From Paeniglutamicibacter sulfureus (GTDB taxonomy: Bacteria > Actinomycetota > Actinomycetes > Actinomycetales > Micrococcaceae): a DNA stretch of 64,000 nt. The notes beneath the pieces were generated by a model. It was given only the letters and a program-made list of their open reading frames with translations. It was not told where the DNA came from and ran no database searches. The stretch spans positions 2,046,001-2,110,000 of the forward strand of contig NZ_BAAAWO010000001.1 of assembly GCF_039535115.1 (NCBI RefSeq), read 5' to 3'. Below, piece after piece: positions 1 through 64,000 of this stretch; within the stretch, counting starts at the first letter, position 1; each line of letters opens with the position of its first letter. Position numbers and translations under genes: made by a program.

Positions 1-170
1 TGATGGGTGCCGGCCTCATCGCAGCTCTCTGGGTGGCGGGCTTCTCGGGGTGGGTGTGGGAGCTTGCCGTGGCGGCAATCGTCTTTACGCTCCGCGTGCT
101 CTCGCTGAAGTTGCGCTGGCACGTCCCCAAGGCAGTCGGTCCCTGGCACCGCGAGGCCGAACTCAACTAG
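1..170 (+). CDS. TRIC-type cation channel / YicG family protein, C-terminal end only
   Basis: Only the last ~55 residues are in the window, read in the frame that ends at the TAG at 168-170. They form a hydrophobic segment (LIAALWVAGF then WELAVAAIVFTLRVLSL) followed by a basic tail LRWHVPKAVGPWHREAELN. A last membrane helix followed by an R-x-L-S-x-K-x-x-W-H-x-P motif is typical of the UPF0126/YicG family, now grouped with trimeric intracellular cation channels. Family assignment is from this short tail, so it is tentative. The next gene converges on it with 16 bp between stops. Confidence 0.55.
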   Translation, partial: MGAGLIAALWVAGFSGWVWELAVAAIVFTLRVLSLKLRWHVPKAVGPWHREAELN

Positions 171-186
171 GACAAAAGGGGCGGGG

Positions 187-1446
187 CTAGTTGACCTGCT
201 CGAGTTCGCCGAGCCTCTTGGCTTCTCCCTGGCCGTCCTCGATCTTGCGCGGCCCATTGATCATCCCCGCGCCGGTGAGCATCACGACCAGACAGATCCC
301 CAGCATGGCAAAGGAGGCGCTCCAGCCTCCCGTGGCGTCCTTGACAATGCCAAAGAGCAAGGGCGCAACCGCCGCCCCGGCATATCCCAGGCCCTGGCTG
401 AAGCCGGCCAGGACTCCGGATCCGTAGGTGCTGCGCGAACGCAGGTTCATCATCAGCAAGGCAATGGCGAAGGTGCCCTGGCCCAGGCCGGCAAACACCA
501 CCCACAGGGCGGTGTGCTCGGTCGGCGAAAGGTACATGCCCAGGTGGCCGGCGATCCAGAAGGCGGTGAAGACCAGCACGGCCACGATCGGGTGGCGCAA
601 ACGCGGAACCCACAGCGGGACCAACAGGCTCACCGGCAGGCCGAGAATGGCGAAGAGCGCCAGCATCGATCCGGCGGTTTGGGTATCCAATCCCTGTTCG
701 GAGAGGTACGGCGGCAGCCAGGTGAAGTAAACATAGGTTTGCGCCGAGTTTCCGGCCAGGAAGATGGCCAGGCCCCAGGCGACGGGGGATTTCCACGGGT
801 TGATCCGGACCGGTGGCGCGGGCACCAGGCCGTTGACCAGCGGGGTGTCGGGGCGCGGGCGCCTGCGGTCCCTGACCAGCTGGATGCCCCAGGGCACCAG
901 GACCACGGCCGAGAGCAGCGCCCAGGCGGCGATGGATGCGCGCCAGTTCTCGGTCAGGTTGGCCAGCGGTACGGAGAATTGCGGGGCCATCCAGGTGCCC
1001 ACCGCCAACATCGTGACGTAGCCCGAGGTCACGACCGCCAGGCGGTCGGGGAAGTATTTCTTCACCAGCGGCGGCAACACCACATTTCCCATGCCGTATC
1101 CGGCCAGGGTAATGGCCGAGAGCAGCAGGAAACTGGTCACGTCCCCCACGACGGCGCGCAGCAGCTGGCCGGCCACGGCCAGCAGGACCGCGGCGACCAG
1201 CACCTTTTCCAGCCCCCACCACCGGATCAGGCGCGGGGTGAGCAGCCCGAACCCGGCGAAGACGACAGGGGCGAGCATGGCCAGCAGGCCGGTGGAAAAA
1301 GAATCAAAGCCCAGTTCCGGTCCGATGCTTCCCAGCAGCGGCGGCACGGAGACAACCGCGGCGCGCAGGGACAGGGCCATCAGGATGATGCCCAGCAGTG
1401 CACCGATCCGGCCGGCCATCTTTTGTCGCGGTGGCGTCAGTGACAT
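187..1446 (-). CDS. MFS transporter, CynX/NimT type
   Basis: Predicted 419-residue inner-membrane transporter with about 12 hydrophobic segments. The start MAGRIGALLGIILMALSLRAAVVSVPPLLGSI and the long helices that follow match the CynX/NimT (cyanate, nitroimidazole) branch of the major facilitator superfamily. The ATG at 1446 was chosen because it lies 10 bp after the stop of the upstream TetR gene; an open frame continues upstream but only through the TetR coding region. The two genes are probably co-transcribed, so the transporter is likely under the control of that repressor. The substrate cannot be read from the sequence; small anions or drug efflux are possible. Confidence 0.85.
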   Translation of the reverse strand: MSLTPPRQKMAGRIGALLGIILMALSLRAAVVSVPPLLGSIGPELGFDSFSTGLLAMLAPVVFAGFGLLTPRLIRWWGLEKVLVAAVLLAVAGQLLRAVVGDVTSFLLLSAITLAGYGMGNVVLPPLVKKYFPDRLAVVTSGYVTMLAVGTWMAPQFSVPLANLTENWRASIAAWALLSAVVLVPWGIQLVRDRRRPRPDTPLVNGLVPAPPVRINPWKSPVAWGLAIFLAGNSAQTYVYFTWLPPYLSEQGLDTQTAGSMLALFAILGLPVSLLVPLWVPRLRHPIVAVLVFTAFWIAGHLGMYLSPTEHTALWVVFAGLGQGTFAIALLMMNLRSRSTYGSGVLAGFSQGLGYAGAAVAPLLFGIVKDATGGWSASFAMLGICLVVMLTGAGMINGPRKIEDGQGEAKRLGELEQVN

Positions 1447-1456
1447 GGCGGGGTTT

Positions 1457-1999
1457 TCAACTGCCGTTCTTGAGTCGTTCGACCTGGTCAAGCAGGTGCT
1501 CGAGGTCCTTGGCGAAGGTTCCCTGGGACCAGGGGCCGGGCATGGAGGTCTGGTAATAGAGGCCTTCACCGATCAACATGATGGTTTCGGCCACGTACTT
1601 GTCCTGCACCTCGGCGCGGATCAGGTCGAGCCACCCGGAGTGCACCGCGTCCAAGGCCTCGATGGAGGTTTCGTGGCCGGCCTGGGCCAGGCGAAGCACG
1701 GCCAGGAAGAAACGGTCCAGGTCGCTGCCGATGACGGTGGAGGTGCGCACGAAGTACCGCGATGCGCCTTCCGCGGCCGAACCCATGCGTTCCAGGTCCT
1801 GGGCCTGGGCCTGCATCAGCCCCTCGATGACACCCTGGGCCAGGGCCTCCTTGGAGGCAAAGTGGTACAGCAGGCCGCCCTTGGAAACCCCTGCGCGTGC
1901 GGCGGTGGCCTCAATGGTCGCCGCACGCTCGCCCTCGTCGCACAGCAACGCGGCGTAGGCGTCGACGATCTTTTCCTTGGCTAATGGCGGTCGAGACAT
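1457..1999 (-). CDS. TetR/AcrR family repressor
   Basis: A 180-residue protein with the N-terminal TetR helix-turn-helix at about residues 28-53 (ATIEATAARAGVSKGGLLYHF then ASKEAL) and a helical C-terminal ligand-binding domain. It is the first gene of a minus-strand pair with the CynX-type transporter and is divergent from a DHA2 drug-exporter gene at 2111. A 28-bp near-perfect palindrome at 2041-2068 lies between the two start codons and is the obvious operator. The arrangement predicts autoregulation plus repression of both transporters, relieved by a ligand that is probably an exported compound. The ligand is unknown. Confidence 0.9.
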   Translation of the reverse strand: MSRPPLAKEKIVDAYAALLCDEGERAATIEATAARAGVSKGGLLYHFASKEALAQGVIEGLMQAQAQDLERMGSAAEGASRYFVRTSTVIGSDLDRFFLAVLRLAQAGHETSIEALDAVHSGWLDLIRAEVQDKYVAETIMLIGEGLYYQTSMPGPWSQGTFAKDLEHLLDQVERLKNGS

Positions 2000-2040
2000 G
2001 TAGTGAACCCTATCCCGTTCACGTAGGCATCGTCACATTG

Positions 2041-2068
2041 TAACTATACCGTCCGGACGGTACAGTTA
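2041..2068. promoter_or_regulatory. TetR operator, 28-bp near-perfect palindrome
   Basis: The half-site TAACTATACCGTCC at 2041-2054 is followed directly by its inverted copy at 2055-2068, with 13 of 14 positions matching. The core ACCGTCC/GGACGGT is perfect. It sits 42 bp from the TetR start (1999) and 43 bp from the DHA2 start (2111), the usual place for a shared operator of divergently transcribed repressor and exporter genes. That this TetR protein binds it is inference. Confidence 0.85.
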
Positions 2069-2110
2069 TGGTTGTCAACCGTCCAGTCGCTTCCCAGGAA
2101 AACGATCCCC

Positions 2111-3658
2111 ATGAGCATCCACCGCGCCACAGGCACTCCCCGGAATCCGGCCCCCGGCACGCTCCACCGTCGGCGCTGGGCCGCCCTCGTGGTCCTCATG
2201 TTCCCGGTGCTGTTAATTTCCGTGGACAACACGGTGCTCAGCTTCGCCGTCCCGGCGCTGTCGGCGGCACTGTCCCCCAGCGGGAACCAGCTGCTGTGGA
2301 TCATTGACATCTATCCGCTGGTGCTAGCCGGGCTGCTGGTGCCCATGGGTTCCCTCGGCGACAGGTTCGGCCGCCGCCGGCTGTTGTTGATCGGTTCCAC
2401 CGGATTCGCCGTGGTCTCGGCCGCCGCGGCATTTGCCGCCAACGCCGAGCATCTCATTGCCGCCCGTGCCCTGCTGGGCGTCTTCGGCGCCATGCTGATG
2501 CCGGCAACGCTCTCGCTGATCCGCAACATCTTCACCGACCCGCTCGAGCGCCGCAAGGCCATCGCCATTTGGGCCGCCGGCTTCTCCGGCGGCGCCGCGC
2601 TGGGCCCGATCGTCGGCGGCTTCCTGCTCGAGCACTTTTGGTGGGGTTCGGTCTTCCTGATCGCCGTGCCCATGCTGGTGCCGTTGCTGGTACTGGCCCC
2701 CGCCCTGGTTCCCGAGTCCAAGGACCCCCGGCCCGGGGCCATCGACCCGCTGTCCATTCTCCTGGCCATCACGACCCTGCTGCCGATCGTCTACGGCATC
2801 AAGGAGCTGGCCAACGGCGGCTCGCCGCTGGTGCCTGTCGCGGCGATCGCCGTGGGACTGGCCGCCGGGGCGGCCTTCACCCGCCGCCAACTGCGGCGCG
2901 CCAACCCCATGCTGGACGTGCGACTCTTCGCCAACCCCAGCTTTTCCGCCGCCCTGGCGGTGAACCTGCTGAGCATCTTCGCCCTGGTCGGCTTCATCTA
3001 CTTCATCTCCCAGCACCTGCAGCTGGTCGCCGGGTACAGCCCCATGATGGCAGGGGTGCTGATGCTGCCGGGCCTGGCCCTGACGGTTGGATTCGGCCTG
3101 CTGGCCGTGCGGCTGACCCGGCGCTTCGAGGTCAAGCACGTGATGGTGTGGGGGCTGGGGCTCAACGCCCTGGCCTACGGCATCGTGATGCTCACCGGCC
3201 AGTCGGGCTCGGTCCCGATGCTCATGGTGGCCTTCAGCGTGCTGGGGGCCGGCGTGGGCCTGAGCGAAACGCTGTCCAACGACATGGCGCTCTCCGCCGT
3301 TCCGCCGGCGCAGGCAGGTGCCGCCTCGGCGATCTCCGAAACCGCCTACGAGGTCGGTTCGGTGCTGGGCACCGCGGTGCTGGGCTCGATCCTCAATGCC
3401 GCGTACAGCCGCAACGTCTCGATCCCCGCCCTCCTGGGAGCCGACGACGCCGAGACCGCCCGCCAGACCCTGGGCGGCGCCCACGAGGTTGCCCAGGGCC
3501 TGGGCGCCCCGGCCGCCGAACGGTTGCTGGAATCGGCCGCCGAGGCCTTCGACAAGGGCGTGCTGTACACCTCCGCGATCGCCATGGTGCTGGCCCTGGC
3601 CTCCGCCGCGATCCTGGCGTTTGCGCTGCGCCGGGTGCCGGCCGAAACGCGGTCCTAG
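2111..3658 (+). CDS. DHA2-family (EmrB/QacA) MFS drug exporter
   Basis: A 515-residue transporter, the usual length for 14-helix DHA2 proton-driven drug exporters. Motif C-like (LGPIVGGFLLEHFWW) and motif A (GSLGDRFGRRRLLLIG) are visible, and the N-terminus ALVVLMFPVLLISVDNTVLSFAVPAL carries the conserved D in the first helix. The ATG at 2111 is preferred, with AGGAA about 10 bp upstream; a TTG at 2072 in frame would place the start next to the operator. Its 3' end overlaps the convergent nnaR-like gene by 4 bp through a shared CTAG. Expression is probably controlled by the divergent TetR. Likely role: efflux of a toxic organic compound. Confidence 0.9.
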   Translation: MSIHRATGTPRNPAPGTLHRRRWAALVVLMFPVLLISVDNTVLSFAVPALSAALSPSGNQLLWIIDIYPLVLAGLLVPMGSLGDRFGRRRLLLIGSTGFAVVSAAAAFAANAEHLIAARALLGVFGAMLMPATLSLIRNIFTDPLERRKAIAIWAAGFSGGAALGPIVGGFLLEHFWWGSVFLIAVPMLVPLLVLAPALVPESKDPRPGAIDPLSILLAITTLLPIVYGIKELANGGSPLVPVAAIAVGLAAGAAFTRRQLRRANPMLDVRLFANPSFSAALAVNLLSIFALVGFIYFISQHLQLVAGYSPMMAGVLMLPGLALTVGFGLLAVRLTRRFEVKHVMVWGLGLNALAYGIVMLTGQSGSVPMLMVAFSVLGAGVGLSETLSNDMALSAVPPAQAGAASAISETAYEVGSVLGTAVLGSILNAAYSRNVSIPALLGADDAETARQTLGGAHEVAQGLGAPAAERLLESAAEAFDKGVLYTSAIAMVLALASAAILAFALRRVPAETRS

Positions 3659-4785
3659 GCGTTGAGCCGGTAGCCGCGCTTCACCACGGTGGAAACCAGC
3701 CGGGCATCGGGCAGCGCGCCGCGCAGGCGGCTCACCGCCATGTCCAGCGCGTGGTCCGAGGACCCGTCAGGCAGCAGCGCCGCCAGGGTGCCGCGGGAGA
3801 CGACGTTTCCGCCGGCCTCCAGCAGCGCCTTGAAGATCCGCAGCTGGCCGGGCCCCAGTTCCCGGCCCCTCCCACCCAGGTGGACGGTGTCCCCGCGCAA
3901 TTGGCAGGGGCCCAGCACGGTGGCGCATTCCAGTGCCCCGCGCCGGCCCAGGTGCTCGACCAGGGTGTGGATCATCGCGCCCATCCGGTGCCGTGCCGGG
4001 ACCAGCGGCGAGATGCCGGCCTCGAGCAGCGGAGCTGCGGTCACTGGCCCCACTGCCACCGTGCAGATGGTGGACTGAAGGGCTTCCAGCAGCTGTGCGT
4101 GGCAGCCGTTGTGCCGTGCCGCCTCCAGCAACGCCACCACCGCGGGGGCACTGGTGAAGGTCAGCGCGTCAAGGGACCCCGAACACAGCGCCCGCAGCAG
4201 CACCTCCAGCTTTCCGGCGTCTTCCGGCGGCACCCAGCGGTAGGGACTGATCCGCAGCAGTTCGCGGGTGCCCGCCTCCAGCAGCGTGGCGGCGGCCTCG
4301 TCGTCCCCGATCCCGTGGTGCTGCAGCACCACGGCCTTGCCTTCCAACAGCGGGGCCAGCCCGGCCACCATGGTGGAGGTCAGCTCCTCCCCCGCCCTGG
4401 CCTCCGCCTCGAAGCCCAGGGCGCGCACCGCCCCCAGCGCCTTGGGCCCTCGCACATGGATCCGTGCCGCGCGCAGCACCTCGGCCAGCTCGTCGCCAAG
4501 CCCCACGGCCTCGGCCGTCTCAAACCAGCGGCGGAAGCCATAGGCGGTGCTCACCAGCACATATTCGGGACGCAGCCGAAGCATCCGGCGGGTGCCGGCC
4601 AGCAGCTCGGCGTCCTCTGCCAGCGGGGCCAGGCGCAGCGTCGGGGCATGCAATACCTGGGCCCCGCGGCGCTCGAGCGCCTCGATGAGCTCGGCCGAGC
4701 GCCGCTGGGAGGTCACCGCGATGCGGAATCCGGCCAGCGCCCCGCCGATCCGCGTCCCGGTGCCGGCCGTTGCCGTGGCGCTCAT
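3655..4785 (-). CDS. nnaR: NnaR-like regulator: uroporphyrinogen-III synthase (HemD) domain fused to winged helix
   Basis: A 376-residue protein. Residues ~15-265 form a HemD-like domain (FRIAVTSQRRSAELIEALE; TFTSAPAVVALLEAAR; VAVGPVTAAPLLEAGI), and residues ~285-376 an OmpR-type winged helix ending VSTVVKRGYRLNA. This architecture is that of NnaR, described in Streptomyces and Mycobacterium as a partner of GlnR in nitrate/nitrite assimilation. The gene overlaps the cobA stop by 4 bp (ATGA, 4782-4785) and is third in the nirB-cobA unit, which supports both a siroheme link and a regulatory role. Whether the HemD part is still catalytic cannot be judged; a separate hemD may exist elsewhere. Its 3' end overlaps the convergent exporter gene. 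Confidence 0.85.
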   Translation of the reverse strand: MSATATAGTGTRIGGALAGFRIAVTSQRRSAELIEALERRGAQVLHAPTLRLAPLAEDAELLAGTRRMLRLRPEYVLVSTAYGFRRWFETAEAVGLGDELAEVLRAARIHVRGPKALGAVRALGFEAEARAGEELTSTMVAGLAPLLEGKAVVLQHHGIGDDEAAATLLEAGTRELLRISPYRWVPPEDAGKLEVLLRALCSGSLDALTFTSAPAVVALLEAARHNGCHAQLLEALQSTICTVAVGPVTAAPLLEAGISPLVPARHRMGAMIHTLVEHLGRRGALECATVLGPCQLRGDTVHLGGRGRELGPGQLRIFKALLEAGGNVVSRGTLAALLPDGSSDHALDMAVSRLRGALPDARLVSTVVKRGYRLNA

Positions 4786-5804
4786 CGCACGGCCGCCGAG
4801 CCCAGGGCGGCCAGTTCGTCGGCGCCCGCGCCCAGGGCGGCGACGCCGCCAATGACGATGACCGCGGGGTTGGAGCAGCCCGCGGCCCGCGCCGCCTCGG
4901 CGAGAGTGCCCAGTGTGGCCCGGGTGCTGCGCTGGGTGTCGCAGAATCCGCGTTCGATGATGGCGGCGGGGGTGTCGGCGGCCAGCCCGTGGCGCAGCAG
5001 CCCGGCGGTGTTTTGCTGCAGGGTGGCCACGCCCATGAGCACCACCAGCGTTCCGCCGATGCCTGCAAGGTGCGCCAGCTCGGTGTCGCTGAAGGGGTCG
5101 TGGCCCGAGACCACGGTGAAGGCCTTGGACACCCCGCGGGCGGTCACCGGGATCCCCGCGGCCCCGGGCACCGAGATCGCGCTGCTGATCCCCGGCACCA
5201 CCTGGACCTTGATCCCGGCGGCCAGCGCTGCGTCGCGTTCCTCGGAGCCGCGGCCGAAGACGAAGGGGTCCCCGCCCTTGAGCCGCACCACGGCCCGCCC
5301 CGCCCGCGCCTCGGCAATGAGCAGCTCATTGATGCGGTCCTGGGGCACCTTGTGGTTCCCCGGGGCCTTGCCCACGTCGATGAGTTGCGCCCCGGGGGCC
5401 AGCACCGCCAGGTCGTGGCCCGGTCCCAGCCTGTCGTGGAAGACCACGTCGGCGTTGGCCAGCGCCGCGGCACCGCGAACCGTGAGCAGGTCGCTGCTGC
5501 CAGGTCCCCCGCCCAGCAGGGTGATGCCCCCATCGCGGGAGGCCGCCGGTTCGCGGCAGAGCAGGATCGATTCGCCGGCGGCGATCTCCTCCAGCACGTC
5601 CCAGCCCGCGGCGCCGTCCTCGACGGCGACCACCAGCCGCAGCGACCCCAGCATGTCGCGGTGGCCCTCCAGCTCGTGCGGGTGGTGTGCGCGCAGGACC
5701 AGCGCACCGGCGGAAACATAGCGTGCCACCACGTGCCGGGCGGCCCAGCGGGCGCCGGCGACCAGCACGAATTGGCCGTGCAATTGCAGTCCGTTGGCGA
5801 TCAT
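4782..5804 (-). CDS. cobA: Uroporphyrinogen-III C-methyltransferase with degenerate precorrin-2 dehydrogenase-like N-terminus
   Basis: A 340-residue protein. From about residue 90 it is a standard SUMT domain: VTLLGGGPGSSDLLTVRGA, VVFHDRLGP, VRLKGGDPFVFGRGSEE and PGISSAISVPGAAGIPVT are signature stretches. It would methylate uroporphyrinogen III to precorrin-2 for siroheme. The first ~88 residues resemble a shortened Rossmann domain of the CysG/Met8 type (FVLVAGARWAARHVVARYVSAG), but the usual GGGxVAxRK motif is altered and the domain is about half length. The ATG at 5804 was chosen over upstream starts because it overlaps the nirB stop by 4 bp (5801-5804). It also overlaps the nnaR-like gene by 4 bp, so the three genes form one transcription unit. 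Confidence 0.92.
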   Translation of the reverse strand: MIANGLQLHGQFVLVAGARWAARHVVARYVSAGALVLRAHHPHELEGHRDMLGSLRLVVAVEDGAAGWDVLEEIAAGESILLCREPAASRDGGITLLGGGPGSSDLLTVRGAAALANADVVFHDRLGPGHDLAVLAPGAQLIDVGKAPGNHKVPQDRINELLIAEARAGRAVVRLKGGDPFVFGRGSEERDAALAAGIKVQVVPGISSAISVPGAAGIPVTARGVSKAFTVVSGHDPFSDTELAHLAGIGGTLVVLMGVATLQQNTAGLLRHGLAADTPAAIIERGFCDTQRSTRATLGTLAEAARAAGCSNPAVIVIGGVAALGAGADELAALGSAAVR

Positions 5805-8434
5805 GATTGCTCCTGGGTCGAGGTCGGGGCTCCGATGGAAATGGTCGCGCCCAGGCGCACCGGCTCGGCCGGGCGGTGCTGTCCGCGTTCGGGCAGGTAG
5901 TGCAGGTCGGGATCGGCCTGTTCCGGGGCGTTGACGAAGGAGCGGAAGCGGCGCAGCTTCTGGGGGTCCGCGAGCGTGGCCGCCCATTCGTCCTGGTAGT
6001 TGCCCACGTGGGTTTCCATGGCCGCCTCAAGTTCGGCACCCAGGCCCAGCGAGTCCTCGACGACCACCCGCTGGACCGCCTCGATGCCGCCGTCCAGGTC
6101 CTCCATCCAGCGCGCGGTGCGCTGGAGCTTGTCGGCGGTGCGGATGTAGTACATCAGGTACCTGTCGATGTAGCGGATCAGCGTCTTATCGTCGATGCCC
6201 CCTGCCAGCAACTGGCCGTGGGCCGGGTTCGCCCCGCCGTTGCCGCCGACGTAGAGGTTCCAGCCCTCGGCGGTGGCGATGACGCCGACGTCCTTGGCGC
6301 GGGCCTCGGCGCATTCGCGCGCGCAGCCAGAGACGCCCATCTTGAACTTGTGCGGGGCGCGCAGCCCGCGGTAGCGCAGCTCCAGCTCGATGCCCATGGC
6401 CACCGAGTCCAGCATGCCGTAGCGGCACCAGGAGGAACCGACACAGGTCTTCACGTTGCGCAGCGACTTGCCGTAGGCCTGCCCGGACTCGAATCCGGCA
6501 TCGACCAATTCCTTCCAGATCTCCGGCAGCTGCTCCAGCCGGGCGCCGAACATGTCGATGCGCAGCCCGCCGGTGAGCTTGGTGTAGAGGTTGTACTTCT
6601 GCGCGACCGCGGCGATCACGCCGAGCTTTTGAGGGGTGATCTCCCCGCCGGGGATGCGCGGGACCACCGAGTAGGTGCCGTCCTTCTGCATGTTGGCCAT
6701 GACGCGGTCGTTGGTGTCCTGGGCTCCGGCCAGGCCGGCCTCCATCGGGTGGCCCGAGGTCTGGGACGCCAGCACCGAGGCGATGACCGGCTTGCAGATG
6801 TCGCAGCCGGACCCGGTGCCGAAGCGTTCCATGATCTGCGGGTAGCTGTGCAGCCCGGCCACGCGCACCGCCTCGAAAAGTTCGGAGCGGGAGAACTCGA
6901 AGTGCTCGCACATGGCGGTGGAGACGACGACGCCGTTCTTGGCCATCTGGGATTCCATGAGCTTCTTGAGCATCGGCACGCAGGAACCGCACTGGGTTCC
7001 GGCGCGAGTGCAGGTCTTCAAGGACGCCAGGTCGTTGACCGGTTCGCTGCCCTCACAGGACCCGCAGCCGCCGACCGCGTCCTTGATGGATCCGACGCTC
7101 ACGCCGTTGCAGGAACAGAGCACCGCGTCGTCGGGCAACTCGCCGTCGGGCACCTCGCCGCCCAGTGCGCTGAGGTAGGCGCCGGCCTCCGCGGGAAGCG
7201 CGCGGCCCAGCAGCGGGCGCAGCGACTGGTACGGGCTCGCGTCGCCCACGAAGATCCCGCCGAGCAGGACCTTGGCATCGGAGGAGACGACGATCTTTTG
7301 GTACAGGCCGCGGGCCGCGTCGGCGTAGACGACCTCCAGCGAGCCCTCGGTGCGGGCGAACCCGTCGCCGAAGCTTGCCACGTCAACCCCGGAAAGCTTG
7401 AGCTTGGTGGCGGTGTCGAAGCCGGTGAAGGCCGCTTCACCGCCCTGCAGGTGAGCCGCGAGCACCTCGGCCATGGAATTGGCCGGGGCCACCAGGCCAA
7501 CGCACATGCCCTCGAAGTTCGCGACCTCTCCGATGGCCCACACGTGGGGCACCGCAGTGGCACAGTGCCCATCGATCTCGACGCCGCCGCGGGGTCCGAT
7601 GCCGAAGACCGGCCCCGCCAGCCCAGCGGCCTCGAGCGCGGCGTTGTGGTTGCGGGCCAGCTCGTCGCGCGGGCGCACACCGATGGAAACGATGACCATG
7701 TCGGCGGCAATGTGGTTGCCGTCGGCCATCAGCACCCCGGTGACCCTCTTGGTGCCCTCGACCTCCTCGAGGGTGACTTCCTGGGGGAAGACCCCGCCGT
7801 GGACGGTGAATCCAGTCTGGGCGATCAGCCTGCCCATGGCCTGGCCGGCGCCTTCGTCGAGCTGGGTGCCCATGAGCCACTTGCCGCCGTCGATGACCAC
7901 TGCCTGCGCGCCAAGGGACTGGGCTCCCGCCGCTGCCTCGAGCCCCAGCAGCCCGCCACCGATGGTCGCCACGACCGGCTGGCGGCCCAGCCCGGCGGCC
8001 AGCACCTCGATGCCGGCGGCAATGGCCCGGACATCCTCGAGGGTGCGGTAGACGTGGGTGTGTTCATTCCCCGGGATCGGCAGCGTTGCTGCGTTCGAGC
8101 CGGTGGCCAGCACCAGCTCGTCGTATCCGAAGCTGCGTCCGTCGGCGGTGTGGACCAGGTGTTTGTCCGCGTCCAGCCGGTTCACGGCAGCGGAGGTCTC
8201 CAGGACCACGTTGTCGCGCTCCCAAAGCGCGGCGTCTCCCAGCGTGAGGTCGACAGAGGAGTCAGTGAGGGCCTTGGTGAGGGCAACCCGGTCATAGGGA
8301 AGGTGTGCTTCCTCGGTGAGTACCGTGATCTTGAGGTTGCTCGGTTCGCGGGCCGCCATCGCCTCGGTGAAACGGTGGGCGGCCGGGCCGCCGCCAATCA
8401 CGACAATGCGGCGGGATCCATTGGCTGTACTCAT
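5801..8434 (-). CDS. nirB: Assimilatory nitrite reductase [NAD(P)H], large subunit
   Basis: An 877-residue cytoplasmic enzyme reducing nitrite to ammonium with six electrons from NAD(P)H. Domains in order: FAD/NAD(P)-binding oxidoreductase (IVVIGGGPAAHRFTEAM near the start, second GxGxxG around VVATIGGGLLGLEAA), a BFD-type [2Fe-2S] domain with Cys440 and Cys442 (CSCNG) and TCTRAGTQCGSC, then ferredoxin-like and siroheme/[4Fe-4S] domains with Cys664, Cys670 (TCVGSSWC) and Cys704, Cys708 (SGCAREC). All expected ligands are present and length is normal. It heads a minus-strand unit with cobA and nnaR and is divergent from nirD. The shared 365-bp promoter region holds a GlnR-type box. Confidence 0.97.
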   Translation of the reverse strand: MSTANGSRRIVVIGGGPAAHRFTEAMAAREPSNLKITVLTEEAHLPYDRVALTKALTDSSVDLTLGDAALWERDNVVLETSAAVNRLDADKHLVHTADGRSFGYDELVLATGSNAATLPIPGNEHTHVYRTLEDVRAIAAGIEVLAAGLGRQPVVATIGGGLLGLEAAAGAQSLGAQAVVIDGGKWLMGTQLDEGAGQAMGRLIAQTGFTVHGGVFPQEVTLEEVEGTKRVTGVLMADGNHIAADMVIVSIGVRPRDELARNHNAALEAAGLAGPVFGIGPRGGVEIDGHCATAVPHVWAIGEVANFEGMCVGLVAPANSMAEVLAAHLQGGEAAFTGFDTATKLKLSGVDVASFGDGFARTEGSLEVVYADAARGLYQKIVVSSDAKVLLGGIFVGDASPYQSLRPLLGRALPAEAGAYLSALGGEVPDGELPDDAVLCSCNGVSVGSIKDAVGGCGSCEGSEPVNDLASLKTCTRAGTQCGSCVPMLKKLMESQMAKNGVVVSTAMCEHFEFSRSELFEAVRVAGLHSYPQIMERFGTGSGCDICKPVIASVLASQTSGHPMEAGLAGAQDTNDRVMANMQKDGTYSVVPRIPGGEITPQKLGVIAAVAQKYNLYTKLTGGLRIDMFGARLEQLPEIWKELVDAGFESGQAYGKSLRNVKTCVGSSWCRYGMLDSVAMGIELELRYRGLRAPHKFKMGVSGCARECAEARAKDVGVIATAEGWNLYVGGNGGANPAHGQLLAGGIDDKTLIRYIDRYLMYYIRTADKLQRTARWMEDLDGGIEAVQRVVVEDSLGLGAELEAAMETHVGNYQDEWAATLADPQKLRRFRSFVNAPEQADPDLHYLPERGQHRPAEPVRLGATISIGAPTSTQEQS

Positions 8435-8799
8435 GATTTGTTACTCGACTTTCACTCTTGCACGCTGGCTCGTCGGTGGTCACTTTCCACCCTAGGAGAC
8501 CGGTTTTGCCCCGCAATTTCCTCCATGTTTCGGGCAGGACAACTCTGCGTCCCAGATAAAACGCAAACCGTGAGGTATTTGAAACACGCCCGTAACGACA
8601 GCAGCGGGTTCTCCTTGCCAACATCCGCAAAACGGAGGGACCGTAGCTTCGCGTCCGGACGACCATGCGCGGCATCACCGGCCGGGCGCGGTCCCGTGAG
8701 CCGGGGTTTACCGGCACGCAACGTTCCATCGCACCTTGCGTAACAAGGTCCTTCTAGGCTCGGTGCATCCAAGAAGAAAGTACTGAGAGGACCGAAGCG
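8435..8799. promoter_or_regulatory. nirB-nirD divergent promoter region
   Basis: 365 bp without a gene between the divergent starts of nirB (8434) and nirD (8800). It holds the GlnR-like box at 8570-8596 and a Shine-Dalgarno-like GAGAGG at 8785-8790 for nirD. I could not assign -35/-10 elements with confidence. No open reading frame here looks real. Confidence 0.7.
8570..8596. promoter_or_regulatory. GlnR-type binding box
   Basis: The plus strand reads GTGAG-6 nt-GAAAC-6 nt-GTAAC (8570-8574, 8581-8585, 8592-8596). This fits the actinobacterial GlnR consensus gTnAC-n6-GAAAC repeated with 6-nt spacing; the only mismatch in the conserved positions is the last base of the first element. It lies in the middle of the nirB-nirD promoter region, and nirB is a known GlnR target in Streptomyces. 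That this organism has GlnR is inferred, not seen. Confidence 0.7.
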
Positions 8800-9177
8800 A
8801 TGAGTGCAACGCTCGAAGAAAGCATGCTCGAGACCGTTCATGGGATGGTTGCCGTATGCCGGATGGCGGACCTCGAGCCCGGCTGGGGCGAGGCCGCGTG
8901 GCTTGAAGGCACCCAGGTGGCCGTGTACCGCACGGAAGGCGGAGAGTTCTTCGCCGCCTCGCACCACTGCCCGGGCACCGGTGCCAAGGTCATGGCCAGG
9001 GGCATCCTGGGCGACAAGGCCATTGCCGGCACCCGTGTTCCCACGATTGCCTGCCCGTTGCACAAGGAGGTTTACCGTCTGGACACCGGCGACTGCCTCA
9101 GCGGGGCGGCACCGGCGTTGCCGATCCACCCGGTGCACCTGCACCAGGGCATGCTGTGGCTGGAGAAGACCCCATGA
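8800..9177 (+). CDS. nirD: Nitrite reductase [NAD(P)H], small subunit
   Basis: A 125-residue Rieske-fold subunit that partners NirB. The C-terminal part ACPLHKEVYRLDTGDCLSG is the conserved NirD stretch. The first ligand pair of a true Rieske protein (C-x-H) is absent (the sequence is SHHCPGTG), as is normal for NirD, so no [2Fe-2S] cluster is expected. The ATG at 8800 follows GAGAGG by 9 nt. The stop overlaps the start of the chelatase gene by 4 bp (ATGA, 9174-9177), so the two are translationally coupled. Unlike the common nirBD order, nirD is divergent from nirB here. Confidence 0.95.
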   Translation: MSATLEESMLETVHGMVAVCRMADLEPGWGEAAWLEGTQVAVYRTEGGEFFAASHHCPGTGAKVMARGILGDKAIAGTRVPTIACPLHKEVYRLDTGDCLSGAAPALPIHPVHLHQGMLWLEKTP

Positions 9178-9965
9178 GTACCACGACCTTGACGCGCACC
9201 GTCCACCGGAGCGCCGGAACCGTTGAACACTCGGCCTGGATGGGCTGGATGGAAACCATTCCTTCCCCCGATCTGGTGGCGGTCTCCCACGGCACCGATG
9301 ATCCCGCCGGACGGACGGCCGTCCGGGCGCTGGTGGATGTGGTGGATCTCGCACTGGCCGAAACGGCCGTGCACGGAGCGTTCGTCGATGTGCAGGATCC
9401 GCGGGTTGATCCGTACCTGCACTCAGGTGCCCTTGCCCCGGGCCAGAAGGCGGCGCTCGTCCCGTTGCTGCTATCGGCCGGAACCCACGCCTCGGGCGAT
9501 CTTGCCGCCGCCGCGGGCGGACGCCCGGGAACCAAGGTGGCTGCCCCTCTTGGCCCCGATGCGTCCCTGGCCGCAGTGCTGCATCGCCGGCTGGTGGAGG
9601 CCGGCTGGATCCCTGGCGAGGCAGTGGTCCTTGCCTGCGCAGGGTCCACGGATCCGCGGGGGATTGCCGATTGCCAGACCATGGCACAGCTGCTGGCCGG
9701 CCGGTTGCAGGTGCCCGTGACCCCCGCCTTCATCTCGGCAGCCGAGCCGCGCCTGCCCGATGTCCTGGACGCTGCCCGCACTCTCAACCCCGGCCGACGC
9801 ACGGTGGTTTCCAGCTATCTGCTGGCACCCGGATACTTCGCTGATTTGGTGGCACGCTGCCGCCCGGATGTGCTTGGTGCCCCGTTGCTGGACCCCAGCC
9901 AGACGCCGCCGCGGGAACTCGTTGACACCGTCATCGAGCGTTACCGGCGGTGCGTGGACAGGTAA
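9174..9965 (+). CDS. Sirohydrochlorin chelatase-like protein (CbiX/SirB type)
   Basis: A 263-residue cytoplasmic protein with two CbiX-like halves. Visible features are LVAVSHGTDDPAGRTAVRALVD (the SHG motif with the first metal-binding His), VHGAFVDVQDP, and in the second half VVLACAGSTDPRGIADCQ and VVSSYLLAPGYFADL. Such proteins insert Fe2+ into sirohydrochlorin, the last step to siroheme, the NirB cofactor. A similar gene accompanies nirBD and nnaR in mycobacteria. The start is fixed by the 4-bp overlap with nirD. The second half lacks the usual His of SHG (it reads CAG), so one active site is likely. The precorrin-2 oxidation step before it may rely on another protein. Confidence 0.85.
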   Translation: MSTTTLTRTVHRSAGTVEHSAWMGWMETIPSPDLVAVSHGTDDPAGRTAVRALVDVVDLALAETAVHGAFVDVQDPRVDPYLHSGALAPGQKAALVPLLLSAGTHASGDLAAAAGGRPGTKVAAPLGPDASLAAVLHRRLVEAGWIPGEAVVLACAGSTDPRGIADCQTMAQLLAGRLQVPVTPAFISAAEPRLPDVLDAARTLNPGRRTVVSSYLLAPGYFADLVARCRPDVLGAPLLDPSQTPPRELVDTVIERYRRCVDR

Positions 9966-10211
9966 ACGATAGGGGTCATTTGGGAAAACAATCACCCAAA
10001 CAGACCCCCGTGCTAGCAACTGGCCGCCAAGTAGCGTACCGTAGAGCTTGTAGTTCTAGTTTTTCTCGCAGTAATTTCAGTGCAAACACCCCGTTGCCGG
10101 GGCGAGTACCTTTCTGAACCGCGTTGAATCACGTAGCTGCAAGTGGATTCCACAGTGGAATTGACTCCCCTACGTCCCATTTCAGGACAGTCTCGAAAGG
10201 ACACACCCATC
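9966..10211 (+). promoter_or_regulatory. Upstream region and long leader of the cold-shock gene
   Basis: 246 bp between the chelatase gene and the cold-shock gene. It contains an inverted repeat ATTCCAC-A-GTGGAAT at 10147-10161 that could form a small hairpin or be an operator, and a CGAAAGG ribosome-binding site just before the start. Long structured leaders are typical of cspA-type mRNAs; no transcription start could be assigned by eye. Confidence 0.45.
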
Positions 10212-10415
10212 ATGGCAACAGGTACCGTTAAGTGGTTCAACGCCGAAAAGGGCTTCGGCTTCATCGCTCCGGACGACAACTCGGATGATGTTTTCGCACA
10301 CTACTCCGCCATCCAGTCGAACGGCTTCCGTTCGCTCGAAGAGGGCCAGCGCGTTGAGTTTGAAGTTACTCAGGGCCAGAAGGGCCTTCAGGCCACCGAT
10401 ATCCGCGCTGTCTAA
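10212..10415 (+). CDS. cspA: Cold-shock protein, CspA family
   Basis: A 67-residue single cold-shock domain that binds single-stranded RNA and acts as an RNA chaperone. The start [18 protein letters not shown] contains RNP1 (KGFGFI, residues 13-18), and DVFAHYSAI is the RNP2 region. The ATG at 10212 gives the canonical length, and AAAGG lies 11 nt upstream; the open frame continues 23 codons further up but without family similarity. A strong hairpin terminator follows at 10450. It is a monocistronic gene, common in actinobacteria, often in several copies per genome. Confidence 0.96.
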
Positions 10416-10449
10416 GCTTCGGATCATCAACTTCGGCATTTAGCTGATT

Positions 10450-10497
10450 AGTGGTGGGCGGCACTCCCCTTGGGGGGTGCCGCCCACTACTGTTTTA
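10450..10497. terminator. Hairpin terminator after cspA, shared with the convergent lipoprotein gene
   Basis: A ~20-bp stem (AGTGGTGGGCGGCACTCCCC at 10450-10469 against 10472-10491, with few mismatches) is followed by GTTTT. It lies between convergent genes and can serve the plus-strand cspA as an intrinsic terminator. Confidence 0.85.
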
Positions 10498-10533
10498 ACT
10501 TCCGAGGCCCTTTCCTTGACTGATGGTTCCGGG

Positions 10534-11199
10534 TCACCAGCTGAAAAAGCCGTGCGCCGCTTCCTTGGTTTCCAGGTGGAACACCAGGTTTTGGGGCCCT
10601 TGCGGCACCACGATGACCATCCACTCCTCCATGCCGCTGGGCTGGATCGACCGATTGTCCAGCTTGCGCACGATGAGGTCCAGGAAGGTTCCGCTGTCCG
10701 ATTGCGAGGATTGCTGCACGAGTGCCAGTTCCCGCCTGGCATTCGTGGCACTTCCCTGGCCATGCGCGGCCTGCAGGTTCGCCAGGTTCTCCTCCACCAT
10801 TTCCGCCTGAAAGCCGCCCAACGTCTCATCCCCGTTCCCGGTCAGGAGTGCCGAACCGTGGATCCGCCCGAGCGCCTCGGCCAGGTCCCCGAGGCAGTGC
10901 CCGGGCAACCCGGGATCCGCCCACTCCGGCTCGTTGGTGATCATGGCTGTTCCGGCATTCACCCAGTCACCCGCGGCAGCCAAGAGGTCCGCGGCGATCT
11001 GTGCTTCGGTCCCCGGGGATATCCCCACTGGCTCCGCCACGCCGCCGGACCGCGGGCAATCGGGCGGTAGCTCGGCCAGCAGATCGGGAGTCGGCAGGGT
11101 GGACGGCGCAGGTTCGGGCGGATCCGGAACCAGCACGGTGCATGCACCCAGGGTGCTTGCCAGCAGGCCGCCGGCCAACAGCCACGCAATCCGCTTCAT
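10534..11199 (-). CDS. Putative lipoprotein, unknown function
   Basis: A 221-residue protein with a clear lipoprotein signal: KR, a hydrophobic stretch [12 protein letters not shown], then the lipobox LGAC, so Cys20 would be lipidated at the outer face of the membrane. A proline-rich linker ([15 protein letters not shown]) is followed by a globular region with no motif I recognise; three further cysteines occur near residues 48-102 and could pair. The C-terminus is amphipathic ([29 protein letters not shown]). It stands alone between cspA and a divergent oxidoreductase gene. Confidence 0.75.
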
Positions 11200-11288
11200 G
11201 CCTCAAAATCCTACGCCCGGGTGGACAGGATGCGTGTGTGTCCGGACACCGCGGGAATGAAACCGGACGGGCCCTAGTTGCCGCTAAT

Positions 11289-12287
11289 GTGAGCATTCCT
11301 TTGTCGATCCTTGATCTTGCCCCCATCCGCCGTGGCGGTTCCGCCGCCGAGACCTTCGCCCAGAGCGTCGAATTGGCCCAAACCGCCGAGGCGACCGGCT
11401 ACAAGCGCGTCTGGTACGCCGAACACCACAACATGAACTCGATCGCTTCGTCAGCGACCTCGGTGCTCATCGGCCACGTCGCCCACCACACCAGCACCAT
11501 TCGTTTGGGCTCCGGCGGCGTCATGCTGCCCAACCACTCGCCGCTGGTGATTGCCGAGCAATTCGGCACCCTCGAGACACTTTTCCCGGGCCGCATCGAC
11601 CTGGGCCTCGGGCGTGCGCCGGGCACCGACCAGGCCACGTTCCGGGCCATGCGCCGCGATCCCGCGGCCTCCGATGCGTTCCCGCACGATGTGCTCGAGC
11701 TGCAGGCGTTTCTCGGGGACACCTCGCGCATCGAGGGAATCCATGCCTACCCCGGGCGCGGAACCAACGTTCCGCTCTACATCCTGGGTTCAAGCCTCTT
11801 TGGCGCCCGGCTGGCTGCCCAACTGGGCCTGCCGTACTCCTTCGCCTCGCATTTTGCCCCCGATGCCCTGGTGCAGGCGACGACCGCGTACCGCAACGAG
11901 TTCCGCCCCTCCGAGTTCCTGGCCGAGCCATACGTCATTGCCGGTGTCGGCGTGGTTGCCGCCGGGACCAACGCCGAGGCGCAAGCCATCATGGAACAGG
12001 TTCGCCGCGATCGAATCCGGATGATGCTGGGACGCAACCGCGAAACCGAGTTCACCGATGCCGAGGTGGAAATGCTGTTGGATTCACCGCACGGGGATTC
12101 GATCATGAAGATGCTCCAGTACACCGCGGTGGGCGACGGATCGGCAGTGGCCGAATACCTGCACGAGTTCGCGCGCACGGCAGGGGCCGATGAACTGATC
12201 ACGGTACACAACTCCAGCAACTCCGCCCAGCGCCTGGAGTCGGTGAAGATCACCGCCAAGGCCATGTCCATGGCACCGGCGAACTAG
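11289..12287 (+). CDS. LLM-class flavin-dependent oxidoreductase (luciferase-like)
   Basis: A 332-residue cytoplasmic enzyme of the bacterial luciferase superfamily, FMN- or F420-dependent. Family features: [14 protein letters not shown] at the start, [68 protein letters not shown], all typical of the MsnO8/LLM group-1 type that often occurs as a single gene. The GTG at 11289 is the best start by alignment to the usual N-terminus; TTG at 11301 is an alternative. The upstream open frame runs antisense to the lipoprotein gene and is not real. The substrate is unknown. Confidence 0.88.
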
Positions 12288-12301
12288 CCACACCATAATC
12301 G

Positions 12302-12351
12302 GCATATGCAAGATGGCCACCGGGATTTCCCGGTGGCCGTCTTGCATATGC
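12302..12351. terminator. Bidirectional hairpin terminator
   Basis: A 23-bp stem (GCATATGCAAGATGGCCACC onward, 12303-12325, against 12329-12351) with one mismatch sits between the LLM gene and the convergent membrane-protein gene. There is no long T tract, but the position between convergent stops makes a terminator role likely. Confidence 0.75.
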
Positions 12352-12363
12352 TTTCGGCGGACC

Positions 12364-12858
12364 CTACCGGCCCGGCAGCACCCAGCGGCGCACGCCCATG
12401 ACCAGCACCGTGACAAGCAGGACCAAAAGCAGGCCGTCCGCGGCGATGTAGAAGTAGTGCCAGCTTGAACCGCCGGCCTCGGCCCCGGCCAGCACCGCCT
12501 CGGTGCGCTTGGCCAGGAACGGCCTGATCAGCGCGATCTTGGCCAGCAACACGGCACCCAACCCGGCGACCACCCACAGGTATGCCCGATCCATGCCTCG
12601 CTTGATGCAGGAAGCGGCAAGCACAATGAAGAAGACCACTTCCACGATGTTCATCGCGGCGAAAACCAGCTGACCGATTCCCAGGCCCAGCGCCAGGGTC
12701 ATCCCCGGGGCCATGAACTTCAGCGGCGTCTCGATGAACGAAATCCCGATCAGCAAACCCAGCCACAATGCAGGTGCCAGGATCCTTCCGGCGGCGGCAA
12801 GCAATGCCGGGCGGTTGATGGCCGGTGTGAAGAATCGGGGGGAAATGTCGCTGTCCAT
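12364..12858 (-). CDS. Four-helix membrane protein, unknown function
   Basis: A 164-residue integral membrane protein with four hydrophobic segments at about residues 23-42, 52-82, 93-110 and 138-156 (e.g. ILAPALWLGLLIGISFI; LGIGQLVFAAMNIVEVVFFIVLAA). The loop after the first helix holds FIETPLKFMAPG, which recalls small uncharacterised actinobacterial membrane proteins of DUF4149 type, but I am not certain. No catalytic motif is visible. Single gene; the upstream gene is divergent. Confidence 0.75.
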   Translation of the reverse strand: MDSDISPRFFTPAINRPALLAAAGRILAPALWLGLLIGISFIETPLKFMAPGMTLALGLGIGQLVFAAMNIVEVVFFIVLAASCIKRGMDRAYLWVVAGLGAVLLAKIALIRPFLAKRTEAVLAGAEAGGSSWHYFYIAADGLLLVLLVTVLVMGVRRWVLPGR

Positions 12859-12995
12859 ATATCGACCTTACTCCGCCTGAGGGCCTGCTTCGGTGCGCGA
12901 AAAAGTGCCCATTCCCATACGGTCGGATGCAACATAGGCTGTAATCAATCGGGGATCAGTCGCAGTTCCCGGCCTATGGAGAAAAGAGGGGCACG

Positions 12996-13250
12996 ATGAG
13001 CAATAGCTTTGATGACACCGTCTTCGATGAGCCGATCGACGACGACATGTACGAACCCGGCGACGGACGGGACGGCCAGCCCTACGAAGGTTCGTCCGAC
13101 AGTCCCGAGTCCATGACCGCCCTCGATCCACTGCGCAAGCACCTTTATCTCCTCGATGACGACCTGACCGCCGAGGACGATGCCGACGACGAGGAAACCG
13201 TCGAGGAAGAGTGGACCGAGGACGAAGTCCTCGAGGAAGAAAGCCACTAG
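12996..13250 (+). CDS. Small, highly acidic protein
   Basis: An 84-residue protein with 33 Asp/Glu (about 39%) and only three Arg/Lys, so very acidic. It is read with a good ribosome-binding site (AGAGGGG about 5 nt before the ATG). There is a short non-acidic centre ALDPLRKHLYLL, and the C-terminal half is an uninterrupted acidic stretch. No family is recognised. It could bind basic proteins or metal ions, but nothing shows this. The codon use and third-position GC look normal for the region, supporting a real gene. A GC-rich hairpin follows. Confidence 0.7.
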   Translation: MSNSFDDTVFDEPIDDDMYEPGDGRDGQPYEGSSDSPESMTALDPLRKHLYLLDDDLTAEDDADDEETVEEEWTEDEVLEEESH

Positions 13251-13256
13251 CTTCGT

Positions 13257-13280
13257 CGCCCGTCTAGGATGGGACGGGCG
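13257..13280 (+). terminator. Possible terminator hairpin
   Basis: An 8-bp perfect stem CGCCCGTC/GACGGGCG (13257-13264 and 13273-13280) lies just after the stop of the acidic protein. There is no T tract, so assignment is weak. Confidence 0.35.
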
Positions 13281-13331
13281 CGGTCCATCAGTGGTCCGCG
13301 CTCTCACCCCGCCCGAGGCACAGGAGTTTCA

Positions 13332-14267
13332 GTGGTCAACCCGGTTCATTTGCGCACGCTGCTGGAAGTGGTGACGCAGAAGTCCTTCGCCGCCTCCGCC
13401 CTGCGCCTGGGCTACACGCCCTCGGCGGTCTCGCAGCAAATGTCGGCGCTGGAACGCGACACCGGGACCACCCTTTTCACCCGCGGTGCCAAGAGCATCG
13501 AGCCCACGCCCGCGGCCCTGACCATGGTGCGCCATGCCAAGCGCGTGCTCACGGACATCGACGCGCTCATGGCAGCGACCTCCACCCCGGACCTTGACCC
13601 GAGCGGCAAGCCGTTGCAGGAACTGCGCATCGGCATTTTTCCCTCCCTGGCCACCTATGCCCTGCCCAAGCTGCTGGGATCCCGGGACTGGGACCAGCTC
13701 GGCATCGCCCTGCGCGTGAACGTGGGAGAACCCCACCAGACCATTACAGGCCTGCGCCAGGACGGGGAGCTGGACCTCGCGCTGATCTTCCAAGTGGGCC
13801 AGGGAGGTCTCGCATGGCCGGCGCAGATGGAACGCCAGTGGCTGGGCGATGACCCGTTCCGCGTAGTGGTTCCGGCATCCTGGAAACTCGACGGCACCTC
13901 CGTCTTCAGCGCCGCCCAGCTGGCGGACATGCCCTGGATCATGCACCATCCGGGCACCAGCGATGCCACGGTGATCTCCCGGCTCTTTGCCGCATTCAAC
14001 ATCCATCCCCGGGTGGTCGCCCATTCGGACGACTTCAATGCCTCGCTGCACATGGCCGCCGCCGGGTTGGGCGCCGCGCTGGTTCCGGAGCTTGCCATGC
14101 TGCGGGCACCTGCAGGCATCCAGGTAATCGACGCGCCCGAGATCCGTCTGGCCCGCAGCATCTTCGCGCTGCGTCCGGAAGGTCGGGACAACCCCAAGGT
14201 CGGGGTGTTCATGGACCGGCTCACCAACGTCCTGGCAGAGCTGAGCATCGGGCCCAAGCGGCGCTAA
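13332..14267 (+). CDS. LysR-family transcriptional regulator
   Basis: A 311-residue regulator with an N-terminal winged helix-turn-helix (LRTLLEVVTQKSFAASALRLGYTPSAVSQQMSALERDTG, about residues 6-44) and a C-terminal substrate-binding domain (LRIGIFPSLATYALPKLL onward). The GTG at 13332 has AGGAG 5 nt upstream and gives the usual LysR length. No divergent target gene is adjacent: the upstream gene is the acidic protein in the same orientation, and downstream is a convergent frameshifted gene. The regulated genes and ligand therefore cannot be inferred. Confidence 0.9.
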   Translation: MVNPVHLRTLLEVVTQKSFAASALRLGYTPSAVSQQMSALERDTGTTLFTRGAKSIEPTPAALTMVRHAKRVLTDIDALMAATSTPDLDPSGKPLQELRIGIFPSLATYALPKLLGSRDWDQLGIALRVNVGEPHQTITGLRQDGELDLALIFQVGQGGLAWPAQMERQWLGDDPFRVVVPASWKLDGTSVFSAAQLADMPWIMHHPGTSDATVISRLFAAFNIHPRVVAHSDDFNASLHMAAAGLGAALVPELAMLRAPAGIQVIDAPEIRLARSIFALRPEGRDNPKVGVFMDRLTNVLAELSIGPKRR

Positions 14268-14384
14268 CCAAGGAGCGGGGGCGCATCAGGGCGGTCACAC
14301 CCTATGGGTCCTGGCACCTTGCTGGACAGGATCCCGGACGGGAAGCATCGTTGCAACGCGCCTCGCACCTTCGGTGCGTTGAAC

Positions 14385-14871
14385 TCAGTCCACGAAGGTT
14401 GGCTTCAACCACAACGAGGTAATACCGGAGCTATCGGCTCCGATGACCGTGTCCGCGGCGATGCGAGTCAAGCTCTCATCGGGTCCTCCGCTCGTGATGC
14501 GGCACCACCCCCGTATCCGCATCGAATTGGGTCCACCACACCTCCGCGGGATCACTGCCGTCGCGGCGAATGCTGACACTTGCTTGTGAATCCAATTCCG
14601 GCTCATCAACCATGACAACCCCGTCAACGGCACCTGAGGGCATTCCCGGGACGGCAAGCCAGGACGACTGGGGTGAGTATCCCCAAACGTAGAGAAGAAT
14701 GCCGTTGGGCATCCCGACGTCCACAAGAACCGAATCCACGGCCAACGAGGCAGGTGAACCCCTGCGTGCCGCCACTTCGCCTGGATCATTCGGGGTGAAA
14801 TCGAATGCCTGATCGGCCACGCGGTAGACCACACGGCCGGAAATTGGCGAGGTGAGCGGAATGACGTTCAC
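14385..14871 (-). pseudogene. Unknown protein, interrupted by a frameshift
   Basis: A minus-strand coding stretch begins at GTG 14871 (NVIPLTSPISGRVVYRVADQ...) directly after the DUF202 stop. It reads sensibly to WWTQFDADTG near 14512, then hits a stop at 14476. In the next frame the reading continues as WCRITSGGPDESLTRIAADTV to a stop at 14385. The full span is 487 nt, one base more than a multiple of three; removing one C from the five-C run at 14508-14512 joins the frames into a ~161-residue protein. It is either a recent pseudogene or a sequencing error. No signal peptide, no known family. It probably was the last gene of the DUF202 unit. Confidence 0.6.
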
Positions 14872-15207
14872 CTAGAAATCCACTACCACCAGGATGCCGA
14901 CAACGCCGAGGCTAAGCACCGCGATGCTCATCGCGAGGATCGCCACGACGTCGGCCCGCAGCCGCTCGGATTTGATCCCGTGGGAAGCCACGGTATACCG
15001 GTGGCGCTGCGTGGCATAGATGCTTCCGGCCGCCAGCAGTGCCAGCACGATCATTGCCAGGATCCCCACCCCGTAATGCGGCAGCCAGCGCAGGAAGACC
15101 AGCGCGGCTACGCAGAGCGAGAGCGTGGTCCGTCCCCAGGACATGACGGTGCGTTCGGGCTGCAGCCCGGGGTCCAGGTGCAGAGGCGGCCGCGGCGCGG
15201 TGCTCAT
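14872..15207 (-). CDS. DUF202 membrane protein
   Basis: A 111-residue protein with three hydrophobic segments (about residues 29-44, 47-63 and 86-109), fitting the DUF202 family, of unknown function. The N-terminus HLDPGLQPERTVMSWGRTTLSL contains the family motif LQPERT.xxW.RT. The start at 15207 overlaps the stop of the partner gene by 4 bp. The next coding stretch downstream (frameshifted) begins at the base after its stop. The pairing of a YidH-type and a second DUF202 gene is common in actinobacteria and suggests the two act together in the membrane. Confidence 0.85.
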   Translation of the reverse strand: MSTAPRPPLHLDPGLQPERTVMSWGRTTLSLCVAALVFLRWLPHYGVGILAMIVLALLAAGSIYATQRHRYTVASHGIKSERLRADVVAILAMSIAVLSLGVVGILVVVDF

Positions 15208-15593
15208 TGGTCCAGGGAGATCAGTACCGCGACCACAGCTGCGGCCAGGGCGCTGCCCAGGCCCAGGATCGGGATGATCAGCGGAAGCGGCAGCGGCTTC
15301 GCTTGGCGCATGGACATCTCGATGCTGCGCCAGCGCAAGGCGGAACCGGCGCTGATGAGCATGCCGATGACAATGAGCAGCACCGAGATGCCGGTGCGCA
15401 GCGGGCCGGGGAAGGCGGCTGCGGCGAATGCCTCCAGGGCGATGCCGCCAGCCAGGAAGGCGAGGGCGGTGCGGATCCAGGCCAGGAAGGTGCGTTCGTT
15501 GGCGAGGGTGAAGCGCGGATCCGGTTCTTGTCCCCCGGGCAGGACGAGTTTGGCAAGTCTCCCGCGTTCGTCGTTCTGGTCGGTCGATGCCAT
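15204..15593 (-). CDS. YidH/DUF202 family membrane protein
   Basis: A 129-residue protein with three membrane segments at about residues 42-60, 67-85 and 104-126. The stretch PDPRFTLANERTFLAWIRTALAFLAGGIALEAF is the conserved YidH signature. It is the first gene of a short minus-strand unit with the second DUF202 gene, which it overlaps by 4 bp. Function is unknown for the family. Confidence 0.9.
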   Translation of the reverse strand: MASTDQNDERGRLAKLVLPGGQEPDPRFTLANERTFLAWIRTALAFLAGGIALEAFAAAAFPGPLRTGISVLLIVIGMLISAGSALRWRSIEMSMRQAKPLPLPLIIPILGLGSALAAAVVAVLISLDQ

Positions 15594-15721
15594 CAGCCGG
15601 CGTGCTCCCTTGTTTTTGTGTCTCCACGACCCGGCAGTGTCCCCCGCCGGAAATCCTTTTCAGGATACCGGGCAGTCGATGATGCGGGCCAACCACCCGT
15701 TCCATCGAGCCGGGTGTTGGA

Positions 15722-17587
15722 TTATTTGCCGCCGACCAAGGTCTGCCGCGGCTTGAGCACCACACTGCTTGGCTTTGGGGTTCCGGGCTGCAGGCAAATC
15801 ACCTCGCCGTCGCTGGCAGCTGACACTGCCCGGGCAATGCCCGCACCGGCCTTCACCGTGGTGGTGCAAAAGTTCCCCGGCTTGATGGTGGTTTCCACCG
15901 GAGGCCCCACGCTTGGCTCGATACCCGTGATCCAGGCCGAACGCGCACCGACGCCGGAATCCTTTCCACGGAACTCCTTCCCAGGCAGGGTCTTGGATCG
16001 TCCGGACATGGATGTGGCCGTGGCGGAGACGATGCTCAGGTCCTTGCCACGCTCGAACTCCACGCTCATCACATTCTCGAGCCCAAAGACCTCGGCCATC
16101 TCTTCCTGGCTGGTGCCTTGTTCCCAGGCGTCGTAGGGGTTCTTGGCGCTGGCCTCCAGCGACCAGGGATCGGGACGCGAACGCAGATAGGGTCGCGCGG
16201 CACCGCCCCAGACGTCCTCGCTGTCGCGGGTGGCACCTCCGGTCGAGGAGGAATACAGGGTTTCGGCCAGCCTCCCGTCGTACACCACGACCTTGCCGCT
16301 GCGCGGAACGCCCGCGTCATTGCGCTTTATCGTCGCCTCCACTGCGGCCTTCCACCTGGCCCCGTAACCGGATTTCTCGTTCTCCTTCTTCCAGCCGGTG
16401 AATTTCTGGTCCTGCACCTCGTCCGTGACGTTGCAGTCGCAGGAATCCCTGACCGTGTTCAGCTTGCGCATGGCGTACGTCCGGCCGGCAATCGCCTGGG
16501 CCTGCAGCACGGCGCGAGGCCACGACGAGGGGACCTCGGCCAGGCCGTAGAGGTATTCGTCGTTGAGCCGCAGCGCCGCCACCAGGTTCACCCGGTCATC
16601 CAGCAGCCCCGCTTCCAGGTAGCCGTGCCTGTAGACCCCGGGCGCCGAGGATTCTTCGTTGGCGCCGGGCACCGAGATCGTCGCACGGTTTTTCGCTGGC
16701 CAGTCGCGTGTGCCTTCCCACAGAATGATCAGCTTGCCGGTGACCTTGTTGGCTTCGGGCGCCGGATCCACGTCGGGAACGCCGTCTTCGTTGTTGTCCC
16801 GCGGAACCACGTCGAATCCATCCGGCGTCCTCAACTCGTAGGCCAACTGCGAACCCGCGCGTCCAAGGACGAGTTTTGAGCCCGCCGGTGCCGTGTAGGC
16901 CTGATTCGCCGTTGGGTCGATGACCTGCATTTTTCCGCCTGAAACCACCACTTCGCTGGTCTTCGATGTCAGCACCTGTACCCGGATGTCGCTGGCAGCG
17001 GCGGTGCTGCTGTCGGTGACCTCGGCGGGGTTGTAGTAGTACTCCAGGATGTCAGTGGCGCTGCTTCCCCCGGCCGCCATGGCCCGGGCCCCGTACTGGC
17101 TCATGCCCACGCCGTGTCCCCAGCCGGCACCGCTCACCGTGAAGTCGGGAAGTTCGGTGGTCGCGGGCAGCCAGTAGGAGGTCCCGTCGGGGCGCACCCC
17201 GAGAATGCCGCCGGTGAAGGGCTGTCGGGTATCGCTGCCGGCACTGTAGTGCCCACCGCTCGGATAGCCGAAGGGGCCGTTTTCCCAACCGGTGTCGGCC
17301 CAGGCCCGGACCAGGTCATGGGGCACAAGCACCGCCGGGGACGTGGCGGCATACACCTCGATCCCTTCCGGGTGCGAGCGCCACAACATCCCGTCCTTGA
17401 ACTCGCCAGCCTTCGCGTCGGCTTCCTCGGGCCTCTGCGATTCCTGGTCCGGGTGGGCCTCGGTGGCGATCGGTGTCAGGTTCACGCCCTCGGCCACGTG
17501 CACGGGAGACGCGGCAGTGGCCGGGTCCCCCGGAACCAACAGGACGGCTAAGAGCAGGACAGCGGCGGACATGGCGGTTTTTCTCAC
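15722..17587 (-). CDS. Secreted SpoIID/LytB-domain protein with LGFP-like repeat
   Basis: A 621-residue exported protein. GTG 17587 (with GGGGA 6 nt upstream) starts a Sec signal, VRKTAMSAAVLLLAVLLVPGDPATAAS. An LGFP-type wall-binding repeat follows (WADTGWENGPFGYPSGG ... PFTGGILGVRPDG). The central and C-terminal part is a SpoIID/LytB domain: GAGWGHGVGMSQYGARAMA, then VPSSWPRAVLQAQAIAGRTYA and the VYDGRLAETLYSSSTGGATRD stretch. SpoIID is a lytic transglycosylase in Bacillus sporulation; in non-sporulating actinobacteria the domain is thought to act on peptidoglycan. Cysteines near the C-terminus (FCTTTV, VICLQPG) may form a disulfide. It stands alone. Confidence 0.88.
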   Translation of the reverse strand: MRKTAMSAAVLLLAVLLVPGDPATAASPVHVAEGVNLTPIATEAHPDQESQRPEEADAKAGEFKDGMLWRSHPEGIEVYAATSPAVLVPHDLVRAWADTGWENGPFGYPSGGHYSAGSDTRQPFTGGILGVRPDGTSYWLPATTELPDFTVSGAGWGHGVGMSQYGARAMAAGGSSATDILEYYYNPAEVTDSSTAAASDIRVQVLTSKTSEVVVSGGKMQVIDPTANQAYTAPAGSKLVLGRAGSQLAYELRTPDGFDVVPRDNNEDGVPDVDPAPEANKVTGKLIILWEGTRDWPAKNRATISVPGANEESSAPGVYRHGYLEAGLLDDRVNLVAALRLNDEYLYGLAEVPSSWPRAVLQAQAIAGRTYAMRKLNTVRDSCDCNVTDEVQDQKFTGWKKENEKSGYGARWKAAVEATIKRNDAGVPRSGKVVVYDGRLAETLYSSSTGGATRDSEDVWGGAARPYLRSRPDPWSLEASAKNPYDAWEQGTSQEEMAEVFGLENVMSVEFERGKDLSIVSATATSMSGRSKTLPGKEFRGKDSGVGARSAWITGIEPSVGPPVETTIKPGNFCTTTVKAGAGIARAVSAASDGEVICLQPGTPKPSSVVLKPRQTLVGGK

Positions 17588-17760
17588 GGTGTTTCCCCAA
17601 ACAACATTGCGAGCGGAAGTCCGGGTGGTGCCGGCTGCCTTTGGGGACGATCCTACGTCAAGCCGACGCGGTAGGCACCCCCTTCCCGGGGACGACTTCG
17701 GGGCCATGGCCCGGCTGCCTGGGTCAACGAAACCACATCCCCGGATTGCTGTGGGCGGGC

Positions 17761-18894
17761 ATGGCGTTGTTGCCGCACCCGGGTTTCGCATCGGAGCCGG
17801 TTCGGCGATATCTTGGCATCAACCACATATCGGCACGGCAAGGAACCAGGACCATCACGATCACCAGCCATATCCGCTCCACCCGCAGCGGGCCCCTGGG
17901 CCTCATCGAGCTGCGGAGGCCCATAAGCATCAATGCACTCACTGGCCCGATGCTCCGGGAATTGACCGATGTGTTGGAAAACTGGAGGACCGACCCGGCC
18001 GTGTCAATGTTGGTGCTGCGCGGAGAGGGCGTGCGCGGCTTCTGTGCCGGCGGGGACATCAAGGACTTCCACGAAGCGGTGACCAACGGCGGACACTCCG
18101 GGTTCCTTGACCTTCTTTCCCTGGAATTCAGGCTCGATCAGATGATCGCGAGCTACCCCAAACCGGTACTCACCCTGGTGCACGGGCTGTGCATGGGCGG
18201 CGGGATCGGCCTGGCCTCGCATGCCGCCATCCGCATCGCCACCCCCGAAGCGCATTACGCCATGCCGGAGGCGCGCATTGGCTACAGCCCGGACGTGGGT
18301 GCCACGCACCTGATGGCAAGGGCACCGGGACACCTCGGCGAATACCTGGTGTTGACCGGCGACACCTTCACCGGTGCGGATGCGGTGGAACTCGGCTTTG
18401 CCGACATGCTGGTCGATGGGGATCGTTTCGAGGAGGTCATCGAGGCCCTGCCCGACTTCGAGGCAATGTCGGCACCCGACATCGCCGCCGGGCTGGAGGT
18501 GTTCTTCGGGTCCTTTGCCGTTTCCCCGCTGGCCAGTGCGCAACCGTGGATCGATGCGGCCTTCGGTGCGCCAACGCCCGAGCAGATCCTCGAGCGCCTC
18601 GATGCCATGGCCCATCCCGCGGCCCGGGCGGCGGCAGCCCGGATGCGCGCCAATTGCCCCACCTCACTGCAGTGCGCGCTGTTGGCGGTGCGCGCTGCCC
18701 GGGAGGCGGACCACCTGCCATCGGCCCTGGCACGGGAGCTGCGCGTGGCCGACTACCTGATGCACCGCGATGACCTTGCCGAGGGGATCCGCGCCCAGGT
18801 CATCGACAAGGACCGCAGCCCGGCATGGAACCCCGCCGAGTTGGCCCAGGTGGACCGCGAGGCCATTGCCGCGGTGATCGCCGACCCGCAATAG
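17761..18894 (+). CDS. Enoyl-CoA hydratase/isomerase family, 3-hydroxyisobutyryl-CoA hydrolase type
   Basis: A crotonase-fold enzyme of up to 377 residues. The CoA-binding and oxyanion-hole signatures are present: VRGFCAGGDIKDFHE and LVHGLCMGGGIGLASHAAIRIATPEAHYAMPEARIGYSPDVGATHLMAR. Together with the C-terminal extension, this is the pattern of 3-hydroxyisobutyryl-CoA hydrolase, a step in valine catabolism. Homologous sequence begins only at GPLGLIELRRPISINAL; the first in-frame ATG upstream is 17761, which adds about 40 residues without family match, so the start is uncertain and a TTG or unusual start cannot be excluded. No other valine-degradation genes are adjacent. Confidence 0.85.
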   Translation: MALLPHPGFASEPVRRYLGINHISARQGTRTITITSHIRSTRSGPLGLIELRRPISINALTGPMLRELTDVLENWRTDPAVSMLVLRGEGVRGFCAGGDIKDFHEAVTNGGHSGFLDLLSLEFRLDQMIASYPKPVLTLVHGLCMGGGIGLASHAAIRIATPEAHYAMPEARIGYSPDVGATHLMARAPGHLGEYLVLTGDTFTGADAVELGFADMLVDGDRFEEVIEALPDFEAMSAPDIAAGLEVFFGSFAVSPLASAQPWIDAAFGAPTPEQILERLDAMAHPAARAAAARMRANCPTSLQCALLAVRAAREADHLPSALARELRVADYLMHRDDLAEGIRAQVIDKDRSPAWNPAELAQVDREAIAAVIADPQ

Positions 18895-18916
18895 GCACGG
18901 CCCCGCCGGCACCGTC

Positions 18917-20122
18917 TCAATCGTCCATGGAACGCAGCGGGGCGATGGCACCCAGCGTCGCCGCGGCAGTGGTCACCCCCAGGGCGAGGAACACTCCCCC
19001 GGCCCCCAGGGCGGTGGCGAAGACTCCGACGCCCACCGGGATCACTGTCTGCCCCAGGCGGTTGCCCAGCAGGCGGATCGACATCCAGGTGCCGCGGGTG
19101 CCTTCGGTGGCGGTCATCGAGACCACGCTCATGCTCAGCGGCTGCCCGAGGCCCAGGGCGAGGCCCGCAAGCACCAGCAGCGCCGCCATGGCGGGGGTCG
19201 GCAGCGGCAGCACCAGCAGGCCGATCAGCACCGCGGAGATGCCGGTGGATCCAAGCAGCAGCCGCGACCTTCCCACGGCACGGACCAGCCGGTCCATCGC
19301 CAGCCTCGAGAGCACCGTGGCTGCTGCCCGCAACGCCAACAGCACCCCGACCGCCTGCGTGGAAATTCCCCGTTCCACGGCCAGCGCCGGCAGGTAGACC
19401 TGCAGCAGGTCGATGGTGCACAGCACCATCATGCTCAGCCCGATGGAGGCGACCAGTGTGTTGCGGGCAGCGGGCTGGACCCGCAGTGCGGTGCGCAGCT
19501 TCACCGGAGCCTTCGGGATGCCGGACTTGCTCCGTGTGCCGCCGTGCCGGGCCATGAGAACGCCGGTGGCCAGCACGCCGGCGGCTCCCACCAGGTAGGC
19601 CAGCAGCAGCACCGAGGTGTCCGGAGCGACCGCGGCCCCGCCCAGCACACCGAGCAACAGCGGCGCAACGGTCTGGGCCACCGCGGTGACCATGGTGTAG
19701 AAGCCGAAAACCCTATCCATGTTGCGGTTCGTGGCCGATGCCAAACGGCTTTGCTCACCCAGAATGCTCATCAGGTGCCCCACGCCCAGGAGCAGATTCC
19801 AACCCAGCAATGCCGGCAGGGAGGGCGCGGCGAAAAGCAGGCCGGCCCCGGAGATGATCAGCAGGGCAGCACCCACCAGCAGGATTTGACGCTCCTTGCC
19901 GCGGTCCGCGGCCCGGCCAATGAACACGGCCAGGAAGACCGGCAGGATCGAGAAGCTCGCCACCACCAGGCCCAGCAGCCCGGGGTCAACGCCGAGTTCC
20001 AACGCCTTGTAGGAGGTTGCCGGACGCACCAGGTACACCGCTGCCTGCAGGAAGAAGGCGTGGGCGAGCAGCGAGGGGAACCCGATGCCCGGCGCGGTAT
20101 TCGAGGAGGTCATGGGGGACAT
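18917..20122 (-). CDS. MFS transporter
   Basis: A 401-residue major facilitator protein with about 12 hydrophobic segments. The N-terminal half shows the loop 2-3 motif A as FIGRAADRGKERQILLVG. The ATG at 20122 was chosen; a second ATG at 20113 is as plausible. It lies 43 bp after the stop of the glutamate-synthase-like gene on the same strand and may be co-transcribed with it. The 3' end converges on the crotonase gene 22 bp away. The substrate is not evident; the sequence resembles actinobacterial exporters of unknown specificity. Confidence 0.85.
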   Translation of the reverse strand: MSPMTSSNTAPGIGFPSLLAHAFFLQAAVYLVRPATSYKALELGVDPGLLGLVVASFSILPVFLAVFIGRAADRGKERQILLVGAALLIISGAGLLFAAPSLPALLGWNLLLGVGHLMSILGEQSRLASATNRNMDRVFGFYTMVTAVAQTVAPLLLGVLGGAAVAPDTSVLLLAYLVGAAGVLATGVLMARHGGTRSKSGIPKAPVKLRTALRVQPAARNTLVASIGLSMMVLCTIDLLQVYLPALAVERGISTQAVGVLLALRAAATVLSRLAMDRLVRAVGRSRLLLGSTGISAVLIGLLVLPLPTPAMAALLVLAGLALGLGQPLSMSVVSMTATEGTRGTWMSIRLLGNRLGQTVIPVGVGVFATALGAGGVFLALGVTTAAATLGAIAPLRSMDD

Positions 20123-20165
20123 TATTCCGAGTCGCGAATCGCCGCCCGGCATTGATGACGGGCCA

Positions 20166-21923
20166 TCAACCCCGATGTGGCGCGGTCTTGGGTGCGGGTC
20201 TGCCCTCCGGCCGCTGGGGGTTCGGGTGCACCGGCTCCACGGTGCGGTGGGTGGAGTCCTTGGGTTCCACGCGCTTGGGCGCGACGGTCTTCTCCACCGG
20301 CGGCGCAGGTTCGCGCTGGGTCGGCCACGGCACCGGGGCGTGCTCGCCGAAGTTGTCGGCGTCGGCCTCCAGCCAGTCCGGTGCCCACCCGCGGGGCGGC
20401 TGGCGCAATAGCTCGCCGGGTTCCAGCCAATGGTGCAGTCCCGCGTAGCTGCGAGTGGTCAGGTGGTCGACGCGGCGGCGCAACATCCTGGTATTCAACT
20501 GCGCCGGGTTGGTGACGCCCATCGAGGCCATCAACTGTGCAGCTTCCTGCACCGTGAGCTTGTGGTAGTTGTAGACCCGATTGCCCTTGTCTTCCACGTC
20601 CAGCGCGCGGACGAGACGCGGGTCCTGGGTGGCAACCCCGACGGGGCATTCATTGGTGTGGCATTTCTGCGCCTGGATGCAGCCGGTGGCCATCATCATG
20701 GACCGGGCACTGAAGGTGAAGTCGGCGCCCTGGATCAGACGCTTGAGAACGTCGGAACCGGTGGCGACCTTGCCAGCGGCCCCGAGCCTGATCTTGCTGC
20801 GCAGCCCGCACCCGACCAGCGCGTTGTGCACCAGCATCAGTCCCTCGGTCAGCGGGGTGCCCACGTGGTCCTCGTATTCCAGCGGCGCTGCGCCGGTGCC
20901 TCCCTCGGATCCGTCGATGGTGATGAAATCGGGGGTGATTCCGGTTTCCAGCATGGCCTTGCACATGGCAAGCACGTCGGTGCGGGAACCGACGCAGAAC
21001 TTGTAGCCGACCGGCTTGCCACCGGCCAGCTTGCGCAGCCGGGCCACGAATTGCATCAGCTCCCGTGGCGTGGAAAAGGTCGAGTGCGAGGCCGGGGAAA
21101 TGCAGTCAACGCCCATGGGCACCCCGCGAGTGGCTGCGATCTCCGTGGTGATCTTGGCCGCCGGCAACACGCCGCCGAGCCCGGGCTTGGCCCCCTGGGA
21201 CAGCTTGATCGTGATGCCCTTGACATGTTCGTTGGACGCCTTGGCTGCAAAGACCTCTGGATCGAAGTTTCCCTCGGCATCGCGGCAACCGAAGTAGCCG
21301 GATCCAATTTCCCAGAACAGGTCGGCGCCGTGTTCCAGGTGGTACGAGGCCAGCCCGCCCTCGCCGGTCTCGTGGACGAAGCCACCCATGGCAGCGCCCT
21401 TGTTCATGGCCAGAACAGCGTTCTTGGACAGCGATCCGAAGCTCATGGAGGAGATGTTCATCAGGGACATGTCGTAGGGCTGCGTGCAATCCGGTCCGCC
21501 AATGCGCACTCGGTGCTGGTCCTTCGCCACCTCGACCGGGGCGGTGGAATGCAGCAGGTATTCGTAGCCGACCTCGTTGACGTCGCGTTCGGTGCCGAAG
21601 GCCTTGTGACTGTCGGCGCCCTTGGCCCGCGCGTAGATCAGCGAACGGGTGTCTCGGTCGAAGGGCCTCCCGTCGGTGTTGCGCTCGATGAAGTACTGCT
21701 GGATCTCGGGGCGGATCGACTCGAGCAGGAATCGCATGCGTCCCAGCACCGGGAAGTTGCGCAGGATGGCGTGCCGGGTTTGCAGGACGTCGTGGATCCC
21801 CAGTGCCAACAAGAGGACCACCACCCCCGCAACGATCCACCAACCGGCGGGGCCAAGCGTTGCGGCGACGATGGCGATGAACCCAAGGACGGACAGAAGC
21901 GCCAAAATCAGAAATCTCACCAT
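20166..21923 (-). CDS. Membrane-anchored FMN-binding glutamate synthase-like protein
   Basis: A 585-residue protein with two N-terminal hydrophobic helices (residues 3-22 and 27-45) and then a GltB-type FMN-binding TIM barrel: NISSMSFGSLSKNAVLAMNKGAAMGGFVHETGEGGL, KLSQGAKPGLGGVLP, FITIDGSEGGTGAAPL. The cluster-binding loop CIQAQKCHTNECPVGVATQ supplies three Cys for a [3Fe-4S] centre. The glutaminase and central domains of true glutamate synthase are missing, so it cannot itself use glutamine; the family's reaction is unknown. The last ~50 residues are Pro/Lys-rich and disordered. Possibly in a unit with the MFS gene downstream. Confidence 0.88.
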   Translation of the reverse strand: MVRFLILALLSVLGFIAIVAATLGPAGWWIVAGVVVLLLALGIHDVLQTRHAILRNFPVLGRMRFLLESIRPEIQQYFIERNTDGRPFDRDTRSLIYARAKGADSHKAFGTERDVNEVGYEYLLHSTAPVEVAKDQHRVRIGGPDCTQPYDMSLMNISSMSFGSLSKNAVLAMNKGAAMGGFVHETGEGGLASYHLEHGADLFWEIGSGYFGCRDAEGNFDPEVFAAKASNEHVKGITIKLSQGAKPGLGGVLPAAKITTEIAATRGVPMGVDCISPASHSTFSTPRELMQFVARLRKLAGGKPVGYKFCVGSRTDVLAMCKAMLETGITPDFITIDGSEGGTGAAPLEYEDHVGTPLTEGLMLVHNALVGCGLRSKIRLGAAGKVATGSDVLKRLIQGADFTFSARSMMMATGCIQAQKCHTNECPVGVATQDPRLVRALDVEDKGNRVYNYHKLTVQEAAQLMASMGVTNPAQLNTRMLRRRVDHLTTRSYAGLHHWLEPGELLRQPPRGWAPDWLEADADNFGEHAPVPWPTQREPAPPVEKTVAPKRVEPKDSTHRTVEPVHPNPQRPEGRPAPKTAPHRG

Positions 21924-22044
21924 GTCTGCGAGCCTACAACTTCCCGGCGGGCTTTGGGCCTATGGCCGGGCGCTAAGTGCCTGCGGGACCAGCGGTTCGG
22001 GCCTCGCGCCCCCCTCAGCCTGGGCGCGCAGAAGACGTCACAAC

Positions 22045-22061
22045 CTACCCACGGGTAAGTT
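22045..22061. promoter_or_regulatory. Operator-like site A
   Basis: CTACCCACGGGTAAGTT. The core TACCCACGGGTA is an imperfect palindrome. It shares CTACCCA and GTAAGTT with site B exactly 40 bp downstream, so both would lie on the same face of the helix. Likely bound by a TetR-type repressor; the regulator is not identified. Confidence 0.5.
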
Positions 22062-22084
22062 ATTTTCCCAAAACACTTGCAAAG

Positions 22085-22101
22085 CTACCCATCAGTAAGT
22101 T
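22085..22101. promoter_or_regulatory. Operator-like site B
   Basis: CTACCCATCAGTAAGTT, 40 bp from site A and upstream of the heptad-repeat gene. It matches 15 of 17 positions of site C at 37630, which lies in an unrelated divergent promoter, so this looks like a recurring regulator-binding sequence. Confidence 0.55.
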
Positions 22102-22275
22102 CAATGGTCCTAGCCCCTTGTAATACACATCACAGATAGACCCTGGGTTCGGCCGGATATCGGCCGCAGCACCCTCCTGCTCCACCGGGCCACGGATCGT
22201 GGCGTACCTTTCTGCGCCCGAAATCCCCGCGGCACCGTTTCCCCGCCAACCCCCACCGATCCCCCAGGAGTCCAG

Positions 22276-24684
22276 TTGAATGCACATATTGCGGCCAAGC
22301 GGCACACGCTGCTGCATGCAATCATCACGGTTTTGCTCGGCCTGTTCTTGATCGCCTTCGTGGCGTTCTACGCGATGTTCTCATCCCAGGTGGCCAGCGG
22401 CGCCTCGGACCTCAATAACGGCATGGGCAAGGCCAACGACGGAGTCGCCAAGCTGGCCGACGGGTCCTCCGGCGCCGCCGCCGGCGCCGCCGAACTGGCC
22501 GCCGGCACCGGTGCACTGTCCGAGGGCGCACAGAAACTTGCCAAGGGTGCGGAAAAGGCAGCGACCGGCGCAGTCAAGTTGACGGACGGTGCGGGCACCC
22601 TGCACGCAGGGACGACCAAGCTTTCGATCGGCGCCGGGGACGCCGAGGCCGGCGCGGCCAGGCTCGGCAACGGGGCAGCTGAACTGTCCGCCGGCGCGAA
22701 GAAGATCGCCGCCGGCACCGATGCGGTCGATGCCGCCGCGGGCAAACTCAACGCCGGTGCGGGCAAGTTGGCCGCGGGTGCGAAGGACGCGACAGTGGGT
22801 GCAGACGCACTCAGTGAAGGTTCATCCAAGCTGGCCACCGGTGCCGGTTCGCTCGCCGCGGGCACCGGCGCACTGGACACCGGGGCTCAGTCGCTCAGGG
22901 ATGGTTCCCAGCAGCTCTCGGCCGGCATGTCCCAGCTCGGCATCGGCACGGTCAAGGTCAACACCGGAGCCCACGACCTCTCGGTGGGCGCGCAGCATCT
23001 CTCGGAGGGAGCCGGCGCGGCCAACGACGGTGCGCAGAAGCTTGCCGCCGGTACGCAGGCGGCAAATGCCGGTGCGCAGAAGCTTGCCGCGGGCACCACA
23101 AGTGCTGCCGCGGGGTCCGATGCCCTGGCGGCCGGCAGCAACAAGTTGCTCGGCGGTGTCGAGGAGCTGGCCAGCAAGGCCCCGGCCCTGGTTGAAGGCG
23201 TGGCGGCACTCAAGGACGGCTCCGGACAGCTGGCGGACGGCAGCACCAAGCTGGCCGCGGGCACCCGGAAGCTGGCCGACGCCGCACCCAAACTGCGCGG
23301 AGGCATCGTGGCCGCCCAGGAAGGTTCCGTGGGTGTCGAAACGGGCGCCAAGGGCCTGGCCGAGGGGCTGGCCACCGCCGACGGAAAAACGGGCGAACTG
23401 ACGGACGGTTCCGGACGCCTGTCGAAGGGCCTGGGCGACCTTGCCGCGTTCGTGAAGGCGAATCCCGCGGTGCCGTCGGGCCTGTTGCTGGAGCAGATCA
23501 ACGCACTCCATGACGGTTCCCAGGACCTGAATGCCGGCATGGAGAAGCTGCACGACGGTACCGCCAATCTTTCTGCCGGTGCCAAGAAGCTGGCCACCGG
23601 AAGCGGCCAACTGGCCGACGGCATGGATTCCCTGAAGCTGGGGACCAAGGACCTCGTTGGCCAAACGGACGCCCTGAACGACGGGGCACAGGCTGTCAAG
23701 ACCGGAGCCGCCAGGCTGGACGGCGGGCTGGGCCAGCTCAGTGAGGGGTCCAAGGCCCTGGGTGCGGGCATCGGCGCACTGAAGACCGGAGCCACCGCGC
23801 TCAATGCCGGGGCGCAGGACCTGAACTCGGGGCTCGGACAGCTGGACGCCGGCTTCAACGACTCCTCCAAGGGCCTGTTGGCCGGACTCGGCGCCCTGGG
23901 CAACGGGGCCTCCCGGCTGGCCGAGGGCACCGACGCTCTGGCCGCCGGTAGCACCCAACTCAGCACCGGGGCCGGCACGCTGGCCCAGGGCACCGCCACC
24001 CTCCAGGACGGAGCCGGCAGGCTCACGACCGGGGCGGACGCCCTGGCTGCGGGCGGCAGCAAGCTCGCGGACGGCACCTCGGCCCTGGATGCCGGAGCCG
24101 GCAAGCTCAACGCTGGCGCCCATGAACTTGCGGCCGGCGGCAAGAAGCTTGCTGCCGGCACCGACAAGTTGGCAGCGGGCACCGGGTCGCTCAAGGCCGG
24201 AACCTCCGAGTTGGCGTCAAAGACCCCCGCGCTGGCACAGGGAGCCGACTCCGCGGCAGCCGGTGCCGACAAGCTCGAGGCCGGTGCCACGAAACTGGCT
24301 GCCGGCAACGCGAAGATCGCCCGCGGTGCCGAGGAGCTTGACGCCGGGGCGGCCAAGCTCGCCGGCGGCAGCGAAACCCTGGGCATGGGCCTGGAGGCGT
24401 TGCGCAACGGTTCCGGTGATTTGTCCACGGGTGCCACCAAGCTCGATGACGGTGCCAACCGGCTCGCCGACGGCAATTCGCAACTGGCCGCCGGACTGTC
24501 CACCCTCTCCGAGGGTTCGACCCAGCTGGCCGGCGGCACCTCGCGGTTGGAGGCCAGCACGCGGGCCGTTTCGGCATCCAAGATCGGCAGCGGCCCCAGC
24601 GCGCTGCTGCTCCTGATCCCGGTGGCCTTGCTGCTGATCCCGGCGCTCATCATGATGCGGAACCGCCGGCACCTGCGCGGTTAG
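22276..24684 (+). CDS. Giant heptad-repeat membrane protein (YhgE X-heptad type)
   Basis: An 802-residue protein: a membrane helix near residues 11-33 (LLHAIITVLLGLFLIAFVAFYAMF), about 720 residues of nearly continuous 7-residue repeats, then a second helix (ALLLLIPVALLLIPALIMM) and a short basic tail RNRRHLRG. Repeat units read like KLAAGTD, ALAAGSN, ELSAGAK; Gly, Ala, Leu and Ser dominate. Such repeats form the middle of YhgE/Pip-family proteins, but the Pip N-terminal and ABC-2-type C-terminal domains are absent here. The protein would form a long periplasmic-side stalk anchored at both ends. The TTG start at 22276 has AGGAG 5 nt upstream and no ATG fits. Function unknown; perhaps wall- or surface-related. 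Confidence 0.85.
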   Translation: MNAHIAAKRHTLLHAIITVLLGLFLIAFVAFYAMFSSQVASGASDLNNGMGKANDGVAKLADGSSGAAAGAAELAAGTGALSEGAQKLAKGAEKAATGAVKLTDGAGTLHAGTTKLSIGAGDAEAGAARLGNGAAELSAGAKKIAAGTDAVDAAAGKLNAGAGKLAAGAKDATVGADALSEGSSKLATGAGSLAAGTGALDTGAQSLRDGSQQLSAGMSQLGIGTVKVNTGAHDLSVGAQHLSEGAGAANDGAQKLAAGTQAANAGAQKLAAGTTSAAAGSDALAAGSNKLLGGVEELASKAPALVEGVAALKDGSGQLADGSTKLAAGTRKLADAAPKLRGGIVAAQEGSVGVETGAKGLAEGLATADGKTGELTDGSGRLSKGLGDLAAFVKANPAVPSGLLLEQINALHDGSQDLNAGMEKLHDGTANLSAGAKKLATGSGQLADGMDSLKLGTKDLVGQTDALNDGAQAVKTGAARLDGGLGQLSEGSKALGAGIGALKTGATALNAGAQDLNSGLGQLDAGFNDSSKGLLAGLGALGNGASRLAEGTDALAAGSTQLSTGAGTLAQGTATLQDGAGRLTTGADALAAGGSKLADGTSALDAGAGKLNAGAHELAAGGKKLAAGTDKLAAGTGSLKAGTSELASKTPALAQGADSAAAGADKLEAGATKLAAGNAKIARGAEELDAGAAKLAGGSETLGMGLEALRNGSGDLSTGATKLDDGANRLADGNSQLAAGLSTLSEGSTQLAGGTSRLEASTRAVSASKIGSGPSALLLLIPVALLLIPALIMMRNRRHLRG

Positions 24685-24727
24685 TTTCCGCCCTTCGTGG
24701 TCCCCGGGCCGCGAATATCACGGGCGA

Positions 24728-24764
24728 GGCCGGTGCATCCCCCCCCGGGGCGGGCGCACCGGCC
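24728..24764 (+). terminator. Possible terminator after the heptad-repeat gene
   Basis: Perfect 9-bp arms GGCCGGTGC (24728-24736) and GCACCGGCC (24756-24764) around a 19-nt C/G-rich loop. No T tract follows, so this is a weak call. Confidence 0.4.
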
Positions 24765-24910
24765 GCGCCCTGTCCCGTTTCAGGCCATATCGGCGGCACG
24801 AGGCCGCCGGGCGTCGCCGTCCTGGCCCGGACCGCAACCGTCTAGGTGTTCCGGCGTCGCAGGCACTACCGTGGAAGGAATATTAAAAACACTTTGACGT
24901 GAGGAAATTC

Positions 24911-25894
24911 GTGGGAGCAACAATCCGCCTTGGCATTGCCGGCTATGGAAACCTGGGACGAGGAGTGCAGGCGGCGGTCGCCAAGAACCCCGACATGGAG
25001 CTGGTGGGCGTCTACACCCGACGGGACCCCGCTGCCCTCTCTCTTCCCGATGGCGCCCCGGCCTTCCACATGGACCAACTGTCCGGGCACACCGAGGACA
25101 TCGACGTGCTGGTCCTGTGCGGCGGTTCCAAGTCCGACCTGCCCGCGCAGGGTCCGGCATTGGCCGCCCTGTTCAACACGGTGGACAGCTTCGACACCCA
25201 CGCGAAGATCCCCGAACACTTCGCCGCGGTGGATGCCCCGGCCACCGCGGCGGGCAAGACCGCACTGATCTCGGCCGGTTGGGATCCGGGAATGTTCTCC
25301 ATCAACCGCGTCTACGGCGAGGCACTGCTTCCCGACGGGGAAACCTACACGTTCTGGGGCCGCGGCCTGAGCCAGGGACATTCCGATGCCATTCGCCGGG
25401 TTCCCGGCGTTGCCGCCGGCGTCCAGTACACGATTCCCAGCACCGAGGCCATCGCCAAGGTCCGCGCCGGCGAGCGCCCGGTCCTGGAAACCCGCGATAA
25501 GCACGTGCGCGAATGCTTCGTGGTGCTCGAAGACGGCGCCGACTCCGAGGCCGTCCGGACGGCCATCGTGACCATGGAGCACTACTTCGACGAGTACGAC
25601 ACCACGGTGAACTTCATCGATGCCGCCACACTGGCTTCCGAGCACACCTCGATGCCGCACGGCGGGTTCGTCTTCCGCAGCGGCAACACCAGCGACGAGC
25701 ATGCCCAGGTCATTGAATACTCGTTGAGCCTGCAGTCGAACCCGGAATTCACTTCCAGCGTGCTGGTGGCCTACGCCCGCGCCGTGCACAGGATGAACCA
25801 GGCCGGCCAGACCGGTGCGAAGACAGTGTTCGACGTGGCGCCGGGCCTGCTGTCTCCGAAGTCGCCGGAGCAGTTGCGCGCCGAATTGCTGTAA
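24911..25894 (+). CDS. ddh: meso-Diaminopimelate D-dehydrogenase
   Basis: A 327-residue NADP-dependent enzyme that makes meso-diaminopimelate directly from tetrahydrodipicolinate and ammonia, a one-step bypass in lysine synthesis. The NADP-binding motif is IRLGIAGYGNLGRGVQAAV; further signatures are NTVDSFDTHAKIPEHFAAVD, ALISAGWDPGMFSINRVYGEALLP and FWGRGLSQGHSDAIRRVPGV. GTG 24911 is chosen because AGGAAA lies 4-9 nt before it; a GTG at 24899 would overlap that site. Length matches the Corynebacterium enzyme. The gene is alone; no lysine genes are next to it. Confidence 0.93.
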   Translation: MGATIRLGIAGYGNLGRGVQAAVAKNPDMELVGVYTRRDPAALSLPDGAPAFHMDQLSGHTEDIDVLVLCGGSKSDLPAQGPALAALFNTVDSFDTHAKIPEHFAAVDAPATAAGKTALISAGWDPGMFSINRVYGEALLPDGETYTFWGRGLSQGHSDAIRRVPGVAAGVQYTIPSTEAIAKVRAGERPVLETRDKHVRECFVVLEDGADSEAVRTAIVTMEHYFDEYDTTVNFIDAATLASEHTSMPHGGFVFRSGNTSDEHAQVIEYSLSLQSNPEFTSSVLVAYARAVHRMNQAGQTGAKTVFDVAPGLLSPKSPEQLRAELL

Positions 25895-25975
25895 CCGCGC
25901 ATCACCGAGGCCGGGGGCTCGTGGATGCTGTCCCATCCGGGTCGCACCCACGGGCCTCTGGCGTCTATTTACGAA

Positions 25976-26554
25976 CTACTTCCGGGGACTGTCACGGCGA
26001 GGCTTGTGCAGCCAGGGCCTCAGCAACCGGGTCGTCACCGGCAAGAAGATATAGGTCATCAGCGGGGTCAGGATGCAGATGTTCAGCAACACCGCAAACA
26101 TCAGCGGCCAATCCCGCAGCAACGGCATCAGCAGGAAGTTGGACAGCAGGCTCAGCGGGAAAAACGGCAGGAAGATGCTGACCGCCTGTTTCCACCGCGG
26201 GGGCACCACGATGTCGGGAATGGTGAGCTTGGTGTCCCCGGGCTGCTCGAACCACCCCTCGATCCCCGTGCGGTGCTCCACCTTGGTGATTTCCACCAGC
26301 TCCGCGGCACTGTCCATCCACCAGCGCCGCTCCGCGGACTCATCCCAGGCCGCCAGGGCCTTGGCGGAGGAGAATCGGTAGAGCACGTGCCATTCGTTGG
26401 ATTCCGGCGCGGTGCGAATCCAACCGGACCCGAGGTAGCCGTCCCATTCGCGGGCCAGTTCCTGGCCCGCCTGGACCCAGGCGTTGAAGCGTCGGTGGTG
26501 TTCTGGCAGTACCGTCCGGGTGATGGAGACGGTGATGGGCGTCGCTTGTGGCAT
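25976..26554 (-). CDS. ABM-domain protein with C-terminal membrane helices
   Basis: A 192-residue protein. Residues 1-~110 form an antibiotic-biosynthesis-monooxygenase-like ferredoxin fold (ITVSITRTVLPEHHRRFNAWVQAGQELA; EWHVLYRFSSAKALAAWDES), a small domain often involved in cofactor-free oxidation or regulation. The remainder has two membrane helices (AVSIFLPFFPLSLLSNFLLMPLL and LMFAVLLNICILTPLMTYIFLPV) and a basic tail, so the domain is tethered to the membrane on the cytoplasmic side. Start ATG 26554; a GTG two codons upstream is possible. The PucR gene lies 28 bp upstream on the same strand, so they may form a unit. The function is unknown. Confidence 0.82.
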   Translation of the reverse strand: MPQATPITVSITRTVLPEHHRRFNAWVQAGQELAREWDGYLGSGWIRTAPESNEWHVLYRFSSAKALAAWDESAERRWWMDSAAELVEITKVEHRTGIEGWFEQPGDTKLTIPDIVVPPRWKQAVSIFLPFFPLSLLSNFLLMPLLRDWPLMFAVLLNICILTPLMTYIFLPVTTRLLRPWLHKPRRDSPRK

Positions 26555-26581
26555 GCCCACAATCTAACGTCCCGCCGCCGT

Positions 26582-27766
26582 CTAGGCCCAACCCACCACC
26601 AGCCGCGCCGCCTGGACCGGTATCGTCGGGTCAACGCCGGTGAGCTCGGTAAAGCGCTTCAGCCGGTTCATCAGGGTGTTGCGGTGGCAATACAAGCGTT
26701 CCGCGGCCTGCGAGATGCTGCCGGTTTCCAGGTAGGCGGCCACTGCTTCTCCCAGCCGGCGGCGTTCGGTGGTCCCGCAATTTTCCAGGGCCCGCTCCAC
26801 CTCGCCGAGTCCCGGCGCTCCCGCCCTGTCGAGCTCGCGCCTGGCCATGCGCGCCCAGCCCCGCGTCCAAGTCATGGCTCCCTGCTCCGCCGGCTCGAGC
26901 AGCTTGGCCAACGATGCGGCGACCGCCGCCGCATGTGGAACCCGTTCCAGGGTGCAGCCTTCCACAATCAACCCGCAGGTCAGCCGCTCAAGACTCGCAG
27001 ACAGCCGCTGGGCCCGGGATCCGGCCCGTAGCCCCAGCGGGAAGAACACCACCAGCGCATCCGCCCTTGAATAGGTAAACACCTGGTTGCCGGCCCGCGC
27101 ATTTGCCAGGGCAAGGCGCAGAGCCGGTATGTGGTCCCACGACGCAACCGCCACCACATATTCCGTCGCCAGGTCCTGGCCGAGGTCCTCTGCTATCCGT
27201 TCCAGTTCGGTCGGGGTCAGGTTCTTCTCGCTGAACAGCGTCGCGAGGTATCCCTGCCGCACGCTGTCTGCCTCCGCCTGGATCCTCGCGAGCTCTGCGA
27301 CATAAGCCCGCTGGGTCTCCCCGGCGTAGCCGTCGACCACTTCCCAGACCCGGGTGGTGTGCCCGACCAGCAACAGTGCGTCCTCCGGCTCGGCAATGCC
27401 AGTGATGGCCTCCCAGATCACCGAGAAGTCCAGGCGGATCGCCGTCATCAGCGCCTCGATCGGGACGCCGGCCCGTGCCCGCGAGACTCCCACGTCCAGG
27501 GCGATGGCATCGCGTTCGCGAAGGTAGTCAGGATGATCATCCACCGTCTTCATCGCCAGGAGCAGTGCCTCGAAGGAAGCGCTTCCCGTACGCCTGATTT
27601 CACTGACGGGCAGCGGGGAAACGGCATAGCTGGGAACGGCACCGAGGCGTTCAATGAATTCCTCCGTCAGTTCCGCGACGTCCAGCCGCTCCAGCAGCGC
27701 TGTACAGCGCGCGGCATCATCCGATTGGTCGTTTGGCGTGATTCCTGCGAAATCCGGCGTTAACAT
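26582..27766 (-). CDS. PucR-family transcriptional regulator
   Basis: A 394-residue regulator. The C-terminal PucR helix-turn-helix is clear: VAAYLETGSISQAAERLYCHRNTLMNRLKRFTELTGVDP, about residues 340-380. The N-terminal ~300 residues form a sensor region of the PucR/CdaR type with a GGDEF-like fold in the centre (EYVVAVASWDHIPALRLALANARAGNQVFTY). It is divergent from the MHS symporter gene, with a 161-bp intergenic region holding two inverted repeats. PucR proteins usually activate degradation of purines, allantoin or other nitrogen compounds, so control of the 27.9-34 kb catabolic cluster is the natural prediction. Confidence 0.9.
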   Translation of the reverse strand: MLTPDFAGITPNDQSDDAARCTALLERLDVAELTEEFIERLGAVPSYAVSPLPVSEIRRTGSASFEALLLAMKTVDDHPDYLRERDAIALDVGVSRARAGVPIEALMTAIRLDFSVIWEAITGIAEPEDALLLVGHTTRVWEVVDGYAGETQRAYVAELARIQAEADSVRQGYLATLFSEKNLTPTELERIAEDLGQDLATEYVVAVASWDHIPALRLALANARAGNQVFTYSRADALVVFFPLGLRAGSRAQRLSASLERLTCGLIVEGCTLERVPHAAAVAASLAKLLEPAEQGAMTWTRGWARMARRELDRAGAPGLGEVERALENCGTTERRRLGEAVAAYLETGSISQAAERLYCHRNTLMNRLKRFTELTGVDPTIPVQAARLVVGWA

Positions 27767-27779
27767 TCCCCCATATTAT

Positions 27780-27791
27780 GTGCATTTGCAC
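27780..27791. promoter_or_regulatory. Inverted repeat near the PucR start
   Basis: GTGCA-TT-TGCAC, 14 bp before the PucR start codon. A candidate autoregulatory operator; assignment is inference. Confidence 0.35.
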
Positions 27792-27853
27792 CGTTTGTGG
27801 TGTGCAACTCGTTGTGAAACGTGCGCCACGTCACCGCCGATCCTTGGCAAGAT

Positions 27854-27870
27854 TGGTGGGGTCCCCACCA
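27854..27870. promoter_or_regulatory. 17-bp perfect inverted repeat before the MHS gene
   Basis: TGGTGGGG-T-CCCCACCA, 58 bp upstream of the symporter start at 27928 and in the PucR/MHS divergent region. It may be the PucR activator site for the catabolic genes, or a short hairpin in the leader. Confidence 0.45.
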
Positions 27871-27927
27871 TCGGATGGCGAGCAGCGACGCAGCGGCCCT
27901 CCCCTTGAGATTCAGGCAGATAATCCC

Positions 27928-29250
27928 ATGACCCACACTGGAACACTCGAAGCCGGTGCAACACGGCAGATCTCCGACAAGGAGGCCACCAAGGTTGCCA
28001 TCGGCGCCCTCATTGGCACGGCCATGGAGTGGTACGACTTCTTCCTCTTCAGCGCCGCAGCGGCGCTGGTCTTCAACGTCCAGTTCTTCGCCAGCCAGAA
28101 CGCCACCGCGGCCGCCATGGCAGCCTTCGCCACCTTCGGCGTCGGGCTCGTGGCCCGGCCCATCGGCGGCATGATTTTCGGCGTGATGGGAGACAAGATC
28201 GGGCGCCGCAAGACGCTCATGGTCACCATCGTCGGCATTGGCGTGATCACCGGCCTGATCGGCCTGCTGCCGACCTACGCCGCCATCGGCATCGCCGCCC
28301 CGATCCTCCTGGTGCTCCTGCGCATCATGCAGGGCCTGTTCGTCGGCGGCGAGTGGTCCGGCGCCATGACCATCGTGGTGGAAAACGCGCCGCTGCACCG
28401 ACGTGCCCGCTATGCCGCATTGCCGCAGATCGGCTCCCCGATCGGCACCATCCTCTCCTCCGGCGGCTTCTTCCTGATGACTGTGTTCTTCTCGCAGGAA
28501 AGCTTTGACGCCTGGGGCTGGCGCGTGCCGTTCCTTGCAGCGATCCCGATGCTGCTGGTTGCCCTGTACATCCGCAGCCGCCTCGACGAGTCCCCGGTCT
28601 TCAAGGAACTCATGGAGAAGGGCGAGACCGAAAAGGCCCCGATCCGCACCACGCTGAGGGAATCCTGGAAGCAAATCATCATCGGCATGGCCGCCGGCAT
28701 GCTCGGCATCGGCGGCTTCTACCTGGTCACCGCGTTCGTGGTCTGGTACGGCGTGAACGTGCTGGACTACAAGCCCTCGCTGATGCTGGCCGGCGGCATC
28801 ATTGCCGCGGTCGTTGAAATCCCGGTGCTGATCATCGGCGGCCGCCTCGGCGAGCGCTTCGGCTCCTCCAAGGTCATCACCTACGGCGGCATCTTCTCTG
28901 CCATCATCGCATGGCCCGCTTTCCTGCTCATCGAATCGGGCAGCGACGTGCTGGTGATTGCCGGCATGACCCTCGCGGTCGCGGCCCTGTCGCTGCCGTA
29001 CGCCGCCTCCGGCACGGTGCTCACCGGCCTGTTCCCGGCCAAGACCCGCTACACCGGCGTCGGCTTCGCGCAGAACACCGCCGGCATGATCTCCGGGTTC
29101 ATCCCGCTGGCCGCCACCGCCTTGGTCGCAGCCGCGTCAAACCACTGGTGGCCGGCCGCAGCCATGCTCATCTTCCTCTCCCTGTTCACCGCAGTGGCCG
29201 GGGTCATCGCGCCCCGCCTCAGCGTCGACCTGCCCGGCTTCAAGCACTAG
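27928..29250 (+). CDS. MHS-family metabolite:H+ symporter
   Basis: A 440-residue major facilitator protein with about 12 helices of the metabolite:H+ symporter type. Signature stretches: ALIGTAMEWYDFFLFSAAAALVFNVQFF at the start and ARPIGGMIFGVMGDKIGRRKTLMVT (motif A with GDKIGRRK). MHS members import carboxylates, betaines or related organic acids. ATG 27928 is preferred to upstream positions because family similarity starts there. It is the first gene of a plus-strand cluster of enzyme genes, so it likely imports the substrate of that pathway. A 17-bp perfect hairpin separates it from the next gene. Confidence 0.92.
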   Translation: MTHTGTLEAGATRQISDKEATKVAIGALIGTAMEWYDFFLFSAAAALVFNVQFFASQNATAAAMAAFATFGVGLVARPIGGMIFGVMGDKIGRRKTLMVTIVGIGVITGLIGLLPTYAAIGIAAPILLVLLRIMQGLFVGGEWSGAMTIVVENAPLHRRARYAALPQIGSPIGTILSSGGFFLMTVFFSQESFDAWGWRVPFLAAIPMLLVALYIRSRLDESPVFKELMEKGETEKAPIRTTLRESWKQIIIGMAAGMLGIGGFYLVTAFVVWYGVNVLDYKPSLMLAGGIIAAVVEIPVLIIGGRLGERFGSSKVITYGGIFSAIIAWPAFLLIESGSDVLVIAGMTLAVAALSLPYAASGTVLTGLFPAKTRYTGVGFAQNTAGMISGFIPLAATALVAAASNHWWPAAAMLIFLSLFTAVAGVIAPRLSVDLPGFKH

Positions 29251-29258
29251 CACCCCCC

Positions 29259-29297
29259 CTTCCGTGGTCCCCGCACCTTGTGCGGGGACCACGGAAG
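29259..29297 (+). terminator. Perfect 17-bp hairpin between MHS and ThDP-enzyme genes
   Basis: CTTCCGTGGTCCCCGCA at 29259-29275 pairs perfectly with 29281-29297 around a 5-nt loop, starting 9 bp after the symporter stop. There is no T tract, so it may be a partial terminator or an RNA-processing/stability element that sets transporter and enzyme levels apart. Confidence 0.6.
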
Positions 29298-29344
29298 CAT
29301 CCTCCATCTTCACCACGCTCCACCACAAAGGACCACCACAGCCC

Positions 29345-30985
29345 ATGAGCACCTCAGCCGGACACCTCATCGTCAAGACCCTCGAGGCACACGGTGTCTC
29401 CCGCGTCTATGCAGTACCGGGGGAAAGCTACCTCGATGTCCTCGACGGCCTGCACGACGCCGGGATCCACACCGTGGTCACCCGCCACGAGGGCGGTGCA
29501 GGATTCATGGCCCTGGCCGAAGGTCGCCTCGGGTCGGTGCCGGGCATTGCCATGGTCACCCGCGGCCCCGGGGCCGCCAACGCCATGATCGCCATCCACA
29601 CCGCCTGGCAGGATGCCACTGCCATGGTGCTCTTCGTCGGGCTGATCCCGCTGGCCGACCGCGGCCGCGACTCTTTCCAGGAGTTCAGCCTGGAGGGCTG
29701 GTTCTCCACCACCGCCAAGGGAGTTTTTGTACTCGATGACGAGCACCAGGCCGGGGATCTTGTGGCCCGCGCGCTGCGCCTGGCCACCACCGGCCGCCCG
29801 GGACCCGTGGTGGTGGGACTGCCCGAGGACGTGCTGGTCCGCATGACAGACTCCCCCGTTCCCGCCGTCCACCCGCTGCCGGAGGCCGCCCCGGGCGCCG
29901 CCGGCCTGCGGACGCTGGCCACCCTGCTGTCTGCCGCGCAGCGCCCCGCCATCATCGTTGGCGGGGACGGCTGGGACGCCGACACCTCGGGCGCATTGGC
30001 CGACTTCGCCGTAGCCGCCCACGTCCCGGTGCTTGCCGACTGGCGCGCCTACGACGCCATCGACCACGACTCCCCCGCCTACGCCGGCTGGCTGGGCTAC
30101 GGCCGGGCCGAGCGCACCGTCGCCGCGCTGAACGATGCCGACCTGCTGGTCTTCATCGGCTGCACCCGCTCCGATGTGCTCTCCGAGGGCTACAAGTCGG
30201 CTCTGGACACCCCGACCATCGTGGTCTCCAACGACGCGGAGCTCATCGGCCACGCCGGACGGATCGACGCCCACTTGGGAGTGTCCCCCGCCGAGTTCGT
30301 CGCCGCGCTGCCCGCGGGCGACTCCCTGAGCGGAACACGCGGAGCCCAGTGGATGGAGGGACTTCGGACCGAACAGCTGGCCTTCACCCGTCCCGGACCC
30401 GACGGCGGCACCGGCGTGGATCTCGGCATCGCGTTCGAGGCCCTGGAAGCGGCACTGGATGCCGACCGGATCATCACCTACGGCGCCGGCAACGCCACCC
30501 TGTGGGGCCACCGCTACCTCTCCCACCACGGACCGAGGTCCCTGGTGGGTCCGCGCAACGGCGCGATGGGGCTTTCGGTCCCGGCGGCCGTGGCGGCAAG
30601 CATCATGCACCCGGGGCGCCACGTCGTGGCAATCTGCGGGGACGGGGACTTCTTCATGAACGCCCAGGAACTGGCCGTTTCCTTTGCCCATGGCGGTACC
30701 CCGCTCATTATCGTGGTGGACAACGGCATCTTCGGCACCATCGTGGCCCACCAGCAGCAGCACTACCCGCAGCGTCCCTCGGGCACCGCGATGGAGAACC
30801 CGAACTTCGCCCAGTGGATTCAATCCTTCGGCGGGCACGGGGAGTTTGTGGAAAGCACCGCCGACTTCGCCCCGGCCCTCGAGCGGGCACTGGCCAGCGG
30901 CCTGCCGGCGGTGCTGCACCTCAAGACCGACCCCTCCACCATGGGCCCGGGCACCGTGGCGCACCGCGCGGAGGCCAACGCATGA
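29345..30985 (+). CDS. Thiamine-diphosphate enzyme, acetolactate synthase-like
   Basis: A 546-residue ThDP-dependent enzyme of the acetolactate synthase/decarboxylase superfamily. The catalytic Glu49 lies in TRHEGGAGFMALAEGR, and the ThDP-Mg motif is GDGDFFMNAQELAVSFAHGGTPLIIVVDN (residues 432-460). The central domain is present. The enzyme would decarboxylate or ligate a 2-keto acid; which one is not clear, and it is not adjacent to ilvN, so valine biosynthesis is unlikely. Related catabolic members act on guanidino-oxo acids, benzoylformate or oxalyl-CoA. It overlaps the amidohydrolase gene by 4 bp (ATGA, 30982-30985), so the two are translationally coupled. Confidence 0.9.
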   Translation: MSTSAGHLIVKTLEAHGVSRVYAVPGESYLDVLDGLHDAGIHTVVTRHEGGAGFMALAEGRLGSVPGIAMVTRGPGAANAMIAIHTAWQDATAMVLFVGLIPLADRGRDSFQEFSLEGWFSTTAKGVFVLDDEHQAGDLVARALRLATTGRPGPVVVGLPEDVLVRMTDSPVPAVHPLPEAAPGAAGLRTLATLLSAAQRPAIIVGGDGWDADTSGALADFAVAAHVPVLADWRAYDAIDHDSPAYAGWLGYGRAERTVAALNDADLLVFIGCTRSDVLSEGYKSALDTPTIVVSNDAELIGHAGRIDAHLGVSPAEFVAALPAGDSLSGTRGAQWMEGLRTEQLAFTRPGPDGGTGVDLGIAFEALEAALDADRIITYGAGNATLWGHRYLSHHGPRSLVGPRNGAMGLSVPAAVAASIMHPGRHVVAICGDGDFFMNAQELAVSFAHGGTPLIIVVDNGIFGTIVAHQQQHYPQRPSGTAMENPNFAQWIQSFGGHGEFVESTADFAPALERALASGLPAVLHLKTDPSTMGPGTVAHRAEANA

Positions 30986-32649
30986 GACTCGATCTGCTGG
31001 TGCGCGCCGGTACCATCCTGACCATGGACGAGGACCGCCCGACGGCACGCGAAATGGGGATCATCGGCGGGCGCATCGTGGGCTTCGACGAGGAACTGGC
31101 CGGATGCACCGCGGATCGCACCGAGGACTTTGGCGAAGCGACCATCACCCCCGGATTCATCGACGCGCACTGCCACACCACCTGGTGGGGGCTGGGGCTC
31201 GCGGCCCTTGACCTGTCGCCGGCACGCGGGCTGGAGGAACTCTATGCCCTGCTCGAATCCGAGGTGTACCGGCTTGCCGCCACCCCGGGCGTGTGGCTCA
31301 ACGGCACCGGCTTCAACCACAAGAACCACGACGGGCAGTTCCCCGACATCAAACGGCTCGACGCGATCACCGGGGACCGGCCGCTGTACCTGCGCCACGT
31401 CTCCGGGCACGCCTCGATCACCAACACCGCCACACTGAAACTGGCCGGGGCGCTGGAGCCGGGCTTCGCCGATCCCGTGGGCGGCGCCGTGGTGCGCGAT
31501 GCGCAAGGCTCCCCCACCGGGCTGGTCGAGGAATCGGCCCAGGGGATCATCCAGAAGATGCTGCTGCCCTACTCGGCGGACCAGATCGTCGGCGCACTGG
31601 ACGCCGCGACCGCCCGCTACGCCGCCGAGGGCATCACTTCCTTCACCGAGGCAGGCATCGGCGGGGGCTGGATCGGCCACTCCCCCGTGGAAGTCACCGC
31701 CTACCAGCGGGCGCTGGCTGCCGGGAAGCTCCATGCCCGCGCCCAGCTGATGCCGACGCTCGACGCCCTGCGCGGGCAGGAATCGCACGCCGCCGACGCC
31801 CACGGCACCGGCACCGGGTTGGGGTTGGACCTGGGCATCACGGCGGGGTTCGGCAACGAGCACCTTTCGCTGGGCCCGGTCAAGGTGTTCATGGACGGAT
31901 CGCTCCTGGGCGCCACCGCCGCGGTGACGGAGGACTATTGCGGGCACCAGCACAACACCGGCTACCTGCTCGATGACCCCCAGGCTTACCGGGAACGTGT
32001 GGCGGCTGCCTACCGTTCCGGCTGGCCCGTGGCGCTGCATGCCATCGGCGACGCGGCCATCGACCTGGCCATCGAGATCATCTCCGGGCTGCAGGAAAAG
32101 CACGGCCCCAACGCGCTGCCCAACCGCATCGAGCACTTCGGCATCGCCCGCCCGGACCAGGTGGAGGCGGTGGCCAGGCACGGCATCGCGGTGACCCCGC
32201 AGGCCTCCTTCATCGGCCCGCTGGGCGACCAGTTCGCCAAGCTCGTCGGTCTCGAGCGCCAGGGCTGGCTCTACCGGGGCCAGTCGCTGCTGGATGCCGG
32301 GGTCCTGGTGGCAGGCAGCTCGGACTTGCCGGTGGCCGACAACAACGTGCGCCGCGCCATGGCCTCCGCCGTGGACCGCTTGACCGAAAAGGGCCTGGTG
32401 CTCGGCGGTGCGGCGGAATGCCTGAGCCCGCTCGAGGCGCTGCGTCTGTACACCGTCAATGCCGCCAAGGCCACCGGTCTGTTCGCCGACCGCGGGTCCC
32501 TGGCCCGGGGCAAGCTCGCCGATTTCGTGGTGCTCTCCGAGTCCCCGTTGCTGGCCCGGAACATTGCTGACCTCCAGGTCATGGGCACCTTCGTCGGCGG
32601 CAGGCAAAGCCACGCGCGTGCCGATAACGACGCGCTGGCCACCGCCTGA
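30982..32649 (+). CDS. YtcJ-like amidohydrolase
   Basis: A 555-residue metal-dependent hydrolase of the amidohydrolase_3/YtcJ family. The metal ligands His63 and His65 are in TPGFIDAHCHTTWWG; other signatures are NGTGFNHKNHDG, SGHASITNTATLKLAG, HAIGDAAIDLAIE, RIEHFGIARPDQ and AGSSDLPVADNNVRRAMASAV. The family includes N-substituted formamide deformylase from Arthrobacter. It is the middle enzyme of the PucR-linked cluster, coupled to the ThDP enzyme upstream, and is followed after 46 bp by an M20 amidase. It probably opens or deacylates a C-N bond in the pathway's substrate. The true substrate is unknown. Confidence 0.9.
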   Translation: MRLDLLVRAGTILTMDEDRPTAREMGIIGGRIVGFDEELAGCTADRTEDFGEATITPGFIDAHCHTTWWGLGLAALDLSPARGLEELYALLESEVYRLAATPGVWLNGTGFNHKNHDGQFPDIKRLDAITGDRPLYLRHVSGHASITNTATLKLAGALEPGFADPVGGAVVRDAQGSPTGLVEESAQGIIQKMLLPYSADQIVGALDAATARYAAEGITSFTEAGIGGGWIGHSPVEVTAYQRALAAGKLHARAQLMPTLDALRGQESHAADAHGTGTGLGLDLGITAGFGNEHLSLGPVKVFMDGSLLGATAAVTEDYCGHQHNTGYLLDDPQAYRERVAAAYRSGWPVALHAIGDAAIDLAIEIISGLQEKHGPNALPNRIEHFGIARPDQVEAVARHGIAVTPQASFIGPLGDQFAKLVGLERQGWLYRGQSLLDAGVLVAGSSDLPVADNNVRRAMASAVDRLTEKGLVLGGAAECLSPLEALRLYTVNAAKATGLFADRGSLARGKLADFVVLSESPLLARNIADLQVMGTFVGGRQSHARADNDALATA

Positions 32650-32695
32650 ACCACCATCACCTCCCTCCCCGAACAACCACATTGCAGGAGACACC

Positions 32696-33988
32696 ATGAC
32701 GTCGAACAACAGCGCATTCCTGGCCGATTTCACCTCGATGAGCACCCATGGTGCGACCGCCGGCGGCGGAGTTGACCGCCAAGCGGCCACCGTTGCCGAC
32801 GGGCAGAACCGCAACTGGTTCCGCGGCTTGGTGGAGGGGCACGGCTTCACCGTGCGTTACGACGCGGTCGGCAACCAGTACTCGATGCTTGAGCTGGCTC
32901 CCGGCGCCCCCTGGATCGCCGTGGGCTCGCACCTTGATTCCCAGCCGCTGGGCGGCCGCTTCGACGGCGCCTACGGTGTGCTGGCCGGGGCGCATGCGGC
33001 CAAGCGTGTCCAGGAGTCCCTGGCCGGTGCCGGGGGCGAGGCGAAGTTCAACATCGTGGTGGTCAATTGGTTCAACGAAGAGGGTTGCCGGTTCAAGCCC
33101 TCGATGATGGGCAGCTCCGTCTACACCGGCAAGCTCGGCGCCGCCCAGGTGCTGGAGACCACCGACCCCGACGGAGTCACGGTTCGCGAGGCGCTTGAGG
33201 CCATCGGGACCATCGGGGACTTCGAGTTGCCGGTGGCCGCCTATGTGGAGATCCACATCGAGCAGGGACGCTCATTGGAAGACAGGGAACTGACCATCGG
33301 GCTGGTCGAATCGACCTGGGGCGCGAACAAGTACGAATTCGTGGTGCACGGCGACCAGGCGCACACCGGCGCCACTGTCATCGCCGACCGCCAGGACGCA
33401 CTGCTGGGTGCCTCCGCGCTGGTGGTTGCCGCACGCGAGATCGCGCTGGAACACTCCACCGAGGAGCACATGGTGATCACCTCTTGCGGCGAGTTCAACG
33501 TCTTCCCGAACTCCCCGGTGGTGGTTGCCAGCCGCGTGAACTTGCTGGTGGATGTGCGCTCCACCGACCCCGACGTGCTGGCCGCCGCGGATGCGGACCT
33601 GCACGCCCGCGTGGCACGGATTGAGAAGATGGCCAACGTGCGGATCGAGCGTGGCGCCGAACATGTGTGGGGGGCCAAGGCCTACGACCGGGCCGGGTTG
33701 GAGCTTGCGGCCCAGGCGGCAGATTCGTTGGGCCTGCGCCACGGTGTGGTGCGCACCCTTGCCGGCCACGATTCGACGAACATGAAGGACATGGTCCCAA
33801 CCATCATGCTTTTCATTCCCAGCGTCGAGGGCATCAGCCACAACGAACGCGAGCTGACGAAAGATGCGGACATGCTCGCCGGGGTGGACCTGCTGGCCGA
33901 GGTGCTCCTGCGCGTGGTGCGCGGTGAATTTGTTTCCGCTGCCGGAAACGTGCAGGATGCTGAAGCGGATTCGTCCCTCGTACCCTAA
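32696..33988 (+). CDS. M20-family amidase/hydantoinase-type hydrolase (N-carbamoyl amino acid or ureido hydrolase-like)
   Basis: A 430-residue zinc hydrolase. Metal ligands are visible at GSHLDSQPLGGRFDGAYG (His79, Asp90) and NWFNEEG (Glu128-Glu129); then AYVEIHIEQGRSLED and GISHNERE near the C-terminus complete the pattern of the M20 N-carbamoyl-L-amino-acid/allantoate amidohydrolase group. AGGAG lies 5 nt before the ATG at 32696. It ends the plus-strand cluster. The presence of a ureido- or carbamoyl-amidase in a PucR-linked cluster points to a nitrogen-rich substrate. No urease or carbamate kinase gene is nearby. Confidence 0.9.
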   Translation: MTSNNSAFLADFTSMSTHGATAGGGVDRQAATVADGQNRNWFRGLVEGHGFTVRYDAVGNQYSMLELAPGAPWIAVGSHLDSQPLGGRFDGAYGVLAGAHAAKRVQESLAGAGGEAKFNIVVVNWFNEEGCRFKPSMMGSSVYTGKLGAAQVLETTDPDGVTVREALEAIGTIGDFELPVAAYVEIHIEQGRSLEDRELTIGLVESTWGANKYEFVVHGDQAHTGATVIADRQDALLGASALVVAAREIALEHSTEEHMVITSCGEFNVFPNSPVVVASRVNLLVDVRSTDPDVLAAADADLHARVARIEKMANVRIERGAEHVWGAKAYDRAGLELAAQAADSLGLRHGVVRTLAGHDSTNMKDMVPTIMLFIPSVEGISHNERELTKDADMLAGVDLLAEVLLRVVRGEFVSAAGNVQDAEADSSLVP

Positions 33989-34042
33989 CCATCTTGTTGC
34001 GGCCGTTGAGCACGTTGATTCACTCACCGGACGTACAAGCGC

Positions 34043-35467
34043 TCACTCGCGCCTGGGTGGCCGGTCCGCCGGGTTGATCGGTCGTACGTTGTATTGGCGG
34101 GTGCCGGGCAGTGGTGGTGCGGTTGAGGTGTAGGGGTGTCCGCTGGAGGTGGTGATGCGGATGGTGTGCCTGTCGCCGGGGACGGTGTGTTCTTCCCAGT
34201 CGGGGGCTTCCTTGGCGGCGTTGCAGCGGCGACATCGTCCGCCCGCATTTTCCGCGGTGCTTGGTCCGCCGCGGGACACCTGCACCACGTGGTCCAGGTG
34301 CTCGATTTTCCCGTTGCAGTACGGGGTGCGGCAGTACCGGTCCCGCAGGGTGATGAAGCGCTTGAGTCCGCCGCTGAACAGCCGTGCCTTGGAGTCCATG
34401 GCCACCAGGTCCCCGGTGCCCGGGGCGGTGTAGAGGCGCCGGACCCAGGAGTCCAGGGGGTTATCCGGGTTCCCGGCGAACAGTTCGCGGGCCCTGGCGG
34501 CACTGATGTATCCGTAGCCGGGGATCACGGCCGGTTCGGGGTGGCCCTGGTACAGGGTCCTGTCGGTCATCACCAGGCTCACCTCCACGGGGATGTTGGT
34601 GTGGTCGCCGATCCCGGTGAGGGATTCGAAAAAGAAGTCGGCGGCAATCTGCCCCTGGGTCCGGGGGTCCCCGGCAGCCTGGGCACGGCCGATTTCACGC
34701 GCCATGACCTGGCACAGGGCCGCCCCGTACTCCAAGGGGAACATCCCGGTGATCCTCACCCGGCACGGATCGACCTGGAACACCTCCACGTGCCGTTCCC
34801 TCATCGCACGCTCCTCCAGGTCCACCTCGGCTTCCGGCTCAAGGATCAGCGCCCATTGGCGGATCATCTCCCGCAGCTTGGCACCTCCCTGCCCGAAGCA
34901 GGTGTGGGTCTCGCAAAAAAGCATGCGGTCGATGTCCCGGCGGTTCACCGGCTTCAGGCGCCGCACCTCTCGCACGATGAGCTTGGCTTCCTCCGAGTTG
35001 ATGGTCCCCTCCCGCAGCCCCTGACGGGTGCAGGGCAGGTCCTCGGTGAGGATGCGGGCGCGGTTCAGGAACCTCGTCCCCGAACGCTGGGACGCGTGCA
35101 GGGCCAGGCCCACCTCCGCGCCCACGCCCCACTGCGGGTTCTTGACCCGCACCCCTCGCCCGATCCGGTCGGCGGCGACAACGTCCCCCAGGGTGCACGC
35201 CAACTCAGATTGCTTGGCGCCGACCGCCGACTTCAGGTGCTCGTAGGCACCGAGGGTTTCCACCAATTCGAAGTCATCGTCCTGGGCCGTGGCCAGGTTC
35301 ACCGCCCGCGCCATGGCCCTCACCCCGTCGGGCCCGGTACGCACGAGATATTCGGCCATCAGGACACCCATGTCCAACCCGCGACCCAAAAGCGCCCCGT
35401 AGGACAGCTCCTCATCGGCAACATCCAGGATGCTGCCGGAACCGCTGCTCGATGACGTCGCTGCCAT
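34043..35467 (-). CDS. DUF222 / HNH endonuclease domain protein (13E12-like)
   Basis: A 474-residue protein typical of high-GC actinobacteria. The N-terminal and central part is the DUF222 domain (LGAYEHLKSAVGAKQSELACTL; GTRFLNRARILTEDLPCTRQGLREGTINSEEAKLIVREVRRL). The C-terminal HNH nuclease motif is CRTPYCNGKIEHLDHVVQVSRGGPSTAENAGGRCRRCNAAKE with Cys pairs for a zinc site. Function is not established; several copies per genome are common and the family is suspected to be mobile. ATG 35467 is taken; a TTG at 35515 in frame would place the start inside a 20-bp palindrome, which argues against it. No other mobile gene is nearby. Confidence 0.88.
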   Translation of the reverse strand: MAATSSSSGSGSILDVADEELSYGALLGRGLDMGVLMAEYLVRTGPDGVRAMARAVNLATAQDDDFELVETLGAYEHLKSAVGAKQSELACTLGDVVAADRIGRGVRVKNPQWGVGAEVGLALHASQRSGTRFLNRARILTEDLPCTRQGLREGTINSEEAKLIVREVRRLKPVNRRDIDRMLFCETHTCFGQGGAKLREMIRQWALILEPEAEVDLEERAMRERHVEVFQVDPCRVRITGMFPLEYGAALCQVMAREIGRAQAAGDPRTQGQIAADFFFESLTGIGDHTNIPVEVSLVMTDRTLYQGHPEPAVIPGYGYISAARARELFAGNPDNPLDSWVRRLYTAPGTGDLVAMDSKARLFSGGLKRFITLRDRYCRTPYCNGKIEHLDHVVQVSRGGPSTAENAGGRCRRCNAAKEAPDWEEHTVPGDRHTIRITTSSGHPYTSTAPPLPGTRQYNVRPINPADRPPRRE

Positions 35468-35496
35468 ACCCCAATCATAGAAGACACCACCGACAG

Positions 35497-35516
35497 TTTG
35501 AAGCCGTGGCTTCAAA
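35497..35516. promoter_or_regulatory. 20-bp perfect palindrome before the DUF222/HNH gene
   Basis: TTTGAAGCC-GT-GGCTTCAAA with 9-bp perfect arms, 30 bp upstream of the ATG at 35467. This is the spacing expected of a repressor operator over a promoter. Confidence 0.55.
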
Positions 35517-35665
35517 TACTAGGAAACAGATTCGATCACCGCAACGGACACGACATCATGGCAGCCACAACAAGCCCTCCCAGGCCAAGGCCGGGCAGCA
35601 AAGGAGACCGAGTACCGTTCGATTTACACTCACATTGGTGCACGCCAGCTGACAGAGACGCGCGG

Positions 35666-36511
35666 CTAGGAGCGCAGCAACTGAGTCAGCGACATCGGCG
35701 GCTGCCCGGTGATCCGCTCAATGTCACCGCTGACGTTTTCAAGTGCGCCGGCGGCGATCGCCTGGTAGGTGGAGACCCAGGCGTCGAGTTGCCACTGCGG
35801 AGCCCCGTAGGAAGCCCGCGAGGCATAGGCCTCCTGGACCGTCTCGTCCACGTAGGAGACCTGCCGCGGGCCAACGTTGCTCAGGATCTGCGCGACTTCA
35901 GCCAGTGACAGCGCCTCGGGGCCGGTTAGCTCGTAGGTCGCCCCAAGATGCCTGCCCGGTTCGCGCAAGATCGCCGCTGCCGTGCGCGCCACGTCGGCCC
36001 GGGCAACCACGGCTGCCTTGCCGTCGCCGCCCGGCCCGCGGATAACCCCGTCCGCCCCCACCAGGTCAGGCAGGAAATCAGCGTAGAAGTTGTCGCGCAG
36101 GAACGTGTACTGGAGTCCCGAGGCCCGAATGTATTCTTCGGTGGCGTAGTGGTCGCGGGCCAGGGTGAACACCGCGTCCTGGGCGGCGCCGACAAACGAA
36201 ACGTAGATGAGGTGGTGCACCCCGGCTGCAACCGCCGCATCGACGAAGTCGCAATGTTGCTCCAAGCGGTCACGGCTTTCGGACGCGGAGACCATGAACA
36301 CCGTCTCGGCCCCCGCCAGTGCCGTGCGCGTGCCTGACGTGTTTTCGTAGGCGGCCTGCAGCACGGTGGCACCGTCAAGCGGCGGCGCCTTGCGCGGCGT
36401 CCTGGCCAGCAGGCGCTGCTTGACCCCGGCGGCACTGAGCAGTGCGGCGACCCTGCCGCCGAGCTCCCCGGTGGACCCGGTCACGGCCAGCGGCGGTGGA
36501 ATGAGGTTCAT
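35666..36511 (-). CDS. NmrA-type NAD(P)H-dependent reductase
   Basis: A 281-residue atypical short-chain dehydrogenase with the NAD(P)-binding motif LAVTGSTGELGGRVAALL near residue 8 and the NmrA/QorB-type middle part HHLIYVSFVGAAQDAVFTLARDHYATEEYIRASGLQYTFLRDNFYADFLPDL. No catalytic Tyr-x3-Lys is seen in standard position, as usual for this group. They act as NADPH-dependent quinone reductases or redox sensors. ATG 36511 chosen by family N-terminus. A single gene between the DUF222 gene and a divergent antitoxin-like gene. Confidence 0.87.
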   Translation of the reverse strand: MNLIPPPLAVTGSTGELGGRVAALLSAAGVKQRLLARTPRKAPPLDGATVLQAAYENTSGTRTALAGAETVFMVSASESRDRLEQHCDFVDAAVAAGVHHLIYVSFVGAAQDAVFTLARDHYATEEYIRASGLQYTFLRDNFYADFLPDLVGADGVIRGPGGDGKAAVVARADVARTAAAILREPGRHLGATYELTGPEALSLAEVAQILSNVGPRQVSYVDETVQEAYASRASYGAPQWQLDAWVSTYQAIAAGALENVSGDIERITGQPPMSLTQLLRS

Positions 36512-36658
36512 GGTTACATTCCACCACCGAACCCGTCTCCGCGCATAGGAAGCCCATCCGCCCGGGACCGCGGCATCCGCGGACCACCGCTCTCCGTGGC
36601 GGGTTTTGGTGCGCCGCCGGGCATGGATTTCCGGGCGCGTCGGGGAGATGCTGGGAGC

Positions 36659-37039
36659 ATGAAAACGTTGAACCACAGCGCCGTGTATGTGGAAGCAACA
36701 CGGTCAGACATCCACGATCTCGTCCGCACCCTCGTCGACGCCATCGGGGCACCCCGGGTGCAGGTGATCTCCGGAACCACCGACCGCACGGCTCCGCACC
36801 GCTGGGCACATCCAGAGGGCACCGAGCTGGATGCAGTGACGGAACAACGGCTGCGCCTGGGCTACCGCGTGTGGCTGACCTTGCAGAGCATGGAAGACCC
36901 GCAGGCCGCTGTCGCTTGGCTGCAAGCCGCCAACCCCTTGCTGGACGACGACCGGCCGCTGGACTTCATTGCGAAGATGCACGCGCAGCAGGTGGTGAAC
37001 GCGGCCGAGGCGCTGGTGACCCATACCGCGAAGCGCTAA
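36659..37039 (+). CDS. MbcA/ParS/Xre-like antitoxin-type protein, orphan
   Basis: A 126-residue protein. The N-terminal part (LVRTLVDAIGAPRVQVISGTTDRTAPHRWAHPEG) looks like the helix-turn-helix of Xre-MbcA antitoxins, and the C-terminal part (AVAWLQAANPLLDDDRPLDFIAKMHAQQVVNAAEALV) matches the DUF2384 toxin-binding domain with its W..NP.L....P.D pattern. Such proteins normally neutralise a RES-domain NAD-degrading toxin encoded next door. No RES gene is adjacent: a thioesterase gene follows on the other strand. It may be an orphan antitoxin, a regulator, or the partner of a toxin elsewhere. The start has GGGAG only 2 nt away, so the N-terminus is not certain. Confidence 0.7.
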   Translation: MKTLNHSAVYVEATRSDIHDLVRTLVDAIGAPRVQVISGTTDRTAPHRWAHPEGTELDAVTEQRLRLGYRVWLTLQSMEDPQAAVAWLQAANPLLDDDRPLDFIAKMHAQQVVNAAEALVTHTAKR

Positions 37040-37070
37040 GGGCAACGAGCTGTTGCCGCCACCCCGTGCC

Positions 37071-37619
37071 TTAGACCCACAGGTGCGGGGCGGGCCTGCG
37101 CGCACCGGGCAAAGCGGTGTCTTCGCGCCAGCGTGCCACCCATTCGGGCAGCTCCAGGCCATCGGGCACCGTCAGGCCGGCCTTGGCGAGGATCTCCTCG
37201 TTGCCCACCGGGCCGTTCTTCGAAAGCAGTCGCGTGGCCATGACCGCCTGCACGTAGATTTCCCCGTTGGCGACCATGCGCTGCTCGAAGTAGATGCACT
37301 TGTCGTCCATGCCCAGGATGCGGGTTTCCTGCGTGAACTTCTGGTTGAAGACCACTGACTTGCGGAAGGTGATGGTCTCGGACTGGACCAGGGGACTCCA
37401 CTTGTTCTTCTTCATGATGTCCCACACCCCGGCGCGGACCATCAGGTCGAAGCGGCCCAAATCGAAGAGGGAAAAGTACATCCCGTTGTTGATGTGCCCG
37501 GCAATGTCGATGTCGGTGAGCAGTGCGCGCATCGACATGGAAGAGGTATCGAACATCGAAATCTTTGGGCGTTTACGTGCCGTGGCCAGCACGATCAGGA
37601 GGCGAAAGAGTGCATGCAT
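37071..37619 (-). CDS. Hotdog-fold thioesterase
   Basis: A ~182-residue cytoplasmic acyl-CoA thioesterase-like protein of the 4HBT superfamily. The key stretch LLTDIDIAGHINNGMYFSLFDLGRFDLMVRAG holds the catalytic acidic residue region seen in 4-hydroxybenzoyl-CoA-type enzymes. ATG 37619 is taken, because the operator-like site C (37630-37646) lies just upstream and would be inside the gene if the ATGs at 37634 or 37655 were used; those remain possible. It is divergent from an MFS gene. Exporter plus thioesterase near a lipid-type operator suggests a link to acyl metabolites, but that is inference. Confidence 0.8.
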   Translation of the reverse strand: MHALFRLLIVLATARKRPKISMFDTSSMSMRALLTDIDIAGHINNGMYFSLFDLGRFDLMVRAGVWDIMKKNKWSPLVQSETITFRKSVVFNQKFTQETRILGMDDKCIYFEQRMVANGEIYVQAVMATRLLSKNGPVGNEEILAKAGLTVPDGLELPEWVARWREDTALPGARRPAPHLWV

Positions 37620-37629
37620 GAACCCCATA

Positions 37630-37646
37630 CTACTCATCAGTAACTT
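37630..37646. promoter_or_regulatory. Operator-like site C
   Basis: CTACTCATCAGTAACTT, differing from site B (22085) at two positions. It lies between the divergent thioesterase and MFS genes and points to the same regulator acting at both loci. Confidence 0.55.
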
Positions 37647-37762
37647 GGCTGTCATCCACCTCACACGACCAGTGATTGACATTCATCAATGGCGGGCCGC
37701 AAAATTGGTCATGGGCACCACCGTGCTTTGACCCCGCATACCCATCTTCAGGACCCCCCACC

Positions 37763-39058
37763 ATGGCCCCGCGCGCGCTACGACCCTTCGCCCATCGCGA
37801 CTATCGCATCCTCCTGATCGCGATGGCCATCAGCGTCTTTGCCCATGGCATGTGGGCGGTGGCGATGGTCTACCAGGTCAAGCACCTGGGTGGAGGGCCT
37901 GCCCAGCTTTCAGTGGTGGCTACCGCAACGTCCCTGGGCCTGCTGGGCTTCGTGCTTGTTGGCGGCATTACCGCCGACCGGGTTAGCTGCCGAAAGATCA
38001 TCATTCTCGTCGAGGCCGTCTCGCTATTCGTGATGGCCACCGTGGCCACGCTCGCCATCACCGGGGCCATGGAGCTCTGGCACCTTGCGGTGGCCGGTTT
38101 CATCCAGGGTGCCGGTGCAGCGTTCTTCTTCCCCGCATATTCGGCGCTCCTGCCCCGCATCCTGCCGGCAGAGGACCTGCTGGCCGCCAACGGCATGGAG
38201 GGAATGTTCCGTCCGGTCCTGCAGCAGGCAGCGGGTCCCGCCATTGCCGGCGTGCTGGTTGCCTCATTCAATCCGTCAATGGCGGTTGTCGGGATAGCAG
38301 CCTGCCACGTTGTCGCGTTCCTGGTCCTGAACATGCTGGGGCACCACAAAGCCTACGACGCGCACCTTGAACCCAACCAGAAGCGCCCAAGCGCCCTGGC
38401 CGACCTGCGCGAGGCAGTGGGTTACACCGTGGGCACCCCCTGGTTGCTCTGGACCCTGCTCTTTGCCGTCATCTCGGTGCTGAGCTTCATCGGACCCATC
38501 GAGGTACTGTTGCCCTTCGTCGTGGAGGACCAGCTGGGCGGGGACGCCAAGACCTTCGGGTTCATGCTCGCCGCCTACGGCATCGGCAGTGCCATCGGCT
38601 CGATGGTGACCTCCTCCTTCCCGCTCCCCCGGCGCTACCTCACCTTCATGATCATGTTCTGGGGATTCGGGACCCTGCCGCTGGCGCTGATCGGGCTGAC
38701 CAGCACACCGCTTGCGCTGGCCATCATCATGGTCATCCCGGGCATCACCGGCGGACTCGGACAGGTTATCTGGGGCACGCTGCTGCAGCGCCGGGTCCCG
38801 CACCACATGCTCGGCAGGATTTCCTCGCTGGACTTCTTCGTCTCGCTGGCACTCATGCCGGTGTCGATGGCGCTGGCAGGACCGCTTGCCGAAGTCATTC
38901 CCCTGTGGATGATCTTCGTGGTGGCGGGCGTGGCATCTCCGGTGATCGGGATCATTGCCTGGTTCGCCGGACGAATGTACCGGGACGAGATCGAGCATCC
39001 CCTCGACCGGTTTGACGCTCCCCAACAGACGGACGCGTCACCCGCCATCGACCTGTGA
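37763..39058 (+). CDS. MFS transporter, EntS/MFS_3 type
   Basis: A 431-residue transporter with 12 membrane segments. The start MAPRALRPFAHRDYRILLIAMAISVFAHGMWAVAMVYQVKHLGGGPAQLSVVATATSLGLLGFVLVGGITADR and the middle stretch FFPAYSALLPRILPAEDLLAANGMEG are characteristic of the MFS_3 group that includes the enterobactin exporter. GGAC precedes the ATG at 37763 by about 9 nt. It is divergent from the thioesterase gene, with site C between them. The substrate is not known; siderophore or lipid-like compounds are possible. Confidence 0.87.
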   Translation: MAPRALRPFAHRDYRILLIAMAISVFAHGMWAVAMVYQVKHLGGGPAQLSVVATATSLGLLGFVLVGGITADRVSCRKIIILVEAVSLFVMATVATLAITGAMELWHLAVAGFIQGAGAAFFFPAYSALLPRILPAEDLLAANGMEGMFRPVLQQAAGPAIAGVLVASFNPSMAVVGIAACHVVAFLVLNMLGHHKAYDAHLEPNQKRPSALADLREAVGYTVGTPWLLWTLLFAVISVLSFIGPIEVLLPFVVEDQLGGDAKTFGFMLAAYGIGSAIGSMVTSSFPLPRRYLTFMIMFWGFGTLPLALIGLTSTPLALAIIMVIPGITGGLGQVIWGTLLQRRVPHHMLGRISSLDFFVSLALMPVSMALAGPLAEVIPLWMIFVVAGVASPVIGIIAWFAGRMYRDEIEHPLDRFDAPQQTDASPAIDL

Positions 39059-39278
39059 TTGTGTGTCGGCCGCCCCGCGGCCGGCACACACCGCCTACAG
39101 GTACGGGCAGGTGATGCACTCGATTCGGCGCATCCGCCCTTGTGGCCACGTGGCGGGCACCCGGGGGCCACCGCGGCTTAACCTTCCGGACACCCATCCT
39201 TTCTAAGGTCTAGTACACGACCTCGAGCCCTCGCGTTCGACAATCCCCTCTGGTCGTTACCCGTTTGAAAGGCACAGC

Positions 39279-40457
39279 ATGAAAACCCCTTCGTCCGTCC
39301 CCCGCCGTGGCGTCCTTCTTGGCGGTACCGCCGCCGCTGTCTCGGGCATCCTTGCCGTCGGATCCCGTCCGGCCATGGCCGCCTCTCCCAAGAAGCAGGG
39401 CTCCCCGGCGAGCGCGAAAATGAAGTTCGGCCAGGACGGCAAGTTCAAGATCGTCCAGTTCAACGACACCCAGGACGGTCCGCGGACCGATCGTCGCACC
39501 CTTGAACTCATGGACGCCGTGCTGGACTCCGAGAAGCCGGGCTTCGTGGTCATCAACGGGGATGTCATCAACGGCTCCCCCGCCAACGCGACGGAGGTCA
39601 AGCAGGCCATCAACAACGTCGTGATGCCCATGGAATCACGGAAGATCCCGTGGGCGCTGACCTTCGGCAACCACGACGAGGATTCCCTGTCCAAGGGCAC
39701 GAAGATGTCCGAGGCCAAGATCCTCGACTTCATCCGCGGCTACGACCACAACGTCAACACCAAGGAAGACAGCACCTTCGGTTCCTCGAACTCCCAGCTG
39801 CTGATCGCCTCCTCGCGCAGCAGCAAGCCGGCCTTCGGCGTTTGGCTGCTGGACTCGGGACGCTACGCCCCGGAGACCATCGGCGGGCAGGACTTCGAGG
39901 GACTGAAGTCCTACGACTGGATCCGCCCGGAACAGATCGACTGGTACCGAGAGACCTCCCGCGCCACCGAGGTGCGGCACGGCAAGGTCCAGTCGCTGAT
40001 GTTCTTCCACATCCCCCTGTGGGAGCACCACCACATGTGGTACGGATCCCAGTTCTCCTCCAATGACGCGGACCACGCCAAGGCCGTGAAAAAGCACGGA
40101 ATCGTGGGCGTGAAGAACGAGGACGTCTATGTCGGCGCATTCAACTCGGGCCTGTTCACCGCGTTGCAGGAACGCGGCGACGTGCGCGGCGCATACTGCG
40201 GGCACGACCACATCAACACCTTCATGGGCGACTACTACGGGATCGAGCTGGGCTACGGCCCGGGAACGGGCTTCGGCACTTATGGCCTGGGCGGTGCCGA
40301 GGAGCACAGCCTGCGCGGCGCGCGTGTCTTTGAACTCGACGAAAAGCAGGAGGGCGTCTACACCGGCACCCGGGTCCTCTTCGCCAAGGACTACGGCATC
40401 GACATGGATCCCCAGGATCAGCCGATCGCCGAACCGCTGCCGCTGCCCCAGCGCTAA
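39279..40457 (+). CDS. Tat-exported metallophosphoesterase
   Basis: A 392-residue secreted phosphatase. The N-terminus RRGVLLGGTAAAVSGILAVGSRPAMAAS is a twin-arginine signal with an AxA cleavage site. Metallophosphoesterase motifs follow in order: IVQFNDTQDG (the canonical D-x-H has Gln instead of His, as in the Dcr2-like subfamily), VINGDVINGS, TFGNHDE, FFHIPLWEHHH and YCGHDHINTF. It likely binds two metal ions and hydrolyses phosphate esters outside the cell. It stands alone; a GC-rich hairpin follows, shared with the convergent GH15 gene. Confidence 0.9.
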   Translation: MKTPSSVPRRGVLLGGTAAAVSGILAVGSRPAMAASPKKQGSPASAKMKFGQDGKFKIVQFNDTQDGPRTDRRTLELMDAVLDSEKPGFVVINGDVINGSPANATEVKQAINNVVMPMESRKIPWALTFGNHDEDSLSKGTKMSEAKILDFIRGYDHNVNTKEDSTFGSSNSQLLIASSRSSKPAFGVWLLDSGRYAPETIGGQDFEGLKSYDWIRPEQIDWYRETSRATEVRHGKVQSLMFFHIPLWEHHHMWYGSQFSSNDADHAKAVKKHGIVGVKNEDVYVGAFNSGLFTALQERGDVRGAYCGHDHINTFMGDYYGIELGYGPGTGFGTYGLGGAEEHSLRGARVFELDEKQEGVYTGTRVLFAKDYGIDMDPQDQPIAEPLPLPQR

Positions 40458-40464
40458 AAGCGGA

Positions 40465-40504
40465 AGGCCGCGCCGCGATCCTACTTCGGGCCGCGGCGCG
40501 GCCT
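40465..40504. terminator. 13-bp hairpin between convergent genes
   Basis: AGGCCGCGCCGCG (40465-40477) pairs perfectly with CGCGGCGCGGCCT (40492-40504). The right arm overlaps the end of the GH15 coding region. Likely terminates the metallophosphoesterase transcript, though no T tract is present. Confidence 0.55.
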
Positions 40505-42298
40505 GGCCGGTCGGGCCCCGGCGGCCTCCTCGATGGCATCGGCCGCACGGATAAGGCCCAGGTGCGAGAGCGCCTGGGGGAAGTTTCCGGCCATATGGCC
40601 GGTGTCCGGATCGAATTCCTCGGCCACCAGACCCACCTCGTTGACGATCCCGGCGAGCTTCGCCAGAAGCCGCCGGGCGTCGTCGAGGCGCCCGGAATGG
40701 GCGTATTGCTCGATGAGCCAGCAGGTACAGACCATGAAGGTGTATTCCCCCGGCGGCAGGCCGTCGGTTCCGGCCTCGGTCCGGTAGCGCCGGACGAAGC
40801 CGTGCCGGCCCAGCAGTTCGCTTTCGATCCGGGCCACGGTGCCGAGCATCCGGGGGTCACCGTAGTCGACGAACCCGACCTGCGCGAGGACCAGCAAGGA
40901 GGCATCGACCTCGGTGGTGTCGTAGGTCTGCGTGAACGAATTCAGTTCCTCGTTGTATCCCTTCTCCAATATCTCGGCCCGCAGCGCATCGCGCGCGGCC
41001 TCCCACTTCTTCATGTCACCGGTCTGGCCGTGGTGCCTCACCGCCCGGACCCCGGCTTCCAGCGCAGCCCACATCATGACGCGCGAGTGCGTGAAGTACT
41101 GGGGCTCCCCGCGCATTTCCCACAGGCCGTGGTCCTTGCGCCCGAGGTTGGCGATCACCTCCGCGATCATCGCCTTTTGCAGCGGCCAGGAGAAGTGGTC
41201 CTCGCGCCCGCCCATGGTGCGCAATTCATCCAGGGCCACCATGACCTCGCCGACCACGTCGCCCTGGTATTGGTACACCGCCGCGTTGCCGGTGCGCACC
41301 GGCTTTGCCCCGCCGTAGCCGGGCAGGTGCTGCAGGATGCGCTCGGGCAGTTCGCGCTCGCCGCCGACCCCGTACATCACCTGCACGGTGTGGTGGTCAC
41401 CGGCGATGGCCCGCAGCAGCCAGTCGCGCCATTGCAGGGCCTCCTGCTCGTACCCGTGGGTCATCATCACCTGAAGGGTCAGTGCGGCATCGCGCAGCCA
41501 GCAGAAGCGGTAGTCCCAGTTCCGTTCGCCTCCGAAGAACTCGGGCAGCGAGGTCGTCGGGGCCGCGACGATGCCGCCGGTGTCGCGGTGGGTCAGCCCC
41601 TTGAGCACCAGCAGCGAGCGGCGCACCAGCGCCTCGTGGTCTCCGTGCGGCGGGATGTCCGCCGCCCAGTCGCGCCACTGGCGCGCCGTCTGTGTCATGG
41701 CCATGCCGATGTCGTTCGGCGCGGGAATCTCCACGTGGCCCGCGTAGCAGGCGAATTCGAAATCGTAGGATTCTCCCGCGCGGACCTCGAATTCGTCGCG
41801 GTGGGTATGGTGCTTGGGCTTGGGGAGCCGGGTGCCGTAAAGCACCGCGGCGTGCGGGCCTGCGACGGCGACCAGCGACTCCGTGCCGCGCTCCGGGTCG
41901 AAGTTGCGCCGGACCCACGGCAGGACCTGGCCGTAGTCGTACCTGATGACCAGCTCGTGTTCAAACTTCATGGACCCCGAAAGCCCCTCCACGCGGCGCA
42001 TGATGCTGGAACCGCCATCGCCCATGGGCATGAAGTCGGTGACCAGGACCTGCCCGGTCTTGCTGCCCCACAGGGTCCGCAGGACAAAGGAGGAGTCAAG
42101 GTAGTTGCGGCTGAGAACCTCGCCCTCGGTCGGGGCCAGCAGCCAGCGGCCGTTCTCCTTGGTGCCCAGCAAGGCGGCGAAGACCGATCCCGAGTCGAAT
42201 CGGGGAAAACACAACCAGTCCACCGAACCGCGGAGTGAGACCAACGCCGCGGTGCGCTGGTCCGAGAGCAGGGCGTAGTCTTCGATCAATGTGGCCAT
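40481..42298 (-). CDS. GH15 family glucan hydrolase (glucoamylase/trehalase type)
   Basis: A 605-residue cytoplasmic glycoside hydrolase. Signature stretches are MATLIEDYALLSDQRTAALVSLRGSVDWLCFPRFDSGSVFAALLG at the start, FGGERNWDYRFCWLRDAALTLQVMM in the (alpha/alpha)6 barrel, and GLPPGEYTFMVCTCWLIEQYA near the C-terminus, which includes a putative catalytic Glu. Mycobacterial and actinobacterial proteins of this type hydrolyse trehalose or short maltodextrins. ATG 42298 has GGTGGGG just before it; an in-frame ATG at 42319 is an alternative. No signal peptide. Divergent from the histidine kinase gene by 137 bp. Confidence 0.9.
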   Translation of the reverse strand: MATLIEDYALLSDQRTAALVSLRGSVDWLCFPRFDSGSVFAALLGTKENGRWLLAPTEGEVLSRNYLDSSFVLRTLWGSKTGQVLVTDFMPMGDGGSSIMRRVEGLSGSMKFEHELVIRYDYGQVLPWVRRNFDPERGTESLVAVAGPHAAVLYGTRLPKPKHHTHRDEFEVRAGESYDFEFACYAGHVEIPAPNDIGMAMTQTARQWRDWAADIPPHGDHEALVRRSLLVLKGLTHRDTGGIVAAPTTSLPEFFGGERNWDYRFCWLRDAALTLQVMMTHGYEQEALQWRDWLLRAIAGDHHTVQVMYGVGGERELPERILQHLPGYGGAKPVRTGNAAVYQYQGDVVGEVMVALDELRTMGGREDHFSWPLQKAMIAEVIANLGRKDHGLWEMRGEPQYFTHSRVMMWAALEAGVRAVRHHGQTGDMKKWEAARDALRAEILEKGYNEELNSFTQTYDTTEVDASLLVLAQVGFVDYGDPRMLGTVARIESELLGRHGFVRRYRTEAGTDGLPPGEYTFMVCTCWLIEQYAHSGRLDDARRLLAKLAGIVNEVGLVAEEFDPDTGHMAGNFPQALSHLGLIRAADAIEEAAGARPARPRRGPK

Positions 42299-42435
42299 GG
42301 CCCCACCCAATCGCATTTGTCTGCTCCAGACAAGGGATTTTGGCTGCCACGCCGCATCGGGAGCCCGCGCCTGAAGCGCCATGCGATAGGTTCATGGGTG
42401 GGATGATGACCGGCTATGTGCCCCGAGGACGAACC

Positions 42436-43812
42436 ATGAAATTCCTGGCCTTGCGCCAACGCTTCCTGCCCGGCGACTTTCCGCCCGAGGAATTCGAACG
42501 CCCCCTGCCGTCCCGTGAACTGCTCCGGCGCGATGTCTGGGTCACGCTTCTGGTCATGGCCGCCGCGCTGCTCGGCATGGAAATGATGCTCAGCTTTGCC
42601 CCGGCCGAGGATGCCCCGGACCGGATTCCCAGCTATCTGGCCATGTGCGCGCTGACGGCACCCTTGGCGCTTCGCCGGCGCTTCCCGATTGGTTCCATGC
42701 TGGTGCTTTCGGCAATGTTCCTGGGGTTCGGGATCTGGATGCCGGCCGTCATGATGCAGCTCGCACCGCAGATCACCTACTTCGTCGGACTCTATTCGGC
42801 CGTCACCTGGGCGCGGGACAGGCGCGCCCTGCGCCTCGCGCTGACCGGGGTCATCCTGGCCATGTTTCTCTGGCTGGTCGTTGGGATCACCAACGCCAAG
42901 CTGGTGTTCGGCGAGGAGCTGGACCTGCCCATGGCCATCGAAACCTCGGGCTTCATTGACCCGGTGATTGCCTATGCCGGTTACTCGTTCCTGGTCAACC
43001 TGTTCTACTTCGGCGGGGCCACGTTCCTGGGACTCATGTCTTGGCGCAGCGCCTGGCAGCACGAGATCGTCGTGGAGCAGGCCGCGAAGCTCGAGGAGCA
43101 GGCAGTGGAGCTGGCGCGCCGCGCCGTCATCGACGAGCGCCTGCGCATTGCGCGCGAACTGCATGACGTGGTTGCCCACCACATCTCGGCGGTCGGCGTG
43201 CAGGCGGCGGCCGCCCGCATGGTCCAGCCCCGGGATCCGGGGCGTGCCGCGGAGCTGATGCACGGCATCGAGGATTCTGCCCGACAGGCGGTGGGCGAAA
43301 CCCGCTCGCTGCTGCGGGTCCTGCGGCACGGGGAAACGGATCCCGGGGATTCCGCCCAGCGCTCCCCCGAGCCCTCGCTCGCGGAGCTTCCCGTCCTGGC
43401 CGAGCAGTCGGCCCGCGCCGGGGTGAAGGTCGAGCTGATCCAGGTCGAGCACCGCGAGGGGTTTTTCGAGCAGGCCGGCGCCGGGCTCGGACTGGCGCTC
43501 TACCGGATCGCCGCCGAATCACTGGCCAATGTGCGCGAGCATTCCACGGCCCGCACCGCTGTCCTGTCCCTGCGCAGCGGCAGCGACGCGAACGGCGAAT
43601 GGGCGGAGGTCGAGGTCACCGACGACGGCAGCCCGCGGCCCGGGACGGCCGGCAGCGGCTTTGGCCTGCGCGGCATCAGGGAACGCGCCGAATTGCACCA
43701 TGGGCAGGTGGACATCGGCCCGCGTTCCCCCACCGGCTGGCGGACCCGCGCACGGCTTCGGTCCCTGAACACCAATACCGTGGCCGAGGCCACCGAAGGA
43801 GCAACCCCATGA
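42436..43812 (+). CDS. NarL-type sensor histidine kinase
   Basis: A 458-residue membrane sensor kinase. Five or six hydrophobic segments occupy residues ~35-200 (e.g. VWVTLLVMAAALLGMEMML, LALTGVILAMFLWLVVG). A short coiled-coil (EQAAKLEEQAVELARRAVIDE) leads to the HisKA_3 box LRIARELHDVVAHHISAVGVQAAAA, with the phosphorylated His243. The HATPase domain has N (SLANVREHS) and G boxes (GSGFGLRGIRERA). GAGG lies 7 nt before the ATG. It overlaps the response-regulator gene by 4 bp (ATGA), so the pair is co-translated. With the ABC genes behind, it probably senses an envelope signal. Confidence 0.92.
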   Translation: MKFLALRQRFLPGDFPPEEFERPLPSRELLRRDVWVTLLVMAAALLGMEMMLSFAPAEDAPDRIPSYLAMCALTAPLALRRRFPIGSMLVLSAMFLGFGIWMPAVMMQLAPQITYFVGLYSAVTWARDRRALRLALTGVILAMFLWLVVGITNAKLVFGEELDLPMAIETSGFIDPVIAYAGYSFLVNLFYFGGATFLGLMSWRSAWQHEIVVEQAAKLEEQAVELARRAVIDERLRIARELHDVVAHHISAVGVQAAAARMVQPRDPGRAAELMHGIEDSARQAVGETRSLLRVLRHGETDPGDSAQRSPEPSLAELPVLAEQSARAGVKVELIQVEHREGFFEQAGAGLGLALYRIAAESLANVREHSTARTAVLSLRSGSDANGEWAEVEVTDDGSPRPGTAGSGFGLRGIRERAELHHGQVDIGPRSPTGWRTRARLRSLNTNTVAEATEGATP

Positions 43813-44507
43813 GCAGGATCCGCATCCTGGTGTGCGACGACCAGCCGCTGATCCGTTCCTCCCTGGAATTGATCCTCGGCACCGATGCGGACCTTGAGGT
43901 GGTCGGCACCGCGGCCGATGGACGGGCAGCGGTGGCCGCGGCGCTGGAGCTGCAGCCCGACGTGGTGCTCATGGACATCCAGATGCCGGAGCTCGACGGC
44001 GTCGGTGCCACCGCGCAGATCACTGCAGGCACCAACGCCAAGGTCGTCGTCCTGACCACCTTCGACCGCGACGACTACCTTTTTGCCGCGATCGACGCCG
44101 GTGCCAGCGGATTCCTGCTGAAAAACACCGAACCCGAAGTCATCATCAGTGCCGTGCACGCGGCGGCCGCTGGGAAAGCGTTGCTCTCCCCCGAGGTCAC
44201 GATGCGCATCATCCGGCGGGGCACCGCGACGGCACAACCTCAGTCGAAGCGAACCCCGGTCCCTGCGGGAGCGGCGGAGCCCCACGACCAGCGGATCCTG
44301 GACGAGCTGACAGCGCGGGAACGCGAAGTGCTCGTCAAGTTGGCCGGCGGCCTGTCCAATGCGGAAATCGCAACCTCACTCTACGTCTCCGAGGCCACGG
44401 TCAAGACCCACCTGTCCAACATCCTGGCCAAGGCGGGACTGCGGGACCGGGTGCAGGCCGTGGTCTTCGCCTACCGTGCCGGGCTCATCCCTTCGACGGA
44501 GCCCTGA
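43809..44507 (+). CDS. NarL/LuxR-family response regulator
   Basis: A 232-residue regulator. The receiver domain has Asp10-Asp11 and the phosphoacceptor Asp56 (VVLMDIQMPELDG), with KNTE in the Lys region. The C-terminal LuxR helix-turn-helix is LTAREREVLVKLAGGLSNAEIATSLYVSEATVKTHLSNILAKAGL, residues ~165-210. It overlaps the kinase gene by 4 bp, and an ABC exporter operon starts 137 bp downstream. It is the likely activator of that operon. Confidence 0.94.
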   Translation: MSRIRILVCDDQPLIRSSLELILGTDADLEVVGTAADGRAAVAAALELQPDVVLMDIQMPELDGVGATAQITAGTNAKVVVLTTFDRDDYLFAAIDAGASGFLLKNTEPEVIISAVHAAAAGKALLSPEVTMRIIRRGTATAQPQSKRTPVPAGAAEPHDQRILDELTAREREVLVKLAGGLSNAEIATSLYVSEATVKTHLSNILAKAGLRDRVQAVVFAYRAGLIPSTEP

Positions 44508-44644
44508 ACCCGGTTCTGCCCCACGTCCGGAACCGAATTTCATTCCTTTGAAGGATCCTTGACGACCATGCCGCGGCATAGATTGGAGGACAGGATCGGG
44601 CCCGCCGCGGGCCGGCACCATGCATACCGAAGGAATGAAGAACC

Positions 44645-45526
44645 ATGTTAGAGGTAGAAGGTCTCACCCGGCGTTTCGGGGACCGGACGGTGCTGGAGGA
44701 CGTCTCGTTCTCCGTCCCGGCCAACGGCATGACGGGATTCGTCGGGGCCAACGGCGCCGGGAAGACCACCACCATGCGCATCATCATGGGCGTGCTGAAG
44801 TCCCACTCCGGGTCGGTGTACTTCAACGGCACGCAGATCGCCGATGCCGACCGGGCGCGCTTTGGCTACATGCCCGAGGAACGCGGCCTCTATCCCAAGC
44901 AGCAGGTGCTGGACCAGCTCCAATACCTGGGACAGCTGCACGGCATGAGTCGCGCCGATGCCCGCAGCGAGGCCTTGGACCTGCTGGACCGCTTCGGCAT
45001 TGCCGACCGGACCAAGGACAAGCTCGAATCCCTCTCGCTGGGGAACCAGCAACGCGTCCAGGTCGCCGCATCGTTGATGCACCACCCCACCGCACTGATC
45101 CTGGACGAGCCGTTCTCCGGGCTGGACCCGCTGGCCGTGGATTCCATGACCTCGCTGCTGGCCGAGCGCGCGGCCACCGGGGTGCCGATCCTCTTCTCCA
45201 GCCACCAGCTGGACTTGATCGACCAGCTCTGCGACAACCTGGTGGTGTTGGCCGGCGGCAAGATCGTGGCCTCCGGAACCGCTGCGGACCTGCGGGCGCG
45301 CGCCAGCGCCAAACACGTGGTGGTGACACCGCCCGATGCCGGGTGGCTGCGCGAGCAGCCAGGAGTGAGCGTCCTGGATGTGGCCGGCCCGCGTGCCCTG
45401 GTCGAGTTCGCCGACGACGCCACTGCCCAGCGCGTCCTGCGCGCCGCCGTAGCACGCGGGGCGGTCACCGAGTTCGCCCCGCAACGTCCCTCGTTGGCAG
45501 AAATCTACCGGGAGGTCATCCGATGA
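44645..45526 (+). CDS. ABC transporter ATP-binding protein, NatA-like
   Basis: A 293-residue ATPase. Walker A is GANGAGKT (residues 34-41), the signature region SLGNQQRVQVA is at 131-141, and Walker B is LILDEP at 151-156, followed by SSHQLDL (switch His). The C-terminal ~80 residues are a DUF4162-type extension. It couples ATP hydrolysis to export by the membrane subunit encoded next, with which it overlaps by 4 bp (45523-45526). Its place behind the two-component genes suggests induction by envelope stress or an antimicrobial compound. Confidence 0.93.
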   Translation: MLEVEGLTRRFGDRTVLEDVSFSVPANGMTGFVGANGAGKTTTMRIIMGVLKSHSGSVYFNGTQIADADRARFGYMPEERGLYPKQQVLDQLQYLGQLHGMSRADARSEALDLLDRFGIADRTKDKLESLSLGNQQRVQVAASLMHHPTALILDEPFSGLDPLAVDSMTSLLAERAATGVPILFSSHQLDLIDQLCDNLVVLAGGKIVASGTAADLRARASAKHVVVTPPDAGWLREQPGVSVLDVAGPRALVEFADDATAQRVLRAAVARGAVTEFAPQRPSLAEIYREVIR

Positions 45527-46761
45527 GCAGCACAGACCTACGCACCAAGCCCTCCGAGGCCTCCGCCGCCGACTCCGTTGCCGAACAGCGGGGCGCGCCG
45601 TGGCTGATCGTGACCCTGCGCGAGGTCACGGTGAAGGTCCGCGACAAGTCGTTCATCATCACCACGCTGATCACCGTCGCGCTCATCGTAGGTTCCGTAG
45701 TGTTCGCCGGGATCATGGGAGACAAGAGCACCACATCGACGATTGCCTTCGCCGAAAACGGCAGGACCGCGGCTCTTGTGGCCTCGGCCAACGAGCTGGC
45801 CATCTCCAAGGACCAGAAGATCGAGTTGACCGCCCAGCCGGTGGCTTCCGGGGATGCGGCACTCGAGACGTTGCGCGCCAAGAACGCGGATCTGGTGCTC
45901 GCGCCCACCCCGGACGGCTACAGCCTCACCGGGCTCATCGACGTGCCGGGCAACATCAAGTCACTGCTCGCCGACGCTGCCGAAGCCCAGGCACTGGACT
46001 TCAATGCGGGCCAGCTGGGAGTCACCCTCGATGAGTTGACGGCTGGGTCCGCCGTGACCCAAGTACTGCTTGAGGGCGACCAGGAACGCAATTCGATGGC
46101 CATGGTCATGGGCTTCATCTTCTCGTTCCTCTTCTACATGTCCGCCATGATCTTCGGATTGCCGATCGCCAACTCGGTGGTCGAGGAGAAGCAGAACCGC
46201 GTCGTTGAAATCCTCGCCACGGCAATCCCCATCCGCCAACTGCTCGCAGGCAAGATCCTGGGCAACCTCATCCTGGCCATGGGTCAGTTATGCCTGTTCG
46301 TGGGCATCGGCCTGCTGGCACTGACCATGATGCCCACGGAAATCCCTTTCATCTCCGTCGTCATTGCCACCTCGGGATGGTTCCTGGCCTTCTTCTTGGC
46401 CGGCTTCCTGATCCTCGCCGCCGTCTGGGCGGCGCTGGGCGCGATGGCATCGCGGACCGAGGACCTGCAGCAGTCCACCGGCCCAGTCATCATGGTGCTG
46501 GTGGCAGTGCTCTTCACCGGCATGTACGCCAAGGGCTCCCTGCTGGTCGTCGCCTCATACATTCCCGTGGTTTCGTCGGTGGCCATGCCCATCCGCCTGC
46601 TGAGCAGCGATGTGCCGCTGTGGGAGCCGGTTGCCGCGCTGGCTATCGCCATTGCGGCGGCCTGGGCCATGGTGCTGCTCGGTGAACGCATCTACCGCCG
46701 GGCCATCATGCAGACCGGTTCGGCGCTGTCCTGGCGCAAGGCGCTGAAGCTGGAGGACTAG
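45523..46761 (+). CDS. ABC transporter permease, NatB/ABC-2 type
   Basis: A 412-residue membrane subunit. One N-terminal helix (FIITTLITVALIVGSVVFAGIMG) is followed by a ~150-residue extracellular domain, then five C-terminal helices from SMAMVMGFIFSFLFYMSAMIFGLPIANSVVEEKQNRVVEILATAIPIRQLLAGKILGNLI, which is the ABC-2/NatB signature. It would form the pore for the ATP-binding partner encoded upstream. Substrate unknown: Na+, peptides and drugs are all known in this group. Confidence 0.92.
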   Translation: MSSTDLRTKPSEASAADSVAEQRGAPWLIVTLREVTVKVRDKSFIITTLITVALIVGSVVFAGIMGDKSTTSTIAFAENGRTAALVASANELAISKDQKIELTAQPVASGDAALETLRAKNADLVLAPTPDGYSLTGLIDVPGNIKSLLADAAEAQALDFNAGQLGVTLDELTAGSAVTQVLLEGDQERNSMAMVMGFIFSFLFYMSAMIFGLPIANSVVEEKQNRVVEILATAIPIRQLLAGKILGNLILAMGQLCLFVGIGLLALTMMPTEIPFISVVIATSGWFLAFFLAGFLILAAVWAALGAMASRTEDLQQSTGPVIMVLVAVLFTGMYAKGSLLVVASYIPVVSSVAMPIRLLSSDVPLWEPVAALAIAIAAAWAMVLLGERIYRRAIMQTGSALSWRKALKLED

Positions 46762-46786
46762 AGCGAAGGCTGTACTGGAGACACCC

Positions 46787-46821
46787 GAGGCGTGCGATCC
46801 CACGATGGGGTCGCACGCCTC
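46787..46821. terminator. Hairpin after the ABC operon
   Basis: GAGGCGTGCGA-TCC (46787-46800) pairs with GGG-TCGCACGCCTC ending at 46821, a 14-bp stem between convergent genes. Its right end covers the stop of the Xre gene. No T tract. Confidence 0.55.
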
Positions 46822-47083
46822 AATCGTTGGCGACTCGTTTCAAAACCTGGTTCTCCAGTACCAGCAGCTCGCCAATCTCGCATTCCAGTGCCCGGCAGAT
46901 GGCAACGAGTGTGCTGAATCTGATGGCCTTGGCCCGGTCATTCTTCAGCACCGAAAGATTCACGATGCTTACTCCGGCCAGCTCGCCCAGACGGGTCAAC
47001 GTCATGGAGCGGTCACGCAACAGCTCGTCAAGCCGGCAGTGGACTCCGCTCGTCAAATCAATTTCGTCGTTCCTGCGGCCCAT
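46820..47083 (-). CDS. Small Xre-family regulator (YozG-like)
   Basis: An 87-residue helix-turn-helix protein: LDELLRDRSMTLTRLGELAGVSIVNLSVLKNDRAKAIRFSTLVAICRALECEIGELL is the whole Xre domain. This is the YozG type that accompanies DUF2975 membrane proteins. Its ATG shares a base with the stop of the DUF2975 gene (TAATG at 47081-47085), so translation is coupled. The regulator probably binds the palindrome at 47775-47807 upstream of the pair. Confidence 0.92.
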   Translation of the reverse strand: MGRRNDEIDLTSGVHCRLDELLRDRSMTLTRLGELAGVSIVNLSVLKNDRAKAIRFSTLVAICRALECEIGELLVLENQVLKRVAND

Positions 47084-47772
47084 TAAACCAACCCGGCGGC
47101 GTCTAGTTGCATGCTGCGCCCGCGCCGCAAGACCAGCGACAGCAGGATCAAGACGACGCCGAGCGCCAGCAAAGAGTGGTTCGCATCCTGGAAACTGAAC
47201 TCGGCCGAGGTCGCCAGCCAATAGCCGTCGCCGGAGGCGCCCGGGGTATCCGATCCGGAACCGGGGAATCCAAGCTCGGTGACAGCCAGGTGCGTCGAGA
47301 GCGTTTCGAGCCAGGGGGCAATCAATGCAGTGACGCCGGCCAGTGTCCCCAAAGCAAGCAGCATCCAATGGGCCATCGTCGTGAACGGTTCGTTCTTCCA
47401 CAGGCGGCGACAGATCAGGATGACGGCCGCGCAGCCGGCAATGAACAGGAGGAAGTACAAGGCCTGGGCAGCAGCCAGCGCTAGCCGGGGCGCCAAGAGT
47501 CCTTCGTCGCTCTCAACGATTGCAGTGCCATACGTGGCCAAGGATGCCCCGGAGACGCCGCGTAGGTCCGGAACGTCGCTCGGTGGCGTCACCAGTGACG
47601 CTTCGAAAAAGAATGACCGCGTGAAGGTTTCCTCAGTGAACCAGGCCAAGTAAAAAACGGCCAGCAACCCGGCGACAGTCGCAACGCCCGAAACGGTCAG
47701 CAGGAATGTCCGTCCTCCGATGTGGCCAAGTCTTTGTAACGGAGGATCCAGGTCTCTGCTCACAATTCCCAT
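47083..47772 (-). CDS. DUF2975 membrane protein
   Basis: A 229-residue protein with four membrane segments (about residues 24-46, 99-119, 133-155 and 199-218 of the mature frame), including RTFLLTVSGVATVAGLLAVFYLAWF and LLALGVVLILLSLVL. The family is usually 160-200 residues; the extra length is a loop between helices 1 and 2. ATG 47772 was chosen because the perfect inverted repeat at 47775-47807 lies just upstream; a GTG at 47763 is also possible. Paired with the Xre gene that follows. Function unknown; the membrane partner may sequester the regulator. Confidence 0.82.
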   Translation of the reverse strand: MGIVSRDLDPPLQRLGHIGGRTFLLTVSGVATVAGLLAVFYLAWFTEETFTRSFFFEASLVTPPSDVPDLRGVSGASLATYGTAIVESDEGLLAPRLALAAAQALYFLLFIAGCAAVILICRRLWKNEPFTTMAHWMLLALGTLAGVTALIAPWLETLSTHLAVTELGFPGSGSDTPGASGDGYWLATSAEFSFQDANHSLLALGVVLILLSLVLRRGRSMQLDAAGLV

Positions 47773-47774
47773 CC

Positions 47775-47807
47775 TTAACGATTTGCGATAACAACGATAA
47801 TCGTTAA
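47775..47807. promoter_or_regulatory. Operator of the DUF2975-Xre pair
   Basis: Perfect 9-bp arms TTAACGATT (47775-47783) and AATCGTTAA (47799-47807), with a 15-nt centre containing two more CGATA elements. It ends 3 bp before the DUF2975 start, so it covers the promoter. Autoregulation by the Xre partner is inferred. Confidence 0.7.
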
Positions 47808-47850
47808 TGTATCGGCCGGGGACGACCGCCGTCAAGCATTGTCCGGCAGC

Positions 47851-47904
47851 ACGCAGGAGGCCCGCGACTTCCCCCTTGAGGGGACTGCCACGGGCCTGCT
47901 GCGT
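47851..47904. terminator. Possible terminator after putA
   Basis: ACGCAGGAGGCCCG (47851-47864) pairs with CGGGCCTGCTGCGT (47891-47904) at 13 of 14 positions, just beyond the putA stop at 47920. No T tract on the minus strand. Confidence 0.5.
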
Positions 47905-47919
47905 TGGAGCTTTAGGTTA

Positions 47920-50900
47920 CTAGATAACCGCGTCGCTCAAGTGGTTCGGGGTGCCGAAGCGGTGCGCGGTGATGGAGACCGCCTGCTCGTGCAGGAAGGT
48001 CAGCATTTCCACCCGCCCTGCGGAAACCACGTTGTTGCCGTAGATGGCGACATCGGGCTTGCCTCCGGTGGCCTCGGCCACGTCCAGGACCGAGCCGCCG
48101 ATCAGGCGGATGCGGGCCGCGGAATCCGGGCCGGTTTTGGCGGCCAGGCGGGCGGCGCGGGCGCCGAAGGCCTGGGCATCCTCAACCACGACGGTGGCAG
48201 AGGATTCGGCGAGCACCGTGCGGATTGCCGAGGGAATCTCGACCGCGGAGGAAACCGTGACGCGGGATCCGGCGGCGATGCCCGCGGCAACGACGCGCAG
48301 CAGTTCCGCGATGCCGTGGCCCGAGGTCTCGTTCTCGAAGCGAATCGTCACCGGCAGGGCGCGGTAGCGGAACACGTTGCGCTCCGCGTGCAGGCCGGAG
48401 ACGTCCTTGGCGGTGTTGAACTCAGTGGTCCAGACGGCGTTGTCCGACGCCAAGGCACCCTCGAGCCAGGAAAGATCTGCCTCGGCGATGTCGGTTCCGC
48501 GCGCGGCGTTCAGCAGTGCGGTCGAGGTGGCCGAAAGCTGGCCGGCCTGTGCCACCGGGGCGTCTTCCCAGGAGCCCATGCCCACCAGGTAGTTCGGTCC
48601 GCCCGCCTTGGTGCCGGCACCGATGGCCGACTTCTTCCAGCCGCCGAAGGGCTGTCGCTGCACGATGGCACCGGTGATGCCGCGGTTGATGTAGAGGTTG
48701 CCGGCCTGGATGTTCTCCAGCCAGTAGGCCATCTCGCCCGAATCCAGCGAGTGCAGGCCGCTGGTCAGCCCGTAGTCGATGTCGTTGACGATGGAGACGG
48801 CCTCTTCGAGGGTCTCTGCGGTCATCACGCCGAGGATCGGGCCGAAGTACTCGGTCAGGTGGTACTCGGAACCGCGCTTGACGCCGGAGCGCACACCCGG
48901 GCTCCACAGCTTGCCCGACTCGTCAAGCTTCTGGGGCTCGAGCACCCACTTCTCGCCCTCGCCCAGGGTGGTCAGGCCGCGCAGCAGCTTGCCCTGTGCC
49001 GGTTCGATGACCGGGCCCATCTGGGTCTGCGGGTCCTGCGGGTAGCCGACCTTCAGTGAGCGGATGTCATCGATCAGCTGGTTGTGGAAGCGCTTGGAGT
49101 CCGCTGCCGAACCCACCAGGATCACCAGTGAGGCGGCCGAGCACTTCTGGCCGGCGTGGCCGAAGGCCGAGGCGGCGACGTCCTTGGCCGCCAGGTCCAG
49201 GTCGGCGTTCGGGGTGACGATCACCGCGTTCTTGCCGCTGGTCTCGGCCAGCAGCGGCAGGTCCTTGCGGAAGGAACGGAAGAGCTGGGCGGTCTCGTAG
49301 CCGCCGGTGAGGATCAGGCGGTCGACGGCCGGGTGCGAGACGAGCTCGGTGCCCAGGTCGCGCTCGGAAAGCTGGACCAGCTGCAGGACATCGCGCGGCA
49401 CGCCGGCTTCCCACAGGGCCTCGACCATGACCGCGCCGGAGCGTGCCGCCTGGCCGGCGGGCTTGATGATGACCGAGGAGCCGGCGGCCAGCGCCGACAG
49501 GGTCGAGCCAGCGGGGATGGCGACCGGGAAGTTCCACGGCGGGGTGACGACGGTCAGCTTCGAGGGCACGAAGGTGGCGCCGTCGATCGTGTACAGTTCC
49601 AGGCCGCGCTGGGCGTAGTAGTGGGCGAAGTCGATGGCCTCTGAGACCTCGGGGTCGCCCTGGTCAAGGGTCTTGCCGCATTCGGAGCCCATGACCTCGA
49701 GCAGGTCGGCGCGGCGGGCCTCGAGGGCGGCACCGGCGCGGTGCAGGATGGCGGCGCGGGCCTTGGCGCCCATGGCCTGCCAGGATTCGGAAGCCGAAAC
49801 TGCGGTCTCGACGACAGTGTTCAGCTCGTCCTCGGTGTGGATCATGGCCTTGGCCACCGAATCAACACCGAGGGTCGAGCCGACCATCTTGTTGACGATC
49901 TCCCGGCCCCAGGCACGGTTGCCCGGCAGGTCCGGGTCGGTGTCGGGGGTGTTCTCGAAGTCGAGGGTGCCGTCGGCCAGCCCGGCAAGCTTGGCCTCCA
50001 CGGCGGCGGCGTCGACCACGTTGCGGTCCTGGATGCGGTGCGGGGCCGGGATGCTGTCATCCAGGTCGGCCAGGGAGGCCAGGAAGCGGTTCTTCTCGCG
50101 CTCGAACAATGCCTCGTTCTTGTCCAGCTCGAAGACCGCGGACATGAAGTTCTCCTGGCTGGCGCCCTCTTCGAGGCGGCGGATCAGGTAGGCGATGGCA
50201 ACGTCGAACTCGCCCGGGTGCACGACCGGCGTGTAGAGCAGCAGGCGTCCGACGTCCTTGCGCACGGCCTCGGCCTGGCCGGTGGCCATGCCCAGCAGCA
50301 TCTCGAATTCGATGCCGGCGGTGACGGAACGGCCCTGGGCCAGCAGCCAGGCCAGGGCGACGTCGAAGAGGTTGTGGCCGGCGATGCCGATGCGCACGTT
50401 TTCCACGTGCCCGGGGCGCAGCGCGTAGTCCAGCACCGACTTGTAGGAGGTGTCCGAGTCCTGCTTGGTGTTCCAGGTGGCGACCGGCCAGCCGTGCAGG
50501 TTGGCTTCCACCTGCTCCATCGGCAGGTTGGCGCCCTTCACGACGCGGACCTTGATCGGGGCTCCGCCCAGACCCACGCGTTTCGCGGACCATTCCTGCA
50601 GGTGGATCATGGCCGAGAGGGCATCGGGCAGGTAGGCCTGCAGCACGATGCCGGCCTCGAGGTCGCGGAATTCTTCGCGGTCAAGGATCTTGGTGAAGAC
50701 CGCAATGGTCAGGTCCAGGTCCTTGTACTCCTCCATGTCCAGGTTGATGAACTTCTTCTTGGGCGCGGAGGTGACGGCCAGGCGGTAGAGCGGGATGAGC
50801 TTCTCGATGATGTGCTCGACGGCCTCATCGAAGGCCCAGTGGTTGTGCGGGGCCACGGTGGAGGAAACCTTGATGGACACGTAGTCGACATCGTCGCGGG

Positions 50901-51456
50901 CCAGCAGCTTGTGGGTGCCTTCGAGGCGGCGGGCGGCTTCGCCCTCGCCGAGGATGGCCTCGCCCAGGAGGTTGACATTGAGGTCGATGCCTTCCTTCTT
51001 GATCTTGGAGATCGAGGCGCCGAGCTTGGCGTCGGTGGCGTCGATGATCAGGTGGCCGACCATCTCGCGCAGCACCTTGCGGGCGATCGGGACGACGATG
51101 CCCGGCATGATCGGGGCCATGGTGCCGCCGAGGGCGACCGCAGACTTCATATACCAGGGCAGGAAGGAGGGAACCTTCGGGGCCAGGGACTTGAGGTTGC
51201 GGGCCGCGACCTTCAGGTCCTCGGGGCGGATCACGCCGTCGACGAAGCCGACAGTGAAGTCCAGGCCGTTGGGGTCCTTCAATACGCCGGCAAGCTGTGC
51301 CGCTGAGGCATCCACCGGGACTTTCGAGCCCTCCGTGAGCCAGTGGCGCACCAGCTTGATGGTCTCGTCGGCCAGGTCTTGGGGGCGGACCAGGGGGGTG
51401 CCATCGGCGGCGAGGGCCGGTGGGACTACACGCACGTGCGAAGTCGATTGGGACAC
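47920..51456 (-). CDS. putA: Bifunctional proline dehydrogenase / L-glutamate-gamma-semialdehyde dehydrogenase
   Basis: A 1178-residue cytoplasmic, membrane-associated flavoenzyme that oxidises proline to glutamate in two steps. The N-terminal ~500 residues are the PRODH barrel (DYVSIKVSSTVAPHNHWAFDEA, KKKFINLDMEEYKDLDLT, VRVVKGANLPMEQ). From about 520 comes the NAD-dependent aldehyde dehydrogenase: VVTPPWNFPVAIPAGST, AETSGKNAVIVTP and the catalytic Cys772 in HAGQKCSAASLV. No N-terminal ribbon-helix-helix DNA-binding domain, so it is not its own repressor. GTG 51456 has AGGAG 8 nt upstream. The divergent LysR gene is the likely regulator. Confidence 0.96.
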   Translation of the reverse strand: MSQSTSHVRVVPPALAADGTPLVRPQDLADETIKLVRHWLTEGSKVPVDASAAQLAGVLKDPNGLDFTVGFVDGVIRPEDLKVAARNLKSLAPKVPSFLPWYMKSAVALGGTMAPIMPGIVVPIARKVLREMVGHLIIDATDAKLGASISKIKKEGIDLNVNLLGEAILGEGEAARRLEGTHKLLARDDVDYVSIKVSSTVAPHNHWAFDEAVEHIIEKLIPLYRLAVTSAPKKKFINLDMEEYKDLDLTIAVFTKILDREEFRDLEAGIVLQAYLPDALSAMIHLQEWSAKRVGLGGAPIKVRVVKGANLPMEQVEANLHGWPVATWNTKQDSDTSYKSVLDYALRPGHVENVRIGIAGHNLFDVALAWLLAQGRSVTAGIEFEMLLGMATGQAEAVRKDVGRLLLYTPVVHPGEFDVAIAYLIRRLEEGASQENFMSAVFELDKNEALFEREKNRFLASLADLDDSIPAPHRIQDRNVVDAAAVEAKLAGLADGTLDFENTPDTDPDLPGNRAWGREIVNKMVGSTLGVDSVAKAMIHTEDELNTVVETAVSASESWQAMGAKARAAILHRAGAALEARRADLLEVMGSECGKTLDQGDPEVSEAIDFAHYYAQRGLELYTIDGATFVPSKLTVVTPPWNFPVAIPAGSTLSALAAGSSVIIKPAGQAARSGAVMVEALWEAGVPRDVLQLVQLSERDLGTELVSHPAVDRLILTGGYETAQLFRSFRKDLPLLAETSGKNAVIVTPNADLDLAAKDVAASAFGHAGQKCSAASLVILVGSAADSKRFHNQLIDDIRSLKVGYPQDPQTQMGPVIEPAQGKLLRGLTTLGEGEKWVLEPQKLDESGKLWSPGVRSGVKRGSEYHLTEYFGPILGVMTAETLEEAVSIVNDIDYGLTSGLHSLDSGEMAYWLENIQAGNLYINRGITGAIVQRQPFGGWKKSAIGAGTKAGGPNYLVGMGSWEDAPVAQAGQLSATSTALLNAARGTDIAEADLSWLEGALASDNAVWTTEFNTAKDVSGLHAERNVFRYRALPVTIRFENETSGHGIAELLRVVAAGIAAGSRVTVSSAVEIPSAIRTVLAESSATVVVEDAQAFGARAARLAAKTGPDSAARIRLIGGSVLDVAEATGGKPDVAIYGNNVVSAGRVEMLTFLHEQAVSITAHRFGTPNHLSDAVI

Positions 51457-51685
51457 GGCTGCTTCTCCTAGGAAGAAAGGGGTGGCTGGGGAGCTACCAC
51501 TACCCATCTTGCACACGAATGGTGTCGCATTGATAGGCGGGGTTCACCAGACAGTATGACCCTTTTCATCCCTTCAGCAAAAGTGAACAAAGCCGAATGT
51601 TTTCCTTCGGTTTTCCCAATGTATTCTGGGGTGTCATCAACCACCGTGATCCACAGGGATCACCCGGCCCACCCGGGAGCCGACC
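51457..51685. promoter_or_regulatory. putA / LysR divergent promoter region
   Basis: 229 bp between the divergent starts. LysR proteins usually bind such a region at T-N11-A inverted repeats; a weak candidate CCCA-N8-TGGG occurs around 51616-51632 but I cannot assign it firmly. Confidence 0.4.
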
Positions 51686-52630
51686 ATGCTGGAAATCCGA
51701 CGCCTGCGACTGCTGCGCGAACTGAGCATCCGCGGCACCATCGCCGAGGTCTCCGACGCGCTGAGCTACAGCCCCTCCTCGATCTCCCAGCAGCTTTCAC
51801 TGCTCGAAAAGGAGACCGGCGTGAAACTGCTACGCAAGGTCGGGCGGCGCCTGCAACTGACCCCGCAGGCCGAGGTGCTGGTGGCACACACCGACGAATT
51901 GCTTGATTCCATGGAACGGGCCGAGGCAGACCTCGCCTCCACCCAGCAGGCCGTGGCCGGCACGGTGCGCCTGGCGGTCTTCCAAACCGCGGTACTTTCG
52001 CTGATCCCCTCGGTGCTGCGCGAGCTGCGCCAGGACTTCCCCCACCTGCGCGTGGAAATGGTGCAGCACGAACCGGAAACGGCGCTTCATGAGACGTGGG
52101 CGCGGGATTTCGACCTGGTCGTCGCGGAGCAGTACCCCGGCCATGCGGCGCCGCACTATGCCACCCTGGACCGCAAGATCCTGGCCCACGATGCCATCCG
52201 CCTGGCCCTGCCGGCGCGGGACGAGGCGATGCCTGCCGAGTTCCACCATGTCACTGCCATCGAGGCCGCCGCCGGCCTGCCCTGGGTCATGGAACCGCGT
52301 GGCGCGGCCTCGCGGCACTGGGCCGAACAGGCCTGCCGCATGGCCGGGTTCGAACCCGACGTGCGCTACGAGACCGCAGACCTGCAGGCCCACGTCAGGC
52401 TGGTCGAATCCGGCAACGCCGTGGCCCTTCTGCCGGACCTGGTCTGGGCCGCCCGCAAGCGCGAACTGCGCATCGTCGATCTGCCCGGGGCGCCGCAACG
52501 CACCATCTTCACCTCGGTGCGCCACTCCTCCACCCAACACCCGGGGCTGGTCGCGGTCCGCAACGCCCTGCATGCCCAGGCGGCCACTCTTCCGGCGCCC
52601 ACGGGCGTCGACCCGGGGGCTGTAAGTTAG
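51686..52630 (+). CDS. LysR-family regulator, likely of proline catabolism
   Basis: A 314-residue LysR protein with the winged helix at residues 1-60 (MLEIRRLRLLRELSIRGTIAEVSDALSYSPSSISQQLSLLEKETGVKLLRKVGRRLQLT) and a C-terminal effector domain starting VRLAVFQTAVLSLIPSVLRELRQDFPHLRVEMVQ. It lies between divergent putA and the proline symporter gene in its own direction, which strongly suggests it controls both in response to proline or a derivative. The putP gene begins 180 bp downstream with its own leader. Confidence 0.9.
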   Translation: MLEIRRLRLLRELSIRGTIAEVSDALSYSPSSISQQLSLLEKETGVKLLRKVGRRLQLTPQAEVLVAHTDELLDSMERAEADLASTQQAVAGTVRLAVFQTAVLSLIPSVLRELRQDFPHLRVEMVQHEPETALHETWARDFDLVVAEQYPGHAAPHYATLDRKILAHDAIRLALPARDEAMPAEFHHVTAIEAAAGLPWVMEPRGAASRHWAEQACRMAGFEPDVRYETADLQAHVRLVESGNAVALLPDLVWAARKRELRIVDLPGAPQRTIFTSVRHSSTQHPGLVAVRNALHAQAATLPAPTGVDPGAVS

Positions 52631-52810
52631 GTCACAAACAGGTAACGCCGGGGTGAGAGCGGCCACACGGCATCGAATTTTCCTGTCATACTCGAGGTCG
52701 GTTGCGAACGAACGGCACGTGCCACGGGGCAGTGCAACCATGCCCCCGGCAGCAAAACACGCCGAGGATCACCTTTCCCCGGCTCGCCCAACCTTCATGA
52801 GGTCCACAAC

Positions 52811-54328
52811 ATGTCCGACTCAACATTCCAGCTGATAGCCATTGCGGTGTATCTCGCAGCAATGCTGGCCATCGGCTACTTTGCGTTCAAGCGCACCAAC
52901 GACATCGACGATTACATGCTCGCCGGCCGCGGGCTCAAGCCGGGAGTCGCGGCATTGTCCGCAGGTGCCTCGGACATGTCCGGATGGCTCCTGATGGGCC
53001 TGCCCGGCGCGATCTACCTCAACGGGCTCATCGAGGCCTGGATCGCCATCGGCCTGACCATCGGCGCCTGGTTGAACTGGAAGTTCGTCGCCCCGCGGCT
53101 GCGTTCCTACACCGCCGTGGCGCAGAACGCGATCACCATCCCGAGCTTCTTTGAGAAGCGGCTGAAGGACAACAGCCACTTCCTGCGCATCGCCGCATCG
53201 GTGATCATCCTGGCCTTCTTCACCTTTTACGTTTCCTCCGGCATGGTGGCAGCGGGCAAGTTCTTCGAGTCTTCCTTCGGCTGGAACTACTTCACCGGCC
53301 TCTTTGTGGTTGCCGGCGTCACGCTGCTCTACACGCTCTTCGGCGGATTCCTCGGTGCCACCCTCACCGACGTGGCCCAGGGCCTGCTCATGTTCGCCGC
53401 ACTGATTGCCGTCCCGATTGTCGCCATCTTCCAGATGGGCAACATCGGGGACCTCGGCTCCAAGATCAAGGACGTGAACCCCGAGGCACTGAACCTGTTC
53501 TCCAGCTTCAACACCACCAACGGGTTCCTGGCGGCAGTGGCCATCTTCTCCACCGCGGCCTGGGGCCTGGGCTACTTCGGCCAGCCTCACATCATCGTGC
53601 GCTTCATGGCCCTGCGCTCCCCGTCCGAGGCCAAGACCGCCCGCCGCATCGGCATCTCTTGGATGGTGCTCACCGCCGTCGGCGCCATCGTCACCGCATT
53701 GGTCGGCATCGCCTACTTCGCCGACAGCCCGGAGAAGGAAATCACCGACCCGGAGACCGTCTTCCTGCTGCTGAGCCAGATCTTCTTCCACCCCTTCGTT
53801 GCCGGCCTGGTGCTCGCGGCGGTGCTGGCCGCCATCATGTCGACCATGTCCTCGCAGCTGATCGTGTGCTCCTCGGCCTTGGTCGAGGACCTGTACAACA
53901 TTGCCGGCAAGAAGCTCAGCCCCCAGCGCGAGGTCATGCTCGGCCGCTCCGGCGTGCTCGTCGTGGCAATCGTCGCCGCGGCGCTGGCCCTGAACCGGGA
54001 CTCCAGCATCCTGGATCTGGTGTCCTTCGCCTGGGCAGGATTCGGAGCCGCGTTCGGACCGATCGTGCTGCTGAGCCTCTACTGGCGCAAGCTCACCTCC
54101 ACCGGTGCGCTTGCAGGCATGCTCACCGGTGCCGTCACGGTCTTCGTCTGGGGCAACATCGATGTGCTCTCCTCTGCGATGTACGAAATCGTTCCAGGCT
54201 TCGTGCTGAACCTCGTCGTCGCCGTGCTGGTCTCGCGTGCCACGTACAAGCACAATGCGACCATCGAGGAAGAGTTCACCGCAATGGAAAATGAAGTCGA
54301 GGAGAACGCTCCCTACGTGGTTTCCTGA
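52811..54328 (+). CDS. putP: Sodium/proline symporter
   Basis: A 505-residue sodium:solute symporter (SSS family) with about 13 membrane segments. The start FQLIAIAVYLAAMLAIGYFAFKRTNDIDDYMLAGRGLKPGVAALSAGASDMSGWLLMGLPGAIYLNGL is the conserved PutP N-terminus, with the ASDMSGW sodium-site region. Other typical stretches are GYFGQPHIIVRFMALRS and IMSTMSSQLIVCSSALVEDLY. It supplies proline to PutA encoded upstream. A strong intrinsic terminator follows at 54349. Confidence 0.96.
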   Translation: MSDSTFQLIAIAVYLAAMLAIGYFAFKRTNDIDDYMLAGRGLKPGVAALSAGASDMSGWLLMGLPGAIYLNGLIEAWIAIGLTIGAWLNWKFVAPRLRSYTAVAQNAITIPSFFEKRLKDNSHFLRIAASVIILAFFTFYVSSGMVAAGKFFESSFGWNYFTGLFVVAGVTLLYTLFGGFLGATLTDVAQGLLMFAALIAVPIVAIFQMGNIGDLGSKIKDVNPEALNLFSSFNTTNGFLAAVAIFSTAAWGLGYFGQPHIIVRFMALRSPSEAKTARRIGISWMVLTAVGAIVTALVGIAYFADSPEKEITDPETVFLLLSQIFFHPFVAGLVLAAVLAAIMSTMSSQLIVCSSALVEDLYNIAGKKLSPQREVMLGRSGVLVVAIVAAALALNRDSSILDLVSFAWAGFGAAFGPIVLLSLYWRKLTSTGALAGMLTGAVTVFVWGNIDVLSSAMYEIVPGFVLNLVVAVLVSRATYKHNATIEEEFTAMENEVEENAPYVVS

Positions 54329-54348
54329 CATTCGCCTCAAGCCGCAAC

Positions 54349-54393
54349 AAAGTCCCCTCTTCACCGGTTTCGGTGAAGAGGGGACTTTCTTTT
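54349..54393 (+). terminator. Intrinsic terminator after putP
   Basis: An 18-bp perfect stem (AAAGTCCCCTCTTCACCG at 54349-54366 with 54371-54388), GTTT loop and CTTTT tail. A textbook terminator. Confidence 0.95.
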
Positions 54394-54520
54394 GACTTGG
54401 TAAGATCCGCACCGCCCAGGACACCGGCGAACACGCTCGCCTGCCGGCGGCAATGCATCGACCGCTCCTTCTTATGGCGGCCACCGCAAATCGAGGGACC
54501 GTCGCAGGTAGGATCTTGGC

Positions 54521-56041
54521 ATGCCTGATGTTTCCGCAACCTCCCCGACCGCGCCCGAAACCACGCCCAAGCCCGATGTCGTGGACGACTTTGTCACCCG
54601 GAGCCATCGCACGGCCTCCGGCCTGCGCTACACCAGCACCACCGGGCGCATGGTGCTGCGCAAGGAGGAGGACGCCGAGGGGAAGACCGACGGATTCAAC
54701 GCCAAGGCGGAGATCTTCCTGGTGTCCTACACCGCGGACACCGAGGAGGCACCCGTTGCCGGGCAGGCGGCCAAGTCCCGCGCCAAGAAGCCGGCAGGCC
54801 CGCCCGCGGCCAACCGCCGGCCGGTGGTGTTCGCCTTCAACGGCGGCCCCGGTTCGGCCAGCCTGTGGCTGCACATGGGCCTGCTGGGTCCGCGCATCGT
54901 CGATTCCGGAGACGTGGGCAGCATGGCCGCCGCGCCCTACGGCGTCATCGACAACCCGGAGTCCTTGCTCGAGCACGCGGACGTGGTGATGATCGATCCG
55001 GTGAACACCGGTTTCTCGCGCGTGGTCTCCGGCGGCACGATTGACGAGTTCCACGCCTTCGAGTCCGACCGCGACCTGGTCGCCGAGGTCATCCGGCTCT
55101 GGATCACCCGCAACCAGCGCTGGCTCTCCCCCAAGTACCTGATCGGCGAGTCCTACGGCACGATGCGCGCCGTGGCGGTGGCCAGGCGCCTGCAGGAGGC
55201 CCACGGCCTGGCGGTGAACGGACTGGGATTGATCTCCACGGTGCTGAACCTCTCCACGCTGGACTTCGCCCCGGGCAACGACACCCCCTACGCCCTGCAT
55301 CTGCCCACCTACGCGGCCATCGCGCACTACCACGGCCGGCACGGCAACCGCCCGCTGCAGGAGGTGGTGCGGGACGCCGAGGACTACGCCTCGGGCGACT
55401 ACGTGGTGGCGCTGCATCTGGGCAACCGGCTCTCCAAGCGCAAGTACGACTCCGTGGTCAAGCACCTGGCCGAACTCACCACGCTCTCCGAGGCCTTCAT
55501 CCGCCGCACCAACCTGCGCTGGGAGTACATGGAGTTCGCCACCGAGCTGCTGCGCGAGAACGGGCTGATGGTCGGGCGCATCGACGGCCGTTTCACCGGC
55601 GTCCCCCCGCGCCTGCAGGAATCGCACACCTGGGACGACCCGTCGCTGCGCGCCATCACCCCCGCCTATGCCGCGGCCATCAACCACTACGTGCGCGCGG
55701 AACTGGGCTACCAATCAGACCTGCCCTACGAGGTGCTCACCGGACGGGTGCACCCCTGGAGCTACGGCGGGTTCGAGGGCCGGCCCGTCGACGTCACCCG
55801 GGACCTGGAACGCCTGCTCATCGACATCCCGGATATGCGCGTGCACGTCGATTACGGCTACCACGACGGGGCCACCCCGCACTTCGCCGCCGAGTACGTG
55901 TGGGCGCACCTCGAGGTCCCGGCCGCGGTCCGGACCCGCTTCACGCACCACTATCACGCCGCCGGGCACATGATGTACCTGGATCCGGCCGTGCGTTCGG
56001 CCCAGCTCGCGGCCCTGGCCGAATTCGTCACCCAGGCGTAG
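54521..56041 (+). CDS. Serine carboxypeptidase-like (peptidase S10) protein
   Basis: A 506-residue alpha/beta-hydrolase of the S10 group. The oxyanion region is FAFNGGPGSASLWLHMGLLGP, the nucleophile Ser211 is in LIGESYGTMRA, and the His is in HYHAAGHMMYLDP near the C-terminus; an Asp in VHVDYGYHDGATP is the likely third residue. No signal peptide is visible at the start, which is a hydrophilic Thr/Pro/Lys-rich leader, so it is probably cytoplasmic. Bacterial S10 proteins of this kind are poorly characterised; release of C-terminal amino acids from peptides is likely. A hairpin terminator follows. Confidence 0.9.
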   Translation: MPDVSATSPTAPETTPKPDVVDDFVTRSHRTASGLRYTSTTGRMVLRKEEDAEGKTDGFNAKAEIFLVSYTADTEEAPVAGQAAKSRAKKPAGPPAANRRPVVFAFNGGPGSASLWLHMGLLGPRIVDSGDVGSMAAAPYGVIDNPESLLEHADVVMIDPVNTGFSRVVSGGTIDEFHAFESDRDLVAEVIRLWITRNQRWLSPKYLIGESYGTMRAVAVARRLQEAHGLAVNGLGLISTVLNLSTLDFAPGNDTPYALHLPTYAAIAHYHGRHGNRPLQEVVRDAEDYASGDYVVALHLGNRLSKRKYDSVVKHLAELTTLSEAFIRRTNLRWEYMEFATELLRENGLMVGRIDGRFTGVPPRLQESHTWDDPSLRAITPAYAAAINHYVRAELGYQSDLPYEVLTGRVHPWSYGGFEGRPVDVTRDLERLLIDIPDMRVHVDYGYHDGATPHFAAEYVWAHLEVPAAVRTRFTHHYHAAGHMMYLDPAVRSAQLAALAEFVTQA

Positions 56042-56043
56042 AC

Positions 56044-56081
56044 AAGCGAGGCCGGACCCCGCTTGGGGTCCGGCCTCGCTT
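56044..56081. terminator. Bidirectional hairpin terminator
   Basis: A 17-bp perfect stem AAGCGAGGCCGGACCCC (56044-56060) with 56065-56081, loop GCTT, between the carboxypeptidase gene and convergent ilvD. Confidence 0.85.
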
Positions 56082-56095
56082 ACCTGCTTGCGTGC

Positions 56096-57964
56096 CTAGG
56101 ACAGGACTGCCTGCTTCTGCACGATTTGCGGCACGTGCCGCACCGCGCCCTTGTCCGCGGACTGCGCGAAGGCGGCATAGGCGCGCAACGCCGGGGAGAC
56201 CACGCGGTCGCGGTCCCGCGGCTGGTAGCCGATGGTCGATTCCAGCACCGCGCGGCGCCGGGCGAGCTCGTCCTCGCTGACTTCCAGCGTGATGGAGCGG
56301 GCCGGGATGTCGATGGAGATGGTGTCCCCGTTCTCCACCAGCGCGATCGCGCCGCCCGCAGCGGCCTCTGGCGAGATGTGGCCGATCGACAGTCCTGAGG
56401 TTCCCCCGGAGAAGCGCCCGTCGGTGATCAGCGCGCACTTCGCGCCCAAGCCCAGTCCCTTGAGGAACGAGGTGGGGTAGAGCATTTCCTGCATGCCCGG
56501 TCCGCCGCGCGGACCCTCGTAGCGAATCACCACGACGTCGCCGGCGACGATCGTCTTGCTCAGGATCGCGGTGACGGCATCGTCCTGGGATTCAAAGACG
56601 ACTGCCGGCCCGGAGAACTTGAAGATTGATTCGTCAACGCCGGCGGTCTTCACCACGGCCCCGTCCAGGGAGATGTTTCCGCGCAGCACGGCCAGGCCGC
56701 CCTCGACTGAGTGGGCGTGTTCCATCGAGTGGATGCAGCCGTTCTTGGCGTCAAGGTCCAGGGTGTCCCAGCGCTCGGACTGGGAGAACGCCTCGGCGGA
56801 GCGCACGCAGCCGGGGGCGGCATGGAAGAGCTCGATGGCCGTCTCGGTGGCCTTGCCGCCGCGGATGTCCCAATCGTCCAGCCAGGAGCGCAGGTCCGGC
56901 CCGTGCACGGAGCGGACGTTGTGGTTGAGCATTCCGCCGCGGTCCAGTTCGCCCAGGATGGCGGGGATGCCGCCGGCGCGGTGGACGTCCTCGACCAGGT
57001 ACTCGCCGTTGGGGGCGACCTTGGTCAGGCAGGGGGTGCGGCGCGAGATCGCATCGATGTCATCGAGGGTGAAGTCCAGCTCCGCCTCCTGCGCAGCGGC
57101 CAGCAGGTGCAGGATCGTGTTGGATGACCCTCCCATGGCGATGTCCATGGTCATGGCGTTCTCGAACGCGGGGCGGCCGGCGATGGCGCGCGGGAGCACG
57201 GACTCGTCGTCGTCGAAGTAGTAGGACTTCGTGATGTCCACGATGGCGCGGCCGGCGTCCTCGTACAACTCCTTGCGGGCGGTGTGCGTGGCCAGCGTGG
57301 TGCCGTTGCCCGGCAGGGACAGGCCGAGCGCCTCGGTGAGGCAGTTCATCGAGTTGGCGGTGAACATTCCTGAGCAGGATCCGCAGGTGGGGCAGGCGGC
57401 TTCCTCGATGCTCAGCAGGTCCTCGTCCGAGACGGAGTCGTTGACTGCGTCGGCGATGGCGGAAATCAGGTTCAGACGCTTGCGCACGGTGCCGTCCACC
57501 AGCACGGCGGTGCCGCCCTCCATCGGCCCGCCGCTGACAAACACGGTGGGGATGTTCAGCCGCATGGCGGCCATCATCATGCCGGGGGTGATCTTGTCGC
57601 AGTTGGAGATGCAGATCAGCGCGTCGGCGCAGTGCGCGTTGACCATGTACTCGACGGAGTCGGCGATCAGGTCGCGGCTGGGCAGCGAGTAGAGCATGCC
57701 GCCGTGGCCCATGGCGATCCCGTCGTCCACCGCGATGGTGTTGAACTCGCGCGGGATTCCGCCGGCCTCGATGATGGCATCGGAGACGATGCGGCCCACC
57801 GGCTGCAGGTGGGTGTGGCCGGGGACGAATTCGGTAAAGCTGTTCGCCACGGCGATGATCGGCTTTCCGAAATCGGAGCCCTTGACGCCGGCGGCGCGAA
57901 GCAGGGCGCGGGCGCCGACCATGTTGCGGCCGTGGGTGACTGTTCGTGAACGTAATTCAGGCAT
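56096..57964 (-). CDS. ilvD: Dihydroxy-acid dehydratase
   Basis: A 622-residue Fe-S enzyme that dehydrates 2,3-dihydroxy acids to 2-keto acids in valine, leucine and isoleucine synthesis. The start [53 protein letters not shown] is the IlvD N-terminus. Cluster Cys residues are in [10 protein letters not shown] and [44 protein letters not shown] is the C-terminal signature. ATG 57964 gives a normal length. The other ilv genes are not in the window. It is divergent from an MmyB-type regulator 79 bp away, which need not be related. Confidence 0.97.
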
Positions 57965-58042
57965 TGGACCAGTCAACCAGCAACGCGGTTGCGGTGGAAG
58001 ACGCTGCTAATACTAGTAGTGGGAGTGATAGATTTAGGTTCC

Positions 58043-58888
58043 ATGAGTGATGGAAGAAGACAGGAACTGGGGCAGTTCCTGCGGGATCGGCGCGGCAACC
58101 TCGTCCGTGCGGAGCTGGGCCTGCCGCCGATCGGGCGAAACCGCATGCTGGGACTGCGCCGGGAGGAGATTGCCGCCTTCGCCGCGGTAAGCGTCACCTG
58201 GTACACCTGGCTGGAACAAGGCAGGGAAATCAATGCCTCCCGCCAGGTGCTTGAATCCATCACCCGGGTGCTCGCCCTGACTGCCGCCGAAACTTCCTAT
58301 GTGCTGGCCCTGGGCGGATACACGGCCGTTCCCCCAACCGAGGTCAGCACCGTCGAGCAGGCACCCGAGCACCTGCAGCGGCTGCTCGAAACCTTCGATT
58401 TTCCGGCATTCGTGGTGGCCCCGGACTGGGGCATCGCCGGCTGGAACCGTGCCTACGAAGGTCTCTACGCGCGCATTGCCGCCGTGGACCCGGCGGAGCG
58501 CAATCTGCTCTGGCTGATCTTCACCGACCCGCACTTGCGCAAGATGCTGCCCGACTGGGAAGAAACCTCGCGGCATTTTGTGGCCGAGTTCCGTGCCGAG
58601 GCCGGCGCCCGACTCGGCTCCGCTGCCCACACGACGCTCGTCAAGCGGCTCTCCGAAGCCAGCGGGCAGTTCGCCAAGCTCTGGGCCGACCGCGGCGTGG
58701 AGCGCTTTGCCTCCAGGCAGCGCGTGTTCCTGCATCCGGTCGCCGGCGAGCTGGTCTTTGAGCAGCACCGGCTGGTGCCCTCGGACGCGCCGGAACTGCA
58801 CCTGGTGATGTACGCGCCGGTGCCCGGAACGCCGACCAGGGATCGGCTGCAGATGCTCCTCGCGCCGACATCCGTCGAACCCGGCTGA
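58043..58888 (+). CDS. MmyB-like helix-turn-helix regulator
   Basis: A 281-residue regulator. The N-terminal part LGQFLRDRRGNLVRAELGLPPIGRNRMLGLRREEIAAFAAVSVTWYTWLEQGREINASRQVLESITRVLAL is an Xre-type helix-turn-helix of the MmyB group, and the C-terminal ~160 residues (FVVAPDWGIAGWNRAYEGLY ... NLLWLIFTDPHLRKMLPDWE) are the PAS-like ligand-binding domain known to bind fatty acids in some members. AGG precedes the ATG by 4 nt. Such regulators often control a neighbouring dehydrogenase; the divergent neighbour here is ilvD. Confidence 0.92.
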   Translation: MSDGRRQELGQFLRDRRGNLVRAELGLPPIGRNRMLGLRREEIAAFAAVSVTWYTWLEQGREINASRQVLESITRVLALTAAETSYVLALGGYTAVPPTEVSTVEQAPEHLQRLLETFDFPAFVVAPDWGIAGWNRAYEGLYARIAAVDPAERNLLWLIFTDPHLRKMLPDWEETSRHFVAEFRAEAGARLGSAAHTTLVKRLSEASGQFAKLWADRGVERFASRQRVFLHPVAGELVFEQHRLVPSDAPELHLVMYAPVPGTPTRDRLQMLLAPTSVEPG

Positions 58889-58974
58889 ACATGCCGCCGT
58901 CCGTCGGCCGATAGCCTTCCCGACAGGCACCACCGCAGTAGTGGCCGCACCGCAAGGGTGGCTAAGCTGGGACC

Positions 58975-60375
58975 ATGGCATGGCAGCGCACGCAAACCCA
59001 TTTCCTCGCACTTTCACCCGCGGCCCTGTGGGAGGTGCTGCGCGACCCGGCCCGGGTTCCCGAATGGCACCGGGCCATCGCGGGCCTGCGGCCACACGAG
59101 GTGCCGGCAACTGCCGGGACCTTGTTGGACCTGGTCCCCGCGGGCAAGCTCATCGGCAAGGTCCATTCGGCCACCGCACCTCCCGCCGTGGTTACCAGCG
59201 TCGGGGAGGGCACCTCCATCACTTGGCGCCAGCCCCAGCCCGGCGGCCACCTGATGGTGAACTGGTCCCTGCGCAAGGTCAAGGGCGGCACCGAACTCAC
59301 CCAGCGTGTGTCGGTCTCCGGGGCCGCGTCAGCGGTTTTCGAACGGACGGCCGCCCGGCCCATCGCCTCAAACTTCGCCGAAAACTGTGCCCGCCTCTAC
59401 ACCCTTGCCGGCGGGAGGGCAACGCAACAATTGCGCGTCGTGATTGCCGGGGGCCACGGGTTCCTGGGCGCCCGCGCCGCGGCCGACCTTTTCTGCCGCG
59501 GCCACGAGGTCGTCATCCTCACCCGCAGTGTTCGTCCCGACAACCCGTACACCCAGATCCGCTGGGACGGGAAAACCCAGGGCCCGTGGTCCACCAGCCT
59601 GTACCGCGCGGGGCGCAACACCGCGGTGTTGAACCTGGCCGGGGAATTGGTGGACATGCCGCCCACCAAATCCAACGTTGCCCTGCTGCGCAACTCCCGC
59701 GTCGATTCCACCCTCGCTCTGGTGGACGCCTCGCGTGCGGCACCCGCCCCGCTGGCGGCATTCCTGCAATCGAGCACCACCGCGATCTTCGCCGACGCCG
59801 GGGAGCAACGGCTCACCGAGGAATCGGCGCTGCCCGCCGGCGCACGGGCCCTGCCGCAGATGACCGGGGTGGCCCGGCCCTGGGAAGAGGCAGTAGTCGG
59901 GGCCAACGCCGAACGGCTGAACATCCTGCGCACCTCCCTGGTCTTCGAGCAGGAAAGCCCGCTGGTCGACCGGTTGTCCCTGCTGGCCGGCGTCGGCCTG
60001 GGCGGCCCGGTTGCCGGCGGGGAACAATGGGTCAGTTGGATCCACCTGGCCGACTGGCTGCGCGTCATTCGCGCGGCCCTGGGGTTGGAGGAGAACCTCT
60101 CGCTGCCCGGCGGCGTCATCCATCTGGCGGCACCACACCCGGTGCGCAACCGGGAGATGATGGAGGCACTGCGGGCCAAGGTCGCACCGGGGCCACTGCG
60201 CAGGTTTGCGCTGCCGACCCCGCGCCCGGTCCTGGCAGCGGGCGCCGTGGTGTTGAACACCGACCCGGCGCTGGGCACCACAGGACGACACGTAACCTCC
60301 ACCGTGCTCGCCGAGGCCGGGTTCGAGTTCGAGCACCCCGACTTCGAGACAGCGCTGGGGCAGATCCTTGACTAG
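58975..60375 (+). CDS. SRPBCC domain fused to TIGR01777-type epimerase
   Basis: A 466-residue fusion. Residues 1-~150 are a START/SRPBCC fold (FLALSPAALWEVLRDPARVPEWHRAIAGL; SITWRQPQPGGHLMVNWSLRKVKGGTELTQRVSV). From ~153 (LRVVIAGGHGFLGARAAADL) a Rossmann domain begins that matches the TIGR01777/YfcH epimerase group: NLAGELVDMPPTKSNVALLRNSRVDSTLALVDA, then PWEEAVVGANAERLNILRTSLVF and WIHLADWLRVIRAAL. YfcH-like proteins act on NAD(P)-bound nucleotide sugars or are divergent; the N-terminal domain may bind a hydrophobic ligand. The stop overlaps the ogt-like gene by 8 bp, so both are in one unit. Confidence 0.88.
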   Translation: MAWQRTQTHFLALSPAALWEVLRDPARVPEWHRAIAGLRPHEVPATAGTLLDLVPAGKLIGKVHSATAPPAVVTSVGEGTSITWRQPQPGGHLMVNWSLRKVKGGTELTQRVSVSGAASAVFERTAARPIASNFAENCARLYTLAGGRATQQLRVVIAGGHGFLGARAAADLFCRGHEVVILTRSVRPDNPYTQIRWDGKTQGPWSTSLYRAGRNTAVLNLAGELVDMPPTKSNVALLRNSRVDSTLALVDASRAAPAPLAAFLQSSTTAIFADAGEQRLTEESALPAGARALPQMTGVARPWEEAVVGANAERLNILRTSLVFEQESPLVDRLSLLAGVGLGGPVAGGEQWVSWIHLADWLRVIRAALGLEENLSLPGGVIHLAAPHPVRNREMMEALRAKVAPGPLRRFALPTPRPVLAAGAVVLNTDPALGTTGRHVTSTVLAEAGFEFEHPDFETALGQILD

Positions 60376-60895
60376 CGGACGCGTGCTGCGCCATGGCCTG
60401 ATGGACTCCCCCATTGGAGGACTGCGGATCGTGGCCTCCCGCCACGGGATCACCGGCATCTACATGGAAAACCACGCCCACCCCCTGGACTCCGGGGTGT
60501 TGGGCGAGCGACTGGCCTCCGTGGCCGATGATCCGGGCATCGCCCTTTGCGCCGGCCAGTTGGCCGAATACTTTGCCGGGACCAGGACATCGTTCGAGGT
60601 GCCACTGGATGCGCAGGGAACCGAGTTCCAGCAGCGGGTCTGGGCGCGCCTTGCTCGGATCCCCTTCGGTGCCACCCGCAGCTATGGCCAGCTGGCCCTG
60701 GAACTGGGGGATGAAAAGCTGACACGCGCCGTGGGAACCGCCAATGGGCGCAACCCCATTGCGATCGTGGTCCCCTGCCACCGGGTCATCGGTGCCGATG
60801 GGTCAATGACCGGCTATGCCGGTGGGCTGGGCGCCAAGGAGTTCCTGCTGCGCCACGAAGGCATCCTGCCCGAGGCCGAGGCTACTCTTTTCTAG
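60368..60895 (+). CDS. ogt: Methylated-DNA-protein-cysteine alkyltransferase
   Basis: A 175-residue suicide repair protein that removes O6-alkyl groups from guanine. The acceptor Cys137 is in IAIVVPCHRVIGADGSMTGYAGG; the recognition helix FQQRVWARLARIPFGATRSYGQLA is present. Length and N-terminal domain (LMDSPIGGLRIVASRHGITGIYM) fit the Ogt type without an AraC-like Ada domain. The TTG at 60368 overlaps the preceding stop and has GGGG about 8 nt upstream; GTG 60383 is an alternative. Not coupled to an adaA gene here. Confidence 0.93.
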   Translation: MTSGRVLRHGLMDSPIGGLRIVASRHGITGIYMENHAHPLDSGVLGERLASVADDPGIALCAGQLAEYFAGTRTSFEVPLDAQGTEFQQRVWARLARIPFGATRSYGQLALELGDEKLTRAVGTANGRNPIAIVVPCHRVIGADGSMTGYAGGLGAKEFLLRHEGILPEAEATLF

Positions 60896-60921
60896 GGGCT
60901 CGTTCCCTCCCCTGCTTCAGG

Positions 60922-60955
60922 CCAGGCACCCGAAAATCTTCGCCGTGGTGCCTGG
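60922..60955. terminator. Hairpin after the alkyltransferase gene
   Basis: A 9-bp perfect stem CCAGGCACC (60922-60930) with GGTGCCTGG (60947-60955) between convergent genes. Confidence 0.5.
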
Positions 60956-61010
60956 ACCCGGGCACGGCCCCTGTGACCGAATACCTCGGCCGCCTCGCCG
61001 CGTTTAGGGT

Positions 61011-62264
61011 CTAGCAAGGCAGTGAGGCGGGCAGCCTCACCGGGGTCCGGGCAACCACACCGACGCCGTCGGACCCGTGGTAGGCGCGGCAGACCCCGAC
61101 GCCGCGCTTGGCAAGATTTGCCTTGATTTGCCGTAGCGAATCAGGCGCGAATCCCTGCCACTGCATGTGCATCAGGACGGTGTCGCCGGGCCGGGCAGCA
61201 GAGGCGCGCGCCACAGTGATGGATTTGGATTTCACACTCCAGTCCAGGGTGTCGCGCGACCACGTCCAAATGGCCATGCCCACCCGATCGTAGGCGCACC
61301 TCACACTGGCATCAATGGCGCCAAATGGCGGGCGGCCAAAGTTGGTGCGCACCCCGGAGCCGCCGAGTTGGGCGGCAGCAGCCGCACAGCTCAGGCGTCG
61401 TAAGTCGGGGTGGCTCACCGAATGGTTGATGACCCATTGACCCTTGGCACGGGCCAAGGCAGCCAGATCCACCCCATAACGGGCCCTGAAGGATGAAAGG
61501 CAATTGCCGGTGGGGGCAATAACCAGACCCATGTTGTGGTCAGCGGCGTACTTGATGGTGGCCGTGAAGGAACCGAGCGTGCGCGGGCAGTCGTCGAAGG
61601 TCAAGACCACGCGAGAGGTGCGGTTCGGACCCGTGGATTGTGGAGCCCGGGGCGCCGAAGGCGACGAACCGGAACCCGTGCTGGTAGTTACATAGGTGTT
61701 GCTGACCCAGCCCGTGCGTCCCGCGTAGCCGACTTTGTACCATCCGTTGGAGGCACGCGCCGACACCTTCAGGGTGGTGCCCCGTGGAATGGTCACCAGA
61801 ACCGCATAGGCCGTGCTTGGTCCGGTGCGTAGGTTGAGCCCTGCCGTGGTCCGCACCGTGGCAGGCAGTCGGCCAGGAGCTGGTGCTGCGGAGCGCACAA
61901 TGCTCACGTATTTGTTACTGATCCAACCCGTCCGTCCCGCGTAGCCGACCTTGTACCAACCGTTGGCTGCCCGTGCTGTCACCTTGACGGTGGTGCCCTT
62001 GGGAATAGTCACAAGTCTCCTATGGGCGGTACTCGACCCCGTTCGCAGGTTGAGGTTGGCCGTGGTCTTGACCTTGGACGGCAAAGCCGTTGCCACCATG
62101 ACCGAAGTCGAAGCTGCGCCCTCGACCTGAATCGTGCCTCGGACTGCGGGCGTTTGGCGCGCTTCGGCTGCCAACGTCGGTGCCGACGAAATGACCAGTC
62201 CCACGGCCACGAAGATTCCGCACGCACTTCGAACAAGATTGTTTTTTCCCCAATGCCACAGCAT
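61011..62264 (-). CDS. Secreted polysaccharide deacetylase with two bacterial SH3 domains
   Basis: A 417-residue exported protein: signal peptide NNLVRSACGIFVAVGLVISSAPTLAAEA, two SH3b domains (TTANLNLRTGSSTAHRRLVTIPKG and TTAGLNLRTGPSTAYAVLVTIPRG, each ending WYKVGYAGRTGW), a Ser/Pro linker, and a NodB deacetylase domain with TFDDCP, HSVSHPDL and RPPFGA motifs (metal Asp and two His visible). SH3b domains anchor it to peptidoglycan; the deacetylase would act on wall or capsule N-acetyl sugars. ATG 62264 was preferred to longer upstream frames that do not encode a signal. A 10-bp perfect hairpin lies 24 nt upstream. Confidence 0.92.
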   Translation of the reverse strand: MLWHWGKNNLVRSACGIFVAVGLVISSAPTLAAEARQTPAVRGTIQVEGAASTSVMVATALPSKVKTTANLNLRTGSSTAHRRLVTIPKGTTVKVTARAANGWYKVGYAGRTGWISNKYVSIVRSAAPAPGRLPATVRTTAGLNLRTGPSTAYAVLVTIPRGTTLKVSARASNGWYKVGYAGRTGWVSNTYVTTSTGSGSSPSAPRAPQSTGPNRTSRVVLTFDDCPRTLGSFTATIKYAADHNMGLVIAPTGNCLSSFRARYGVDLAALARAKGQWVINHSVSHPDLRRLSCAAAAAQLGGSGVRTNFGRPPFGAIDASVRCAYDRVGMAIWTWSRDTLDWSVKSKSITVARASAARPGDTVLMHMQWQGFAPDSLRQIKANLAKRGVGVCRAYHGSDGVGVVARTPVRLPASLPC

Positions 62265-62287
62265 CCCAATGATCTCTCTGATTTTGC

Positions 62288-62311
62288 TTCCCCAAGAAGG
62301 CTCTTGGGGAA
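62288..62311 (-). promoter_or_regulatory. Hairpin in the deacetylase leader
   Basis: TTCCCCAAGA-AGGC-TCTTGGGGAA, 10-bp perfect arms, ending 24 nt before the start codon on the minus strand. It could be a leader structure or an operator. It does not match the c-di-AMP riboswitch consensus. Confidence 0.4.
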
Positions 62312-62530
62312 AGTATGGGGCTGCATGTTTGCCGCGGCAACTGTTGTGCCAACTCGTTCCCAAATCGTTCAGATAACCCTGAAAACATCCGCCAAAGGTA
62401 ACGTCTTGGTCCTGTGCGCGAACCAGGTATCCCAGCCAATTTTCGGGATTCAGGAATAGCGTGAAGAAGAGGAATGATCTGCGGGTTTCCCGCCTGTGGA
62501 AGGCATTCGTCGCAGGAATGAGGGATTCCC

Positions 62531-62959
62531 ATGGATCGCGTGGCAATCGTTTACTATCAACGTGATGCTCTGGCCAAGTTGCGTGCCGCTGAACTGGCCG
62601 AGAAGCTCCACTCCCGCGAAATACGAAGCGAAATCCTCAAGGTCGCCAGCTCCTCCGCACATGAGCTCATCTACTTTGACGGAGTGGTCCTGGTAGGTCC
62701 GCTGCATTTCTCACGCATGCATGGACTGGCGCTGGTCAACGCCGTGTTCGGATTCCGGCCCGTGGCGCTGCTGCTGACCGGAATGGGAGATACCGATCGC
62801 ATTCTTCGCCTGTTGCCCAGGAATATGCGTGGTGAAGTACCGGTCTTTACCGTCGGGGATGACGACAACCCGCATACAGGGCTCGAACCGTTGGTAACTT
62901 GGCTGCGCGCGATGATGGGCTTTTCGGGGTACCGCGCGGTCGGCTGGGCCCCCTCATAG
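62531..62959 (+). CDS. Flavodoxin-like small protein
   Basis: A 142-residue protein with an N-terminal phosphate-loop-like stretch VAIVYYQRDALAKLRAAELAEKL and a central DGVVLVGPLHFSRMHGLALVNAVFGFRPVALLLTGMGDTD that follows the fold of short flavodoxins such as HemG. The true FMN-loop (TxSxTGxTx) is not preserved: it reads YYQRDALAK, so FMN binding is doubtful. The sequence may be a diverged flavodoxin. An intrinsic terminator shared with the tRNA gene follows. Confidence 0.6.
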   Translation: MDRVAIVYYQRDALAKLRAAELAEKLHSREIRSEILKVASSSAHELIYFDGVVLVGPLHFSRMHGLALVNAVFGFRPVALLLTGMGDTDRILRLLPRNMRGEVPVFTVGDDDNPHTGLEPLVTWLRAMMGFSGYRAVGWAPS

Positions 62960-62970
62960 GCAGGCAACGC

Positions 62971-63003
62971 AAAAGGCCCCAAACGCAATGTTTGAGGCCT
63001 TTT
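62971..63003. terminator. Bidirectional terminator
   Basis: AAAAGGCCCCAAAC (62971-62984) pairs with GTTTGAGGCCTTTT ending at 63003, with T runs on both ends, so it can end both the plus-strand flavodoxin-like gene and the minus-strand tRNA. Confidence 0.85.
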
Positions 63004-63011
63004 GTCTTTCG

Positions 63012-63084
63012 TGGAGGTAAGGGGATTCGAACCCCTGACCTTCTGCATGCCATGCAGACGCGCTACCAACTGCGCCATACCCCC
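63012..63084 (-). tRNA. tRNA-Ala (anticodon GGC)
   Basis: A 73-nt tRNA on the minus strand: acceptor GGGGGTA/TACCTCC with discriminator A, D-arm GCGC...GCGC with AGTTGGTA loop, anticodon stem TCTGC/GCAGA with loop ATGGCAT (anticodon GGC, reads GCC), and T-arm AGGGG-TTCGAAT-CCCCT. CCA is not encoded. A terminator lies immediately downstream. It shows no integrase or attachment-site repeat nearby. Confidence 0.97.
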
Positions 63085-63472
63085 GAAAAGGATCAGTTCA
63101 AGGCTTTCTCGAAAGGCTGCCGAACCGAGATAACAATCTACAGCACGATGTGCCCCATGCGCCAATCGAGCGTGGAGCACCGGCGCCGTTCCCCCTGAAA
63201 ACGTCGCCATCAGGCGCCCCATAGGCGCGAAAGCATGCGGAAAAACAACGACAGCCCATCCGAACATGACATCGATCACAGGCATCGATCACAGGCATCG
63301 AGAGCGATCTTGGCACAACATGTCGACCAGTCCTCACGCGGCGGGGAGCATCCACCGCCCCCGAGGGCCGATGAGAGGATTTGACCGCGTCGTTGCAGGT
63401 CAGGATAGGTACCCAATACCAGTGCATGACAGGTTAGTAAGAGATGGCCCAAAATCTCGCTACTCTATCAAC
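63085..63472. other. Gene-free region before the last TetR gene, with 13-bp tandem repeat
   Basis: 388 bp without a recognisable gene. It should hold the tRNA promoter (minus) and the TetR promoter (plus). At 63271-63296 the 13-mer ATCGATCACAGGC occurs twice in tandem and starts a third time. I see nothing else in it. Confidence 0.6.
63271..63300. repeat. 13-bp tandem repeat, 2.3 copies
   Basis: ATCGATCACAGGC at 63271-63283 and 63284-63296, then ATCG. A minor direct repeat in the region upstream of the TetR gene. Confidence 0.85.
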
Positions 63473-64000
63473 ATGGCAATTCGTGGTTCATACGCAAAGG
63501 GCATCGCTAAACGCGCCGAGATTCTAGATGTCGCGCTGGAGGTGTTCGCCGTCGAGGGCTACCGGGGAACATCGCTACGCAAGGTCGCAAGCCTTTGCGA
63601 CCTGTCCCTGGCCGGTGTGATGCACTACTTCGACTCCAAGGAAGACTTGCTCGTCCAGATACTGCGCGAGCGCGACGCCCGCAATGAAATCAGCGGAACC
63701 ATTGCCGAACAAGAGGGTCGCTTCGAGGATATCTTGGGGCAGGGTCCCAACGAGCCGGGGCTGATTGCCCTGTATGTCACCATGGCGGCAGCTGCCGCGG
63801 ATCCCGCACATCCCGCAGCTGCGTATTTCCAGGAACGAAATGCCCGCCTGCTGAAGTTGTCCGAAGATTCTTACTATGCCGACAAGCCCAAGCCATCGGC
63901 CGAGGAACTCGAGTACTTCCACGCCATGACCCGGATGGTCTTGGCCACGGCCGATGGACTGCAACAACAGTGGCTGGTGGACCGCAGCGTCGACGTCGTA
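63473..64000 (+). CDS. TetR/AcrR family regulator, cut by the window end
   Basis: The first 176 residues of a TetR-type regulator. The DNA-binding domain is KRAEILDVALEVFAVEGYRGTSLRKVASLCDLSLAGVMHYFDSKEDLL, residues ~13-60. The remaining part is a helical ligand-binding domain (EPGLIALYVTMAAAAADPAHPAAAYFQERNARLL). It runs past the last base, so the C-terminus and gene length are unknown. The regulated gene is probably outside the window. The neighbour to the left is a tRNA on the opposite strand. Confidence 0.92.
   Translation, partial: MAIRGSYAKGIAKRAEILDVALEVFAVEGYRGTSLRKVASLCDLSLAGVMHYFDSKEDLLVQILRERDARNEISGTIAEQEGRFEDILGQGPNEPGLIALYVTMAAAAADPAHPAAAYFQERNARLLKLSEDSYYADKPKPSAEELEYFHAMTRMVLATADGLQQQWLVDRSVDVV

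Follow-up and report, generated by a model that had tools for sequence, protein, structure and literature searches.

In our study we analysed a window of 64,000 nucleotides (the whole stretch of Paeniglutamicibacter sulfureus DNA considered here) and describe a set of genes to which we give an even chance of being a PucR-controlled unit for uptake and degradation, the product of which would enter the GABA shunt. The gene of the PucR-family regulator (394 aa; 26582..27766, minus strand) is divergent from the operon and its product carries a C-terminal HTH_30 domain (PF13556; 3.2e-16, 59.3 bits against a cut-off of 27 in the domain search). Family searches assigned the four genes on the plus strand. 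The first encodes an MHS-family metabolite:H+ symporter of the MFS (440 aa; 27928..29250), whose top NCBIfam model, TIGR00883 metabolite/H+ symporter, reached 356 bits and stayed under its cut-off of 443. It is followed by a gene for a ThDP-dependent 2-oxo acid decarboxylase or carboligase (546 aa; 29345..30985) with three TPP domains and a score of 541 bits on NF006052/PRK08199 (cut-off 539). The third gene encodes a YtcJ-like metal-dependent amidohydrolase (555 aa; 30982..32649) which matches Amidohydro_3 (PF07969) at 1e-73. The last encodes an M20 amidase (430 aa; 32696..33988) with a Peptidase_M20 domain and a score above the cut-off of the hydantoinase/carbamoylase family TIGR01879 (264.3 against 204 bits). 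The ATG of ytcJ at 30982 overlaps the TGA of the ThDP gene, which ends at 30985, in the sequence ATGA. These five genes, their overall span and families, the divergence of pucR and the ATGA coupling had been named in the original prediction, and ORF positions and family searches confirmed them all. The 94-base gap between the MHS and ThDP genes folds at -40.6 kcal/mol and contains a perfect 18-bp inverted repeat (29259..29297, plus strand) that might act as an attenuator. This hairpin is not conserved, with an inverted repeat of at least 8 bp in 7 of 39 homologous gaps.

That the five families form one catabolic unit, as had been proposed, is supported by their gene neighbourhoods. All four partners were found beside YtcJ in 31 of 76 distinct copies fetched by similarity, which is the commonest arrangement. 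This count, from which identical sequences were removed, depends on the identity limits: the M20-like genes of L187, L188 and L190 fell under the limit and were scored absent, and the YtcJ of L091 lay outside the limits and is not among the 76 copies. Moreover, PucR relatives were present in 31 of 37 loci and the gene order recurs across many genera, which makes the cluster more than a chance arrangement. Ten YtcJ copies with 50-54% identity had none of the partners within the limits applied in the 76-copy count, so the YtcJ family is found outside the operon too. In the family f29, 14 out of 150 genomes had a YtcJ match at E 1e-130. Among the YtcJ regions from this family (11 fetched and L074) only L074, L091 and L092 were of the operon type, and the other nine were set aside as cousins in different contexts. 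The f29 cousins occupy loci that we read, from the sequence alone, as siderophore-type, and two of them adjoin a formyltransferase-like gene.

Some loci contain parts of the set. L032, L035, L037, L165, L167 and L168 have MHS and YtcJ but neither ThDP nor M20, and L259 and L260 have ThDP and M20 but lack YtcJ. In these last two loci the operator recurs next to a second PucR, in the order PucR', operator, ThDP-M20, beside MHS2-RidA-RraA-ArgE/DapE. Therefore, the two pairs may serve separate substrates. It is conceivable, though we rate it rather low, that one regulator controls two independent modules, MHS with YtcJ for one compound and ThDP with M20 (with MHS2 and the RidA-like and RraA-like proteins) for another, which have only an inducer or an end product in common. 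The overlap of the ThDP gene with ytcJ in the window and the prevalence of the four-partner arrangement argue against this and for a single unit.

The YtcJ metal ligands H63, H65, K301, H353, H385 and D448 (HxH, Lys, His, His, Asp) were identical in 84 of 84 aligned copies, which include three siderophore-locus cousins; this enzyme may bear a family resemblance to N-substituted formamide deformylase (NfdA). All 52 aligned copies of the ThDP enzyme have the Asp and Asn of its cofactor motif, and 50 have the active-site Glu, at which the other two show a gap. In M20 carbamoylases an Asn and an Arg of the lid bind the carboxylate of the substrate. The lid Arg is kept in the window M20. In place of the Asn all 33 aligned operon copies have Val and the paralogue of the same genome has Ile, whereas five of the five displayed solved homologues keep the Asn. 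This replacement argues against a plain carbamoylase. Among the models named allantoate amidohydrolase the window M20 exceeded the cut-off of one (427 against 424 bits). Scores on the ErtD and ErtE models remained far under their cut-offs (25.9 against 650 and 245.8 against 520). From protein length, our first guess for the ThDP enzyme had been AruI. However, the NCBIfam model that bears the name 5-guanidino-2-oxopentanoate decarboxylase is NF005712/PRK07524, and the window enzyme falls in PRK08199; the former model was not among the best 25 for the window enzyme, and the relative L073 scored 203 on it against a cut-off of 500. We therefore dropped the AruI family identity and kept the function as an analogy.

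In three relatives of one family a urease-like pair occupies the ThDP/M20 position, which makes a compound with a ureido or guanidino group more likely. The protein of L074 is urease-like only, since it reached 561 bits on the urease alpha equivalog TIGR01792, under the cut-off of 680, and exceeded that of the broader NF009686 (680 against 354). A substrate containing a urea, formamide or guanidine group, as first suggested, is one possibility: the urease-like pair speaks for its ureido or guanidino forms, the lid Val speaks against a plain carbamoylase, and N-acyl compounds and lactams are alternatives. We see limited room for an acyl (formyl or acetyl) blocking group, as in N5-acylornithine, N6-acetyllysine or hydroxamate siderophore units, which YtcJ and M20 would remove as deacylases. 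The siderophore-type setting of the f29 cousins, two of them beside a formyltransferase-like gene, would fit such a group. In the available text of a preprint (PMC13081902) the metal-dependent bile salt hydrolase of Bilophila, a YtcJ-like metalloenzyme and thus similar to the window YtcJ family, is reported to cleave the amide of taurine bile salts, although its substrate and gene context differ from ours. The second hydrolases of the operon and its relatives, however, are of the carbamoylase, AS-amidase or urease-like type, which argues against an acyl group.

Regulation by PucR was approached through a candidate operator, TGTGCATTTGCACC (27779..27792, unstranded), which was identified by sequence conservation and has the consensus TGTGC[AT]NNTGCACA. 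It lies 12 bp before the start codon of pucR and 135 bp before that of the MHS gene. With up to two mismatches, TGTGCANNTGCACA was found in 50 of 53 pucR-MHS gaps compared with a mean of 0.6 and a maximum of 3 in shuffles; the 53 loci include near-duplicates or the same contig twice (e.g. L024/L157, L035/L166, L037/L164, L038/L169). The window PucR presumably binds the operator sites. The genome of the window contains eight exact matches, none at a gabD gene; two are intergenic and one of those precedes gabT2.

The gabT2 product exceeded the cut-offs of two GABA transaminase models (753 against 639 and 568.1 against 506.65 bits), and the motif precedes this gene in our genome and in five further genomes of the genus. 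A search of 50 genomes yielded 30 loci, which were examined for the site together with our genome; with at most one mismatch, only 6 of the 24 loci that came from YtcJ-bearing genomes had it. This low share and the lack of a gabD gene among the eight exact matches count against the GABA link. Furthermore, the operator palindrome was found in perfect form 139-175 bp before gabD, the succinate-semialdehyde dehydrogenase gene, in 14 of 14 scanned genomes of the related genus g8, all of them YtcJ-bearing, and the motif precedes gabD in two genomes of the genus g262. At the gabD sites the half-sites are constant and the spacer bases vary. Since the operator motif is common to the cluster and the GABA genes, the pathway probably ends at GABA or at the C5 homologue. 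Operator control of the glutarate cluster L065 in our genome was rejected, as it had no exact site and no more inexact matches than chance would give (10 against an expected 10.6). In the exact-site genome scan, matches without a locus were inspected, except the core site G990:C54 and strand duplicates. Other non-core matches that were inspected were rejected because they lie inside genes or beside genes with no recognisable connection (L245, L247, L248, L249, L252, L253, L256, L257/L265, L258, L263, L264) or, in the g8 scan, inside genes (L277, L280, L284); four more non-core g8 matches were left out (two in G1276:C66, one in G1252, one in G1271).

The sites before gabD and gabT2 could instead belong to a different, GabR-like PucR that shares the motif, so that the link to GABA would be indirect; we consider this unlikely. 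According to the available text of its description (PMC7652997), GabR of C. glutamicum is a PucR-type regulator which binds inverted repeats and controls gabTDP with the GABA transaminase and succinate-semialdehyde dehydrogenase genes. That text, in which the GabR motif appears as a figure, contains no TGTGC. The operon of the window PucR differs in that it encodes import, decarboxylation and hydrolysis. A separate regulator would also suit the second PucR in L259 and L260 and two further genes of our genome that we take for PucR-type regulators, one in L065 with a weak match to PmfR and one in L068 that matched no NCBIfam model. On the other hand, within the genus the gabT2 site at one mismatch was found in none of three members without YtcJ and in 6 of 11 with it, although these numbers are small and G917, which lacks YtcJ, has the site once two mismatches are allowed. 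Moreover, the exact-site scan gave gabD in g262 only, unlike a general GABA motif.

The neighbours in related operons extend the link between cluster and GABA. An aldehyde dehydrogenase gene, absent from the window operon, lies between the ThDP and YtcJ genes in five related loci, and the top model for the enzyme of L176 is aminobutyraldehyde dehydrogenase (593.5 bits, cut-off 615). Genes for a GabT-type transaminase, an aldehyde dehydrogenase, a CoA-transferase III and glutaryl-CoA dehydrogenase adjoin the core in several lineages, and some related operons adjoin 5-aminovalerate/glutarate genes. The GABA link lowers the probability that the cluster degrades an allantoin-like or hydantoin-type ureide and that its ThDP enzyme works in the manner of glyoxylate carboligase, a reading which we regard as very improbable: the PucR family and the M20 score on one allantoate amidohydrolase model fit it, but the operator shared with GABA genes, the missing lid Asn, the aldehyde dehydrogenase of related operons and the catalytic Glu of the window ThDP enzyme, which glyoxylate carboligase is not known to have, speak against it.

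For the pathway to GABA we compared operon conservation, the common operator motif and gene neighbours, from which we infer the substrate, the order of steps and the enzyme activities. The MHS symporter would import an omega-N-blocked acid (amino, hydroxy or 2-oxo), either C5 and of the arginine/ornithine type or C6 and of the lysine type. The ThDP enzyme would convert the 2-oxo acid to an aldehyde one carbon shorter, to be oxidised by an aldehyde dehydrogenase which is encoded in the operon in some relatives and presumably elsewhere in our genome. YtcJ and a second hydrolase would take off the omega-N group, most likely from guanidino to ureido to amine; the second hydrolase would be M20 in the window, and relatives may use an amidase of the AS family or an enzyme resembling a nitrilase or a urease. 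In the C5 case GABA would pass through GabT and GabD to succinate, and in the C6 case 5-aminovalerate would yield glutarate and glutaryl-CoA. The logic of import, two C-N bond hydrolyses and a 2-oxo acid step holds as originally outlined, with the genes conserved together. The original prediction knew of no described pathway with exactly this set; likewise, our literature search recognised none, and proteins of solved structure match only remotely, with at best 226 bits for M20, 100 for YtcJ and 193 for ThDP.

More tentatively, the operon might represent a natural PucR-controlled 2-oxo-acid-decarboxylase route that turns basic amino acids with a blocked omega-N into GABA and, where glutarate genes are present, lysine-type compounds into 5-aminovalerate via 2-keto-6-aminocaproate. 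YtcJ and the variant M20 would be new guanidino/ureido or acyl deblockers, with the urease-like complex as their equivalent in distant relatives. In the literature, as far as its available texts extend, the 2-keto-6-aminocaproate route was found only as an engineered pathway. If our proposal is true, it would give roles to members of three large families about which little is known (YtcJ, PRK08199 ThDP enzymes and PRK09290.2-1 M20 amidases) and possibly offer a natural enzyme source for 5-aminovalerate production. The orphan enzyme set also gains a testable end point, GABA or 5-aminovalerate, and a defined operator.

In hyu hydantoinase/carbamoylase systems an amidohydrolase is followed by an M20 carbamoylase-family enzyme. 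The cluster resembles these systems and ErtD/ErtE of ergothioneine utilisation in this succession, whereas its YtcJ belongs to Amidohydro_3 and a ThDP step is added. The arginine transamination network (AruH/AruI; AspC-IlvB1 of S. meliloti), as described in the available text of PMC7268258, shares with the proposed route a ThDP decarboxylase, an aldehyde dehydrogenase, C-N hydrolysis to GABA, a GABA transaminase and a succinate-semialdehyde dehydrogenase. According to the same text, the AruI-related IlvB1 decarboxylates 5-amino-oxopentanoate better than 5-guanidino-2-oxopentanoate, and its route leads from 4-aminobutyraldehyde to GABA and succinate. In contrast to this network, the window ThDP enzyme belongs to another NCBIfam subfamily, YtcJ and M20 replace the ureohydrolase, and the cluster has no alpha-transaminase in the operon, an MHS importer and PucR control.

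The five core genes lie at the positions proposed in the original prediction and belong to the families named there, as confirmed by re-derived ORF coordinates and searches with family models. The window (G000:C1:2046001-2110000) is part of a 4.57-Mb chromosome, and its nearest named relative by YtcJ in a protein scan with one genome per species was Paeniglutamicibacter sulfureus (99% identity). We placed the starts of the MHS and ThDP genes at 27928 and 29345, both internal ATGs, and the gene caller picked identical starts. The gap between these genes contains a perfect inverted repeat of 18 bp around a 3-base loop (29259-29297), which among the gaps examined recurred in one locus only (L004). 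The protein scan yielded 37 loci, in which tblastn located MHS in 36 (one a contig-end fragment; the 37th contig begins inside the ThDP gene), M20 in 32, PucR in 31 and a ThDP gene immediately adjoining the core in 29. Together with further loci from whole-genome searches these comprised 76 distinct YtcJ copies, classed by identity limits. PucR, MHS, ThDP and M20 surrounded 31 copies, PucR and MHS seven, PucR, MHS and M20 six, and PucR, ThDP, M20 and an aminobutyraldehyde-type dehydrogenase five, while ten had none of these partners and the remainder were smaller mixtures; this sample was chosen by YtcJ similarity, and its class counts are not population frequencies. YtcJ is patchily distributed, being present at an E value of 1e-150 in 70 of 395 own-family genomes, in 24 of 398 in the family of a Cryobacterium (G211) and in 4 of 394 of a class-wide sample.

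The palindromic operator between pucR and the MHS gene was found with at most two mismatches to TGTGCANNTGCACA in 50 of 53 loci with divergent PucR and MHS (missing in L022, L159 and L160). Base-shuffled controls in these loci gave a mean of 0.6 and a maximum of 3 in 200 rounds, a contrast that is descriptive, as the consensus was derived from the same 53 loci, which are related to one another and partly near-duplicates. The operator is also present in the three loci of family f29 that have this type of operon (2, 1 and 0 mismatches). In the window only the best match (27779-27792) is informative, because 14 matches were found at two mismatches compared to 9.4 expected. The own chromosome contains eight exact matches to TGTGCWNNTGCAC, compared to three in a backward-read control; six lie inside called genes, and the two intergenic ones are the pucR-MHS site and a site at 1.64 Mb before gabT2, whose protein scored above two GABA-transaminase cut-offs. 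We compared 31 regions upstream of gabT2: with at most one mismatch, the site occurred in 6 of 24 from YtcJ-bearing genomes and in none of seven from genomes without YtcJ. All six belong to the own genus, where the site is present in 6 of 11 genomes with YtcJ and 0 of 3 without; taken alone this difference is weak. The six sites differ in their spacer bases and have constant half-sites. With two mismatches allowed, the site also appeared in G915 and G941, which carry YtcJ, and in G917, which does not.

The same motif was found upstream of gabD. A scan with the full palindrome gave matches in 18 of 30 YtcJ-bearing genomes, the noteworthy intergenic ones besides the core sites lying at gabD in two genomes of genus g262 (G990, G1006) and at a PucR'-ThDP' locus in G956 and G1013. 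In a second scan with TGTGCANNYRCACA, 15 of 16 YtcJ-bearing genomes had matches. Fourteen of the scanned genomes, all YtcJ-bearing, belong to genus g8, and each of them has a perfect palindrome 139-175 bp upstream of gabD, which encodes succinate-semialdehyde dehydrogenase (SSADH). The operon was inspected directly in four of them (L176, L177, L182, L194; in L182 the ThDP gene is absent beside the core), and the others have YtcJ at 57-60% identity or, for some, a visible PucR-MHS pair. The g262 relative serving as gabD comparison scored best on SSADH models, below the cut-off (554 versus 646 bits). The PucR regulator is the candidate partner of these operator sites.

In four loci (L016, L017, L021, L022) the genes adjoining the core encode an aldehyde dehydrogenase, a glutaryl-CoA dehydrogenase and a class III transaminase of GabT type; L016 and L017 add a CoA-transferase III, L021 and L022 an amino acid permease. 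Glutaryl-CoA dehydrogenase is also encoded near the core in L015, L018 and L035; the best matches of the L018 protein among solved structures were glutaryl-CoA dehydrogenases (1.4e-158). In the own genome the transaminase/glutarate genes are clustered apart from the core, at 3.86 Mb (L065), and the CoA-transferase encoded there was nearest to the succinate-glutarate CoA-transferase model but below its cut-off (355 versus 750).

Several operon variants were observed. Five loci (L176, L177, L178, L179, L194) carry an aldehyde dehydrogenase gene between the ThDP gene and ytcJ; the L176 protein matched aminobutyraldehyde dehydrogenase PRK13473 best (593.5 bits, cut-off 615). L161 and L038/L169, the latter a single contig from two sources, have a gene of the 2-hydroxyacid dehydrogenase family together with an operator-like site; the L161 protein was under every model cut-off. 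In L175, L176, L178 and L182, MHS2-RidA-RraA genes lie beside the core. G956 and G1013 have a second locus without YtcJ, comprising PucR', the operator, ThDP-M20 and MHS2-RidA-RraA-ArgE/DapE; in L259 the ArgE/DapE protein was above its cut-off (644.8 versus 376), the RidA-like protein slightly under (96.9 versus 106.25), and the RraA gene is a putative assignment. In three f29 genomes the genes are arranged as PucR | UreAB-like, UreC-like, YtcJ, MHS, the urease-like genes lying at L074:7458-9751, L091:5454-7729 and L092:6157-7836 (UreAB-like not called in L092); with 561 bits, the L074 UreC-like protein stayed below the cut-off of 680 for the urease alpha equivalog. An AS-family amidase gene adjoins ytcJ in L172 and L183, and L170/L171 have a putative nitrilase-like gene close to ytcJ, for which the NCBIfam search gave no match.

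The operon aldehyde dehydrogenase of relatives, SSADH and GABA transaminase under the same motif and the glutarate-gene neighbours indicate that the pathway probably yields C4 and C5 omega-amino acids. Sequence comparison shows the operon with its conservation, operator and variants, as well as the motif before GABA genes; the pairing of regulator and sites, the substrate, the step order and the chemistry are inferred. A published S. meliloti network is a precedent for the route: its AruI-related ThDP enzyme IlvB1 prefers 5-amino-oxopentanoate to 5-guanidino-2-oxopentanoate, and 4-aminobutyraldehyde and GABA are intermediates on the way to succinate (PMC7268258). The corresponding C6 conversion of 2-keto-6-aminocaproate to 5-aminovalerate has been described as an artificial pathway (PMC7900509). 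Removal of the omega-N group would fall to YtcJ and M20; a preprint reports amide hydrolysis by a YtcJ-like enzyme (PMC13081902). The M20 protein retains the metal-site motifs and the downstream Arg. The lid position, Asn in each of the five displayed solved homologues, is occupied by Val in all 33 aligned operon copies; gene calling truncated three of these copies, so that their first metal-site columns are missing. Because of this replacement, the window M20 is predicted not to be a standard carbamoylase. Searches of open full texts gave no recognised description of the cluster; most subscription papers lie outside this scope, and novelty is thus not proven.

Elsewhere in the window, a 783-aa protein (22333-24684) has short Gly/Leu-containing repeats and a transmembrane-like C-terminus, with no match in a Pfam search at 1e-8, and 47920-54328 encodes a PutA-type proline dehydrogenase/ALDH fusion and a sodium:solute symporter. 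In the Cryobacterium loci L015 and L018 a PutP-type symporter immediately adjoins pucR. YtcJ cousins (about 47-52% to L074) occur in siderophore transport/biosynthesis-like f29 loci (L093, L094, L096-L099), in two of them beside a putative formyltransferase-like gene; as an idea only, they may act on N-formyl-hydroxyornithine siderophores. The own genome encodes a second PRK08199 ThDP enzyme (L066:10016-11692, 572.6 bits) with no recognised operon partner nearby. It also contains a second M20 (about 51%) and MHS (about 35%) pair at 9251-11916 of L067 (G000:C1:2455001-2475000), accompanied by putative amidase-like and PrpF-like genes. This locus appears to be another, uncharacterised MHS/M20 system, and its M20 has Ile at the lid Asn position.
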